Assembly: GCA_947184155.2 (NCBI GenBank)
Contig: CAMXCT020006749.1
Location: forward strand, 199,501 to 263,500
Source: Cladocopium goreaui
Lineage: Eukaryota; Sar; Dinophyceae; Suessiales; Symbiodiniaceae
Length of the DNA stretch: 64,000 nucleotides
Reading direction: 5' to 3'
Below are positions 1 to 64,000 of this stretch, one piece after another. Under the pieces are notes generated by a model, which was given only the letters and a program-made list of their open reading frames with translations, did not search any database and was not told where the DNA came from. Each line of letters begins with the position of its first letter. The first letter of the stretch is position 1. Made by a program: the position numbers and the translations under genes.

Positions 1-500
1 CGATTACACAGAGTTTTTATTTACACACAGACGCGTTTGCACACAGAAGCGTTTACACAGAGAAGCCTTTACACACAGGAGCTTTTACACACAAGGGCGT
101 TTACACACAGAAGCTGTTACACACAGACGTTGTTACACAAAGAAGTCTTTACACAGAGAGTTTTAACACACAGGCGCGTTTACAGACAGATTTTTTTGCG
201 CAAAAAAAACCTTTACAGAGAGAATTTTTACACACGGAAGCTTTCACACACAGAAGTTTTTACACTGAGAAGTTTTTACACAGAGAAGCTTTTGCACAGG
301 TGTGTTTACACACAGAAGTTCTTGCACAGAGAAATCTTTACACAGAGAAATTTTCACATGCAGAAGCTTTGACACACAAAAGCTTTTACACAGAGAAGTC
401 TTTACACAGAGAAGCTTTTACACGCAGAAGCCTTTACACACAGAAGCTCTTACACAGAGAAGTCTTTACACAGAGGCGCTTTTACACGAAGTGGAAAATG
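1..500. repeat. 15-bp minisatellite, block 1
   Basis: Tandem units of about 15 bp built on TTTACACAGAGAAGC / TTTACACACAGAAGC with scattered substitutions and a few length variants. Because 15 is a multiple of three, all frames stay open and give repetitive shadow peptides; I do not regard these as genes. A second block of the same family lies at 1640-2690. Confidence 0.9.
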
Positions 501-740
501 AAATTGGCAGCAATTCTCTAGGAAAAACCCTCCGCAGGAGCTTTCGGGAACAAGCCTTCCCCATTTGCTCCAAGAAAGAAACCGCAGTTCCATGATTCCA
601 TGAATATGTTTTAAAAAAAACATAAGGAATATGTTTCTGAAGCAGCAGGTCCTCATTCAGTAGCTTTCAAGCCCACCCTGCGATGACATCGAGGGTCAAG
701 TAATCCGGCGGAGCCGACGATGAACGTCAGCTCTAAAATT
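485..740. repeat. Duplicated flank of the minisatellite, copy 1
   Basis: The end of the array plus its right flank (start ACGAAGTGGAAAATGAAATT, later TAGCTTTCAAGCCCACCCTG) recurs at about 2675-2884 with a few differences and a shorter middle part. Array and flank therefore duplicated together. From 741 to 900 I see only unique, GC-rich non-coding sequence. Confidence 0.85.
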
Positions 741-899
741 CGGCTCCGCCCCAAGCCGCCAACCCTCCGACCCCAGGCCCCGAAAAACGCCAAAAATCCT
801 TCACTCTGCTGGGGGAGGGCTTTTTGGGCGGAATCCGGGTCGCTCATAAGTGTCTCCAAGAGCATAATCCCCCCCTCTTTTGAGGACACCTAAAATCGG

Positions 900-1530
900 A
901 AAAAAATCTCGTTTTGACACATTTTTCGGACGATGTTTAGCTTTTCGAAATTAACAAAATGCTGTAAATTACAGCATTTTTGCATTTTAACGTCTCGCGG
1001 GAACCATGCAAAAACGCGGAAAATGCTGCAGATACCAATACTTTGTAGACCAGAGATGCACAAAACACTGCAAATACCGGTGCTTTTGGAAGCAAGGCCA
1101 AAAAAAACATTGCAAATTACATCATTTTTTGTAGGTTGATCGCAAGAAATGCTTGTATTTACGCAGTTTTTGAAATGTCAAGAAAACTTGCAAGGCACGA
1201 AACACTGTAAATAGCGGTGTTTTGGCCACTTTTGGACGCTGAAACGCTAGTATTTACGCAGTTTTTGCCCGTGACGGTACCAAACCCCTGTAAATTACAG
1301 CACTCTTTGCACTTGTTGAACCGATTTTTCGCCTTGATGAATGCAAAAAACGCTGGTATTTACGCGTTTTTCAAAAAATCGAAGATCGTGACATGAGCGA
1401 AACCGTGTAAATAACAGTGTTTTATCCTCTTTCATGGACAAAAACTGTGGTATTTACGCGGGCTCTTGCCATCTGACAACACAAAATGCTGTAAATTACA
1501 GCACTTTGTGCACTGATTATGTTCAATTTT
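900..1530. repeat. Degenerate repeats with a GCTGTAAATTACAGC palindrome
   Basis: A loosely periodic stretch in which two motifs alternate: the 15-bp palindrome GCTGTAAATTACAGC or close variants (about 961, 1290, 1489) and GTATTTACGCAGTTTTTG-like words (about 1150, 1247, 1340, 1450). No protein-like reading frame was seen. Confidence 0.75.
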
Positions 1531-1639
1531 TAAACGAGCGATGCTTTCACATGTTCTTTGCGTTCTTCAACAAGAAACGACGTTACAGATTGAAACTAGA
1601 GGACAGTGTGGCCCGCGAGAAAGCTGGAGGGAGGAGGCG

Positions 1640-2690
1640 AGAAGATAGCCTTTACACAGAGCGGCTCTTAGACACAAAAGCTTTTACACACAGAGGCTTT
1701 TACACAGAGAAGTCTTTGTACAGACTGGCTTTTACACGCAGAAGCTTTTACACAGAGAGAAGTCTTTACACAGAGGAGCTTTTACGCACAGAAGCTTTTA
1801 CACAGAGAAGCCTTTACACAGGAGCTTTTACACACAAGGGCGTTTACACACAGAAGCTGTTACACGCAGACGCTGTTACAAAAAAAAGGCTTTACACAAA
1901 GAGCTTGAACACACAGGCCGGTTTACAGGCAGAAACTGTTACGCAAAGAAGTCTATACACAGAGAGCTTTTACACACGGAAGCTTTCACACACAGAAGTT
2001 TTTTACACAGAGAGGTCTTTACACAGAGAAGCTTTTACACGCAGAAGCTTTTTCACACAGAAGTTTTTACACAGAGAAGCCTCTGAGAAGCCTTTACACA
2101 GAGGAGCTTTTACACACAAGGGCGTTTACACACAGAAGCTGTTACACACAGATGCTGTTACACAAAGAAGTCTTTGCACAGAGAGCTTTAACACACAGGA
2201 GCGTTTACACACAGAAACTTTCCCACAGAGAAGTCTTTACACAGAGAGCTTTTACACACGGAAGCTTTCACACACAGAAGTTTTTACACAGAGAAGTCTT
2301 TACACAGAGAGGCTTTTACACCCAGAACCTTTTATACGCAGAAGCTTTTACACAGAGAAGCCTTTACGCAGAGGAGTTTTTACTACTCACAAGCGCGTTT
2401 ACTCACAGAAGCTGTTACACACAGACGCTGTTACACAAAGAAGTCTTTACACAGAGAGCTTTAACACACAGGCGCGTTTACACACAGAAACTTTCCCACA
2501 CAGAAGTTTTTACACAGAGAAATCTTTACACAGAGAAGCTTTCACACGCAGAAGCTTTGACACACAAAAGCTTTCACACAGAGAAGTCTTTACACAGAGA
2601 AGCTTTTACACGCGGAAGCTTTTGCACACAGAAGCTTTTACACAGAGAAGTCTTTACACAGAGGCGCTTTTACACGAAGTGGAAAGGTGA
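1640..2690. repeat. 15-bp minisatellite, block 2
   Basis: Same 15-bp family as 1-500, here about 1 kb long. The long open frames across it are a product of the period and have no non-repetitive protein sequence. Confidence 0.9.
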
Positions 2691-2884
2691 AATTGGCAGA
2701 AATTCTTTAGGAAAAACCCTTTGCAGGAGCTTTCGGGAACAAGCCTTCCCCACTTGCTCCACCATGAACATGATCAAAAAAGCATAAGGAATACATTTCT
2801 CATTCAGTAGCTTTCAAGCCCACCCTGCGATGACGTCGAGGGTCAAGTAATCCGGCGGAGCCGACGATGAACGTCAGCTCTAAA
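2675..2884. repeat. Duplicated flank of the minisatellite, copy 2
   Basis: Partner of 485-740. Similarity ends close to 2884, where GC-rich sequence unlike copy 1 begins. Confidence 0.85.
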
Positions 2885-2939
2885 ATCCGGGCGCCGGCCA
2901 CGGGCCCGTGTGCTGCCCGGAGGGCCTTCGGTGGCAACC

Positions 2940-3015
2940 GAAGGTTATATACGCTGGGCCCAACATAGGCCCCAAGCTGGGCCACCGTGGGGCCAACATA
3001 GGCCAACATAGGCTA
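2940..3015. repeat. Left CCAACATAGG-type array
   Basis: Several units of the form GGCCAACATAGG in direct orientation. The same unit makes the array at 4895-5065 on the far side of the repeat cluster. Confidence 0.8.
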
Positions 3016-3024
3016 TAAGGTCAA

Positions 3025-3305
3025 CGTTGGATTGTGAAACTTTCCGGTCGGATTGTGAGACTTCCCGGTCGGATTGTGAAACTTAGATTGTGAAACTTGC
3101 CGCACGGATCGTGAAACTGGTATTGTGAAACTTGAAGATCGGATTGTGAAACTTGAAACTAGGATTGTGAAACTCTGCAGACGGATTGTGAAACTCTGGG
3201 GACGGATTGTGAAACTGAGATTGTGCAACTCTGCAGGCGGATTGTGAAACTCTGGGGACGGATTGTGAAACTAGGATTGTGCAACTCTGAAGGCGGATTG
3301 TGAAA
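3025..3305. repeat. GGATTGTGAAACT tandem array
   Basis: About a dozen units of GGATTGTGAAACT with short variable spacers, plus variants reading ATTGTGCAACT. The reverse complement of the unit at 4672-4870 (GGATTGCGCAACT) differs at only two positions, so the two arrays look like inverted relatives. Confidence 0.9.
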
Positions 3306-3329
3306 CATGGGGCTGGGGATGCTGATACC

Positions 3330-4655
3330 ATCTTAACCTTGTGGAGACTCCAAGTCAGTTTGAAGTTCCATGGGGGTGGGAATATTCATATCTTAACCTT
3401 GTGGAGACTCCAAGTCAGTTTGAAGTTCCATGGGGGTGGGAATTTTCATATCACCTTAACCTTGTGGAGACTCCAAGTTAGTTTGAAGTTCCATGGGGGT
3501 GGGCATTTTGATATCGTCTTAGCTTTGTGGAGACTCCAAGTCAGTTTGAAGTTCCATGCGGGTGGGAACTTGATACCATCTTAACCTTGTGGAGACTCAG
3601 AGTCAGTTTGAAGTTCCATGGGGGTGGGAATTTTCAAATCATCTTAACCTTGTGGAGGCTCCAAGCCAGTTTGAAGTTCCATGCGGGTGGGAATTTTAAT
3701 ATAATCTTAACATTTGGGGAACTCAGAGTCAGTTTGAAGTTCCATGGGGTGGGAATTTTCATACCGCTTTAACCTTGTGGAGACTCCAAGTCAGTTTGAA
3801 GTTCCATGGGGCGGGAATTTTAATATAATCTTAACATTTTGGGTACTCAGAGTCCGTTTGAAGCTCCATGGGGGCAAGAATTTTCATACCGTTTTAACCT
3901 TGTGGAGACTCCCAAGTCAGTTTGAAGTTCCATGGGGTGGGAATGTTCATATCATCTTGGCATTTTGGGGACTCAGAGTCGGTTTGAAGTTCCATGGGGG
4001 TGGGAACTTTGATATCATCTTAACATTTTGGGGACTCAGAGTCAGTTTGAAGTTTCATGGGGGTAGGAATTTTGATATCATCTTTAACTTTTGGAGACTC
4101 CAAGTCAGTTTGAAGTTTCATGAGGGTGGGAATTTTGATATCATCTTTAACTTGTGGAGACTCCAAGTCAATTTGAAGTTTCATGAGGGTGGGAATTTTC
4201 ATATCATCTGAACATTTTGGGGACTCAGGCTCAGTTTGACGTTCCATGGGGGTGGGAATTTTGATGGAATCTTTAACTTGTGGAGACTTCAAGTCAGTTT
4301 GAAGTTTCATGGGGGTGGGAATTTTGATACCGCCTTAACCTTGTGGAGACTCCAAGTCAGTTTGAAGTTCCATGGGGTGGGAATGTTCATATCATCTTGA
4401 CATTTTGGGGACTCAGAGTCGGTTTGAAGTTCCATGGGGGTGGGAATGTTGATATCATCTTAACATTTTGGGGACTCAGAGTCAGTTTGAAGTTCCATGG
4501 GGGTAGGAATTTTGATATCATCTTATCTTAGCTTTGTGGAGACTCCAAGTCAGTTTGAAGTTCCATGGGGGTGGGAATTTTGATATCATCTTTGACTTGT
4601 GGAGACTCGAAGTCAGGTTGAAGTTCCATAGGCGTGGGAATGTTGATATCATCTT
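3330..4655. repeat. About 63-bp tandem array, roughly 21 copies
   Basis: Units of 58-66 bp built from TTAACCTTGTGGAGACTCC, AGTCAGTTTGAAGTTCCATG and GGGGTGGGAATTTTGATATC. Two subtypes (CTTGTGGAGACTCCAAG and ATTTTGGGGACTCAGAG) run in mixed order. Open frames here are repeat products. Confidence 0.95.
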
Positions 4656-4671
4656 AAACTTGAGCAAGTCA

Positions 4672-4870
4672 AGTTGCGCAATCCTAGTTGCGCAATCCGA
4701 CCAAAGAGTTGCGCAATCCTGGGAGTTGCGCAATCTGTCGAAAGTAGTTGCGCAATCCGACCAAAGAGTTGCGCAATCCTGGGAGTTGCGCAATCTGTCG
4801 AAAGTAGTTGCGCAATCAGAGTTGCGCAATCCGACCAAAGAGTTGCGCAATCCTGGTTGCGCAATCCGGA
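4672..4870. repeat. AGTTGCGCAATCC array
   Basis: Units of AGTTGCGCAATCC. Three units with their spacers form a near-identical block of about 60 bp present twice in succession (about 4690-4810), a small higher-order repeat. Confidence 0.9.
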
Positions 4871-4894
4871 GAAGTTTCGGAATCGGACTTTATT

Positions 4895-5065
4895 CGCCAA
4901 ACATAGGCCAACATAGGGCCGACATAGGGCCAAGACAGGGCCAACATAGGCCAAGATAGGGCAAATATAGGCCAACATAGGGCCAACAAGCCGACATAGG
5001 CCAACATAGGCCCAACATGGGCCCAAGATAGGCCCAAGATGGCCAACCTGGCCCAACATGGACTC
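4895..5065. repeat. Right CCAACATAGG-type array
   Basis: Units such as GGCCAACATAGG, GGGCCGACATAGG and GGCCCAAGATAGG in the same orientation as 2940-3015. From 5066 to 5416 I see no gene; this is probably the downstream flank of the protease gene. Confidence 0.85.
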
Positions 5066-5416
5066 AAGGGCGGCCCTTCAATCCGGGATGGTCTAAGATA
5101 TCGCCAACATGAGCGCAACATGCTCCCTACACTGACTTCAGGCCGTTTCTCTGTCAGCGCCCGGCTGTCAGGCGTAAGCCCTTAAATAAATGTTCAACCA
5201 AAATTGCAGCCACCTTTCTGGGACTGTTTTGAGATCCGCAAGTGATCTTGAACTATGCTGAGCACGTAGCCCCCCACTGCACCCTTTTTATCTTCAACAA
5301 TTTGGGTGCTGAGAGAAAGAGCCACTTCCTGTGGCTTGCGAAACATAGAGTTGCATTGAAAGCATTGAAATGGGCTGATGTGAGCACCCAACTGCTGCTG
5401 TCTGTCCTTACTTCAT

Positions 5417-6517
5417 CTAACTTCCAGCCCACGATGTATTCATCAGCATACTCTTCAAGGAATGAACAAAAAGCCATTGCTCTTGCAACGCATCAGTCAC
5501 TTTCAAAGGCATGCATTCGCACCAGGATTTCTTGAGCGTTTTCTCATCCAAAATGAGATCAAAATTCTCTGGCAAGCAAACTGGTGCTCCCCACTGTTCA
5601 TGACTGACATTGCTTGGCCATTGCAGCCGCACGAGACCATCACATTCACAGGTCTGGTTGTAGTCAGCGCAGTAATTCCAAGAGGGAATCCCCTTAGCAG
5701 AATTGTCAGCCATAGATGTGTTGAGTCTCTCTAGAGCGGTTTCGACCATCTGTCGGGTGAAATCCCTGTAGTGTTGCAGTTGGGACATAATGGCAGCATG
5801 TTCAGATCCATCTGCAACAAGTCGGGACGTGAAAATGAAGACGAAGCGACGTTGAAGATCTCTTTCGTCATCTGAAATTGGGCCATCCAGCCCTGCAGCA
5901 AACACACTGCGAACTACTGAAGAAAGCAGCTCAGAGAGGGTGAACGCTTCGGCACTGGAGCTGCTCGCTTCCTGTCGATGAAGTTTCACCAGTCTGTCAT
6001 GGCCTAGAATTTCCTGCAGGAGCATGGTTCGCAAGCGCCTGATGATGTCATCCACGTCGAAACTGCACAGGGCGCCGCTGCAGCTCTCAACGAGAAACGC
6101 GTTGGCTTCGTCGGGCGGAAGCAATCCTTGGTCTTTGGGTCGCAGCAAACGTAGAACGATGTCCAGCGCCAGGCGTTGTGTCGCTGCAGGAATGGGCTCA
6201 CTTGCCTTGCGCTTCTGGTCATTCTGGTCCTCGTACTTGTGCAAATATGAGTTGTTTCTCCCACCCAAGTAACTTGCAGCGTTGAAACCAATTTCTGGAA
6301 CGAGGCTCGAAAGAATCATGTCCACAGCATGGCCATACAGTTGGTAGGACTGTGTCAGCAGCACCGCTGTGTCCAGCAAGTTCTTTTGCACTTCCGCAAA
6401 CAAGGACACTTGGCCATCAAAGTGGGCAACAGGGTCAGAAGAGAGGTCATAGTCAATACACGATGGATCTTCGCCATAACTATTTTCCTCGTCGTAGCAG
6501 CTCTGCAAGCTCTCTGC
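5417..6517 (-). CDS. Metalloprotease exon 9 (C-terminal domain)
   Basis: Starts after GAGAG|GCAGAG and runs 366 codons to a TAG at 5417. CYDEENSYGEDPSC and DLSSDPVAHF resemble the family block YxxDxD..DP....D.G.DP. YLGGRNNSYLHKYEDQN and PIPAATQRLALD match the GGxxxxR / PVPAxxQRxAL blocks. The last hundred residues are Cys-rich with no match that I recognise. Confidence 0.75.
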   Translation of the reverse strand, partial: AESLQSCYDEENSYGEDPSCIDYDLSSDPVAHFDGQVSLFAEVQKNLLDTAVLLTQSYQLYGHAVDMILSSLVPEIGFNAASYLGGRNNSYLHKYEDQNDQKRKASEPIPAATQRLALDIVLRLLRPKDQGLLPPDEANAFLVESCSGALCSFDVDDIIRRLRTMLLQEILGHDRLVKLHRQEASSSSAEAFTLSELLSSVVRSVFAAGLDGPISDDERDLQRRFVFIFTSRLVADGSEHAAIMSQLQHYRDFTRQMVETALERLNTSMADNSAKGIPSWNYCADYNQTCECDGLVRLQWPSNVSHEQWGAPVCLPENFDLILDEKTLKKSWCECMPLKVTDALQEQWLFVHSLKSMLMNTSWAGS

Positions 6518-9500
6518 CTCTCGCAAAATTTCCTGAAGCGCGGCAAAAGGGTGATCTGTGAAGGACAGAATGCTGTGTAGATACTACAGCTCTATATCCC
6601 CTTGTTGAATGAAAAGGCAAGGATTGAAGCAATGTCACGTTCTTGCTAGGATTGAGAATGTTGTTGGGATTTGACGCAAAGTCCTTGAGAATGACAGCAG
6701 CTTCTGCATCAGTCGATGCTGAATGTGTGTAGCCATAGCGAATTGCCAGCTTGTCATACGCCCCGATTGTAGGGGACCTCATAAGGGAAATGACTGCCAA
6801 GTATAGCAATGTCGTGTTTGTATTGCTTGATGCGCAGTGAAAGCAGTCTCCAAATCGCATCCTATTGCAGCATGCTCAAAAACTAGTGCACCACAAGGGC
6901 CCGGTTGGAATCGGAAAGGCATGAATGAACATGGATCTTACAACGTTATGCGGTTTTAGGATGTTTTAGGTGGCTGACATGAGTAAAGTTTCCTAATTTG
7001 CCACATTTTGCCACTCTCCAACAGATTCCAAGAGACCATACATGAGTCATGTGGGACGAGTTCTTTGGCAGATTCATCGCAATGTAGTCCATGACTGAAG
7101 CCTGCGATGACATGACACACAAGGACGACACTCTGCACGACACACTGCAGCCGTCGCTTCAAACCGCTTCCTTGGTGCGGCCAAGATACAGATGTGCCAT
7201 GCTTGGCAGTGCATGATGGATTCTCCAGGCATTCTCGACCTTGGACCCAAGAAGTCACTAAGGATTGCCACTTCCGCACTATGACATTGCAAGCTTTTCT
7301 TATCTTATTTAAATATTGTTTAAATATTTATGTGTTCTTCCCAAGTCCCAAAATTGGTCACACCTTTTGCCGAGAGTCTGATTCCCATAGGTCCCTTGAA
7401 GTTGTGGCGCAAGCCCAAGCAATGGCCAACCTCATGCGAAACCACCTCCTGCAGACCTGAACCGAGGAGCTCGTGTGGGTCCTGACAGAAGGCGTTTCGT
7501 CTTTTCTCCGGTGATTCCTTTGCGAATTGGTAGTTCTGTTCTAAGGCAATTCGAAGAGGGCATCTAAGTTTGTAAGTTCAACGAAACAGTACCAAAATAT
7601 TCTGAGTTGTCCCCAGACTGTGTGAAGAAAGGATGCTATCGGCTCGGTCGTCCGATATCACTATCACAGCAATTTGCATCTAGTTATCAGTGACCAACAC
7701 ATTAACACATTCGCAGTTCAGCAACTCACTTGTTGATCATGGGACTGAACGTGATCAAACGTGATCTGTTCAAGCACCCCTTGTGGTAGGTCCTTGGCAA
7801 CTGGCTCAATGGCTTGGAGAAAGGCTGCAAAGCCAAACGATCGAGCCTTCCTGCCGTCTTTGTCCATGCGAACTTGGCGCGTCCTTTCGAAAACGCTTTG
7901 GCACCCTGTAGCTTTGCAACTCACACCCGACTAAAATCGACTAAATACAATCAAGTTAGGGTTTGACACTTCTTTTTTCAACTTCAGTCTCTTGTGGTTC
8001 TGGCCGTTGAGGACACTCTAAAAAAAAGATCAAGCACGAAAGCACCGAACGTGCAGGACATGATATTGGCTGAGGTGTGATGAGAATCTCAACGAACCCA
8101 AAGTGAACCAGATCCAGAAAGCGTTAGATGTCTTCAGCAGCATACTTCGGATGTCTTTAAGTTAAAAGTTAAAAGTGCAACAAACGTGATTATGTACAGA
8201 GGAAAACCAAGGATTGCCAGTTTCGCAATGGCCTACATGTTGGATTCTGGTGCGATTCACCAGAATTTTTGGTCCTGTTTTGCTTCTTCAAAGTGCTAAG
8301 ATCTCCAGGATCGATGTCCAAGAGAGCAGATTTCAGCGTGGAAGCTGTGTGGGCGAGTTGCGAAAAGTTCAGCAGTTCCAATTCCAAATCTTCCAGGTAG
8401 GCCTTGACCCAGGAGTCTCCCATGGCCACGTCGCATTTGATGATTTCCCCACTGCGGGGATCCACCTGATAGGATTCGGATTCGGATGATTCGGAGAGGA
8501 TTTCTTCAAGCGGTGGTTATCAAGGTTTTAATATGTTTCGTATATTCATGGCTTTACAGGATGAATGATTCAGGAAGATTCACTATATATATAAAGACTC
8601 AGCCGCTTCCCCAATTTTTTAAGCGGTGCAGAACCATTCTTGTCAAAGATAGATAGAAAATCAGCGAAAAAATCATCAAAAAGTTTCAAAATCCTCACCC
8701 ATGATGACGGAAAAAAGGGGCCCATCCCCTAGTGCCCCCAGGACTTCCTGGCCAAACCACAGGTAAGCCCTAGCCAAAGCACGTGGGTAGCCTATGCGCC
8801 CGGCCAAACCCAGGAAACAACATAGGACCTACCCCAGCAGAACAAGCATTATTTTTCTCCCCCTTGGAGTTTGTTTAGGCCGTTTTTCGGCCTTTTTTGC
8901 TTGTTTCCTCTGCTTTCCGTCAAATTAGGGGGGAAGGGAGTGGAGCTGCAGCCAAATGCTACAGAAAAAATATGGTACATGCTTCTTCGTCTTAAAAAAC
9001 GAGACGTTTAAACAAAGACTCAGCCGCTTCCCCAATTTTTTAAGCGGTGCAGAACCATTCTTGTCAAAGATAGATAGAAAATCAGCGAAAAAATCATCAA
9101 AAAGTTTCAAAATCCTCACCCATGATGACGGAAAAAAGGGGCCCATCCCCTAGTGCCCCCAGGACTTCCTGGCCAAACCACAGGTAAGCCCTAGCCAAAG
9201 CACGTGGGTAGCCTATGCGCCCGGCCAAACCCAGGAAACAACATAGGACCTACCCCAGCAGAACAAGCATTATTTTTCTCCCCCTTGGAGTTTGTTTAGG
9301 CCGTTTTTCAGCCTTTTTTGCTTGTTTCCTCTGCTTTCCAACGCCCCCTGCCCTGCCTTTAGGCAAGAGCTCAAGCATTGGCAAAGGTTGAGAAAGAGAA
9401 GTGAGGTACTGAGTACGTAGAGTACGGGAGTATCGGGTCCAAGGGATGGCCAATTCGGCCAAGATAGCCATTCCCTCGTTTATATACAAGCGGGTGGTGC

Positions 9501-12500
9501 GAACAGCCTGCCATCGGCCGTTGACCATGAGCCTGTCAAACGAACCTTCTTGTCTAAATTGAAAAGTGGCACCACCCCGTCGTAACGAGTAGGGCCGAAA
9601 GTCAAGAGGTCCAAACCCCAGAGAGTTCAGTGTATCAGAAAACATGTAGATGGGGGGCTTCAGTCAAGGTATAGCGGGAACCTGGAGTATCCAGCCATTG
9701 TTTGACTCGTCGTATGACATCTTCCACCACCACCTTGGCACTCTCAGCAGCGCCTTGGCGTTTGCCTCCCTTAGTGAAACCTAGAGACACAAGCACGGCT
9801 GTGTCACGGGAGGCCACCGCTAAGTGTCGCTTATTGAGGCCTAAAATTTCACCTGTACGCAGAAGACCGTAGAAACCAAGGAGAAGACTGAGAGCAAAAA
9901 GAGGTTGCTGATGAAATAGGGCATGGCCTACCATGGCTTCAAGGACTTCGACCGGCATAGGCGGGGCTCGATTTGGAATTTCCGTGGTATTCCAGGCTTT
10001 GAGCAACCTCCAAGTCCCCAGCAGATGCCCTCGTAGTTGAGGCTGGGTATCTTGTAGACCAGCAACTGTATCCGCAGCGAGAGCCCTGCCTTCGCCAGTA
10101 CCCCACAGATGTTCGACATAGTCACTAACAATACTGTCCATCTGAAATCGCTGGCGAGGCAGCGTCAGGTCTTCAGCTTTGAGGTACGCAAAAAAGCGTT
10201 CCAGAGCACGGTCATATCGCTTTCTAGTGGCAGGTTGTACAGTCAAACTCTTAAGTGTGCCTAGCTTCTTTCGTGTGTCAATCCTCTCTTCCTTGGTTTT
10301 ACCTTCTAGGACTCTTTTAGGCATTAGCCCATTTGCGCTTCCGGGGACGCCGACTAGGGGCGTCCGCCGGATTGAGGCTGGTACGGACATAACTCCATAC
10401 CACAGAGGATCCAGTTGCAAGGAGGAGGGAATTGACACGGAGAAGGGTACGACGTAGTTTGCGGCTACTAGATCTTCCCCTTGAAAGTGAATGAAGGCAC
10501 ACAAGCGAATCGACCATATGTACAAACTTGATCTTGACCTGACTCTGTCTCTCAAGGCGCCAACGGAGTGCATTGAGGACGGCTCTCATTTCCAACACGT
10601 TGATATGTTCGCGTCCACCGCGCCACTGCCACGAAGAGGCAACTCTCCAACGCCACAACCGGGCCGGGAGACTCGCCCTCATTCGCTGGTAGCGAACCAA
10701 ATCTTCCGAGCCTGCCTGGAGAAGAAGATCTTCACCTTTGAGACTCACCAGCGATGACAGCTTACGCACGAGCTGATGGCCCAATTGTCCGCGAACCTTG
10801 GTAGATTGCTGCCGCATAGGGGGCCGCTGCAGATAGGCTTGAAGACTATGAGTGCTTCCGGGAGCCGTCCGCTCCACTATCTGTTGGGGGCTAAGGAGTG
10901 GGTGAAACCCCAGAAGGTAGCCCAGGTGGTTCAGGATCCAGGCTACGACAGTGACATTCCATGAGTTGCCTATCATGGAGAGCCGGCTGGCCAAGTGCCC
11001 CGGGGTATTATGGAGGGTTTTCTTCATAGCTTGCATGGTATAGCCTCGGGGGAAGCCCATGATGCATTCTCGCTCTTCGATGTCAGGCAGCCGAAGCTCA
11101 CCGGAGGACCGTTGCTGCAAACAGTTCTTGTCTTGGTATTGATAGGGCGGATACCGGTAGTGGTCGGCTTTCCAGCGCTCAAGCTCGTGGGCCTGGCACT
11201 GAGCCTTTCCTGCAGGACGGTGTCCCTCATAGTCACGACAGCGCGAGGTGGTGAAGGTTGGTAGGGGTTGTACCTCCTGCCTGGTCCACCCGGGATGCAA
11301 ATAATCCCTCTCGTCAACCTGAGTGAGCACCTTGGCAGTATGACAAGCTGAGCTGGAAGAATCCCGGGAGAGCTGAAAGGTGACTCCCTCTTGAGCAACT
11401 AGCTCCCAATCAAACCAATATAACCGAGGTCGGCGAGCAATTGAGAAATCCTTGCCATCAATCATCCAGGGCGTGTCCCCGAAAGCTTCTGTCATGACTT
11501 TCCGATCTTGTTCATCCATTGAAGCGACGTTCTCAGCAAGAGACGCCACTCGAGCCCATGGGAAAAACTTCTGGACCAAGGCCTTGACACGGGGGACATG
11601 TTGGAAAAGAGCACTGCGGGAGTCACGAAGAGCTCCCTTCCGCTGAGCATTCAGCTGGCTGACCCCTTGGCACGGAGCCCCTGAGCCCAACAGGACCAGT
11701 GAAGCCTGACTAAAGAGGCAGGCCCATTCCTTTACTTCAGCTTCATCAACCAAGACGATGTCAGTCACAAAACGGGTGCTGGGAAACCGAGACTCTACCA
11801 CCCGGCGTGCCTCTTCATTGGATTCCACAGAGACGTGGCCCAAGATATTCCAACCAAGGGAGTCGACGGCCACTCGCAACGCCGAAATCCCATCAAAAAG
11901 GCCCACTGTGAGCACGCTCTCTACCTCCAGAGGCTCTACAATGTCACCTCGCACAGAGCATCTGGCAGCGCAAGCTCCAGCCTCTGTGAGGCCGCGGGAG
12001 AAAGTTACCCCTCCCCCATACTCCGAGGCATCGCTGGCCGTGACACACTGGGAGAGATCCAGTCGGAAGTTTACCACTGAAAGAGGACTGAGGCCTACGA
12101 ACCTGGCCAGCTCTTCTTTGACTGCCTCCGGGAGATCCAGAGAAATGACCGGGGGGAAGTGTTCGAAACTCACGATGAACTGCCACAAAGCGTTCATGCT
12201 GCCCAGTAAGGGTCTTCGAAACATCGCCAGGTAAACAAAGCCACCACCAATTACTTGAGCTTGTCGCTGTGTGCAACGTCCTCGGGCTAGTAGATGGCAG
12301 GCCAACTGGCAATACTTCATCACCTTCTCCGGTTTCGGATAAGCCAAACCGCGGGAGCCATCAACGATGGCTCCCTGCACTTCCGCGACACGCTGTTGCT
12401 GAACGCTCTTCTTGGGATGACGTGGAATTTGAAGCCGTAAGTATTCCTCACGCAGCCCCAGGCTCATTGCCGACAGCTTCCCCTCGATGGTCTCTGCCAA

Positions 12501-15500
12501 ATGGCGGTTCACCTTTTTGAGCTCATCAAAGTTGTCCAAATAGACCCTGAAAAGATGGCCACCTCCTGGGAAGGTGCGATCCTTCCTAATCTCCGATTCA
12601 GAGCCCAAAGCCATACCACTATGGACCATGGCACGGCGCACTACCACTCGGTGCACCTGCTGCGCCAGTGATACGGAGTTTTTGAACCCCATCGGTAATA
12701 CCGAGCTACAGAGGTAGTAAACACCAGGCAGCGGACCACGCAAATGGTGCGGGACTGGCTTGTTGAAAGCAAGGAAGCCATGCCACTCCTGCGGGACCCG
12801 GAAGATATAGAAGAAACATCGCACATCTTCTGAAGATACTACCAGATCTTCATGTGGCATCAAGTGCAGAGCCGACATGTTTGCCCAAGAGGGCAAAGTC
12901 GATACATCTCCAGAGATCCCACGGCAGATGCGGTTTAGCGGTATCATGTTCATTATGAGACGCCTAGTCTCATAGCCATTGCAGAATTCATGTTTGCTCA
13001 CCCCGAACAGTCCGTTCAGCAGAGGCTGACCATGAACATGGTAAATCTCGCTTTCATGTATCACTTGGCAAATGCCTTTGGCCAAGAGGCCTTCGCACAC
13101 CTTAGTCCAAGCCTCCGCAGGGACATGAACTTTAGGGGGCTTTGTATACACTTGATCATCAATTGGCAACAGGTACTCAGAGAAGTTGGTAACGTAGTGA
13201 GCACTGCCCATTTCAACCACACTTTGAAGATCAACTGACCCTACCTCATCGGGTAAGGCGGGAGATATGTTCTCCCACTGTATTGGCTGAGCCATCAGTA
13301 TTTCTTCTCCCCGGTAATCCACTGTCTTTATGTTGAAGAAACTGGCCCAAGACGCGGGAGTCTCTTGGACATCCCATTCCAGTACTCTACGACAATTTTC
13401 CAAAAGGTGAGACAAAACTCTTTTTTGAAAAGAGGAAATGACAGTAGTACAATACAGACCCTCGCCATTGAGGGAATTGAGGGAAACACACAAAAAAACG
13501 CAAACAGCCAAGTACCTTTGGGGTTTCCTGGGGGAAAGCGACTTTAAATGCTAGGTCGGACGTGGGCAAGGGGAACACCCTGCCCGTGGGCTTGGCCCTG
13601 CACCGCTCTACAAAGTAAGAGTCCAACCTGCTACTTAGCCACCCTACTACCTCAGAAAAAAACCCACCCTGGCTGAAACGGATCTCCTTATTTTCATCAT
13701 CCAAGCGGACAGTCTCATCTAACTGTACAAGGTTTGTCTCTCCTGGAGTGGCAGCTCCATCGAGACGAGGACAAAATGCCCCCGGGAGCTTCCAGCTCCC
13801 TCCTCCCGTGTTGGGAGGCTCACCAAGCGCCTCTTCCCGAGCTTTCTCTGACTTCTCCTCCTCTTTGTAACCCCCTTTCTTGCCTTGCTCACGCCGGGAG
13901 CCTGTCACTCCCACCTCCTCTCTTTTCATAAGTCTCCTCACTTGTCTTTCTTCTCCTTGAAGCCTCGATCGCCTTCTCCCGTCCTTTTGCCCTTTCCCTT
14001 GTCTTCGACCTTGCCTTTCTTTCCTTTTGAATCGGGAGCTCCTACTCCCTTGCCCTTGTATAGGCTTGCTCCTCCTTTGACCTGGTGCTCCAACTTCAGC
14101 TCCTTTGCCGCCACACTCATCTCGGCTCTGGTGGAGATCTGGGGTGCCAGGGTCCCGATCAGCTCCAACTTCTCGGTGGAAGCCCAGGTACTTCCCTGAG
14201 AGACCCGTTCTATACTCTTGAGTCTCTGCATCCCCAGATCGGCAGCTTCGCTTACCCGACCCATCATCATCAAGTCCAGCATAGATGCCAGTGTCATAAC
14301 CTCCCTCAGGGCACCCCCTGATAGTTTTCCATGCAGGGTGCTCCTCACATACTTCATAGCGATGGGGGGCAGCGAAGCCTCCTCTTCCTTCCAAATTCCA
14401 ACTCGACCATGGCCTCCTTCATGCGGCCCACCCCCATGGCTGCTAGAAGGCCCGGGCCATGACGGTGGAGGCTCCTGATCTTGTTGGAGTCTTGCAGGAG
14501 GTCGCCCTCCTCCTCTGAGCTCCTTTCGGTGCGGGAGGTCGACGTCGAGCTGTTGCTGGACGAACTGGATGCCTTTGTTCGCAACTTCTTCTTGGCGTAG
14601 TGCATGACTCTTCGACGGATCTTGGCCTGAGGGTCCAGGCCTGTCCCCCCGTAGATCAGGGAGAGGTCCTTCCGCGCAATGCTTCGACCTCCCCATTTTC
14701 TCTTCCTCCTGACCTTCTCTGCGCCAGCCCTCTTCTGGTCGGCGGTACTGGTTTTGCTGGAGCTCCGACTTCGACCCTTCTTCTTCTTCTTTTTCTTTTC
14801 TTTTCTCCTCCTCCTTGAACGGGAGATTTTCTTCTCCCCTGCTGTTCCTGCTTCGCCTTTTGCTACCACCAACTGTCTTTCCAACTCCTCCTGCTTCCGA
14901 CGAAGGGACTCTAACTCGTCCCCGGGAGGTGTCTCTAAGTTCAACTCCCAAACCAAACCTTTCTCTTCCTCCTTCTTTACACTCCTCACTTGAAGGCTGT
15001 GGATCAAGCCGGGAGCATGGGGCTCCCCCGCGCAGCCGGGAGGGCAAAGATGCACCTCCCCCAGGCGGTCTGCTGTCCCTGTCGCGTAGGCCAGCAAGTC
15101 CGCGTTGGTCGTGCCCGTAATGTGAACCTTGAGACGTTGATCGTGGTCTCCTTGCCATAGTTCCCGATAGCGCCCCGCAACTTTGCAGCTTCCGCCAAAG
15201 TATTTGGCCTCGTCAAAGACCAGTAATTGCCCGACTTTCAGAGCGCTAATGGGCAGCTGGGCAATATCCACGTTCTCCCCTCGGCCAAACTTTTCTTCAA
15301 CTGTGTTGGCAGCCCCCTCCGGCACGCTAGCTTCCTCTCGAGCAGCTGGCCTCCTTCGACCGCCACCTGGGTGTGGGATTACTGCTGCCGGCCGTCGAAG
15401 CTTCGGGGGCATTACCTTTGCCCCTCTTCTCTCCTCTTCTTTCTCCTTTTGTTAGGGCCAAATTGCTGAATGTCTTTCCACCTGGCGTCACGCACTTTGC

Positions 15501-18500
15501 CCTTGGACTTCTTCCACACTGGATGGGTCTTGCCAGACCCCTTGCCTTGTCCCACGAGGTGAGCAGGAGGTGGCCCTGGAGGAGAAACTGGTCGGGCCTC
15601 TCCTCTGCGCCTTCTACCACCTCGTTCACTCTCCTCTCTGCGGGAGCGCCTGTCTCCCCTTCTGCGCGACCTTGTTTTTGACCGGCCCCGAGATGTCCTC
15701 CTCCTATCGCGGCGATCTCTGGACCTTTCCCTGGATCGACGCTGCTTTTCCTCAGTTGACCTCTTCTCTTCTGACCGAGCTTCCTTCTTCCTATTCTCCT
15801 CTAACGGTTCTGGGGCCGATGCCTCCGCTTTCACAGGAGACTTGGTTTCTCTTTTGTCTACTTCTGGGTCCTCCTCAACAGCTTCCTCCTCACAACTCTC
15901 GTAGGTGTATTCGTCCTCCTCCCTGGGCCCTTTGTTGATTCCCTCTGTGGCCTTGGGTGCAGAGGAACTGGCAGCCTCACTTGCTGGAAGGCGAGGAGCG
16001 GCTTTCACAGGAACCACTCCTTTGGCCCCAGTGACACTAGGTGGAGGAGGAGCAGGCGCCACCCCTCGTGAGGTAGCCTTCGAATTTGCGGCTGGCGCTT
16101 CTTCTTCTTCAGTCGACAACGGCCAGTGGGGCGGAGGAGGAGGAGGTTGAGGCGTGAGGGCACCAGCCTTTGGTGCTACGGGAGGCGCAGACTCCCTTTG
16201 TTCTCCCTTAGATTCGGGAGGTGACTTTCCCTTCACGGGGTCTGGAGGTGGCACTTCCGGCTCGGTCTGCTCGGTCTTGACTTCAGCTCCGGGAGTGGAC
16301 AAGGGCGCACTTGTCTCGCCTCCCAAGGGACCTTCGGGAGCTGCCACTCCCAGGTCCGGACCACCTCCTGGGTTGGTCCCTGGTCCGCCCACCCCTTCTG
16401 CCACAGGGGGGGGGACACCAATCACGCCACCAGGTCGAGGAGGTGGCGGAGCTCGAGCCCTAATGTCGAGCAACTCGTTGTAGAGGATGCGCACGCGATC
16501 GGTGGCGAATCCAAGCGCTCCTGGTCCTAGCTCACCGGAGTGGCAGAACACTGACAGGCGCCCGACCGCCAGGCACAAACTGCAGCAGCAAAGCTCGGGG
16601 GCCGGTTGGCCCCCAACCCGCATTGATACAGCTGCAGCCAAATGCTACAGAAAAAATATGGTACATGCTTCTTCGTCTTAAAAAACGAGACGTTTAAACA
16701 TATATATATATATATTGATATATTATATATATATATTGATATATAATACTTTATGATACTTTATGATTTATGATAATTGATGAGGATCATTCGTCGGAGC
16801 TGGCAGCTCTTAAGAACTGATGACATTGAAGCTGATACTTTCAACTGGGAATTCTGTTGCTGATGGTTCTCAGCTGATGCATTGAGCTTATGTAGCCTAG
16901 CTATGCATAGCTACGCATAGCTCAGCATAGCTCAGTGTTGTGTGCAGAACTATGCGTAGCTCACATGTTCTGATTCCAGCTGTGCTATGCTTATGCTTTG
17001 GCATCGGCATCGGCATCGTTGGCGCCTTTGCGATGCCCATGCTGACGGTCGAAGGGGCAAGATCCCAGGAGATGGTGTTGAATCGAGCGTCAGAAAGTTC
17101 GAAATCTGAAGGCCAATCCTCAGAGATGGACAGTTCTCAAAAGGTATGAAAAAGGTATGGACGGTATGGATATGAAAAAGGTACGAAAATTGGATACAGT
17201 GGGTTTGTTGACTGTGAGAATCTCATTTGACACATGAAATTTGGATTGAGGAGCTGGATCTTCAGGCAAAATGGCCTTCACCGCATTCGGTCGCTCTATC
17301 AGTGTGTAGGCATCGTTCCACACCTCGATACCCTTCCTTAGGTGTTGTCAAAATCATGTAAAATGTGTTGAACTCAAGAGATGTCTCAAGGATCTCAAAG
17401 TGCCTCAATGTTTCTAAACACTTGTATGAGTCTTGTATGTCTTCGTGAGTCTTAGTCCAAGTTACCGGAAGAAAGGCCGCCATCGCTTGGGAACGGATGG
17501 GTCGACGTAGAATCGAATAGTCTGATCCGGCAAAGCATCAATGTTGTAGCGCCAAATCATGGAAACTTCCGAGTCCACCAGTTCACTCAGTTTTCGAACC
17601 TCAGAAGGTCGACTCTCGAGGTTTCCTTTGTTCACATACTGCGTGTCAAAGTAAAGGAGCCGATCATCATTTGATCTTGGTTTCATTGGCTGCTCAGGAA
17701 GCAAAACCACCGTGTAGCCAACACGCAGCAAAGGGAACATAGGACCATAGTCGACCGTGATATCAAAGTTGTTGGGGAACTCCTTGGCATCGACCACGTA
17801 GATACTGGAACCCAAAGCAGCAGCATCTACAACGAAGAAACCATCTCCAAGAAGACCTGCAGCTTCAATGATGATCCGATTGGCTTCGCCTTCACATAAT
17901 AATCGTGGGAGACTCGCGATCAATGTACTTCCCAAACCTGACTTTACCGCATATGCTGATTGTAAATCAGATGTTCTGATGTTCATAATAGGCTTGAATA
18001 TATGAACCGAATTGCCATCATCCGACAAAGCCATCTCAAGCAGAGTAGACTCTGTGTCCTCTTCTGGAGAGGCCCGTTCTGCGATATAACCCAAATCGTC
18101 TGTGTAGGCGCCATGTTCAAACATGGCCATGACAAGCAGTTGAACTTTGGCGCCTTTAGCTTTGCCTTTCAGGGCATTTGTGAGATCGATCAACAGCTCT
18201 GTCGCCTCAGTCATATCTGTGCTTTCTGGACGTGCTGTGCCCAACCTCAACAGATTCCTGCTGGAATCGTTACAAATTGGTTTCAGCCCATCACATTGAG
18301 GATACATTGGAGGACAACCTGTAGTTTCTTCATTGTTCCTCAAAACTGTGCGAGTGTGGTGAGAGTGGAGCCCGACTCCATCATCCGTATGGGAATCCAA
18401 ATGATGTTTCTCTTTCGCCAAGCTCAAGCCAACCTGCAGAAGGTCGACAGTGTCCACTGTGTCTCGACACTCGCTTCCCTGTCCATCAGCCAAAGAAGGA

Positions 18501-18538
18501 CAAAGGCCAAGCAGGCTGAGGCCCAGGAAGCCGAGCAT
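5417..18538 (-). CDS. Secreted zinc metalloprotease gene (DUF5117 / Met_zincin type), multi-exon
   Basis: Host gene read in pieces: about 17466-18538, 17234-17336, 17026-17118, 8261-8465, 7730-7905, 7364-7448, 7042-7101, 6639-6793, 5417-6517. In order the pieces give a signal peptide, an N-terminal DUF5117-like domain, SDARFNTISW, VDPRSGEIIKC, the zinc site HEVGHCLGLRHNF (HExxHxxGxxH), the Met-turn SVMDY, IGAYDKLAIRYGY and a C-terminal helical domain. This order matches bacterial secreted peptidases of that family as I remember them. Expected role: zinc-dependent peptide hydrolysis outside the cell or in a secretory compartment. Most splice phases agree. The stretch between the HEVGH and SVMDY exons (7102-7363) is unresolved and may hide one more exon. 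One intron (8466-17025) contains an entire retroelement. Confidence 0.85.
6639..6793 (-). CDS. Metalloprotease exon 8
   Basis: Contains SPTIGAYDKLAIRYGY, the family's IGxYDKxAIxYGY motif, then an alanine-rich helix and an AAC|GTGACA donor. The 5' edge is approximate: the two nearest acceptors do not match the phase of exon 7. Confidence 0.7.
7042..7101 (-). CDS. Metalloprotease exon 7 (Met-turn)
   Basis: Twenty codons, ASVMDYIAMNLPKNSSHMTH. SVMDY is the methionine turn that follows the zinc site. Acceptor CGCAG|G, donor CAT|GTATGG. Confidence 0.7.
7364..7448 (-). CDS. Metalloprotease exon 6 (zinc-binding site)
   Basis: Reads EVVSHEVGHCLGLRHNF, with the three zinc histidines and catalytic glutamate of HExxHxxGxxH. 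The start after TGCAG| is in phase with exon 5. The end is uncertain; GTGTGA at 7363 leaves phase 1, which does not join the next recognised exon. Confidence 0.8.
7730..7905 (-). CDS. Metalloprotease exon 5
   Basis: Helical segment (CQSVFERTRQVRMDKDG, then AFLQAIEPVAKDLPQG). Acceptor TACAG|GG completes the phase-1 codon of exon 4. Donor CAA|GTGAGT is in phase 0. Confidence 0.7.
8261..8465 (-). CDS. Metalloprotease exon 4 (DPRSGEI block)
   Basis: Opens after ATCAG| with VDPRSGEIIKCDVAMGDSWV, the family's DPRTGEI motif, and runs to ..RTKNS with a GTGAAT donor in phase 1. It is separated from exon 3 by the retroelement but continues it in phase. Confidence 0.75.
8593..8918 (-). repeat. B repeat, outer copy
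   Basis: 326 bp, matching 9014-9339 with an offset of 421 and one substitution near 8889/9310. Outer 3' end of the element in coding direction. It repeats the coding sequence for the recombinase C-terminus. Confidence 0.9.
8944..9014 (-). repeat. A repeat, internal copy
   Basis: 71 bp identical to 16630-16700 (offset 7686), beginning AGCTGCAGCCAAATGCTACA on the plus strand. It abuts the inner B copy. Confidence 0.9.
9014..9339 (-). repeat. B repeat, inner copy
   Basis: Partner of 8593-8918. The recombinase ORF runs into it and stops at 9250, so about the last 29 residues of the protein are encoded within the repeat. Confidence 0.9.
9250..9645 (-). CDS. Tyrosine recombinase, C-terminal part (frame +1)
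   Basis: Carries the rest of the active site: YSLRRGGATF (second arginine), NGRWQAVRTTRLYINEG with the Trp in the His/Trp position and the nucleophilic Tyr. Joined to the first part it would be a complete R..(x)xxR..W..Y recombinase. The break sits at a run of six C (coding strand) near 9653-9658; one C fewer restores the frame. The basic tail lies in the B repeat. Confidence 0.75.
   Translation of the reverse strand: MFSDTLNSLGFGPLDFRPYSLRRGGATFQFRQEGSFDRLMVNGRWQAVRTTRLYINEGMAILAELAIPWTRYSRTLRTQYLTSLSQPLPMLELLPKGRAGGVGKQRKQAKKAEKRPKQTPRGRKIMLVLLG
9635..10324 (-). CDS. Tyrosine recombinase, N-terminal part
   Basis: The ATG at 10324 lies in the 3' end of the RT ORF, whose TAA at 10317-10319 overlaps it (ATGCCTAA), so I prefer it over the longer frame opening at 10573. 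It has the core-binding region (ATRKRYDRALERFFAYLK) and the first catalytic arginine in GLLRTGEIL, followed by TKGGKRQG. The frame closes just after EAPHLHVF. The rest of the catalytic domain is in another frame downstream. Confidence 0.75.
   Translation of the reverse strand: MPKRVLEGKTKEERIDTRKKLGTLKSLTVQPATRKRYDRALERFFAYLKAEDLTLPRQRFQMDSIVSDYVEHLWGTGEGRALAADTVAGLQDTQPQLRGHLLGTWRLLKAWNTTEIPNRAPPMPVEVLEAMVGHALFHQQPLFALSLLLGFYGLLRTGEILGLNKRHLAVASRDTAVLVSLGFTKGGKRQGAAESAKVVVEDVIRRVKQWLDTPGSRYTLTEAPHLHVF
10317..13511 (-). CDS. Retroelement polyprotein: RT - RNase H(N) - DNMT3-like C5 methyltransferase - RNase H(C)
   Basis: 1064 codons from a TTG-opened frame; the first ATG is residue 73, and residues 1-40 may not be translated. 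Reverse transcriptase spans about residues 130-450: motif A with D229 (SSEDVRCFFY), LPMGFKNS, and YLDN at 324-327 where YxDD is usual. RNase H starts with TASDASEYGGG (D494). About 40 residues later a cytosine-5 methyltransferase begins: motif I GLFDG 538-542, motif IV APCQG with C614, ENV 660-662, ARRPRLYW, RECIMGFPRGYT, GNSWNVTVVAWIL to about 865. RNase H then resumes with INVLEMRA (E974), MVDS (D1001) and NPADAPSRR (D1050). The RKG spacing after PCQ and the MIDxxxxSxARRxRxxW block resemble DNMT3. Expected roles are cDNA synthesis, RNA removal and CpG-type DNA methylation. Confidence 0.85.
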   Translation of the reverse strand: MAVCVFLCVSLNSLNGEGLYCTTVISSFQKRVLSHLLENCRRVLEWDVQETPASWASFFNIKTVDYRGEEILMAQPIQWENISPALPDEVGSVDLQSVVEMGSAHYVTNFSEYLLPIDDQVYTKPPKVHVPAEAWTKVCEGLLAKGICQVIHESEIYHVHGQPLLNGLFGVSKHEFCNGYETRRLIMNMIPLNRICRGISGDVSTLPSWANMSALHLMPHEDLVVSSEDVRCFFYIFRVPQEWHGFLAFNKPVPHHLRGPLPGVYYLCSSVLPMGFKNSVSLAQQVHRVVVRRAMVHSGMALGSESEIRKDRTFPGGGHLFRVYLDNFDELKKVNRHLAETIEGKLSAMSLGLREEYLRLQIPRHPKKSVQQQRVAEVQGAIVDGSRGLAYPKPEKVMKYCQLACHLLARGRCTQRQAQVIGGGFVYLAMFRRPLLGSMNALWQFIVSFEHFPPVISLDLPEAVKEELARFVGLSPLSVVNFRLDLSQCVTASDASEYGGGVTFSRGLTEAGACAARCSVRGDIVEPLEVESVLTVGLFDGISALRVAVDSLGWNILGHVSVESNEEARRVVESRFPSTRFVTDIVLVDEAEVKEWACLFSQASLVLLGSGAPCQGVSQLNAQRKGALRDSRSALFQHVPRVKALVQKFFPWARVASLAENVASMDEQDRKVMTEAFGDTPWMIDGKDFSIARRPRLYWFDWELVAQEGVTFQLSRDSSSSACHTAKVLTQVDERDYLHPGWTRQEVQPLPTFTTSRCRDYEGHRPAGKAQCQAHELERWKADHYRYPPYQYQDKNCLQQRSSGELRLPDIEERECIMGFPRGYTMQAMKKTLHNTPGHLASRLSMIGNSWNVTVVAWILNHLGYLLGFHPLLSPQQIVERTAPGSTHSLQAYLQRPPMRQQSTKVRGQLGHQLVRKLSSLVSLKGEDLLLQAGSEDLVRYQRMRASLPARLWRWRVASSWQWRGGREHINVLEMRAVLNALRWRLERQSQVKIKFVHMVDSLVCLHSLSRGRSSSRKLRRTLLRVNSLLLATGSSVVWSYVRTSLNPADAPSRRPRKRKWANA
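13516..13800 (-). CDS. Possible third segment upstream of RT
   Basis: In yet another -1 frame, the segment before the RT ORF reads ETNLVQLDETVRLDDENK and FFSEVVGWLSSRLDSYFVER, protein-like and non-repetitive, followed by PQETPK. It may link ORF2 to the RT polyprotein. The GT..AG interval from 13515 to 13387 would be a possible intron but does not preserve the frame. Confidence 0.35.
13938..14400 (-). CDS. Retroelement ORF2, second part (frame -1)
   Basis: Continues the helical domain of the previous entry: REVMTLASMLDLMMMGRVSE and LELIGTLAPQISTRAEMSV, then a Lys/Gly-rich tail to a stop at 13938. The open frame extends farther 5' to 15158, but that part is low-complexity antisense-like sequence overlapping the better frame, so I place the real start at the C-run. 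Confidence 0.5.
14354..15412 (-). CDS. Retroelement ORF2, first part
   Basis: ATG at 15412. The first 140 residues look globular (VGQLLVFDEAKYFGGSC, DADLLAYATGT-like block, LCPPGC). A coiled coil (ELESLRRKQEELERQLVVAK), a Lys/Arg tract, a Ser tract and a helical segment ending MKEAMVELEF follow. The natural continuation lies one frame back: the frame at 13938-14400 carries on with SLPPIAMKYVRSTLHGKL. The switch falls at a run of six C (coding strand) near 14367-14372. I read the pair as one protein broken or frameshifted there. Function is unknown; the position suggests a capsid or nucleocapsid role. Confidence 0.55.
   Translation of the reverse strand: MPPKLRRPAAVIPHPGGGRRRPAAREEASVPEGAANTVEEKFGRGENVDIAQLPISALKVGQLLVFDEAKYFGGSCKVAGRYRELWQGDHDQRLKVHITGTTNADLLAYATGTADRLGEVHLCPPGCAGEPHAPGLIHSLQVRSVKKEEEKGLVWELNLETPPGDELESLRRKQEELERQLVVAKGEAGTAGEKKISRSRRRRKEKKKKKKKGRSRSSSKTSTADQKRAGAEKVRRKRKWGGRSIARKDLSLIYGGTGLDPQAKIRRRVMHYAKKKLRTKASSSSSNSSTSTSRTERSSEEEGDLLQDSNKIRSLHRHGPGLLAAMGVGRMKEAMVELEFGRKRRLRCPPSL
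15412..16623 (-). CDS. Retroelement ORF1: proline-rich / RS-rich protein (gag-like position)
   Basis: About 403 codons from the ATG at 16623 (the frame opens slightly earlier at a TTG). The first half is rich in Pro and Gly with Pro runs. The middle is acidic. The last third is an Arg/Ser/Glu stretch like an RS domain (SRERSRDRRDRRRTSRGR), then a Lys-rich tail. No zinc knuckle is seen. By position it is the first structural ORF of the element and probably binds RNA; this is inference. Its TAA overlaps the ATG of the next ORF as TAATG, an arrangement that would allow stop-restart translation. Confidence 0.6.
   Translation of the reverse strand: MRVGGQPAPELCCCSLCLAVGRLSVFCHSGELGPGALGFATDRVRILYNELLDIRARAPPPPRPGGVIGVPPPVAEGVGGPGTNPGGGPDLGVAAPEGPLGGETSAPLSTPGAEVKTEQTEPEVPPPDPVKGKSPPESKGEQRESAPPVAPKAGALTPQPPPPPPHWPLSTEEEEAPAANSKATSRGVAPAPPPPSVTGAKGVVPVKAAPRLPASEAASSSAPKATEGINKGPREEDEYTYESCEEEAVEEDPEVDKRETKSPVKAEASAPEPLEENRKKEARSEEKRSTEEKQRRSRERSRDRRDRRRTSRGRSKTRSRRRGDRRSRREESERGGRRRRGEARPVSPPGPPPAHLVGQGKGSGKTHPVWKKSKGKVRDARWKDIQQFGPNKRRKKRREEGQR
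16630..16700 (-). repeat. A repeat, 5' terminal copy
   Basis: Start of the element in coding direction. Identical to 8944-9014. Promoter function is expected for this position but no motif proves it. Confidence 0.9.
16701..16795. repeat. TA-rich microsatellite flanking the retroelement
   Basis: TATATATA runs with TTGATATA interruptions directly abut the A repeat. The opposite outer edge at 8583-8592 is also ATATATATA, so the element entered a TA tract. Around 16900-16940 there are tandem copies of a 10-bp word, GCATAGCTCA. Confidence 0.85.
17026..17118 (-). CDS. Metalloprotease exon 3 (GC donor)
   Basis: Thirty-one codons with SDARFNTISW, the DxRYNTIxW motif that precedes the DPRTGEI block. 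The acceptor is GAG|G. The exon ends AAG|GCGCC, a non-canonical GC donor of a type common in dinoflagellates. Phase 0 on both sides fits exons 2 and 4. The intron that starts here carries the 8.1-kb retroelement. Confidence 0.75.
17234..17336 (-). CDS. Metalloprotease exon 2
   Basis: Follows a CTAAG|G acceptor and continues the phase of exon 1: KGIEVWNDAYTLIERPNAV, then AILPEDPAPQSKFH, matching the KGIExWNxAF block of the family. Ends at a GTGTCA donor in phase 0. Confidence 0.75.
17466..18538 (-). CDS. Metalloprotease exon 1 (signal peptide, DUF5117-like)
   Basis: The ATG at 18538 starts a hydrophobic leader (MLGFLGLSLLGLCPSLADG), a good signal peptide. The following 340 residues end with DPSVPKRWRPFF. 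VVLLPEQPMKPRSNDDR and MIWRYNIDALPD are typical of the N-terminal domain of this family. The exon closes at a GTAACT donor in phase 2. An in-frame extension upstream of the ATG exists but lacks the leader character, so 18538 is preferred. Confidence 0.8.
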
Positions 18539-18992
18539 TTCTCTCAGCGAAGCTAACACATGTAATGAAAAATATTCTATGGAAAATACACAGCCATCGG
18601 CCGAGTGGGCTTTCCGGTCACGAAAACGGCTTCGAAAAGGCATGAGCTCTGAGAAAGGGGCGCTTTGCCACGTGTTTCCAAACGAAATCCTAGAACTTCA
18701 TTTCTCAAGTAAAATCTACAGGTGGCTACAAGTTGCAAATGATCACAAGACCGTTGCAGAAGTTGCACTCAGCAATTGACTCAGTACTGAATTGCCAGTC
18801 GCGAGAGCTAAATGTCGAGCCTCCAAGTCCATCAATAGCTTCGCACCTACCCACATTGACCCAAATGATACTAAAGTGATATCAAACAATATCAAATGAT
18901 AGCAACTAATATTTAAAGTGATCAGTCATCAAATGGCGCATCTAAGCAGTGCACAGGTGTCCATGAGGTATCCAACGCCTTCCACCGAGCCC
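18539..18992. other. Intergenic region between the protease gene and the upstream gene
   Basis: About 450 bp holding the 5' region of the protease gene and the 3' region of the next minus-strand gene. Some AAATGATATCAAA-type words repeat near 18860-18910. No exon or promoter motif was recognised. Confidence 0.5.
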
Positions 18993-19125
18993 TCAGTTGA
19001 ATGGTTTGGTGACTGAAATTGTGGAGCCAACGGAGGCAGGATCTTGTTGAAACCTAGCTGCGTCATCTGGATGGAGACGAGCCAATTCGTCCTGGAATAG
19101 GCAAAGAGTGGCAAAGATCTGAATG
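18993..19125 (-). CDS. C-terminal exon of an unidentified gene
   Basis: Reads IFATLCLFQDELARLHPDD and FQQDPASVGSTISVTKPFN before a TGA at 18993. The acceptor could be ATAG|C at 19126, which joins the previous exon in phase. Non-repetitive, protein-like composition in one frame only. No family recognised. Confidence 0.5.
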
Positions 19126-19165
19126 CTATTCAATTTCTTAACTTTCTTAACTTTCTTAACTTAAC

Positions 19166-19296
19166 TTGTATCTGAATGTACCTGATATCATTGGTGGGCC
19201 AACTGCTGCTCTGAAGACCACAGAAAATGCATGTGCCACTGCAAGTGTGAAGTTTTTGTCCTTAAGCCACTCGATCTTCTCTTGGTAGCTTCGGAT
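19166..19296 (-). CDS. Internal exon, same unidentified gene
   Basis: Begins after TGCAG| with IRSYQEKIEWLKDKNFTLAV and AHAFSVVFRAAVGPPMIS. It closes either at GTACAT (19181) or, with a better phase fit, at GTTAAG (19165). Confidence 0.5.
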
Positions 19297-19364
19297 CTGC
19301 ACCAAATGTCACATGACTCAGTTGTAAGACTTTATGATCTGCCAAGCAGGACCGGTCTCTGGAC

Positions 19365-19443
19365 CTTGCACTTCGGCCCAACCTCAGCCTGCTTGATGTC
19401 GTCTGCCATTGAAAGCTGTTTCTGGCGCATCGAACTCAATACA
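19365..19443 (-). CDS. Internal exon, same unidentified gene
   Basis: Twenty-six codons (SSMRQKQLSMADDIKQAEVG..KCK) between ATAG|T and AAG|GTCCAG. Its phase agrees with the exon at 19296. Confidence 0.5.
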
Positions 19444-19649
19444 CTATCAAATCGAAGAACCCAAACAGTGGGTGAGGATTCCCAAAAAGGGCCACATGAA
19501 CCACAGTTTTAAGTATGGCAAATGTCAAAGCAGTGGTTTTAAGTATGCAAAATGCTCTTTGTTCCGGTCTTTCTAATTCTTTTCACATTCGGATCACGTT
19601 CGGAATACTTTAGAATACTTTAAAAGTAGATAAACGTTGTCAGAAATTT

Positions 19650-19763
19650 CGAATGTGATTTCGCATGAATTCGTCCTTTTCATGTTCCTTTTGAGTTGCT
19701 CTGCGTCCTTGAGCTCAGAATTCTGCTGCTGCGTTGCGGCGAGGTCATTCCTGGAGCGGACAT
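19650..19763 (-). CDS. Internal coiled-coil exon
   Basis: DVRSRNDLAATQQQNSELKD and AEQLKRNMK form a heptad-like helix after a CCAAG| acceptor. The donor is unresolved. Confidence 0.45.
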
Positions 19764-19905
19764 CTTGGCACAGAGCGAAAGTTGAGACAAAACATGAGAC
19801 AAAACGAATAGACTTGAATCACTTGAATAGACAACTTAGATCAACTTAGACCACGTACTGGCCTCGGTTGTGTTCTGTCTGAAAAGTGAAAATGTGAACT
19901 GTGAA

Positions 19906-19982
19906 CTGTTGGCTGATGGCTTCCCTCGGCTCCTCAACTGCTCTATCTCTGCTTGTGTCTCTGCCATGGACTCTTGGCTAGC
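19906..19982 (-). CDS. Internal coiled-coil exon
   Basis: ASQESMAETQAEIEQLRSRG follows GGAAG|G. The helix continues the character of the neighbouring exons. The 3' edge is approximate. Confidence 0.45.
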
Positions 19983-20208
19983 CTTCCAGTGACAAACGAC
20001 ACCAAGAGCGACGGAACCTTTTGTAACATCTTTGAATAAAAGCTGGGACACCTATAGACACATCTAGTTGATAGCATCTAACGATCACATCAAAAGAGAC
20101 CAAGCAGGCCATTCCGTTACAAGACATTTCATTCCTAGTTTAGGGTCTTCACAAGATTAATGTCCCCCAGACTACTTCATACCAGGTTCCCAGTAGACTC
20201 AGTAGGAC

Positions 20209-20265
20209 CTTCCGACTGGCCAATTCCTGCTGTGTGGAGTGCAGCTCAGAGTCAAAAGCCAAGAC
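20209..20265 (-). CDS. Internal coiled-coil exon
   Basis: Nineteen codons, VLAFDSELHSTQQELASRK, bounded by CTCAG|G and AAG|GTCCTA with phase 0 on both sides. Confidence 0.45.
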
Positions 20266-21860
20266 CTGAGAGAAACTTCCAAAACGGAACAGCAAGAAGA
20301 TCAATTTGGAGAGTAGTGAGAAGAATCAGAAGACTTGTTACCTCATCATACATCATCATACATCATACACTAAAATACTGAGGGTCTTAGGCAGTCTTAG
20401 TATGTAGGCACACACACACACACTAGACAAAATTGGATCTTTGAAGAGATCCATCAGGAACTGAGTCCTGTAACGTGCAACAAGCCTAGACAATTAGACC
20501 TAAGGTAGATCTCGTGGTTGTACTTTGCGACTACGATGAAGGTCTTACGAAAATATCCAACGAAGCCCAAACCAAACTCCAAAAACGGCAAATAAATCGT
20601 CATCCAAAACCAGATTGCGGCGACCATGTAAAACCATGTAAAATAAATTGTTTGGAAACGGCGTGGTGGTTCTTGGGTTGGCCACATCCCATGTCCGAAA
20701 ATGAAGCAGGTACGTGACAAAGGCGTCCCTTCGTCATATCACCATGGAAAGGCAGTGTCTTCGTTGGTGGATGACTGCCAGACCATGCATCCACCCCCTG
20801 CTGACAACTGTAAGAACCCTGAAGTTTTACATCTGTACAGATGTGCCACACACACACACAGGGGATGCAATTTAGGTGTGGGTGCACATCCATGCATCAT
20901 TATACATCATTATACAATATTATACATCCATCTTTAGTGTCACGTATATCACCTATATCACGTATATCACGTATATCACGTATATCACAACTCACATGGG
21001 GTTGTGTGAAAACCTGGTATCTTTTTAAATGACCCCCTGTAGACAAGAATTTTGATGTTTCCAGCTTTCTGTGGGTGGGAAAGCATCCTTGGTCGAGAGT
21101 CAACAGATGTCATCTTTTGTTTTCATTTCCTTTCATCGCCTTTCATTTTGCATTCATTTCCTCTCATGTTCCTTTCGTTTTGCATTAATTTCCTTTCATT
21201 TTGCTTTCATGTCCTTTCATGTTCCGTCGCTATGTATCAAAGATACAGGTCTTCGAAAGCTGATATGCTCAAACCTGTCAGGTGCGTATCCGCCCAAACG
21301 CTCGCGTTTTTTCATATTTCGTGATTGTTTTTGTTATCGTTTAGCTATCGTTTTGGAGGCCTGTGCAGATTGCCATCTTCAGGCTTCGTGAACATGTACA
21401 TGTATAAGCTCGCTATCGTTTTTTTTACTCTTATCGTTTTCTGGGCCGGCAATGCATTGACAGTGTTAAGGTGCAAGCCAAGCCAAAATGAAATGCCCGG
21501 GGTTATTATCCCACATGGTTCTTGATCATGTTTAGACGTCTTGATACAGTTCCTATTCCTACAGTGTCGCACCGCTGACCGTGGAATCGTGGGACCGTCG
21601 CGAGTCGAGGCTCCGAGCAGTTCCCTTCACGGCGCCTTCCAGCCTCAGACGGGACGCGACGCAGTGGACGAGGCATCTCGAGTCTCGGATCGCATCTCGT
21701 AACGTCGTAACGTCTTGTACACCGACGGACACAGTGAGAAACGCCACCTGGATCCACGGAACAGCCGTGACGAAAAAGGAAGAAAAAGCCGAGCGGCTAA
21801 GCGTTACAAAAAATGAGAAAAGAAGAGAAAAACAGGAAGAGAATGAGAAAACAGGACAGG
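20266..21860. other. Intronic or intergenic stretch
   Basis: Holds a CA run near 20410, a 9-bp array CACGTATAT x5 at about 20940-20990, and CATTTC/CTTTC words near 21120-21220. I could not identify a convincing exon here. Confidence 0.4.
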
Positions 21861-21879
21861 GACAGAAAAAGAGTCAAAG

Positions 21880-22008
21880 ACGAAGAAGACGAAGAAGACG
21901 AAGAAGACGAAGAAGACGAAGAAGACGAAGAAGACGAAGAAGACGAAGAAGACGAAGAAGACGAAGAAGACGAAGAGGACGAAGAAGACGAAGAAGACGA
22001 AGACCCTC
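21880..22008. repeat. (GAAGAAGAC)n array
   Basis: About 14 copies of a 9-bp unit with one A-to-G change. All frames are open (Arg, Glu/Asp or Lys/Thr-rich on one strand, Ser or Phe/Val-rich on the other). It could encode an acidic tract in an exon, but no flanking protein sequence supports that. Confidence 0.9.
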
Positions 22009-22928
22009 TGCTGTGAACACCAAACAATGATTGTCACTCTTGAGACCCATGCAAACGGGCAGCAGTAGGCAAACCATAGCCTCAGGACTTCCCAAAACAA
22101 ACTTTCTCGAACAGTGCTCTTGACTTCATGTCAATTCTCTCCAAATCTTGCGACTGATTTTGGAAAGGATACTTAATCGATTCATATCGATTATATCTAA
22201 TTATATTATATCATGTCAATGTGTATATATATATAATTTATAATATTATAATATTATATATATATGGATATTATATAATATATATGTAGGTGTGTGTGTG
22301 TCCTGAAACCTTGAGACGTCTACGTATGGACCGAATCACTTCACGGATGTCCCTCACGTAGTCCTCTAAGCCTGGGAAGTCACACACAAGACGCACAGAA
22401 TGTCCCGCGTCCGATTCAACGTATGGATTCAACATAGTTCATTCATGTCATTCATGTTCATTCGACATGACATAGAGATGTCATGTGTCCATAGTTCTGT
22501 CCATAGTTTAACTGTCAATTCTCCCATCGTTGCACATCGCACTGTAAGGCAATCCACGGCATCCATCTGGCAGCCCTTTCTGGGAGAATTGGACGTCCTG
22601 ATCCCGCTCGGCCCGCTCTCTGTAAATTCCCCGGACATTCTCCAATTGACACAGCTTCCAAGCTTTGTGATATTTTGATACTATAATATACATTGATATA
22701 CTGCTATGATATACTTTGTGCAAGAGCTGCAACCAGCCTCTCCCTCAGCATGTGTTTGAGCTTCCTGACATGCCTATGGCATCCAATCGCAAGCTCAGGA
22801 ACTTCAATATATATATATATATCATTACAAATCCTGCAAATGTTGTGAATTTAAATGCATTTGAATCTGTCCTAACTCCAATTCTCACAGACTCTTCCAG
22901 TATACTCAGTACAGAGACACAGCGACAC
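22009..22928. other. Non-coding stretch with AT-rich microsatellites
   Basis: Contains ATCGATT/TATAT tracts at about 22160-22290 and short repeats (CATTCATGT) near 22440. No exon recognised. Confidence 0.4.
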
Positions 22929-22987
22929 TTCTTCGCTGCCTTCACGTGTTGCTCCAACCTTGCCACTAGGGTGTCCTTCCTCAAAGC
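22929..22987 (-). CDS. Internal coiled-coil exon
   Basis: ALRKDTLVARLEQHVKAAK, after CTGAG|G and before a GTGTCG donor (phase 2). Helical and charged like the exons at 19-20 kb and 23.5 kb, so possibly the same gene. Confidence 0.45.
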
Positions 22988-23471
22988 CTCAGATGTTCCT
23001 AGACTTCTGGGCTTTTGCGTACCCAGCGTGTTCCTCGACACAAATTGGGCCCTGGAAACCATGTCTGCTGAGTCTGCTGAGTCTGGTGAGTCTGCTGTCT
23101 CCATCTGCATCAAGCCGCTCAGTTTCGGGTGAATTCCGAAATGTGACGCATTTCGATGCCAAGCTTAGCTAATAGCTGCTCCAAGCTTAGCTAATAGCTG
23201 CTTTAAAAGTCTTTAAATGCTAAGCTTTACAACGAAGGCATCTGAGGCCAAAGGACGCTGTCGTGTTCCACGTTTCTCAACCACTCCTTCGGCTCCTTTG
23301 GCCGCTTCGTGAACCTCAGAGCACTTGCCCTGAAAACCGAAATGCCACAGCGCTACCACAGTTCTACCACAGTGCTACAGTACCTGTCCTGTTCACACGA
23401 CTCGGCAAACGCGTTCCCCAGGTGTTCGGAGACTTTGAGATTCCCAGCTGGGCATTTTCTCGTCTTTTTAC

Positions 23472-23519
23472 CTGAAGCTCAGTAGTCAGCTTCCTCAAGT
23501 TGCCAAGACCTTCCAAGAC
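23472..23519 (-). CDS. Internal coiled-coil exon
   Basis: Sixteen codons, VLEGLGNLRKLTTELQ, between CGAAAG|G and CAG|GTAAAA, phase 0 on both sides. Good splice signals. Confidence 0.5.
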
Positions 23520-25035
23520 CTTTCGTTTAAACAAAGTCGTCGCCAAGCCTCACTTTGTCTGGAGCCTCACCGAACATGACGCCACTGTCCGAAAGAATAA
23601 AAAGATTCAATGGATATCAATAGAATCAATAGATGCTTCACAATTCCGCTTTTATATATCATATCATAACACATTACAGTAGTTAGACTGGATGCCAAGA
23701 AAACAAAGAATACATCAGAATGACAATCCGAACAAATTGAAGAACCCTACAATTTGCAACGACACATCTGGATCAAAATGGCAAACCCCCAATTGCCACT
23801 GCTGCAAAAACAAGACATGCCTCCACTGGGTGGCTGCAATCGCTGGAGCAAGACGGTTTCTGGCACTCTCTCCTTCAAAACAATCTTGAAAGGCCAATTT
23901 CAAAAGGCAATCCACAAGCCCAAAGGAGCCAACTGGAGTCCAGTCGCTGGACGTCGCTGGACCAGTTTGAAGTCCGACAGCAACACCTAGCTGCCTAGCT
24001 CCTTCCCTGCCTTCGTTTCACGTTGAAGTGAAGAGCTGAGTATGGTGAATCATGGTGATCATGATTTTCATAAATGATCATGATGTGTCTCAAAGGGTTC
24101 CAACCCCAGTCTCTCTCGGATTCTCTCAGGACCTCTTTCGTGGATTTTGAGTACCAAGAAATCTCGCATGCAAAAGCAGCTAGATCTGAGTCCTGAAGGC
24201 ACACATTCAATGCATGGCCTTAGCAGGTTCCACTGGTTCTGGCCAGCCATGAAAACTCGAAAACTCAGAGCTTCAAAAATTGAGTGCTGCACAATGGTCC
24301 CCAGTCATTTTGCATGCAGGTATCCTGTCGCCAGATGTCGCCAGATGTCGCCAGTCCGTTTGGAGGTGAAGCTGCGCTTACACCGGGTCAGTGTTCTGGG
24401 GAAATGAGACGAACTCGTTCGCGCCTTCGCTTGCCATCACTCCAGCGCCCCTCAAGACCTGGTGGCAAACCTGCCCAATGCCCACCCAAAATCGAACAAA
24501 TTCCAACAAATCGCCCTTCCTGCGGGGTCACCATATGGAACTGCCCGTGCCATGCTCAGTTTACATTCGTGCACCACATCTACTGCCCTTCAGCATCTCT
24601 CATGTACTGGTGTCTGACGCAGCATGGTCATGTGCAATGATTTCTGGCAATGGCCTACCATCGCCTGACATCGCCTAACATCGCCTAACATGCGAAAGAA
24701 CAGTCACAGGCCACACCTGTGCGCCGGTCAGGCGAAGCACGCCCAGAGTCCCTGGTGCAAAACGCTGTAAACCTCTAACCAAACTGTCCAACACCATCCA
24801 AAACTGTCCAAAACCGACCAAAACGTCTGAAACATCCGAAACATCCTGGTAAAGGCAACTTTCGACCTCCAGTTTTGGGTTACAGGAGAGAGTTTCAACA
24901 AGCGCAGGTCACTGGGATTGGGACACGGATGGTGTTTCAGGTCGACGCCTGTGCCACAGGAATTCCTTTCAAAAATGCTCCCAGTTCATCGGAATTTCAT
25001 GCAGATGTCACTGTATATAATTGTATATATATATA
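23520..25035. other. Intronic or intergenic stretch
   Basis: Carries several 10-bp duplications (CCAAGACCTT at 23504, CGCCAGATGT at 24322, CCTAACATCG at about 24660). No exon could be supported. Confidence 0.35.
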
Positions 25036-25141
25036 TATACTGGTTGGTGGTTTCAACCCCTCTGAAAAATATTAGTCAGTTGGGGTTATTATTCCCAATC
25101 TATGGAAAAATTAAAAATGTTCCAAACCACCAACCAGTATA
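25036..25141. mobile_element. Small inverted-repeat element (MITE- or introner-like)
   Basis: 106 bp bounded by a perfect 18-bp inverted repeat: TATACTGGTTGGTGGTTT at 25036-25053 and its reverse complement at 25124-25141. The interior is AT-rich and non-coding. A TA at each end could be a target duplication but sits in a TA tract. The form fits a MITE; dinoflagellate introners also have this form, and either reading is possible. Confidence 0.75.
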
Positions 25142-26055
25142 ATCATACATACTGTTCACTGCAATTCTGATAAAAATCGCTGGAGTCAAGGGAATCAATC
25201 AACAAGAAATTCGAAATCAGACTTCAACGGGCAAAATATTGCAAAAAGAATCCAAAAGATACAAAATGCACCGGTGCACTCTGGGGGACAAGCGTGCATA
25301 ATGAGCATGACGTAGATATCGCTGTACCTCCCACTGGAATCACAGTCACAAGACTGAAGTCGATCTGAAATCATCAGTGACATTCGTCGACATTCCTAAT
25401 GAGTGACTCTGAGTGACTGAAATTCGTCGCTTTCGTCAGATGTTGTCCGTTCCAAAACGTGGCACCGCTCGGCTGGAGTTCCTGAGCTCAACGGATCGAC
25501 CAGCGCCACGGGATGCCACGGGCCCGAAATCCTTCGTTGAAAATGTTGTCCGACTAAGGCAGGCACAAAAGCCTGAAGCCGGTCCGGTGGTGAAACTCAC
25601 AAGGCGTGTGAATTCTACACATTTCACATCGTTTCACTATGTTTCACTCAGTAGAACACTTACAAACTGAGTTTGATGCCCATGGCACACGAAGTACAAC
25701 GGAATGAGCCTGCTGGTCTGAAGTCTGAAATGCAGCTGTGAAAAGGTCTGCAACAAGTTCTCCGCCCGCAATTCTTCATGGTCATGCAGCAGTTGATTTG
25801 ATTGTTTGATTGAGATTCTTGATTTTTTTGATGTTGCAACAATTTGCAATATCTCACTGCCTTTCCATAGCTAGTGCGCACTGCCCCTGGCAATTCCACC
25901 CTGAATCACCACGGAACAATGAGATACGACGAGTCAACGAGATGCACTGCAAGGACTAAAACTGTAGGCAATCGTGGGCGACTGGAATACATAGCCAGGT
26001 TTCTCTGAGAACTTGCTCCAAGCATTGGCAGTTCCAAGATGTTCAAAAAAAGTAC
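25142..26055. other. Stretch without a supported exon
   Basis: A protein-like segment at about 25450-25610 is open on both strands (plus: RPAPRDATGPKSFVENVVRL). I cannot decide its strand. The rest shows nothing. Confidence 0.3.
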
Positions 26056-26103
26056 TGTAGGTTGAGTTTCCAGCGACAATGCAACTTCTTCGCCCTCATT
26101 GAC
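26056..26103 (-). CDS. Small candidate exon
   Basis: VNEGEEVALSLETQPT between TTGAG|G and ACA|GTACTT, phase 0 on both sides. Short, so tentative. Confidence 0.4.
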
Positions 26104-27200
26104 CTCAAAAAGACCGTTGGAAAAAGGAGTTGGAAGGAGTTCACTGATACTGTTCTTCTGCTACCTAGCGTAATGTTAGCTAACATTAGTAAGTGAGTTC
26201 TGAAATGGGCATGACACAAATGGCGAATCAAATGACAAATGCATCTGTTTTTCTCACAAAGAGGCCCCTGCAGCTGGTCTCGCTGCCAGTGTGTGACTGC
26301 TATCATCGTCCCATTCTGCGATCAAAATTGAATCGCAAAGCGCAGAAATGTTGATCACAAGGAAAATCAAGGAAACAATGCGAAACATGAAACAATTTAT
26401 GCATCTTGACCCGACCGTATTCATTCAATACAGTCAATACAGTCAATACATCACCATATTCACGTGATTTCACGTGTTGATGCGTTGATGGCACTTGACT
26501 TCCCATGGACTTTCTGAGATCATCTCAGCAGCTTCCGAGCCTACGGGCCCGTCTCGTCTGGTCTCCTGGCTGAGACCGCAGAAAACAAATGACAACAACA
26601 GATTTCCACAGGTTTCCACAGGTTTCCACATCAGTCACATGGAATCGATGGAAAGATATGAAATCAACAGAAAGCTTGATGAGACTATTGGGTCATGGTA
26701 TAGTGTCATGCTACGCCCTACTTCAGAGTCAAGTTTGCGTGTGTCCTGAGCAGCGCGGAATGTCAGTTCCAGCTCCTTCTCCAGACCTCAACTCTCACAA
26801 GCCCTTTTTGCATCAGTGTCTGCCGTGTCTGCCGTGTCTGTCATGTGCCCAAGATGTGCCCAAGATGTGCCCAGGCTGCCTAGTCCTAGTCAGTCCTAGT
26901 TGCATCATGTTGCATCTGAAATTAGCCTATTAGCTCTGAAGCAACACTCAGCTGAGCAAGGCGCGTTGCAACGCAGAGAGGCCTTTGCTGCATCTGAATG
27001 GCTATATACTCTTATATATTCTTACTGTGTAACCCAGAGGCCCATGTTGTGACAAAGTTTCAAGTCCTTCCATGTCAACTGAATTGCGCAAGACAACCCA
27101 GTGACTCCAAAGTGAGATTAGAATCAGATTCCAACCCGCCTGACATCACCTTGTTGTGCAGAATAACGCTGTCTGCAAGTGTGCCTCCCGGAAAGGTGGT
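26104..27200. other. Intronic or intergenic stretch
   Basis: Contains a 9-bp array AGTCAATAC (about 26430), the 10-bp array ACAGGTTTCC x3 (about 26608) and the 11-bp array AAGATGTGCCC (about 26850). No exon supported. Confidence 0.35.
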
Positions 27201-27234
27201 AGCGAGGAGTGCAAACGCTCAACTTAGCATAGAA

Positions 27235-27420
27235 TTAGTGGTGGGCAAACTCTGCAAAGCTGTGTGCAGCCAAGAATCTATTGTCAGGTGCATCCAAGGT
27301 AGCTTCTTGCACAGCGTTGGTCTGAACAAACAGAGCTGCTGTTGAACTGCTAGGTGTTCCAACAGTTGAAAATGTTGACGTCAGCAGGAATGCCATAGAA
27401 TGGAGGACAGACTGAAACAC
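27235..27420 (-). CDS. Candidate exon
   Basis: SVLHSMAFLLTSTFSTVG and VQTNAVQEATLDAPDNRFLA give a protein-like frame without internal stops. Boundaries are unclear. The segment before it (27430-27560) is also open in two frames. Confidence 0.35.
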   Translation of the reverse strand: MFQSVLHSMAFLLTSTFSTVGTPSSSTAALFVQTNAVQEATLDAPDNRFLAAHSFAEFAHH

Positions 27421-27609
27421 TCCTCAGGATAATTGTAAGTAGCCCAATTCCGCATCAGGTCAGCCACTGTCCTGGCATAGCCAAAATGTGCAAGGCCAAT
27501 GAAAGGCCAATAAAAGGTGCGATTCGCGAATGAAATGCATGAAACATTAGCAGCATCTTTTTGCAGTGAAAAGTTCTCTCTGCCAGATGTGTTTTTTCTT
27601 TGACGTGAT

Positions 27610-27720
27610 GGCTTAGCATCTCTCCTGATGGCACTTCCAGGACGCTTGTGTTCTCGGCGCAGACGGTTTCGTCCACGAAAAGAATCTGGCACGAACCACA
27701 CGATGGACATTTGGGTTTGT
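27610..27720 (-). CDS. Cys-rich exon
   Basis: After TTTTCAG| it reads KPKCPSCGSCQILFVDETVC and AENTSVLEVPSGEM. CPSCGSC may bind zinc. It joins the exon at 27832-27871 in phase 1. The 3' end is unresolved; the frame stays open to 27455 through a hydrophobic segment (IAPFIGLSLALHILAM). Confidence 0.5.
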
Positions 27721-27831
27721 CTGAAAATTGGATTCCCCCAACCATTTTGTTACGAGAGAAACTCTGCAAGAGATGCAGATTTTGGGTCGTGAAATTCACA
27801 GCGTGCAGTCTTTTCTCCGCAAACTATTCAC

Positions 27832-27871
27832 TTCTGCTATCTTCATCGGGCTCATCTTCGTCCTCATATTC
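27832..27871 (-). CDS. Short acidic exon
   Basis: EYEDEDEPDEDSR between TGCAG|G and a GTGAAT donor (phase 1), matching the phase of both neighbours. Confidence 0.5.
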
Positions 27872-27909
27872 CTGCAACGTTGAAAGCAAAAGTTAAGTCG
27901 GCGTTGGAC

Positions 27910-28032
27910 ACAATCTGACAAGATCTGACAAGCCAATGTGAACTCCAGCAGGGAAACTGCTGTCTGTCGGTCCTTTCGTTTGCGCAATTCGACACTGCTC
28001 AGCTCTGCATGTTCACCGCCACAGAGTTCCAT
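27910..28032 (-). CDS. Exon beginning MELCGGEHAELSS
   Basis: Forty-one codons from ATG 28032 to a GTCCAA donor: MELCGGEHAELSSVELRKRK, then QTAVSLLEFTLACQILSDC. GTAG|GTC just upstream means it could equally be an internal exon. It joins the two preceding entries into one partial gene of unknown function. Confidence 0.5.
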
Positions 28033-28900
28033 GACCTACATCAGTGACCCGCATGTCTGCAAACACGGTAGATAAACTTGTAGATATGACCGAAGTCGTT
28101 TAAGGGCGCTGAAAGATGTAAGGCCACCACGTCGTTTTCCACATGTGTACCTGTTTTGTTTGTGTACCTACGTCCTTGAATTCAAGGCAGCCCCACCTCG
28201 TTTAGCAACTAAATCTGGGGCTAAAACAGAAAGTACCTCTACCCAAAGACTACTCTACATGTGCGCAAATAAAAACAATAGCTGGTATGACAGGATGTGA
28301 GGTTTTTCGATTCGCTCTGAGTCATTTCAATTCATCAAAATGAGCCTTCTGTAAATTTTGTTGAATCGAGAATTGAACGAAACGAAACATGAAAATCATG
28401 AAATGAATTGAGTAGTGAAGTAGTTCGAAGTCATTCAGCAATGCCTTCGGGCCCTTTTCGGGGCTCCCTGGGGGCCTCGTGCCACAGGGGCTTCGGGAGC
28501 CCCAAGCATTGCTTCAGCGCCACAGGCCGAGCACAGGCCACGGAAACCCAGCTGAAGTCTTGTGTGCTGAGGTCCCTGCATCAAATTCGGTCAAAGATGA
28601 TAAGCACGAAGCACGAACAAAAACAATATGCATTGGAGGTGAGTTGCAAAGATTGCAAAACGTTCCCAAATATATCCAAATATTGCAGATGCAAAAGGAA
28701 TTCAAAGACGTTGCAGCAAACTTAACGACTCTTGAACTCAAATAATTGACATGGCATGCGGAGTCTGAGTGCAACTAAGCAGCTTGTGACGTCCAAGAAA
28801 CCATCGAAAGTCGAGTGGATGTTTCCTAGCATGACTTTGGTGTTTCCAAAAAATCATTCTAACATTACTTGTTACTCTTATTCTGCATTGACTCTGCATC
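28033..28900. other. Stretch without a supported gene
   Basis: No exon recognised. A GC-rich segment near 28440-28600 is open in several frames, without a family match. Confidence 0.3.
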
Positions 28901-28924
28901 TATCTTCTCTTTTGCATCTCTCTG

Positions 28925-29059
28925 ACAATTGGCGCTCTTGATAAACTCCACACTCTCGTGCCTGCCAGCACGTATCGCATCAATTGCTGCCTCTACACCT
29001 GCAGCTGCTTTGAAGGCTTCGAAGTCTTTTGGGCATGACATACCCAAAGGTGGTAACAT
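28925..29059 (-). CDS. Armadillo-like exon
   Basis: ATG at 29059 gives MSCPKDFEAFKAAAGVEAAI and DAIRAGRHESVEFIKSA. The pattern GVEAAIDAIRA..ESVEF resembles one helix pair of armadillo-type repeats common in protists. The 3' edge is approximate. It lies 270 bp from the left edge of the 19.4-kb retrotransposon. Confidence 0.45.
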
Positions 29060-29234
29060 CTCACGTTAGCCAATCATACTAGGCCCAGGCCTAGTATATA
29101 TCCACCTTACCTCCCAGTTTAAGGATGTTCAAGGCATTTTAAGATTAAATCAGTCGGAGACTTGTTCCTCCCGTACCTTCAGTGATCCTTTCCTTGGTAA
29201 ATACATACATACCTGAAATAGACATATCCATATT

Positions 29235-29328
29235 GTGTGTATATATATATATACTGTGTATATATGCATATATGCGTGTGTGTATATATATATATATACA
29301 GTATATGTGTATATATATATATGTATAT
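29235..29328. repeat. TA/GTAT microsatellite, left insertion flank
   Basis: TATATATATAC and GTGTGTATATAT runs ending directly at the LTR. The right flank from 48722 is also TATATGTATATG-rich. Confidence 0.85.
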
Positions 29329-29558
29329 TGCGAATCGGAGATTGCCTGTCCGATTATGTCCTGGTACTTGGTTTTGAAGTAAGTGCTTCGGTGATGACTT
29401 CACTCGGATGGCGGCTTCCGCATGGCAGTTCTTTGTTCTGGTGCTGCAGTGGGTCTTGAGCCAAAGAGGCCAGTTTGATATACCCCTTTGGCATTGGATC
29501 CTAGAGTGTCGAATTATATGTGAATGCACAATGGTACGTAGCCTACACTCTATTCGCA
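29329..29558 (-). repeat. 3' LTR
   Basis: 230 bp, matching 48492-48721 with one substitution at a constant offset of 19163. Short for an element of this size. Confidence 0.95.
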
Positions 29559-29566
29559 CCCCCCAC
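29559..29566 (-). promoter_or_regulatory. Candidate polypurine tract
   Basis: On the coding strand GTGGGGGG directly precedes the TG of the 3' LTR, where plus-strand priming is expected. Confidence 0.6.
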
Positions 29567-29592
29567 GCATAGCCAACTTTGTTGGCTACGCG
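29566..29592. repeat. Inverted repeat next to the polypurine tract
   Basis: Arms CGCATAGCCAAC and GTTGGCTACGCG around TTT, one mismatch in twelve. It could fold as an RNA hairpin near the 3' end of the transcript. Between 29593 and 30079 I see no ORF of the element. Confidence 0.7.
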
Positions 29593-30079
29593 CAAAGGAG
29601 TGTCCTTTAAATTGATCCACTACATTTGCAGCTGTTCATTTATTGAATTATGGAGAGCTAAAGTCCGTTCAGAACTTCAAGTCTACATGGCGGCTTGCTA
29701 CGATCTCTACCAAAAGATAAAAGGTTCTGTTCACGTGCATGTAGACACAACGTAGTCGGTGTCTAGCATTGAGGTTCATCCGATGTGGCGTAGCCAGCAT
29801 GGAATCCCACTCAAGCATGTGAATTAAAATCGAAACACAAAGTTGACTATGGAACTAGAAGTTTACCTTCCCGTTCCTTCGTCGGTTGAGATGTAGACCG
29901 CTGTAGAAACTCAGCGTCTCGTGCAATGATGTTCCAAAAAAAATGTGTGGTTCTAAATTAGCCGGCTCAGAGTCCTCTCAGAAATCATTCGAAATGAAGT
30001 TGAGGTAAGTCTCGAGCAATGATTGCATCCTCGCATCGCCAGGTTCAATCAGGACCTATGCAGAGGTCATATCGATTTA

Positions 30080-33000
30080 TCATCTATATCCCCATCCATA
30101 GTATCCCTGTTGGTTCCAGTCTCCACCACGGTGTGAATAAGATCTTCCACCCTTTCCTTGGTCTTTTCCACCCTTCTGTGGCGGTGTCACTGGAGTTTGT
30201 TTTGGCGGAGGAGCGGTTTCAACTGTTCTCCATGTTGCTGACGATGACGCTTTCGCTTTTGACACTCTGCCCAGTGCTGGTGCTGCTTTCGGAGCTGCTT
30301 TCGATTTGCCAGCGGCCGGGTTAGCGCGTTCGCGATCGGCAGGAGTTGGGGCATCAGCAATCGCAAGTATGTGAGCGTCAGACAAGTGGATGCCCCATCT
30401 TGGTCGTTGATCGTCCCGCTGCTTGATGTGGTTGTAGTCATCGATCGCATCATACAGTTTCTGGAGTAGAGGTCGTGGCAATTGTCGGCCATTCTGAAGG
30501 ATCAGGTGTAAAAGTGATATTCTTCGAAGTGCGGGACGAAGAGCACACACAATGTCAACTGGGTTCAGTGTGATTGTGTCTTGAAAGTCGACGTTCCTGA
30601 AGAAATAAACAGCATTCACCCTGTATGCACCTGCAATGATTCTTCTGACCATGACGTCTTGTCGGTCAAGGGCGTCGCGGGCCGCTGTGGTCTTTCTCAT
30701 CTCATCCATCGTTGTGTCACGTTTCGACAGCTTCTCCATCTCCTCGTCAAAGAAGATATTTTGTAAATCATCATACGTGTAGCCACATTCAAGGGTATAT
30801 ATGAGAAGTCTTTTGAGTACCACTGCCTCATAGTATGCATTGACGAATCCCTCTTCTCCGATGTCGTCCTTTTGATTTGGTCGGCCGATCTCTTTGTAGA
30901 GCTCTTTCATCTGTTGTGCAGTTGGTTCAATGAGTTCACCATTCTCATCCTCGCCTAGGTAAGGCACTCTTGAGTCCAGGTCCATCCTGAATTTCTGGTT
31001 CTGTTGAAAGTGTTTCCATGCCGTCTCGATGTCTCCACAGAAGTTCCGTTGGAATAGTCTGTAGATCCTGACGATATGTAATCCAATCTGCAACAGGAGG
31101 ATCTTGATGAGCTCCGGCTGAGCATCTCCAATTGTGCAAGGCTCGATTGGTAGGACCTTTGATCCAAACTCAACCCGCTTCATCCACTTGGGGTACTCAA
31201 TCACTGCATCACGAGCTTCTCCAGCCTCATACTCTTCAATGTTGATTTCATCGACCGCTATCTCTTCATCGTCATTCTCGTCGGTCGGTTTTCCTTCCTG
31301 ATTGAGAAATTTGTCGACCTCATCTTGTTCTCTGAAGTCTCTTTTCTCATCATTGATGTCGCCCTTCTTCGAGGCTTGGTCATCATCTCCCTCTTCTGGT
31401 TGAGGTCCTTGTTCTGGACTCTTCATGGTGACGTCATCATCATCTGGCATCATCTCGTCGTCATCACCATCACCTGTCAAATCGATCTTCACCTCCTCCC
31501 ACGCTTTCTTGACATGGTCTTTGAGATCTTCTTCTCGATGATGTGATTCGGCACTTGGTACTGTAGCCACGGTGATCTTGATTCGTTTCCTCCATCCATG
31601 ACTCACCAAAAATCCTTTGCACATCACACAAATCGATAATGGTGCAGGGGTCTCCATCAGACATGCGGGGCATAGTCGATGGTCCTCCTTGCTGGGATGA
31701 TGAGTGACTGCTAACAATGATATTGCATCATTCCAATCCGGATGTCCAGGGAACAATCTGTGAGTATGACTGAAGTGACCGGTCTTGATATCGACAAGCT
31801 TTCGAAGTTCGTCCAGATCGGGTGAAGATTCATCAGGCACAATGTTCCCAATGAGCTTGTCAAATCGTTCAATGGTGGCCACCCTCTTTGCTCCTTGCAC
31901 AGAAAGTACAAGTTGATCTCTTCCCTTTGTGATCATGAGACGGTAGTAGTCCTTTTCCCTCCAGTCGTAATACCAAACTGCATCGAATGATTCGAATGGG
32001 ATTGTTTCTTGGACCAAAATGTGTCCGTCTGCTGACAATCGAGGGGAGAACTTGGCGATGGAATCGTACGTGATGTAGATGTAGACAAGATCAGTTTGTT
32101 CAATCTTCCTGAATCTCAGCACCGTCTGACTTCGCGCGTCCCACGGTGCGAATGGCACGAAGAACGTATTGATGCGGTCGCCTCCTCCTCCGGGACGTAG
32201 TCCTTCTCTGAAGATTTGAGCGATGTTGTCAAAAGTGGTGCAGTGAAATCCTCCTCCAAGAGTGTATCCTACTCCAGGGTTCATCTGATAGGAAGTCTTC
32301 TTGTCTTCGATGTGCACACCGCCTTGAACTCTTGAATGTGCCATAGGGGCACGGATTGCCACCGGCCAAAGCCAAATCTCTCGATCTGCCGTGCCGATCT
32401 CCAACCTCAGTGTTTGTCGATCAAGTCTCGAGGTCAATCCATCATTGAAGTTGTTCATGATGTGTTCCAACTCACCTTTTGTGACCTTGAGTCCTAGCAC
32501 TTGAGCTCGGATTCTTTTCGTTTGCTTGTACTCAGTGAAGATCACTCTCTGGAAATTGTTCCACCTCTCAACAAGTATCGGGTAATTGACGTAGGTCGTT
32601 CCAGCCAATGTATGTTGGTCTCTCCAAATGTTGTCGTACTTCAAGATCGACTCGACATTGACCCAACCTGCTTCATCGCATGGTAGTCCACGGTGATTTC
32701 GATTGTCTTTGACGCAACCCACGGAGTGGCGTAGCGCTGCATTGAATCTTTTCGACAATTCGACTATCCATTGCGGATTTTCCCACTTGTTGCCCATCCA
32801 CTCATTCTCGCCATATCGATGTACCTTACACCAGCCCATTCCAAGATATTCTTCTCCATTGATGCGAGCAAGTTGAAGTGTACCAATGTTGTGGCCATGT
32901 GTGAATGGTTGGATGTACTTGAAATTCCAGTTGTCTCCACGTTGTTTCCTTTCTTCAATAAGCCATTTCACATATGCATCGTGGTCAATGGGGTTCCAAG

Positions 33001-34357
33001 CATTCAGCTCTTCAATGGTCGGCAAAACAGGCGGGGATTCCTCAGCCGCACGCTCAATCAGCAAATCAAGCTCATGACGATTCTGCACGCCTCGGCTAAT
33101 TGGGTTGACTTCGACACCATTCACTAAGTATTGTCCTCCTTCTTCACGATCACCAATGTCGTACATAAAGGCTGACTGACTGTAGAAGCACTTGGTCACT
33201 TCTTCTTTCTCAGTGAATCTGGTTCTTCCCCAACGCTTTCCTCGTGGCATGACGTTCTTTGGGAGCTTGTCTTTTCTGCCTCTGGTCGCAGCTTTGGATC
33301 TTTCTGATGATGATGGGGATTTGGACTTCTGATCCATGATCAATCTCATGCGCCATAGGGTGTCCTTCATGTTCTCGTCATCTGGTGTGGTACATTCATC
33401 AATGTCATGCATCCCACCACAAATGAAACAATTTTGAACACTCGATGCGTCTGCGATCAGCTTCTCAAATCGATCACGGATGTCCCGCACCTCAGTTCGG
33501 CGCTTCTTCGCTTCTGAAGGTTGTCCCCCCATATCCTCTTCCTCCTCTTCATTCTCAATGTCACCAGCTCCGGCATCGGTCTCTCCTGAAGTCTGTTCTG
33601 TTCGAGGGCCCCGCGCCGTAGGCGTCGTGGTCTCCTCATCAGGTTCGCCAACTTCATCCTCCTCCTCATCGCTTGACGAGACCTCAATCATTTCAGGATG
33701 GTCATCGTAGTTGGCTTCCGGGAGCACCGGCATTCTGGTGATCTTCTTCTGCATGAGTAGGTCGAAGATTCCCGCTTCTTTCAGAATCGTTATCACCATG
33801 TTGTTCTCGACCGGCGGGATGTATGCTTTCCTGGATCGGTTTCGCTTTGTGTTGATGGTGTCGGTAGGTCGACATGAACTGCTGAATAGCCAAAACGACT
33901 CTTCCAGTCCTGCGAGGCAACTGTCAAGGTTTGCCCCCCATCCAGCGAACATAGTAGGGAATTGAATGCCCAGGTCAAGCATTCCAAGCCAGAATTCGAA
34001 AATGTCGCCGACATATTCAGCTGTTGCTGTTGGATTGAGCATTGATGCGATCTCCTCCTTGGTCAGCACTGTCTTCATGTAGTCATGATAAGCGACGTTT
34101 CCACCATCCCAAAGCAGTCTGTAAAACCATCGCATTCGGTGCATTCCGCCTCCGCAATCCTCTGTTCGAGTTTCACGTTGTACAGTGAATTGGGGTAACA
34201 GGTCTCGTCTGCATTTCCCTTTCACCATGTATGCAGGCATTCGGATGGCACCTCGATGTGATACCTGTTTGAGCACATCGCTTGTCGTCCTGTATCCTGA
34301 AAGCATTGCAAGTGTCGCAGTGACTAGGAATCCACGGAGGTCCTTCTCGGCTTCCAT
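30080..34357 (-). CDS. Retrotransposon ORF5: protein with Tpt1/KptA-like 2'-phosphotransferase domain
   Basis: 1425 codons from ATG 34357. Residues 1-210 are helical. An acidic stretch and a zinc-knuckle-like CFICGGMHDIDEC (C310, C313, H317, C322) follow. About 533-800 resembles Tpt1/KptA: LSKRFNAALRH (R543, H544), DEAGWVNVESIL, IRAPMAHSRV (R669, H674), FHCTTFDNIAQIFREGL (H705), then LVYIYITYDS and ETIPFESFDAVWY. In known enzymes the Arg-His, the Arg of IRAxxGHS and the HGT loop bind NAD+ and the RNA 2'-phosphate. Here the HGT is FHCT. CPAC (896-899) and CVMC (910-913) form a possible zinc ribbon. An acidic region, a helical region and a Gly/Gln-rich tail end the protein. It shares its frame with ORF4 upstream across a single TAA. 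Confidence 0.8.
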   Translation of the reverse strand: MEAEKDLRGFLVTATLAMLSGYRTTSDVLKQVSHRGAIRMPAYMVKGKCRRDLLPQFTVQRETRTEDCGGGMHRMRWFYRLLWDGGNVAYHDYMKTVLTKEEIASMLNPTATAEYVGDIFEFWLGMLDLGIQFPTMFAGWGANLDSCLAGLEESFWLFSSSCRPTDTINTKRNRSRKAYIPPVENNMVITILKEAGIFDLLMQKKITRMPVLPEANYDDHPEMIEVSSSDEEEDEVGEPDEETTTPTARGPRTEQTSGETDAGAGDIENEEEEEDMGGQPSEAKKRRTEVRDIRDRFEKLIADASSVQNCFICGGMHDIDECTTPDDENMKDTLWRMRLIMDQKSKSPSSSERSKAATRGRKDKLPKNVMPRGKRWGRTRFTEKEEVTKCFYSQSAFMYDIGDREEGGQYLVNGVEVNPISRGVQNRHELDLLIERAAEESPPVLPTIEELNAWNPIDHDAYVKWLIEERKQRGDNWNFKYIQPFTHGHNIGTLQLARINGEEYLGMGWCKVHRYGENEWMGNKWENPQWIVELSKRFNAALRHSVGCVKDNRNHRGLPCDEAGWVNVESILKYDNIWRDQHTLAGTTYVNYPILVERWNNFQRVIFTEYKQTKRIRAQVLGLKVTKGELEHIMNNFNDGLTSRLDRQTLRLEIGTADREIWLWPVAIRAPMAHSRVQGGVHIEDKKTSYQMNPGVGYTLGGGFHCTTFDNIAQIFREGLRPGGGGDRINTFFVPFAPWDARSQTVLRFRKIEQTDLVYIYITYDSIAKFSPRLSADGHILVQETIPFESFDAVWYYDWREKDYYRLMITKGRDQLVLSVQGAKRVATIERFDKLIGNIVPDESSPDLDELRKLVDIKTGHFSHTHRLFPGHPDWNDAISLLAVTHHPSKEDHRLCPACLMETPAPLSICVMCKGFLVSHGWRKRIKITVATVPSAESHHREEDLKDHVKKAWEEVKIDLTGDGDDDEMMPDDDDVTMKSPEQGPQPEEGDDDQASKKGDINDEKRDFREQDEVDKFLNQEGKPTDENDDEEIAVDEINIEEYEAGEARDAVIEYPKWMKRVEFGSKVLPIEPCTIGDAQPELIKILLLQIGLHIVRIYRLFQRNFCGDIETAWKHFQQNQKFRMDLDSRVPYLGEDENGELIEPTAQQMKELYKEIGRPNQKDDIGEEGFVNAYYEAVVLKRLLIYTLECGYTYDDLQNIFFDEEMEKLSKRDTTMDEMRKTTAARDALDRQDVMVRRIIAGAYRVNAVYFFRNVDFQDTITLNPVDIVCALRPALRRISLLHLILQNGRQLPRPLLQKLYDAIDDYNHIKQRDDQRPRWGIHLSDAHILAIADAPTPADRERANPAAGKSKAAPKAAPALGRVSKAKASSSATWRTVETAPPPKQTPVTPPQKGGKDQGKGGRSYSHRGGDWNQQGYYGWGYR

Positions 34358-34381
34358 TTCTCTCCAGTCAACGCACTCATT

Positions 34382-36424
34382 TTAGATGTTGAGCAATCTT
34401 GCAGCTACTCTTGCATCCTGTGAAAATTCATCCATCCCAATGTCCTCAGTTCCGTAGATTGCCGCTCTCGTCCAATTGCTTGCGCAATTCAGGCATCTTG
34501 TGCGGTTCTCAGTGCAGGTATTCAATCTCGAATCATTTTTGTGAAATCCTTTGCACACATCGCACATCAGTTCGGAATCTTCGGTTACCTCGACCCAATG
34601 CTCATCCACATCTGTCAGGGGCTCCGGGGTAAATACTCCTCGTCGGATGTCTGACCATGCTCTCCTCTGGACTGCATCCTTCATGTGCTTCATTCCTCCA
34701 ATGATGTTTGCTGATCCAGCTTGAGCATCTGTGACCTCTCCAGCACGAATGCTGGGAATAATTCGTGGATGTTCTGTGCATCGTTTGATGGTTTCAATGT
34801 CAAATCCGGTGTTCTTCACATGGACGCATTCTTCATTCAGGTCATGAACTGTATCATGATCCATTGCACAATGTAAGAAGACCTTCTGTCGCATCAATGA
34901 CTTTTCAAGCATAGCCCAAATGACTTCCTTGCCTTCACCTTCTTTCCAATAAAAAGGCTCACGTCCACAAGCATATATCTGTTTCCAGAATCTTTCATTG
35001 GTGGAGTGAATAATGCCCTTTTCCTTCAAGATTCTTGCAAGCTCCTCGGCCATGGATACAATCGAAGATTGGGACCCAAGAAACCGGGCATCTCTCAGAA
35101 TGTTGACGAAAATTGGAAGATGTGCTGCTTGGCTGATCTCAGTGATGATCTCTGCCAATTTGGTGATGAAGTCTGCATTTGGCATCAGTATGCGAGTTTG
35201 TCCTCTGAAAAGTGCTGCGAAAGAGATCCAAATATGAACAGTGGCACTTGAGAACGCGTTGGCGTTGGTTCGTAGGAAAGTCAATGCATTCGTTGCCAGT
35301 TTCAAGAAATCCTCGGGTTTCTCCAGAGATTGAAGTTGATACACCTTGATGGATGAAAGACCCATGTTGTCGAGCCCAGCCTCGATGTCATTGACGATTC
35401 TCGAGCTAGATCTCGTTTGGTAAGTCAAATCCGTCAAGATGAGAGCTTTGTTGTTCCTCACTTGTCCTCCCAATTCATCCCATTTGTCTAACCAGGGTTC
35501 CCCGATGATGAACTGTCCAATCTTGTTTCCCAACTTCTTGAGCTTGGCTCGAATCTCGCCCTCCACCGTATCTTCAATGCCCAGTGTCAACATAGCTAGG
35601 ACCTCCGTCACAGGATATCCTTTGCACCTGACAAACTCTGTGGTCGTGATGATGTAGTGGTAGAGCTTCAGCCATTCGTAGTCATTCTCATTGATCATGT
35701 GGGAATCAAGTTGACCTTCTGTCAGCATGTTGAAAGACAGGGCAGCATGAAATGTCAATCTTCTCAAATACTGCTTCCAGATCAAATTGGATCCATACTT
35801 GTGAGTAGTGTGAGGACCCTCTACGATGGAGAGCACAAAATCCTTGCCGGATCGCAGGAATGCAATTCGCTGTTCCTCACGAGCATAGTCTTCGGCAGCA
35901 TGGAGGCGCACTTCCACGGTTGAAGGTTTCCTTCTTTTTATCCAGTCTTCAGTTGGAATCCAATTCTCATCTCTTTCTGGTTCAGCACGACCTTGAGATG
36001 TTGCTCCAGGTCCAGATCGGAAAGCTGCATGGGTCGACGAAGATGAGGCTCCGCCAGTCGATGATCTTGGCATCTTCTTCGGTTGAATGTTCGAACTTTG
36101 TGACTGTTGCGATGCCTTTGGTTGTGATCCCTCTGTAGGAGCGGATGTACCCTGGGCGCTAGGTCCAGTTGATGTGTCATCATTCACCCATGAAGGCTCC
36201 TCATTGTTCCAGAAGTCAACCTCGTATGGTCGTCGTCCGTCATTGAAGGTCAGGGGAACATCCCAGTTGTCGAAATTGTGCATGCCTCCGGCTGTACCAG
36301 CTTGAGTCTCGGTCATCACGGTGGTGAAATCTTTGAGAGAGCTATGGCAGGCATGCCGTCTTTCCTTCTCAGTATATCTGGCTCCTTCATCGGCAATCGA
36401 GACATTGTATCCATGCCCATGCAA
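34382..36424 (-). CDS. Retrotransposon ORF4: unknown helical protein with C-terminal Cys cluster
   Basis: 680 codons from a TTG-opened frame; the first ATG is residue 36 (about 36319). The N-terminal third is low-complexity (Ser, Gln, Pro). About 170-560 is helical and globular (FLRSGKDFVLSIVEGPHTTH, LIWKQYLRRLTFHAALSFNM, FIVNILRDARFLGSQ-like). Near the end CDVCKGFH..C..RCLNC could hold zinc; CxxCKGF recurs in ORF5. The stop TAA is followed in the same frame by eight sense codons and the ATG of ORF5. The start overlaps the end of ORF3 in the +1 frame. No family recognised. Confidence 0.65.
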   Translation of the reverse strand: MHGHGYNVSIADEGARYTEKERRHACHSSLKDFTTVMTETQAGTAGGMHNFDNWDVPLTFNDGRRPYEVDFWNNEEPSWVNDDTSTGPSAQGTSAPTEGSQPKASQQSQSSNIQPKKMPRSSTGGASSSSTHAAFRSGPGATSQGRAEPERDENWIPTEDWIKRRKPSTVEVRLHAAEDYAREEQRIAFLRSGKDFVLSIVEGPHTTHKYGSNLIWKQYLRRLTFHAALSFNMLTEGQLDSHMINENDYEWLKLYHYIITTTEFVRCKGYPVTEVLAMLTLGIEDTVEGEIRAKLKKLGNKIGQFIIGEPWLDKWDELGGQVRNNKALILTDLTYQTRSSSRIVNDIEAGLDNMGLSSIKVYQLQSLEKPEDFLKLATNALTFLRTNANAFSSATVHIWISFAALFRGQTRILMPNADFITKLAEIITEISQAAHLPIFVNILRDARFLGSQSSIVSMAEELARILKEKGIIHSTNERFWKQIYACGREPFYWKEGEGKEVIWAMLEKSLMRQKVFLHCAMDHDTVHDLNEECVHVKNTGFDIETIKRCTEHPRIIPSIRAGEVTDAQAGSANIIGGMKHMKDAVQRRAWSDIRRGVFTPEPLTDVDEHWVEVTEDSELMCDVCKGFHKNDSRLNTCTENRTRCLNCASNWTRAAIYGTEDIGMDEFSQDARVAARLLNI

Positions 36425-37352
36425 TCAGGATTCCCTGAGGAATGTCAAAGACCTTGAGGATCGAGAACTGGATCTCGGACAGCTCTGCTACTCTCGGCAA
36501 GTTTCCATCTCCTCGAGCGCTGGTCTTGTGTCTTTCAAGGGTCGTGCCGAGGGCTAACAAACACAAGAAATGGTTCTGGGCTGCACTCCTTCCTTTCGGT
36601 TGATTGGTTTCGAAAGCAACCACATCCTTCATCACATCCTGCAAGATGATCTTATCTGATGGGTTCTGCTCATTGTGATACCTCAATGCATGTCCTAGGT
36701 GCCTCATCTGGATTTCAATCATGTGCTTCATTGCCGTCAAATAGCTATCATTGTCAGATGGAGACTTCGGATTCACCTTGGTCAACTCGTCCATGACTTT
36801 GAAGTACTCGGCGGTCCTTGTCACAGCTAACCATGATGTGGCACTCGGATCTGTGTTGAATGATGGTGTTCCTCGATAAATTTGTTTCATGCTTCGGATC
36901 TTCGCCTCAGTTTCTGCTGCAGTGGCTTGATCATCAAAAGGTTCGGGAAAATGTCCTTTGGACAATACGATCCAGAGCTCATCAAGTCTGTCATAGATCT
37001 CCTTGTCCATGAAGCGTCCCACAGTTGCATCATCATATGGGCACCTGCTAGCAAAGACCTTCACGAATCTCGACCCTTTTGACAAAAACTCCCATCCTGA
37101 ACACCCCTTCTCGATGTCCTGCGCTCTTTGCAACAACTTGTAGGCTACCTCCAGGGCTTGTGCAGTGGCTTCACTGGTGTGTCTGGAGTTCGCGAAGTAT
37201 GCTGAGTAGACAACTGCAGGCGGCATACCAAACCTAATCCATTGGTTGGCTGTGTCCTCATCTGAGATCAGTCGAAAATTCGAACCTCGGGTGTCTCGGA
37301 ATGGTGATGGAGTCTTGGCTGCAATGGTTCCTTCGGACAATCCCTTCAGCAC
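36387..37352 (-). CDS. Retrotransposon ORF3: unknown helical protein
   Basis: 321 codons, with no ATG at the opening (GTG at 37352; first in-frame ATG in FGMPPAVVYSAYFANSRH). Mostly helical, with ATAQALEVAYKLLQRAQDIE, ELWIVLSKGHFPEPFDDQAT and MKHMIEIQMRHLGHALRYH. Composition and helix content would suit a capsid-like protein, but I see no diagnostic motif. It ends at a TGA inside the start of ORF4; a +1 shift in the 38-bp overlap would fuse the two. Lack of a good start suggests expression by shift or readthrough, or a defect. Confidence 0.55.
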   Translation of the reverse strand: MLKGLSEGTIAAKTPSPFRDTRGSNFRLISDEDTANQWIRFGMPPAVVYSAYFANSRHTSEATAQALEVAYKLLQRAQDIEKGCSGWEFLSKGSRFVKVFASRCPYDDATVGRFMDKEIYDRLDELWIVLSKGHFPEPFDDQATAAETEAKIRSMKQIYRGTPSFNTDPSATSWLAVTRTAEYFKVMDELTKVNPKSPSDNDSYLTAMKHMIEIQMRHLGHALRYHNEQNPSDKIILQDVMKDVVAFETNQPKGRSAAQNHFLCLLALGTTLERHKTSARGDGNLPRVAELSEIQFSILKVFDIPQGILIAWAWIQCLDCR

Positions 37353-37510
37353 TCGTAATGCAACGGTCTTCCAGCGAATTGTCCTACTGAGTTCAGATCA
37401 TGGGTTTCGGCCATCCCGCTTTGTACAGAATAAAGTCGCACGGACCGTAGGTCTCGTGACAACTGTTCGAGCAGCGGAAATAGTTGTACGAACCGTAGGT
37501 CTCGTAACAA
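37353..37510. other. Spacer between the RT ORF and the extra ORFs
   Basis: 158 bp holding a direct repeat, ACCGTAGGTCTCGT at about 37443 and 37492. In-frame stops precede ORF3. It could be a subgenomic start region or splice acceptor, but nothing proves it. Confidence 0.5.
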
Positions 37511-40500
37511 TCAGTCGGAGTCGAATTCAGAAAGCGGTTGACACGAAAATGAAAAGTGCCACGAAGAATGAACCGAAGTTGATGTCAATCTCGAAAAGCA
37601 CCAGTGCAGTAGCGATCGCTCGAACGAAAGGTCAATGGCGTCGAGCTCTCGAATAGCACAAACGGATGTTGCCACCGACTTGATTGGGTGACTGCGGACA
37701 TTCTCGGAATCACGAGACATTTCAGCTTTCAGTTGTTCATCACATGCAAGCGGCTTCCAACGTTTCATCACTCTGACGTTCACAAATGGACTATTCCTGA
37801 TTACATGATCATTAATTCCATTCATGATTATCTTGGCTATCCACTTAGTGTAAACTTGAGTAATGCGAGTTTCCCTACCGGCACACTCAGCATGGTCATG
37901 ACGGCGATCACATCTTCTATGAAGCTTTGGAAAAGACACCCCCCATGCAACAATCTTCCAAGGTTTCTTGATTGGTTTGGGAGTCTCTTGGAACTGTGAT
38001 TTCAAGCCATACATGCATCCATCAAATTTGTGTTCATGAGATACGGTTCCTTCCACAAGATCAGTCATTCTACGGTCCTTCCAGTAGTCACAACCTCTAG
38101 GCAATTCAAGCAAGGCTGGTGATCCCATGTTGATAAGTTCACTTAGCACTGATGCAAACACTTCCCACATCGCCCAGAAGATCTGCTTCTTTGCTTCGAT
38201 GAGTTGTGTTGTTGCTTCGCTCACCCATCGGTTGATTCGGTTCCATGGTGAACCTCCTGTACATGGACCTGCAAAGAACATTGAATCAAGTTTGGTCCGA
38301 AGGCATCGCCTTGCTTTACTGATTCCGTACGGAGAGAGCATGTCGTCATCTTCAGTGATTGGCACGACATGAAACTTCATTTCGTCCTTCATTTTGTTCT
38401 GCAAGAACGTAAACCAGTTTCTCTCTTCCGAACATAACAAGACGAAGCATGGGACTGCTTGAGGAACTTCGATCAAATTGATTGCAAGGGAAAACTTCGC
38501 AAATTTTGATGTCATCAAGTCACAAGGTGATTTGGAAAATTGAAATTCCAAAGTTCTGTTTTTCTTTTCTCTCCAAAGGATTACCGACACTTTGGGATGG
38601 TCAACCTCATGTTTGCCTACTTCGACGTGATATTGATAGGGGACAAAAACATCAGTGATGGGAATAGTCTTCACGTCATTGCAATTGGTGCACAGCGTGA
38701 TTACTCCCTGACTCACTTTACAGTTCTTACCTCCATCGATCACTTCAGCATTGGCGAGCACCTTGAATGTCGATTTTCCAGTCCAAAATTCATTCAACTT
38801 GTTTGTTGATTCATAATTGTCGCCCTTGAATCTCCATATGTCTTTGATCACTCGAGTATTGGTTTTGAACTTTTGTTCAGTTTCCCTCTCATCACATATG
38901 ATCCTAGGGTCACAAGGACAGTCTTCGCAATCCTGTGGTACAAAGTTTTGCCTTCTTGGCGTTTTGTGAATTCGGATCAATGTCTCTTTCCCATCCCACT
39001 GCCAATGATCTTCATTTTTCTTACCTAACACTTGGGATTTTCGGGTGGATTTTACAAACGGAATGTTATCATTGATGTCCAATTCCGGATGCGTATGACA
39101 TAGGCCAGGTGTTGAAGTGGACTGTGGGTGCCCTTTTTCACTGTGCGAATGCCATCCTTCACCCTCACTCCCCCCATGAACAAGGCGCATAAGCGTATTG
39201 ATCACACGTGTGGCTGGCTGAAGGCACTGGTGAATGGATTTCGGGTGTTGAGACGGTGATGTCTGTGCATCTAAAAACAAGGCATCAACCGAGAACATCA
39301 GCATTGGTGAATCGGTCAGATGCTGTACACGGTCACGTGGTGTGGACGCACACGAGTCACGTAGTGAGCTCGAGTGGGCAGGCGGGGCATGCACGTGCTT
39401 TGACGACATCACCCGGTGGGTTGAGGTCGTTGAAACGGATTGTGAAACAGTGTCCGGGATCAACGGCTGCTTGTTAGGCGAATGGTACTGAAAACACGCT
39501 CGTTCAACCCACTTATCAAATCTGATAGCCTGCTCTGGTGGAGATGCACGGTGTTCGACCTTTGTCCAGGCACCATTGAGAAGAACCCATGTGGATCTCA
39601 ATACATCTGGCGGCACGATTAAGCCGGGCGGCTTAGGACGATAAAACACCGGTTGCTTGACGACAAAAATGGGATCCATACCTGGCAAGTATTGTAGCTT
39701 CTCTTTACTAGTCAATCCCTTCCGATACACTTCTTTTGGCAAAATAGGGGTTTCCGTGTATGGGAAGTTTGGGATGTCCTCAGTTTTGGATTGGAAAACT
39801 TGGCGAGTAGTCATATCGACATCGGTGCTTGGCTGCAACATGTCTAATACTTCTTTGCTCTGCAAGTCCTGAGGCTCCAACAAATTGATTAGCATACAAG
39901 CTTTCTTCCATGCCATGGGATTCTTGAACCCTTTAGTATGGATATCGGCTGCCATTTTGGCTGTAATTTCATAGATCAATACAAAATGATCCTTTTGGAA
40001 ATGTTCATGCATGGAGGCAATGGAAATACCATGTGTGCGCTCCAAATGACGCATGGTTGGATTCCGTCCTGATCTGACAACACCAATCATACCTTGATTA
40101 TCGTCATGAAACAGGAGTTGAGGAAAAACTTTGGCTAAGACTTTCCACAGACTTAATGCGGGGATTCCTAGAGTCCTAAGTGCAGTATCTGCAGCCACAA
40201 TTTCAGCTTCGGGGGTAGAATGACTAACACACCCTTGTCGCTTACTTCCACCAGCAAGTGGGAATCTTGTGAACTTACCTTGGACTTGTAAGTGCGATCC
40301 TGAAGTTGATCTCAAGGATTGGGCACATCCAGCGAAATCCGCATCTGCAAATAGTCCTAATGATAAATCTTCAATTTTGTCTCCGACCCATCCTATCATT
40401 TTGAGGGACAATGTGGAATTAACATAACACATTAGGTGATGAAGACGGGCGTCATCATCCTTTGTCCATTTAGTCACATTACGTGCTAATGCATTGATGG

Positions 40501-41803
40501 ATCTCAACAGGTCAAACCGCGCAATGCGGGCTGCATAAAGCAGCTTCATAAGCACACTAGCTGCATGCGGAGCTAGATTCCCACGGCTCAGCGTCTCACT
40601 GTCTTGGCCAGGACGTGAGTTGCCAGTCTCGGAGAGAGCAGGCATATCTGGATCGAAGGAATGTGCACACCAAGGACACTCAACTTTGCGTTTTCCATCG
40701 GAAGGAGCTCGATACGGGCTGCTTTTCGTTTCCTCTGGAAGGCTTGGAGTTGATACCTTTTTCAATTTTGTGTCCTTACCGATGATGTCAAGATACTTTT
40801 CCACCGATAACTTTAACAATCCTTCCATGTTATAAGTTATGGTCTTGACTTTCTTACCATTATGCAATTGCGTTTCACCTTGGGATAAAACACATCCTAA
40901 GTAAAGTCCCAAGTCGGTTTCGGGTTCAATGCGCAGAACAGTGCGCAGCATTTCCCAACCTTTGGCCAGATTTTCGGAGGGCCCAGCAAGCTTAAGGTCA
41001 TCCACATAGATTACCAACAGCAATTTGAGCTCATCATGAAAATACATAGAAGGCCATTCCTCTCCAATGGGCTTAAAACCAATTTCTTGAACTTTCTTGT
41101 CACAATGTTGTTCCCACATCGTGCCTGAATCAGGGTGTCCATACAGGGCTTTGTCGAGTCTTACGACAGGGCGACGGAACTTCCAATACTGTATCTCCGG
41201 AGGCCATGCATCAGTGGGTAACTCCACCCAACACAAAGGTCCCTTCAACTTAGCCTGGATGTAAGCCTGAATCGCATCTGCCAACTTGACGGAGTGCCCA
41301 GGAAGACATCCGTAAAAATCTGCCCATCGTGAGGCTTCGAAGGAAGCAGGGGAATTTCCCAAGTCTTGGAAGAATGCTGCCTCCCAATGCTGATTCTTCA
41401 CCTGATTTCCTAGCAGAACGCCTCTTCCCTTGAATTTTCGTCCAGGATTGTCTTCTGACAGCTGGTAATTCTTTTCCACGCATATGCCATGGACCCTGGC
41501 CATATGTACTTCCTTTTTGTTCTTCTTGGCCTCTGCAACAACATCGTCGTATTCACGAACCATTGTAAAGTCGAATACCTCTTGATCATGAAGGCCTTTC
41601 CACTCCTTGAGCATTGCCTCTTTGGCCTTTGGGTTAGACTCAATCTCAGCTCTGCCCACAGGTCGTGAAACCATTGCGTTGAAAAGTTTGCTTCCAAGGC
41701 CTTCTGAAGGTATCTTGGTTCGGTGACTTTGACTTGATGCAGAAGTACACGGCATAGTTGGGAAAGGGATGTATTCATCATCATCAGTGGCTATGTTCTT
41801 CAC
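37511..41803 (-). CDS. Retrotransposon ORF2: Copia reverse transcriptase - RNase H with long C-terminal extension
   Basis: 1430 codons in the same frame as ORF1, separated from it by one TAA at 41822-41824. There is no ATG at the opening (GTG), so readthrough or a nonsense mutation is likelier than an independent start. RVT_2-type RT: EAMLKEWKGL, then AFFQDLGNSPASFEASRWAD, RRPVVRLDKALYGHPDSG and the active site YVDD at 266-269. Copia RNase H: LFADADFAGC, STSGSHLQVQG, STPEAEIVAADTALR, FHDDNQG, ADIHTKGF. The tail (about 660-1430) is unusual: a Cys cluster DCEDCPCDPRIIC, CTNC, then at 1176-1330 FFAGPCTGGSPWNRINRW, LLELPRGCDYWKDRRM, FDGCMYGL, KKPWKIVAW and RRCDRRHDH. This series resembles a methyltransferase-like module. 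Confidence 0.9.
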   Translation of the reverse strand: MKNIATDDDEYIPFPTMPCTSASSQSHRTKIPSEGLGSKLFNAMVSRPVGRAEIESNPKAKEAMLKEWKGLHDQEVFDFTMVREYDDVVAEAKKNKKEVHMARVHGICVEKNYQLSEDNPGRKFKGRGVLLGNQVKNQHWEAAFFQDLGNSPASFEASRWADFYGCLPGHSVKLADAIQAYIQAKLKGPLCWVELPTDAWPPEIQYWKFRRPVVRLDKALYGHPDSGTMWEQHCDKKVQEIGFKPIGEEWPSMYFHDELKLLLVIYVDDLKLAGPSENLAKGWEMLRTVLRIEPETDLGLYLGCVLSQGETQLHNGKKVKTITYNMEGLLKLSVEKYLDIIGKDTKLKKVSTPSLPEETKSSPYRAPSDGKRKVECPWCAHSFDPDMPALSETGNSRPGQDSETLSRGNLAPHAASVLMKLLYAARIARFDLLRSINALARNVTKWTKDDDARLHHLMCYVNSTLSLKMIGWVGDKIEDLSLGLFADADFAGCAQSLRSTSGSHLQVQGKFTRFPLAGGSKRQGCVSHSTPEAEIVAADTALRTLGIPALSLWKVLAKVFPQLLFHDDNQGMIGVVRSGRNPTMRHLERTHGISIASMHEHFQKDHFVLIYEITAKMAADIHTKGFKNPMAWKKACMLINLLEPQDLQSKEVLDMLQPSTDVDMTTRQVFQSKTEDIPNFPYTETPILPKEVYRKGLTSKEKLQYLPGMDPIFVVKQPVFYRPKPPGLIVPPDVLRSTWVLLNGAWTKVEHRASPPEQAIRFDKWVERACFQYHSPNKQPLIPDTVSQSVSTTSTHRVMSSKHVHAPPAHSSSLRDSCASTPRDRVQHLTDSPMLMFSVDALFLDAQTSPSQHPKSIHQCLQPATRVINTLMRLVHGGSEGEGWHSHSEKGHPQSTSTPGLCHTHPELDINDNIPFVKSTRKSQVLGKKNEDHWQWDGKETLIRIHKTPRRQNFVPQDCEDCPCDPRIICDERETEQKFKTNTRVIKDIWRFKGDNYESTNKLNEFWTGKSTFKVLANAEVIDGGKNCKVSQGVITLCTNCNDVKTIPITDVFVPYQYHVEVGKHEVDHPKVSVILWREKKNRTLEFQFSKSPCDLMTSKFAKFSLAINLIEVPQAVPCFVLLCSEERNWFTFLQNKMKDEMKFHVVPITEDDDMLSPYGISKARRCLRTKLDSMFFAGPCTGGSPWNRINRWVSEATTQLIEAKKQIFWAMWEVFASVLSELINMGSPALLELPRGCDYWKDRRMTDLVEGTVSHEHKFDGCMYGLKSQFQETPKPIKKPWKIVAWGVSFPKLHRRCDRRHDHAECAGRETRITQVYTKWIAKIIMNGINDHVIRNSPFVNVRVMKRWKPLACDEQLKAEMSRDSENVRSHPIKSVATSVCAIRELDAIDLSFERSLLHWCFSRLTSTSVHSSWHFSFSCQPLSEFDSD

Positions 41804-41821
41804 GTTCTTGACGTTAACACA

Positions 41822-44800
41822 TTAGCCATTTTTGATCATTGTCGACTCTCCTGGCGTAGCCATGGAAAACCTCGAAATCTCACCTGACAATGTGCTCCAA
41901 ACTTCACCACTCCACGATGCTTTTGGGCCACGTCCTCTCTCGACCTCCGACCATTCATCCCATTCAGTGAGATATTCCTCGTCGTCCGGGACGTCAGTAG
42001 AAGCATCGGAACATGGACTAGCATCAGCATTCCTCTTCACTTTTCGACAATCAATGTATCGTCTTCCATGTACATCGTCATCATCGACTATGTCGTACAA
42101 ATCAAGATACGTACTTGTACATGTGATAGGTAAGGTAACTTTGTTCTTCACAACTTCACCAACACCTGCATCGGATTTCTTTGACTTTGAATGAGAGTCA
42201 TCCTTCTTACTTTCATCACCACCTTCATCGTCCTTGGACTTTGGCTCGTCTTTGTCTTTCTTTGAATCTTTCTTCTCCTTCTTCGTTGCCTTCTTCTTCT
42301 TTTCTTCGACCAATCTTTTGGCTTTGTCATCGGCCTCTTTCTTCTCCAACTTCTTCTTCTCGGCTTTGAGGATGGTATTCCGGTCAGACTGAGAGAGTTT
42401 ACGCCATTCTTCAGGAGAATAGGTCCCTTTGGGACGCAATGACGTTCTGAACATTCGTCTACCGTCATCTCCAATCTTGTATGGGTAACCCTTGACGTTC
42501 AACTTGACCTTCTCACCATCGTCATTGAGGTATATCTTCCCATCTCCGGCTTTGCCCTTCTTCCAATGGTCTGGTTGGGCGTCGATCAATTCCTGGAGAG
42601 TCATCTCTTCTGGATCTTTGTCTTTGTCGAAGATATCCTCGGAGTCGTCAAGAGGCTTCTTTGAAACTTTTCCACCACTTGGTCCAGGTCCACCGTCGTC
42701 TCCGTCATCAAGCTCATCATCATCCTCATCTTGGTCATGTTCTTCGTCATCTCCATGAGGCACTTTGGAGGGATCGCCATCGAGGATTTCTCTTTCTTTC
42801 ATTCCTTCCAATGTGGTGTTCACCCTCTCATATTCTTGCTTGCACGGAAATGTCAATGGAGTGACCATCTCGACCTTTTCAGTCAAATGAGGTTTGAGAA
42901 GACGGTGTTCAGGTTTGCTAGCATCGTCACCAAGATTCTGATGTACGAATTCACTCAGAGGCCATACTTTGTATTGTCTTGACCAATGCATCCCTGGACC
43001 AATGTGATACCCTGCAAACACTCCAGGAATAGAGTCAGGCCCGAACTTATGAAGTTGTCCTGCTTCTCTGGTCTTCGGAGGCTTGTAGTTCACACGAGCA
43101 CCATAGGGAATGAGTTTGCCAGCAAATTCAGATCCATGGAGTTTGCACCAAGCGCTCAATTCATCATCGTTGGGTTCTACGTTGAGTAGATGACATACAC
43201 AAAGGATTGCTGTTCTCCAGAAACAAGGTGGTAATCCAGCTTCCAAAAGACATGTAGAAGTAGCTGTGAGGATAAATTGGTTCGTCCTTTCGGCAATTGA
43301 ATTGGTTTGAGGTCTCCCAGGCAACGAATGATCAATTGGTATCTTCATCTCATTCATAGCTTCAATGAATTGAGGAGCATGATCAGAGTAGGCCTGTCTG
43401 ACCTTCTTGGCGCCGATGAACTGTTTCACTGCTCTGACTACATCGTCTTTGGTCATTCTGTCAGATGGATAAGCACCTATGATCCCTGTAAAACAGTCTC
43501 TGACAACCAACACTTCCTTCTCGAGGACCAACACGTCATCATGGACTTTGGATGTGTCCACCGCATCAAAGGTAATGAGGTCGCCAAACTTCTTGAGTTC
43601 CCTCTTGTATGCACCACGACGAGTCTTGAAGTGCTTCATCTTTGCTCGAATGCATGAGTCGCAATATGGATTCTTGTATCTGTGGGTCAACTTGTGATTC
43701 AGGCTGTTAGCTTCTCTCTTGAGTGTTCCTCTTTTGGCTACCCTGGATTCACCTTCGACAACATCGATCTCGATGTCATCTTCATCACCTTCAGCGGCAT
43801 CTTCAGGAGCACCATGACCATCATCCTCGAAGTCAGTCTCGTCCCCAGGAAGATCGTCAAGCGGGGTTCCTGGTTCGTACTCGCCGCCCTCAGGTGGTTC
43901 TTCTTCTTCTTCTCCAGGAGTTGCCAAATGTTTCTGTCGGTTCATTGCTCTTCTCTTCTTCTTCACCTTGAGTTTCTTGACATATCGGGAACAATTGTGG
44001 CCCTCAATCGATGTCTCAAGACCACTTTCTCCATCGAGATGTACTCTTCGTGAGGGTTGACCAACATCATCAATGTCGTTGAAATTGTTGAATCCGACTT
44101 GAGAATGTGTCAATAGGTCATGGATCTTTGATGCATGATGGCATTCATGAGGAGTGCATTCGTATGTTCCAAGATCAACGTAGGGGATGTTGTCATGGAT
44201 TGTCAGATCGATGCGTTCTCCATTCTTCGTAATCATGAAAGGCATTTGACCAGATGGCCATACAAAGGAGTATCCTTCTTCCATGCATCGTTTCCCAAGA
44301 GACATCACGGACGGAGTGTCGTCCAGCACATAAGCATGAGAGGTCACATCAAAGGTTCCCAGGTCAATCTCCGCTTCCGTTTGAGTAGCAGTTGAACCGT
44401 TGGCGGTGTGGAACATGATAGGATCACAAGTTCGTTGCTTCAGGCTCATCCTTTCGGCTTTCCTTGCAGAAATCAGATCGTGTCCGCTACCAGAATCCAG
44501 AATGAATCTGCGATCTTTGGCTTGTACTGGAAGTGAAATGCACATTATATTCTTGGACTTCATGAGGGAGTTTCCGATTTCGTGCTCAACAAGCTCCTCA
44601 ATAAAAGTCAAGTCATCACGATCATTGTCCAGTTTGATCAACATGTCGAACTTGGGGCCAATAATGATTCTAACTTCATCAACAAAACGATGGAGTCCAC
44701 ATCTGTCCATGATGATAGCTTTGGCCCGTGCCCGGATTGAACCGAGGGCGTTGTCGGATTTGGACTGATCGTCGGTCAGATCATCGACCTTCCAGAAGAC

Positions 44801-47800
44801 ATACGGCTTGTTGGGGTCACGATACATACGCTTGGGTAATCCCTCCAGGTAGTTTTCAATAGCGATCTCGTGCACTTCAGGTTCCAGTTCAAAAGAGATC
44901 CTGCGATCATCAGAAGACTTCTTTGCGCTGGCTATCCTCGGTGAGGTATAATCCATAGAATCTTCATTGTCGCTATCAAAGAAGGAGTCAATGGTAATGG
45001 GAGTTGCTTTCTTCTTTGGTGTCTTCTTGCTGGCTCTTTCTGAAGATGCTGAAGGCGATTGATCTGCATGTAGGAATTTACATTTGCTTCCGAACGTGCA
45101 GGTACCCTTTTGCCAATTCCAACATATCTTCTTCTTGGGTCCAGCTGAAGATGAACTTCCTCTACCTTTCCCTCTTGATGAATCTCGACTTCCGCTTCTG
45201 CCTTTCTTACCTTTCATCTTGGCATCATAGACCTTCTGAGAATGACTGTAAAGACATTTGTCACCTTTGTTGCATCCTCCTTTATTGAAGAAGTAGTTAC
45301 AGAAAATCTTCTTCTTGTCAACGGGTGAAGATGATCTTCCCTTCCCACCTTTGCCTTTCTTGTTGTTCTTGTCGGCATGAGATTTCGGAGAAGGTGTAGG
45401 AAGTACTGATGCAGCTTCACTCTTCGCTTTCGCCTTAGGCCGTTTGGGAGGATCACCTGTAGACGATGCAGCTGCTTCATTCTCCTTCTTGGTCTTGACG
45501 GGAGCGGCAGGCATGTCTGCATCTTCTAAGGCAGGTGTCGTCTTGTTAGAGGACAATGACAGTTTCACTGCACGTTCTCTATCCTTCAACAGTCGTTCTT
45601 GCTTTCCACGTGCTATGTATCCTTTGATCATACCAGTTAGGTAAGCATAGGTCTTCTCAGGATGCCCTTCATCAAAGGTTTTGTATCGGTTGATATCGAA
45701 GGCCATAAGCTTTGAATGTTCAATCTTCCGGAACAGTGTGTCACGCAGGGAATTGTTGGAAGGCAGATCATCATGTTTCATATTGTATACGATGTCAAGC
45801 CACTTGTTGTAGAAGGCCTCAAGTTGGTCATCTCCATAGTAGTTGAACATATACAAATGATGGGCATTGTAGAGAACTTCGGTGTGGTCAGGTGATTTGA
45901 AGCTAATCAGTATCATTGCAAATAGTTCTCGTCCCTTGATGAAGTCCCCACTTCTCCCATACAATTGGTTCTTCATGGACATGTCATACTTCACTTGCAT
46001 GGACTTGTCCCCAGCATTGTCAATGACTTTCCTCAAGGCATTGGAGAGCTTGGCATCAATGGATTGGAATCTCACATCGGGTGCTTTGGCCAGAGTTTCC
46101 AAGTCAGGTTGATCTGCAAGACACGGAGCTAGCCATGCTTTCCAATCTTCATAGTTTCGATCTCCACTTGCAACACAAACTTCATGAACGACACTTCCCT
46201 TCCAGGATGAAAGTTCAGTGGTCTTAGGCCAGGGTTGGAGGCTGATCTTTTCGGCTTCTCTTAGAGATACGGATGACTTGGATCTATCCCTTTCAAGGTT
46301 CTCCAACTCCTTGACATTGGTGTTGTACTCGTTCCTGAGCTTTTCGAAAGCTTCAGCTTCTGCTCGGTATTCCTGCTCTTCATCATTGGCACGATCTTCA
46401 GCTTGAGAGAAATTGTTCTTGTAATAATCTTTCCGATTTTCCATCTTCTTCAACTCATCTTGAAGATTTCGAATTTCGGCGTTCCTCTCCTGCTTCTTTT
46501 CGTCCAACTCTGCTTTCAGTTTGGCACACTTCTCTTCACATTCATTCCGAGGCATAGCATTACTGGGGTACCCATGTAATGTAGTCGGTCTATTCTTTGA
46601 TGAAGAAGAATGAGCTTGATTTTCCAACTTCAGGGCAGCAATAGTGCTCGACATCTCTTCTACCTCAGCGAAACGCTCATTGGCCAATTGATGCATCTCA
46701 GTCAAGTGGCTTTCAGGAATGGAATAGTCAGTCGCACCTTTGATCACGAGTCTTCTGTCGTTCAACATCTTGATGGACTTACCTGCATCCCTGTGAGCAC
46801 GCTCAAGAGAATCCTTTTGGGCTTCAAGTTCAGTATGAAGGCGAGCAATAGCCGTGTCCCTGTCATTGATTTCATTGTGCAAACTGTCGAACAAGTTACT
46901 CGTCACATTCGGATTGTTGCTCATGTGATCGATCTTGTTCAGAGCATCTTGATATTTCTTACCAGTTTCATCGAAGTTTCGCTGGAAGACTTTGAGCAGG
47001 TCCTCAGTGTCAATGAGTTCAGTTCTGTTCTGCAAGTACAACTTGTCAACTTCAGCCTTGGATTCCTTCAAGCTGTCACGCTCACGCACGGCTTGCATAT
47101 ACATCTCGTATAGAGGTCCTTCATGCGGTGATCTGCTTGGTGAAGATCTTCTGGCTTGTTGACAGGAAAGTTCATGATACTGATTCTTCGATTCAGTCAG
47201 TTGTTGTTGCATTCGATCTAAAAGACTTTGTCTCATGTGTAGTTCAGAACGTAGTCCCATTATCCTCATGTCCCGCATGCCGCCTGATTCAGCTAGAGAT
47301 TCTTCAGAAACCCTGTTCTCAGAAATCGCTAGTCGAGATTGTAGGTTCTCATTTTGAATCATCTGCAAGCGAAGTTGTGATTCTTCCAAAGCTAAATGAT
47401 GTTCACATTCTGCATAACGGTCATGTTCAGATCTTATGTTACTACGGAACTCCTTCATGATCTCGTCCCTCTTCATGTCAGCAGCATCGAGCTCAGTTTC
47501 CAGTCGTCTAACGTTCATGGCCATGGTGTGCTTCATTGTCTGGTTTTGATTGGCAACCTCGAGCATCTCGATCTGTAAAGCACATGTTTGGTCATTAGCG
47601 TAGCCGACCGCTAGAGCTTCTTGCTTGGCATTCATCTCTGCGTTTTCCAGTTCCAGTCTGAGTTGATTGATGTGAGCATTCGCATCAGCGCCCACATGTA
47701 CCATGATTGCGCTCGCTTGTCCCATTTGTTCATCGAATTCCGAACGTAGTCGTGAATATTTGAATTCCAAATGAGATGCAGCTTCATTCGACATAGTCTG

Positions 47801-48433
47801 ATACCTTTCCAACTCTTCGATCCTGTAGGTCGCACCTTCGTCTTCTTGTTGTGCAGCCTGTAACTCGAAGTTCAGCATCTGGAGTTGTTCGGTCATCGAC
47901 ATCATCTCTTGATGAGTGGTGCTTTCCAGGAAATTAAATTGTTGATAGGCATATGCTGTCGTCTCGGTCAATCTTGCCTGAAGTACGGATTCTTCTTCAG
48001 TGGCCTTTTCCAGTGATGTTTTGTATTCAGCTAATTCGCTCTGATAGGCAGTGAAGATGTCGCTACCACTTGACGGGGCGTTCACTTGCTGATAAGATCC
48101 TGTCCCTGATGGAGTAGCGTCCTGAATCGGTGAAGGCGGATTCGACGACGTAGTCTTTGCCTTAGTCCTTGGAGTCATCGGAGGCGACAATTGTCGTGCA
48201 GATGATCTTCTCTTTCCAGGTGTGCTGTCCCTATCTTCAATTGCTTGCATTGTCGAAATTTGTCTCCCTCTAGGAGCAACCAGAGGTCGCCTGGGTAGGC
48301 TTGTTCTCAATTCTGAGGCATCGCTTCCACCAGTGTCGATACTCTGTGAAGAATTTGACTGCGTGCCGGCAGCTGGTGCAACGGCATGTCCAGAGGAAGA
48401 AAATGCATTATCGCTGCTATCCTGTTCAGTCAT
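41822..48433 (-). CDS. Retrotransposon ORF1: gag - protease - integrase
   Basis: 2203 codons from ATG 48433, 58 bp inside the 5' LTR. About 130-760 is predicted coiled coil. A gag-like helical region (ELFAMILISFKSPDHTEVLY, DQLEAFYNKWLDIVYNM) follows to about 950. Two CCCH fingers come next: CNYFFNKGGCNKGDKCLYSH near 1046 and CWNWQKGTCTFGSKCKFLH near 1102, where most retroelements have CCHC knuckles. The protease motif is ILDSGSGHDL near 1312. Integrase: HKLTHRYKNPYCDSC, ITFDAVD (about 1622), YSDHAPQF (about 1683), NSIAERTNQ (about 1715), giving D..D-x30-E, a little shorter than D-x35-E. The last 300 residues are acidic and Lys-rich. Roles: particle formation, polyprotein cleavage and cDNA integration. 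Confidence 0.9.
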   Translation of the reverse strand: MTEQDSSDNAFSSSGHAVAPAAGTQSNSSQSIDTGGSDASELRTSLPRRPLVAPRGRQISTMQAIEDRDSTPGKRRSSARQLSPPMTPRTKAKTTSSNPPSPIQDATPSGTGSYQQVNAPSSGSDIFTAYQSELAEYKTSLEKATEEESVLQARLTETTAYAYQQFNFLESTTHQEMMSMTEQLQMLNFELQAAQQEDEGATYRIEELERYQTMSNEAASHLEFKYSRLRSEFDEQMGQASAIMVHVGADANAHINQLRLELENAEMNAKQEALAVGYANDQTCALQIEMLEVANQNQTMKHTMAMNVRRLETELDAADMKRDEIMKEFRSNIRSEHDRYAECEHHLALEESQLRLQMIQNENLQSRLAISENRVSEESLAESGGMRDMRIMGLRSELHMRQSLLDRMQQQLTESKNQYHELSCQQARRSSPSRSPHEGPLYEMYMQAVRERDSLKESKAEVDKLYLQNRTELIDTEDLLKVFQRNFDETGKKYQDALNKIDHMSNNPNVTSNLFDSLHNEINDRDTAIARLHTELEAQKDSLERAHRDAGKSIKMLNDRRLVIKGATDYSIPESHLTEMHQLANERFAEVEEMSSTIAALKLENQAHSSSSKNRPTTLHGYPSNAMPRNECEEKCAKLKAELDEKKQERNAEIRNLQDELKKMENRKDYYKNNFSQAEDRANDEEQEYRAEAEAFEKLRNEYNTNVKELENLERDRSKSSVSLREAEKISLQPWPKTTELSSWKGSVVHEVCVASGDRNYEDWKAWLAPCLADQPDLETLAKAPDVRFQSIDAKLSNALRKVIDNAGDKSMQVKYDMSMKNQLYGRSGDFIKGRELFAMILISFKSPDHTEVLYNAHHLYMFNYYGDDQLEAFYNKWLDIVYNMKHDDLPSNNSLRDTLFRKIEHSKLMAFDINRYKTFDEGHPEKTYAYLTGMIKGYIARGKQERLLKDRERAVKLSLSSNKTTPALEDADMPAAPVKTKKENEAAASSTGDPPKRPKAKAKSEAASVLPTPSPKSHADKNNKKGKGGKGRSSSPVDKKKIFCNYFFNKGGCNKGDKCLYSHSQKVYDAKMKGKKGRSGSRDSSRGKGRGSSSSAGPKKKICWNWQKGTCTFGSKCKFLHADQSPSASSERASKKTPKKKATPITIDSFFDSDNEDSMDYTSPRIASAKKSSDDRRISFELEPEVHEIAIENYLEGLPKRMYRDPNKPYVFWKVDDLTDDQSKSDNALGSIRARAKAIIMDRCGLHRFVDEVRIIIGPKFDMLIKLDNDRDDLTFIEELVEHEIGNSLMKSKNIMCISLPVQAKDRRFILDSGSGHDLISARKAERMSLKQRTCDPIMFHTANGSTATQTEAEIDLGTFDVTSHAYVLDDTPSVMSLGKRCMEEGYSFVWPSGQMPFMITKNGERIDLTIHDNIPYVDLGTYECTPHECHHASKIHDLLTHSQVGFNNFNDIDDVGQPSRRVHLDGESGLETSIEGHNCSRYVKKLKVKKKRRAMNRQKHLATPGEEEEEPPEGGEYEPGTPLDDLPGDETDFEDDGHGAPEDAAEGDEDDIEIDVVEGESRVAKRGTLKREANSLNHKLTHRYKNPYCDSCIRAKMKHFKTRRGAYKRELKKFGDLITFDAVDTSKVHDDVLVLEKEVLVVRDCFTGIIGAYPSDRMTKDDVVRAVKQFIGAKKVRQAYSDHAPQFIEAMNEMKIPIDHSLPGRPQTNSIAERTNQFILTATSTCLLEAGLPPCFWRTAILCVCHLLNVEPNDDELSAWCKLHGSEFAGKLIPYGARVNYKPPKTREAGQLHKFGPDSIPGVFAGYHIGPGMHWSRQYKVWPLSEFVHQNLGDDASKPEHRLLKPHLTEKVEMVTPLTFPCKQEYERVNTTLEGMKEREILDGDPSKVPHGDDEEHDQDEDDDELDDGDDGGPGPSGGKVSKKPLDDSEDIFDKDKDPEEMTLQELIDAQPDHWKKGKAGDGKIYLNDDGEKVKLNVKGYPYKIGDDGRRMFRTSLRPKGTYSPEEWRKLSQSDRNTILKAEKKKLEKKEADDKAKRLVEEKKKKATKKEKKDSKKDKDEPKSKDDEGGDESKKDDSHSKSKKSDAGVGEVVKNKVTLPITCTSTYLDLYDIVDDDDVHGRRYIDCRKVKRNADASPCSDASTDVPDDEEYLTEWDEWSEVERGRGPKASWSGEVWSTLSGEISRFSMATPGESTMIKNG

Positions 48434-48491
48434 CTGTAAGGCCCGCGGCTACCCGCTCGTAGGCTCCGTAGGAGTCCTACGGCTGATAACC
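48434..48491 (-). promoter_or_regulatory. Leader with candidate primer-binding site and hairpin
   Basis: Just inside the 5' LTR the coding strand reads GGTTATCAGCC, close to the TGGTATCAGAGC primer site (initiator tRNA-Met) common in Copia elements but with one extra T. A perfect dyad CCGTAGGA/TCCTACGG lies at 48466-48482. Confidence 0.45.
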
Positions 48492-48721
48492 TGCGAATCG
48501 GAGATTGCCTGTCCGATTATGTCCTGGTACTTGGTTTTGAAGTAAGTGCTTCGGTGATGACTTCACTCGGATGGCGGCTTCCGCATGGCAGTTCTTTGTT
48601 CTGGTGCTGCAGTGGGTCTTGAGCCAAAGAGGCCAGTTTGATATACCCCTTTGGCATTGGATCCTAGAGTGTCGAATTATATGTGAATGTACAATGGTAC
48701 GTAGCCTACACTCTATTCGCA
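48492..48721 (-). repeat. 5' LTR
   Basis: Partner of 29329-29558. In coding direction it starts TGCGAATAGAGTGTAGGC and ends CGATTCGCA. Transcription should start within it; no clear TATA box was seen apart from AT-rich words. Confidence 0.95.
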
Positions 48722-49077
48722 TATATGTATATGTATATTTATATGTATATATATATATGTACATATATCTACCTTTTCGCCTGGATCTTCTTTCTTCTGA
48801 GACTTTCTCTTTTCTGATTTTCTTTCTTCTTCTCTTCTCTTCTCTGACTCTTCCCACCTCTGCTTTTCATTTGTCCATATTGTCGGAAGTTTGACTTCTA
48901 AACTTCCTTCGAACATATATATATATACATATCATACATATAAATACATATCATACATATACATATATACATATCATACATATACATACATATCATACAT
49001 ATACATACATACATGCATATACGTACATATACATACATATCATACATGTGCCTATAAAGTTTAAATGCTCCATAGCC
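48722..49077. repeat. AT microsatellites and pyrimidine tract, right insertion flank
   Basis: TATATGTATATG words, a CTTCTTTCTTCT tract (48780-48870), then repeats of CATACATATACATA up to about 49050. No gene seen. Confidence 0.8.
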
Positions 49078-49194
49078 TTAGGTGCGGGTGTCTTCAACAT
49101 GCACTGGGTTTTCCCCAGCCTCCTTTGTAGATTCGAGTCCCTGGCGCAATCTCTTCAGCCCCCATGAGGTCGGAGAAGCCATGTACCAGGAGAC
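49078..49194 (-). CDS. C-terminal exon
   Basis: Thirty-nine codons after TGAAG|: VSWYMASPTSWGLKRLRQGL, then ESTKEAGENPVHVEDTRT and TAA. Natural composition in one frame only. Confidence 0.5.
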   Translation of the reverse strand, partial: VSWYMASPTSWGLKRLRQGLESTKEAGENPVHVEDTRT

Positions 49195-61378: not shown

Positions 61379-61744
61379 GCTAGTATAAGTAGTAGTGCTA
61401 TGTTGAGTTTGAAGTTTCTTTTTTCTATATACCTTTTCTTGCACTTGTGAAATTTTCTAAGTCTTTGCAATTTGGGAAGTGTAAATTTAATGTGTACTTG
61501 ATGCAGACACTTCATGGAACATAAGACTCACCGGACTGGAACAAATGCTCTCCTCACCATGCAATTTGCATTGTCAAAATTAAGAAACGGCAATGCATTG
61601 GCAACTCCTTCGTAGTTTCGATCGTACACTCAGCTGGTCTTTTGGTATACTTCATTCGTCTGGGCCTAGCCTTGGGAGCGTGAGGAACAGGATTACGAGA
61701 CCTGCCATCTTAGCATGTAACCAACATAAAGAGAAGCTGTTGTC

Positions 61745-61995
61745 TCATTTCTGTAAGTTCTGAATCATGATTTCAGCTTTCCATTTGTCCTTTTGCAACA
61801 AAGAACTGTCATTGCCAAATGTCAATAGACCAATGGATACAGTGTCCAGCGTTGAAACAGTTGGCCATTGACAAAAGAGTACAGAGGTCAACCAAGCCAG
61901 TCCGACAGCATAAGTTGCCAGCTCGAGACATGCGTCAAACACATGCCGCCCACATGGACAGTGCGGGCTTTGCCTTTCAAGAGCTAAGGTAGTTG
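61745..61995 (-). CDS. Candidate exon with hydrophobic segment
   Basis: After GAAAG|G it reads QSPHCPCGRHVFDACLELAT, YAVGLAWLTSVLFCQWPTVS and TVSIGLLTFGNDSSLLQK. It could cross a membrane once. No family recognised. Confidence 0.4.
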
Positions 61996-62455
61996 GACTT
62001 GAACAGTTTCCACTTTCTCCTCTAAACATCTCTCAATCTTGTTCTACATGCCATGCCGAACTATGCCGAACTAAAAATATTGTCAATCCTGAACCCTTCT
62101 AGAAAATGCAGCGCCATCCTGAAGTTTAGACAACCAAGTTTTCTCGTTTGATTGAATTGTCCTGCAGTTTTGGACAGATGTACCTTTAGGAGCCTGAAAG
62201 CCCGCAGGTTCTGAGTTTGAAGCTTTGCATAGCTTTGCCAGGCTTTGCCACATGCACAGCAGCTATTACATTCTACCGCATGCTACGTATTACTAACTTA
62301 CTATGCATGATGTGTCTATCTATGTACACATTACACATTCCTATGATCTATAGCAACCCCAAGAAAAATAGAAAAGTGTTCCAGAATATTCTAGATAATA
62401 CTCATAATGTTCACAGTCTAACTTTTCAAATAATGTGGAGTTGCGTTACATTGGT

Positions 62456-62608
62456 CTACATTGATTTCTTCCATGCTCTCCTTGAGCAGCGACAGAAGCG
62501 ACAGGGACGAGGACTTTCTCTTTTCAGCTGGCGGGCATCACGCCGAGCTACGGGCAACAGATTCCTGTGCCATTCAACGGGATCAACACACCAATGCAGG
62601 GCGTGTTG
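62456..62608 (-). CDS. C-terminal exon of an unidentified gene
   Basis: QHALHWCVDPVEWHRNLLPV, ARRDARQLKRESPRPCRFCR and CSRRAWKKSM before a TAG at 62456. Convincing composition; acceptor not fixed. Confidence 0.45.
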   Translation of the reverse strand, partial: QHALHWCVDPVEWHRNLLPVARRDARQLKRESPRPCRFCRCSRRAWKKSM

Positions 62609-62939
62609 ACTCGTTGACTTGTTGATTCATTGACTCGTTGATCTCACAGCCTCGCACTCTGAAACTGTGATCTCTGAAGATCTCTAAAGAGCTGAATCTG
62701 GAAAATAGTCGAAATATGCGTCATCGTGGCCGGAAGCCGCCACAGGCCACAGGCCATGGAGGATTACGAACCGTTCTGAGCTCAGCATCTCTCTGTTATT
62801 TGAAGCGGCATCATATCTACGAAAAATGTAGAAAATACAATGGAAAATGCTGCAAAAAGTATCAAAAAGTGATCTCTATATTATTGACTTCTCTATGACT
62901 CGATTATGACAATATGGCAGACTAATGCAGACTATAGTG

Positions 62940-63083
62940 CTGATTAGTGCTGATTAGTGCTGACTTTGGTCCGGTGTGTCCCGCTGTGGCACAAGGCTCC
63001 AGGCGTTGGCGTTCACTCCTCGGCGTCTTCATAGGCCTTGATTTTATCTGCCTGTGCACCTCGCTTGCAATTCCTGGGAGAAA
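62940..63083 (-). CDS. Candidate exon
   Basis: After CCCAG|: GIASEVHRQIKSRPMKTPRS, then ERQRLEPCATAGHTGPKSAL. Basic, probably disordered. The 3' edge lies in a repeat GTGCTGATTA x3. Confidence 0.4.
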
Positions 63084-64000
63084 CCAGAGGCACGGGGAGT
63101 TTTGTTTTCGTCACAGTTGGAACTTCTTTGGAACATTTTCGAATTGCTCAGAAAACTGCAAAGCCCCAGATAGACCAACTCGAATACTTCTTTAAGGTTC
63201 ATTCTGCAGCATTTCGCCAAGTTTCAGATCGTAAACGACTTTGCAATCCTGGAGAATGTGGGAACACGTGGCTACTCTTGAGGCATTGTGATCCACAGAC
63301 AGAGACTTGGAATGGGAGAGCCTTTGAGGCACGACCACTGAGGGCAAAGACTTCTGGAGAGGTGGACTTCACGATGCAAAACAACACATCGAGACACCCA
63401 ACACACTTCTAATTGTCAATTCATTACACAAAAAGATACAAAAAGACATTTAGAAAAGGATTCTTGAAAAGAAGACACATCAAAAAGGACAGCTTTGTGA
63501 TGCCTTGCGGCTTTCTCTCCGGCTCCTTCAGCCGAATGTTGTCGACAACTGCACACATCCAGCGATGTCTGGAATCACTCCAGTACTGTACCTGTCTTTG
63601 TCATGAGAACCGTGCAGAGATTTCTGTTTCCGCAAAGTCATCTCTTGTGCTTTTGTTTGAAAGTTATGCTAAGCTGCTGTGTTTATCCTTCAGGCCATTG
63701 TGCTTAAGGTTAACCAGGTTGTGTTCCAAAGCACATTGATACGATATGTGCCAAAGCAAACACACATGTGATGAAGCCACCTTGCACATTCCTAGTTGGA
63801 AAAGACATGCGGCAAAGCTGAATCTCACTACATATTTACGTGTTCATATACTATGGCTTGAATATAGTTATATCATATAACTATAACTATAATCGTATGT
63901 ACGCATAATATAATATATACACATGTCCTGTTGTCTCAGACTTTCTGCCTGATCGCTGATCTGGAATTCAGCAGCTGCTAGGATGGCCTTGCGATGAAAA
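63084..64000. other. Window end without a supported gene
   Basis: Short open frames on both strands but no family motif or paired splice signals. AT-rich near 63830-63920. Confidence 0.3.

Follow-up and report, generated by a model that had tools for sequence, protein, structure and literature searches.

A Tpt1/KptA-like domain within a giant Copia-type retrotransposon of the dinoflagellate Cladocopium goreaui

The polyprotein of a Copia-type LTR retrotransposon in Cladocopium goreaui contains a domain similar to the RNA 2'-phosphotransferase Tpt1/KptA (Table 1). The element was found in a 64,000-nucleotide stretch of assembly GCA_947184155.2 (contig CAMXCT020006749.1, positions 199,501 to 263,500 of the forward strand), hereafter the window. 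It is probably a young, high-copy giant Copia element with a captured, diverged Tpt1/KptA domain kept working by selection for the element. Directly observed were the similarity of the domain, the conservation of its active site, its location between LTRs, open frames and a low dN/dS; profile matches, active site, frames and dN/dS also bear out the initial annotation, which had placed a Tpt1/KptA-like domain inside a Copia element.

The element and its long reading frame

The window element had the features of Ty1/Copia elements: LTRs with TG...CA ends, a protease, integrase motifs before the reverse transcriptase (RT), RNase H after it, and an RVT_2 match. Pfam recognized the protease and RVT_2, and integrase and RNase H were identified solely from motifs; the integrase-like D, D and E of ORF1 were spaced 60 and 30 residues apart in a motif search, and a Pfam scan of the element's ORFs gave no integrase match. 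ATATA on both LTR flanks is a possible 5-bp target duplication, unproven as it sits within a TA-rich simple repeat; 5-bp duplications, GAAAG and GTATT, were found in two further Copia elements of the genome (families d and e, below). The element differed from Ty1/Copia in its size of 19.4 kb, with frames of >6,000 codons in some relatives, and in a long C-terminal extension past RNase H, in which the Tpt1 domain lies.

ORF2 shared its reading frame with ORF1. An AlphaFold model of ORF4 residues 290-580 reached a pLDDT of 46 (24-row alignment), too poor for use. ORF5 had been treated as a protein of its own in the initial annotation. In relatives, however, the frame was longer, and 9 of the 126 scored copies had 6,125-6,162 codons; ORF5 therefore probably does not form a protein by itself and represents the C-terminal portion of a longer frame, broken in the window copy. 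A Cys/His stretch similar to the zinc-knuckle-like motif of ORF5 was seen in the distant relative P0277, and the zinc-ribbon-like motif recurred in the distant relative P0225.

No stop was present inside the domain in any of the 126 scored copies, the window included (903 candidates). The dN/dS of the domain in the window family was 0.093 (12 copies, 66 pairs), a value biased downward since the copies were drawn from best-scoring hit lists and stop-free ones were picked. The data suggest that purifying selection has preserved the domain in the examined copies and that the element needs it to spread.

Table 1. Features of the retrotransposon in the window (residue counts refer to the matches listed)
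Feature	Position	Strand	Evidence or remark
Copia-type LTR retrotransposon, 19,393 bp	29329..48721	-	LTR pair, RVT_2, motif order PR-IN-RT-RNase H
5' LTR, 230 bp, TG...CA ends	48492..48721	-	229/230 identical with 3' LTR
Primer-binding site GGTTATCAGCCGTAG	48477..48491	-	directly 3' of 5' LTR
ORF1, 2203 aa: gag-like part, two CCCH zinc fingers, aspartic protease, integrase-like motifs	41822..48433	-	Pfam and motifs
ORF2, 1430 aa: Copia reverse transcriptase and RNase H	37511..41803	-	RVT_2 35.6 bits, E 9.4e-9; motifs
ORF3, 321 aa, no function assigned	36387..37352	-	runs on into ORF4/ORF5 in relatives (e.g. P0007, P0014)
ORF4, 680 aa, fold not assigned	34382..36424	-	in frame with ORF5
ORF5, 1425 aa: C-terminal part of longer frame, contains Tpt1-like domain	30080..34357	-	
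Zinc-knuckle-like CX2CX3HX4C, ORF5 residues 310-322	33392..33430	-	pattern
Tpt1/KptA-like domain by Pfam, ORF5 residues 532-763	32069..32764	-	PF01885, profile comparisons
Motif LSKRFNAALRH	32758-32726	-	
Tetrad Arg543-His544	32726..32731	-	R543 116/117, H544 117/117 rows with a letter
Motif DEAGWVNVESIL	32677-32642	-	
Motif IRAPMAHSRV	32356-32327	-	
Tetrad Arg669 (IRAPMAHS)	32351..32353	-	120/121 rows
Motif FHCTTFDNIAQIFREGL	32248-32198	-	
H705-C-T707, HGT counterpart	32237..32245	-	H and T 121/121 rows
Arg728, probable fourth tetrad Arg by spacing	32174..32176	-	120/121 rows
Motif IPFESFDAVWY	32002-31970	-	
Zinc-ribbon-like CX2C...CX2C, ORF5 residues 896-913	31619..31672	-	pattern
Polypurine tract GTGGGGGG	29559..29566	-	precedes 3' LTR
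3' LTR, 230 bp	29329..29558	-	pairs with 5' LTR

Similarity to Tpt1/KptA and the active site

The five Tpt1/KptA motifs that the initial annotation had read in ORF5 were all located on the minus strand at the expected place, the last one (IPFESFDAVWY) ending at 31970. When the whole of ORF5 was compared with Pfam, PF01885 was the sole family at E<=1 (E 1.2e-4, 22.6 bits, below the cut-off of 26), and the cut domain scored 28.3 bits (E 2.2e-6), above that curated cut-off. PF01885 was matched by 8/8 members of alignment A1 at E<=1 and by 14/15 members of the wider alignment A6 at E<=0.01, the window included in each; seven of ten relatives scanned scored above the cut-off, and the family was unmatched in 3/5 long and 3/9 distant homologues. 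An hhalign comparison of the family with seven Tpt1/KptA sequences gave a score of 61.2 (probability 95.5%, E 1.3e-8); the highest of 100 column shuffles reached 23.0. For bacterial KptA references, six loci were fetched from genome contigs and three were used.

Against PDB sequences, the family profile retrieved three distinct matches at E<=10, all Tpt1 and weak (E 0.11-0.15); ORF5 alone, the narrow profile A1 and the relative P0213 retrieved no Tpt1 chain. An NCBIfam scan of ORF5 gave no match, and no matching stretch was found in viral contigs searched with patterns derived from the domain. The profile half of the check proposed in the initial annotation agreed with real Tpt1s. Its structural half gave no match because the AlphaFold model of the domain failed (pLDDT 33, pTM 0.19, 29-row alignment, too poor for use); Foldseek with this low-confidence model found nothing at E<=0.001.

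Residues were counted over 121 rows, comprising the window and 120 homologues listed among 130 matches. Loss of Arg-His-Arg in relatives, which the initial annotation had named as evidence against the domain, was not observed (Table 1); as exceptions, P0121 had S at 543, P0024 had W at 669 and P0101 had H at 728, and position 669 was Cys in one of 12 genomic copies compared. The HGT loop, annotated as FHCT, retains the counterparts of both contact residues, His and Thr, with a middle Cys in 120/121 rows among the matches listed and Gly in relative P0168. Arg728 was present in 11/11 clade B rows, its exact column varying with the alignment and hhalign giving no exact placement; R773, also considered as the fourth tetrad Arg, was dropped on comparison with the spacing in CthTpt1. 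Among the matches listed, the six active-site positions were non-consensus in 3/718 cells, compared with 2240/35347 across residues 520-815, and this constancy exceeded that of type-matched residues (P 0.012 for 121 rows; 0.020 for 13 representatives). Clade B (25-32% identical) had the same consensus at 6/6 active-site positions, with agreement in 70/240 compared columns overall.

The domain resembled Tpt1/KptA/TRPT1 (PF01885) in motif order, Arg-His, an IRA..GHS-like motif, HxT, and GL followed by Arg, and the profile similarity ran through the RNA lobe into the beginning of the NAD+ lobe. It differed in sitting inside a retrotransposon polyprotein and in reading HCT for HGT. Moreover, the tetrad residues His544 and Arg669 were 125 residues apart compared to 49 in CthTpt1 (~75 extra), and the RxxVHLS stretch read RINTFF (replacement RINTFFVPFAPWD), so that substrate or chemistry may have changed.

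Other retrotransposons with the domain

Two further Copia elements of the same genome (families d and e) matched PF01885 above cut-off (47.1 and 44.7 bits). In both, LTRs that were nearly identical enclosed a single open frame (4,028 and 3,924 codons) holding RT and, downstream of it, the domain; one tetrad position was altered from His to Gly. For one sister Copia family, dN/dS was 0.046 in the Pfam-matched part and 0.024 in RT (11 best-scoring, stop-free copies, with the same downward bias).

The domain was also found in a second, DIRS-like element type (families a-c), between RT and a putative tyrosine recombinase, with the second tetrad Arg replaced by Ala in three representatives. Its dN/dS in best-scoring copies was 0.062-0.175, in groups that left out L031 and L033. 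Pattern searches detected RT motifs and an HSLRFGG-type recombinase motif in 3/3 families, and exact patterns detected the RNase H motif and the recombinase Tyr in 2/3. Two DIRS-like ORF2s had no recombinase or RT match in Pfam at E<=0.01, and a comparison with the PDB gave an integrase at E 0.19. In a domain tree of 172 columns, the Copia domains adjoined L008, a eukaryote-type Tpt1 encoded by the genome itself (support <=0.785), and these together were nested in a wider group with the DIRS-like domains.

In the open-access literature, no retrotransposon with a Tpt1/KptA domain was found, by a search that was weak for the name 2'-phosphotransferase. A paper by Chen et al. of 2018 is said to deal with heat-activated Copia elements. 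In the accessible portions of PMC4053983 and PMC3549820, which contain the words KptA, Tpt1 and retrotransposon, PF01885 is merely a gene-table entry. A close likeness is with SymbioLINE-Dnmt and SymbioDIRS-Dnmt3, in which a captured enzyme likewise lies in dinoflagellate retroelement ORFs, under purifying selection and with conserved catalytic residues; their chemistry is DNA methylation, whereas that predicted for the window element is RNA-phosphate/NAD+ chemistry (PMC5890265, available text). According to the same text, the abundant Copia elements of Symbiodinium have no DNMT domain. KptA is also fused in the polyprotein of RNA-replicating elements in Beihai picorna-like virus and Botrylloides leachii nidovirus, but these carriers are positive-strand RNA viruses (PMC9503650, available text).

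Possible roles of the domain

Tpt1/KptA is present in all domains of life, its role mostly elusive outside fungal and plant tRNA splicing (PMC6582358), with the exception that it erases tRNA 2'-phosphates in thermophilic archaea (PMC9095486). The tetrad is essential for 2'-phosphotransfer (PMC6333775), and human TRPT1 cannot ADP-ribosylate 5' ends without it (PMC6582358). We infer that the domain would bind NAD+ and move an RNA phosphate onto it, or leave ADP-ribose on the phosphate, and that it would do so while reverse transcription proceeds, with RNA of the element itself or its primer as the target. Repair, marking and escape from decay, the roles put forward in the initial annotation, are likewise hypothetical. 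The likeliest task of the domain would be the cleaning of RNA ends or 2'-phosphates, letting RT start or pass.

A possible but unlikely role apart from primer work is the repair of RNA nicked by host defence RNases, or the removal of 2'-phosphates that block RT. Such a role has been put forward for viral KptA (PMC9503650), and KptA/Tpt1 expressed in E. coli remove internal tRNA 2'-phosphate (PMC9095486). It would suit Copia and DIRS alike, but no RNA ligase or 2H domain was detected by Pfam in the window element. We also know of no internal RNA 2'-phosphates in dinoflagellates.

It is rather unlikely that the domain caps ends by adding ADP-ribose to the 5'-phosphates of element RNA or cDNA against host nucleases or sensing. 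TRPT1 and KptA do ADP-ribosylate 5'-phosphorylated RNA, and TRPT1 also DNA, using the same tetrad (PMC6582358), but these precedents are in vitro. The Ala at the second tetrad Arg in the three DIRS-like representatives speaks for capping: in RslTpt1 this change delayed step 2 much more strongly than step 1 (PMC6333775), and ADP-ribosylation by these representatives may accordingly be stable. The window family, however, retains this Arg, and among the five ORFs Pfam detected neither a macrodomain nor any other ADP-ribose domain.

The window element shared its primer-binding site, directly after the LTR, letter for letter with the one element compared from each of the Copia families d and e (L047, L050); the site resembles the end of a tRNA half. 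A rather doubtful reading is that reverse transcription would start from the 5' half of a tRNA cleaved within its anticodon arm, with the element's Tpt1 stripping the 2'-phosphate that remains once the cyclic phosphate at the cut is opened, leaving an RT-extendable end. Drosophila copia uses a tRNA half as primer. The complement CTACGGCTGATAACC fits a drawing in which a 7-nt loop and two bases follow the 5' strand of an anticodon stem, and this reading expects a tRNA gene containing CTACGGCTRATAACC in the genome. A route from 2',3'-cyclic phosphate through 2H esterase to KptA has been described (PMC9503650). Against this, a Pfam scan of the window element's ORFs showed no cyclic-phosphate-opening domain, and the Tpt1 domain is also present in DIRS-like elements. 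For these, no tRNA priming is known to us.

The weak similarity, the long insert and the tetrad changes in sister families would fit a non-catalytic remnant, its fold retained solely to bind RNA or to serve the structure of the polyprotein. We consider this improbable: the active-site positions in the window family and clade B were steadier than same-type residues elsewhere, and dN/dS was low, although dN/dS alone is no proof of catalysis. A chance match or an adjoining host gene, for which the subthreshold whole-ORF5 score and the poor structure model might speak, was ruled out as extremely improbable by an hhalign score far above shuffles, the location between LTRs, where in relatives its frame runs on unbroken into the remainder of the element, and the higher scores of sister Copia elements.

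A broader version of the favored reading, a captured domain at work for the element, is that two retrotransposon orders within a single genome recruited Tpt1 chemistry for replication, Copia for 3'-end maturation of a tRNA-half primer and the DIRS-like elements, with Ala at the second tetrad Arg, as an RNA ADP-ribosyltransferase. This is quite improbable; if true, NAD+-dependent RNA-phosphate handling would be a new step of retrotransposition, and Tpt1 would gain a role beyond tRNA splicing. The predicted RNA-modifying enzyme joins the DNA methyltransferases among the cargo of dinoflagellate retrotransposons (PMC5890265, available text), and the domain provides a marker by which a large set of giant Copia elements can be recognized. 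Its retention under purifying selection in very numerous elements points to a testable, selectable role in RNA or cDNA handling.

Structure of the Copia element and profile evidence for a Tpt1-like domain

The window element comprised 19,393 bp between two 230-bp direct repeats (LTRs, 229/230 identical), which start with TG and end with CA. The 5' LTR is directly followed by a primer-binding site, and a polypurine tract lies before the 3' LTR. The integrase-like motif of ORF1 has 30 residues between its second D and E, and the integrase families of Pfam had no match in the element. ORF1, ORF2, ORF4 and ORF5 lie in one common frame and ORF3 in a different one, so the window copy is interrupted. 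In many relatives the frame was open from ORF3 or ORF4 through into ORF5, and in four homologous proteins (P0031, P0033, P0115 and P0122) from the end of ORF2. Of the 126 genomic copies scored, 9 had a domain-holding frame of 6,125-6,162 codons, about the span from ORF1 start to ORF5 end in the window when compared by length alone.

The five motifs quoted in the initial annotation for a Tpt1/KptA-like domain were present in ORF5 where it had placed them. The domain was borne out by Pfam, in which Tpt1/KptA (PF01885) was the sole match of the whole ORF at E ≤ 1 (residues 532-763, 22.6 bits, E 1.2e-4, below the cut-off of 26); residues 515-830 alone gave 28.3 bits, above the cut-off. PF01885 was also matched by 8/8 members of the small alignment A1, window included, and at E ≤ 0.1 by 10/10 relatives scanned (7 above cut-off); 3/5 relatives in one scan and 3/9 in another had no match. 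NCBIfam gave zero matches for ORF5. An hhalign comparison of the window family with E. coli KptA, three bacterial loci and three PDB chains, seven Tpt1/KptA sequences in all, scored 61.2 with a probability of 95.5%, and 100 column shuffles reached at most 23.0; earlier sets scored 58.9 and 47.1, with shuffle maxima of 24.9 and 25.7. A comparison of this type between A1 and E. coli KptA only was poor (probability 3%). The window-family profile found three PDB sequences at E ≤ 10, all Tpt1 and weak (E 0.11-0.15), and PDB Tpt1 chains were not reached by ORF5 alone, the narrow profile A1 or the relative P0213. The AlphaFold model of the domain was of unusable quality and gives no structural support.

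Features of the window and related loci in the same genome
Feature	Location	Strand	Description
ORF1		minus	CCCH zinc fingers, aspartic protease, integrase-like motifs (Pfam and motifs)
ORF2		minus	RVT_2 (Copia-type reverse transcriptase), E 9.4e-9 (Pfam); RNase H motifs
ORF4	34685-35557 (within ORF4)	minus	SGNH-like by eye; AlphaFold model too weak to judge
ORF5	30080-34357	minus	1425 aa, contains Tpt1/KptA-like domain
Palindrome	48440-48491 (with primer-binding site)		Primer-binding site continues into CCGTAGGAcTCCTACGG
Methylase ORF	10317-13511		C-5 DNA methylase match, PF00145, E 4e-7
Direct repeats	8593-8918 / 9014-9339		326 bp, 99.7%; adjoin methylase ORF
DUF5117 ORF	17462-18643		Matches met-zincin part
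DUF4953 ORF	5417-6526		Matches met-zincin part
Possible SymbioDIRS-Dnmt3-like element	within 5417-18643		Possibly within a host gene
Long tandem arrays	57798-60666, 3306-4662, 1642-2680
Low-G+C segment	56001-60000		About 28% G+C; rest of window mostly 43-57%
Element d	Contig C1597		LTRs 173 bp (BLAST), 100% identical; target duplication GAAAG; frame 4028 codons
Element e	Contig C2768		135-bp repeats, 99.3% identical; duplication GTATT; frame 3924 codons
L009	C5523:6512-7012		KptA gene of bacterial look
L010	C1:767266-767763		KptA gene of bacterial look

Elsewhere in the window, the methylase ORF sits between the two ORFs matching met-zincin parts, and the first of the tandem arrays overlaps the low-G+C segment.

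Conservation of the active site

A search with ORF5 residues 480-880 yielded 130 proteins, and 120 of these, about 62-93% identical, were aligned with the window; the start was missing in four rows. R543 was kept in 116/117 rows and H544 in 117/117, R669 and R728 each in 120/121, and H705 and T707 each in 121/121. Loss of the Arg-His-Arg residues in relatives, which the initial annotation had named as grounds against its reading, affected just one row of this alignment at R543 and one at R669 and does not refute that reading. The fourth Arg of the tetrad (R728) was assigned via its spacing from the HGT counterpart (H705-C-T707), modelled on His101 to Arg121 of CthTpt1, with three extra residues here. 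Non-consensus cells numbered 3/718 at the six active-site positions versus 2240/35347 across residues 520-815 (121 rows), and randomly drawn positions with matching residue types were as constant with a P of 0.012 in the 121 rows and 0.020 in 13 representatives. Distant relatives (clade B), reached by profile search and a third search, were 25-32% identical in the alignment, and some resembled ORF5 also on both flanks of the domain. With 11 clade B rows aligned, the consensus agreed in 70/240 compared columns and at all six active-site positions.

Other carriers in the genome and selection

The C. goreaui genome (1.17 Gb, 6202 contigs, window included) was scanned for PF01885, giving 150 scored matches among 1496 candidates; the scored ones listed were all above cut-off. 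Three loci at 174-180 bits resembled ordinary Tpt1s: L008 was eukaryote-like, and L009 and L010 were closest to E. coli KptA. The latter two represent either contaminant contigs or horizontal transfer.

More than 100 further matches scored about 45-54 bits, and the open frames around them were at most 4,039 codons long. Two of these matches, in Copia elements d and e, were examined. Element d aligned to window ORF2 with 44.6% identity over 269 columns and carried PF01885 downstream (47.1 bits), while element e was 45.8% identical to ORF2 and matched PF01885 at 44.7 bits. RVT_2 was under its Pfam cut-off in both (16.6 and 22.2 bits, respectively), and Gly replaces the first tetrad His. The palindrome of the window element is reminiscent of a hairpin at the same place in fungal GalEa Copia elements, as described in PMC5445492; it was not seen in elements d and e within the bases examined next to the primer-binding site.

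Another 22 matches (L011-L032) scored 92-101 bits, and the frames holding them did not exceed 2,760 codons. On contigs C2112, C945 and C680, reverse transcriptase motifs (DVxEAFKW, LMDD) were followed by an RNase H motif (GDNQ, in 2/3 representatives by pattern), the Tpt1 domain and tyrosine recombinase motifs. When the PDB was searched with a profile of the three representatives, 13 distinct Tpt1 sequences matched, the best at E 1.2e-17, as did an integrase at E 0.19. Pfam found PF01885 alone in the two ORF2s of these elements that were scanned. We tentatively read them as DIRS-like. The second tetrad Arg was Ala (AAWSGH) in L039, L042, L045, three inspected representatives of L011-L033; in RslTpt1 (PMC6333775), this replacement slowed step 2 far more than step 1.

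Window-family copies numbered 126 scored, window included, among 903 candidates; in all 126 the domain was stop-free, 96-100% identical and full length or one residue short. Domain dN/dS was 0.093 (median 0.092, range 0.030-0.214) over 66 pairs among the window and 11 other copies, with dS of 0.03-0.28, and Cys occupied position 669 in 1/12. Family d (11 copies, 55 pairs) gave 0.046 for the Pfam-matched domain part, which lies without the first Arg-His, and 0.024 for the reverse transcriptase. Three DIRS-like groups gave 0.134, 0.175 and 0.062 (7, 4 and 4 distinct sequences from 7, 10 and 4 loci, respectively). The window-family and family d values lean low because the copies were stop-free picks from best-scoring lists; nonsynonymous change was still far below the synonymous rate.

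Possible role of the domain

PMC6333775 describes a two-step transfer of RNA 2'-phosphate onto NAD+ by Tpt1, for which the tetrad is essential, and PMC6582358 describes 5'-end ADP-ribosylation by TRPT1 relying on the same tetrad. The window family retains the residues required for both reactions, the fourth Arg with reserve. We infer that the domain would serve the element in a general clean-up of RNA ends or 2'-phosphates, a task ranked first since its presence in DIRS-like elements as well suggests something broader than healing of a primer.

In that more specific proposal, ranked lower, the domain would act on a tRNA-half primer. Drosophila copia is primed by a 5' tRNA half, and cleavage within the anticodon arm commonly produces a cyclic phosphate. 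The opening of a cyclic phosphate and subsequent removal of the 2'-phosphate by KptA is a described route (PMC9503650). The primer-binding site GGTTATCAGCCGTAG was identical in the window element and elements d and e, and its complement CTACGGCTGATAACC can be arranged as one strand of an anticodon stem, then a loop of seven bases (CTGATAA) and two bases of the stem, a layout that would be expected for a 5' tRNA half. Capping of 5' ends by the domain, the other specific proposal, was likewise ranked below general clean-up.

The initial annotation knew of no Copia element with a Tpt1/KptA domain, and our search of the open-access literature (subscription papers and preprints outside its scope) agreed, with no paper among those listed dealing with such a domain in any retrotransposon; two papers combining the words Tpt1/KptA and retrotransposon were checked and were unrelated. 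A NAD+-ADPr virus survey places KptA in a few viral polyproteins (PMC9503650), and De Mendoza et al. 2018 (PMC5890265) report that LINE and DIRS elements of dinoflagellates carry methyltransferases, which the abundant Copia elements lack. Captured enzymes in retroelements are already known, and we regard the predicted RNA-phosphate chemistry, through which the element may clean up RNA ends, as the new part here.
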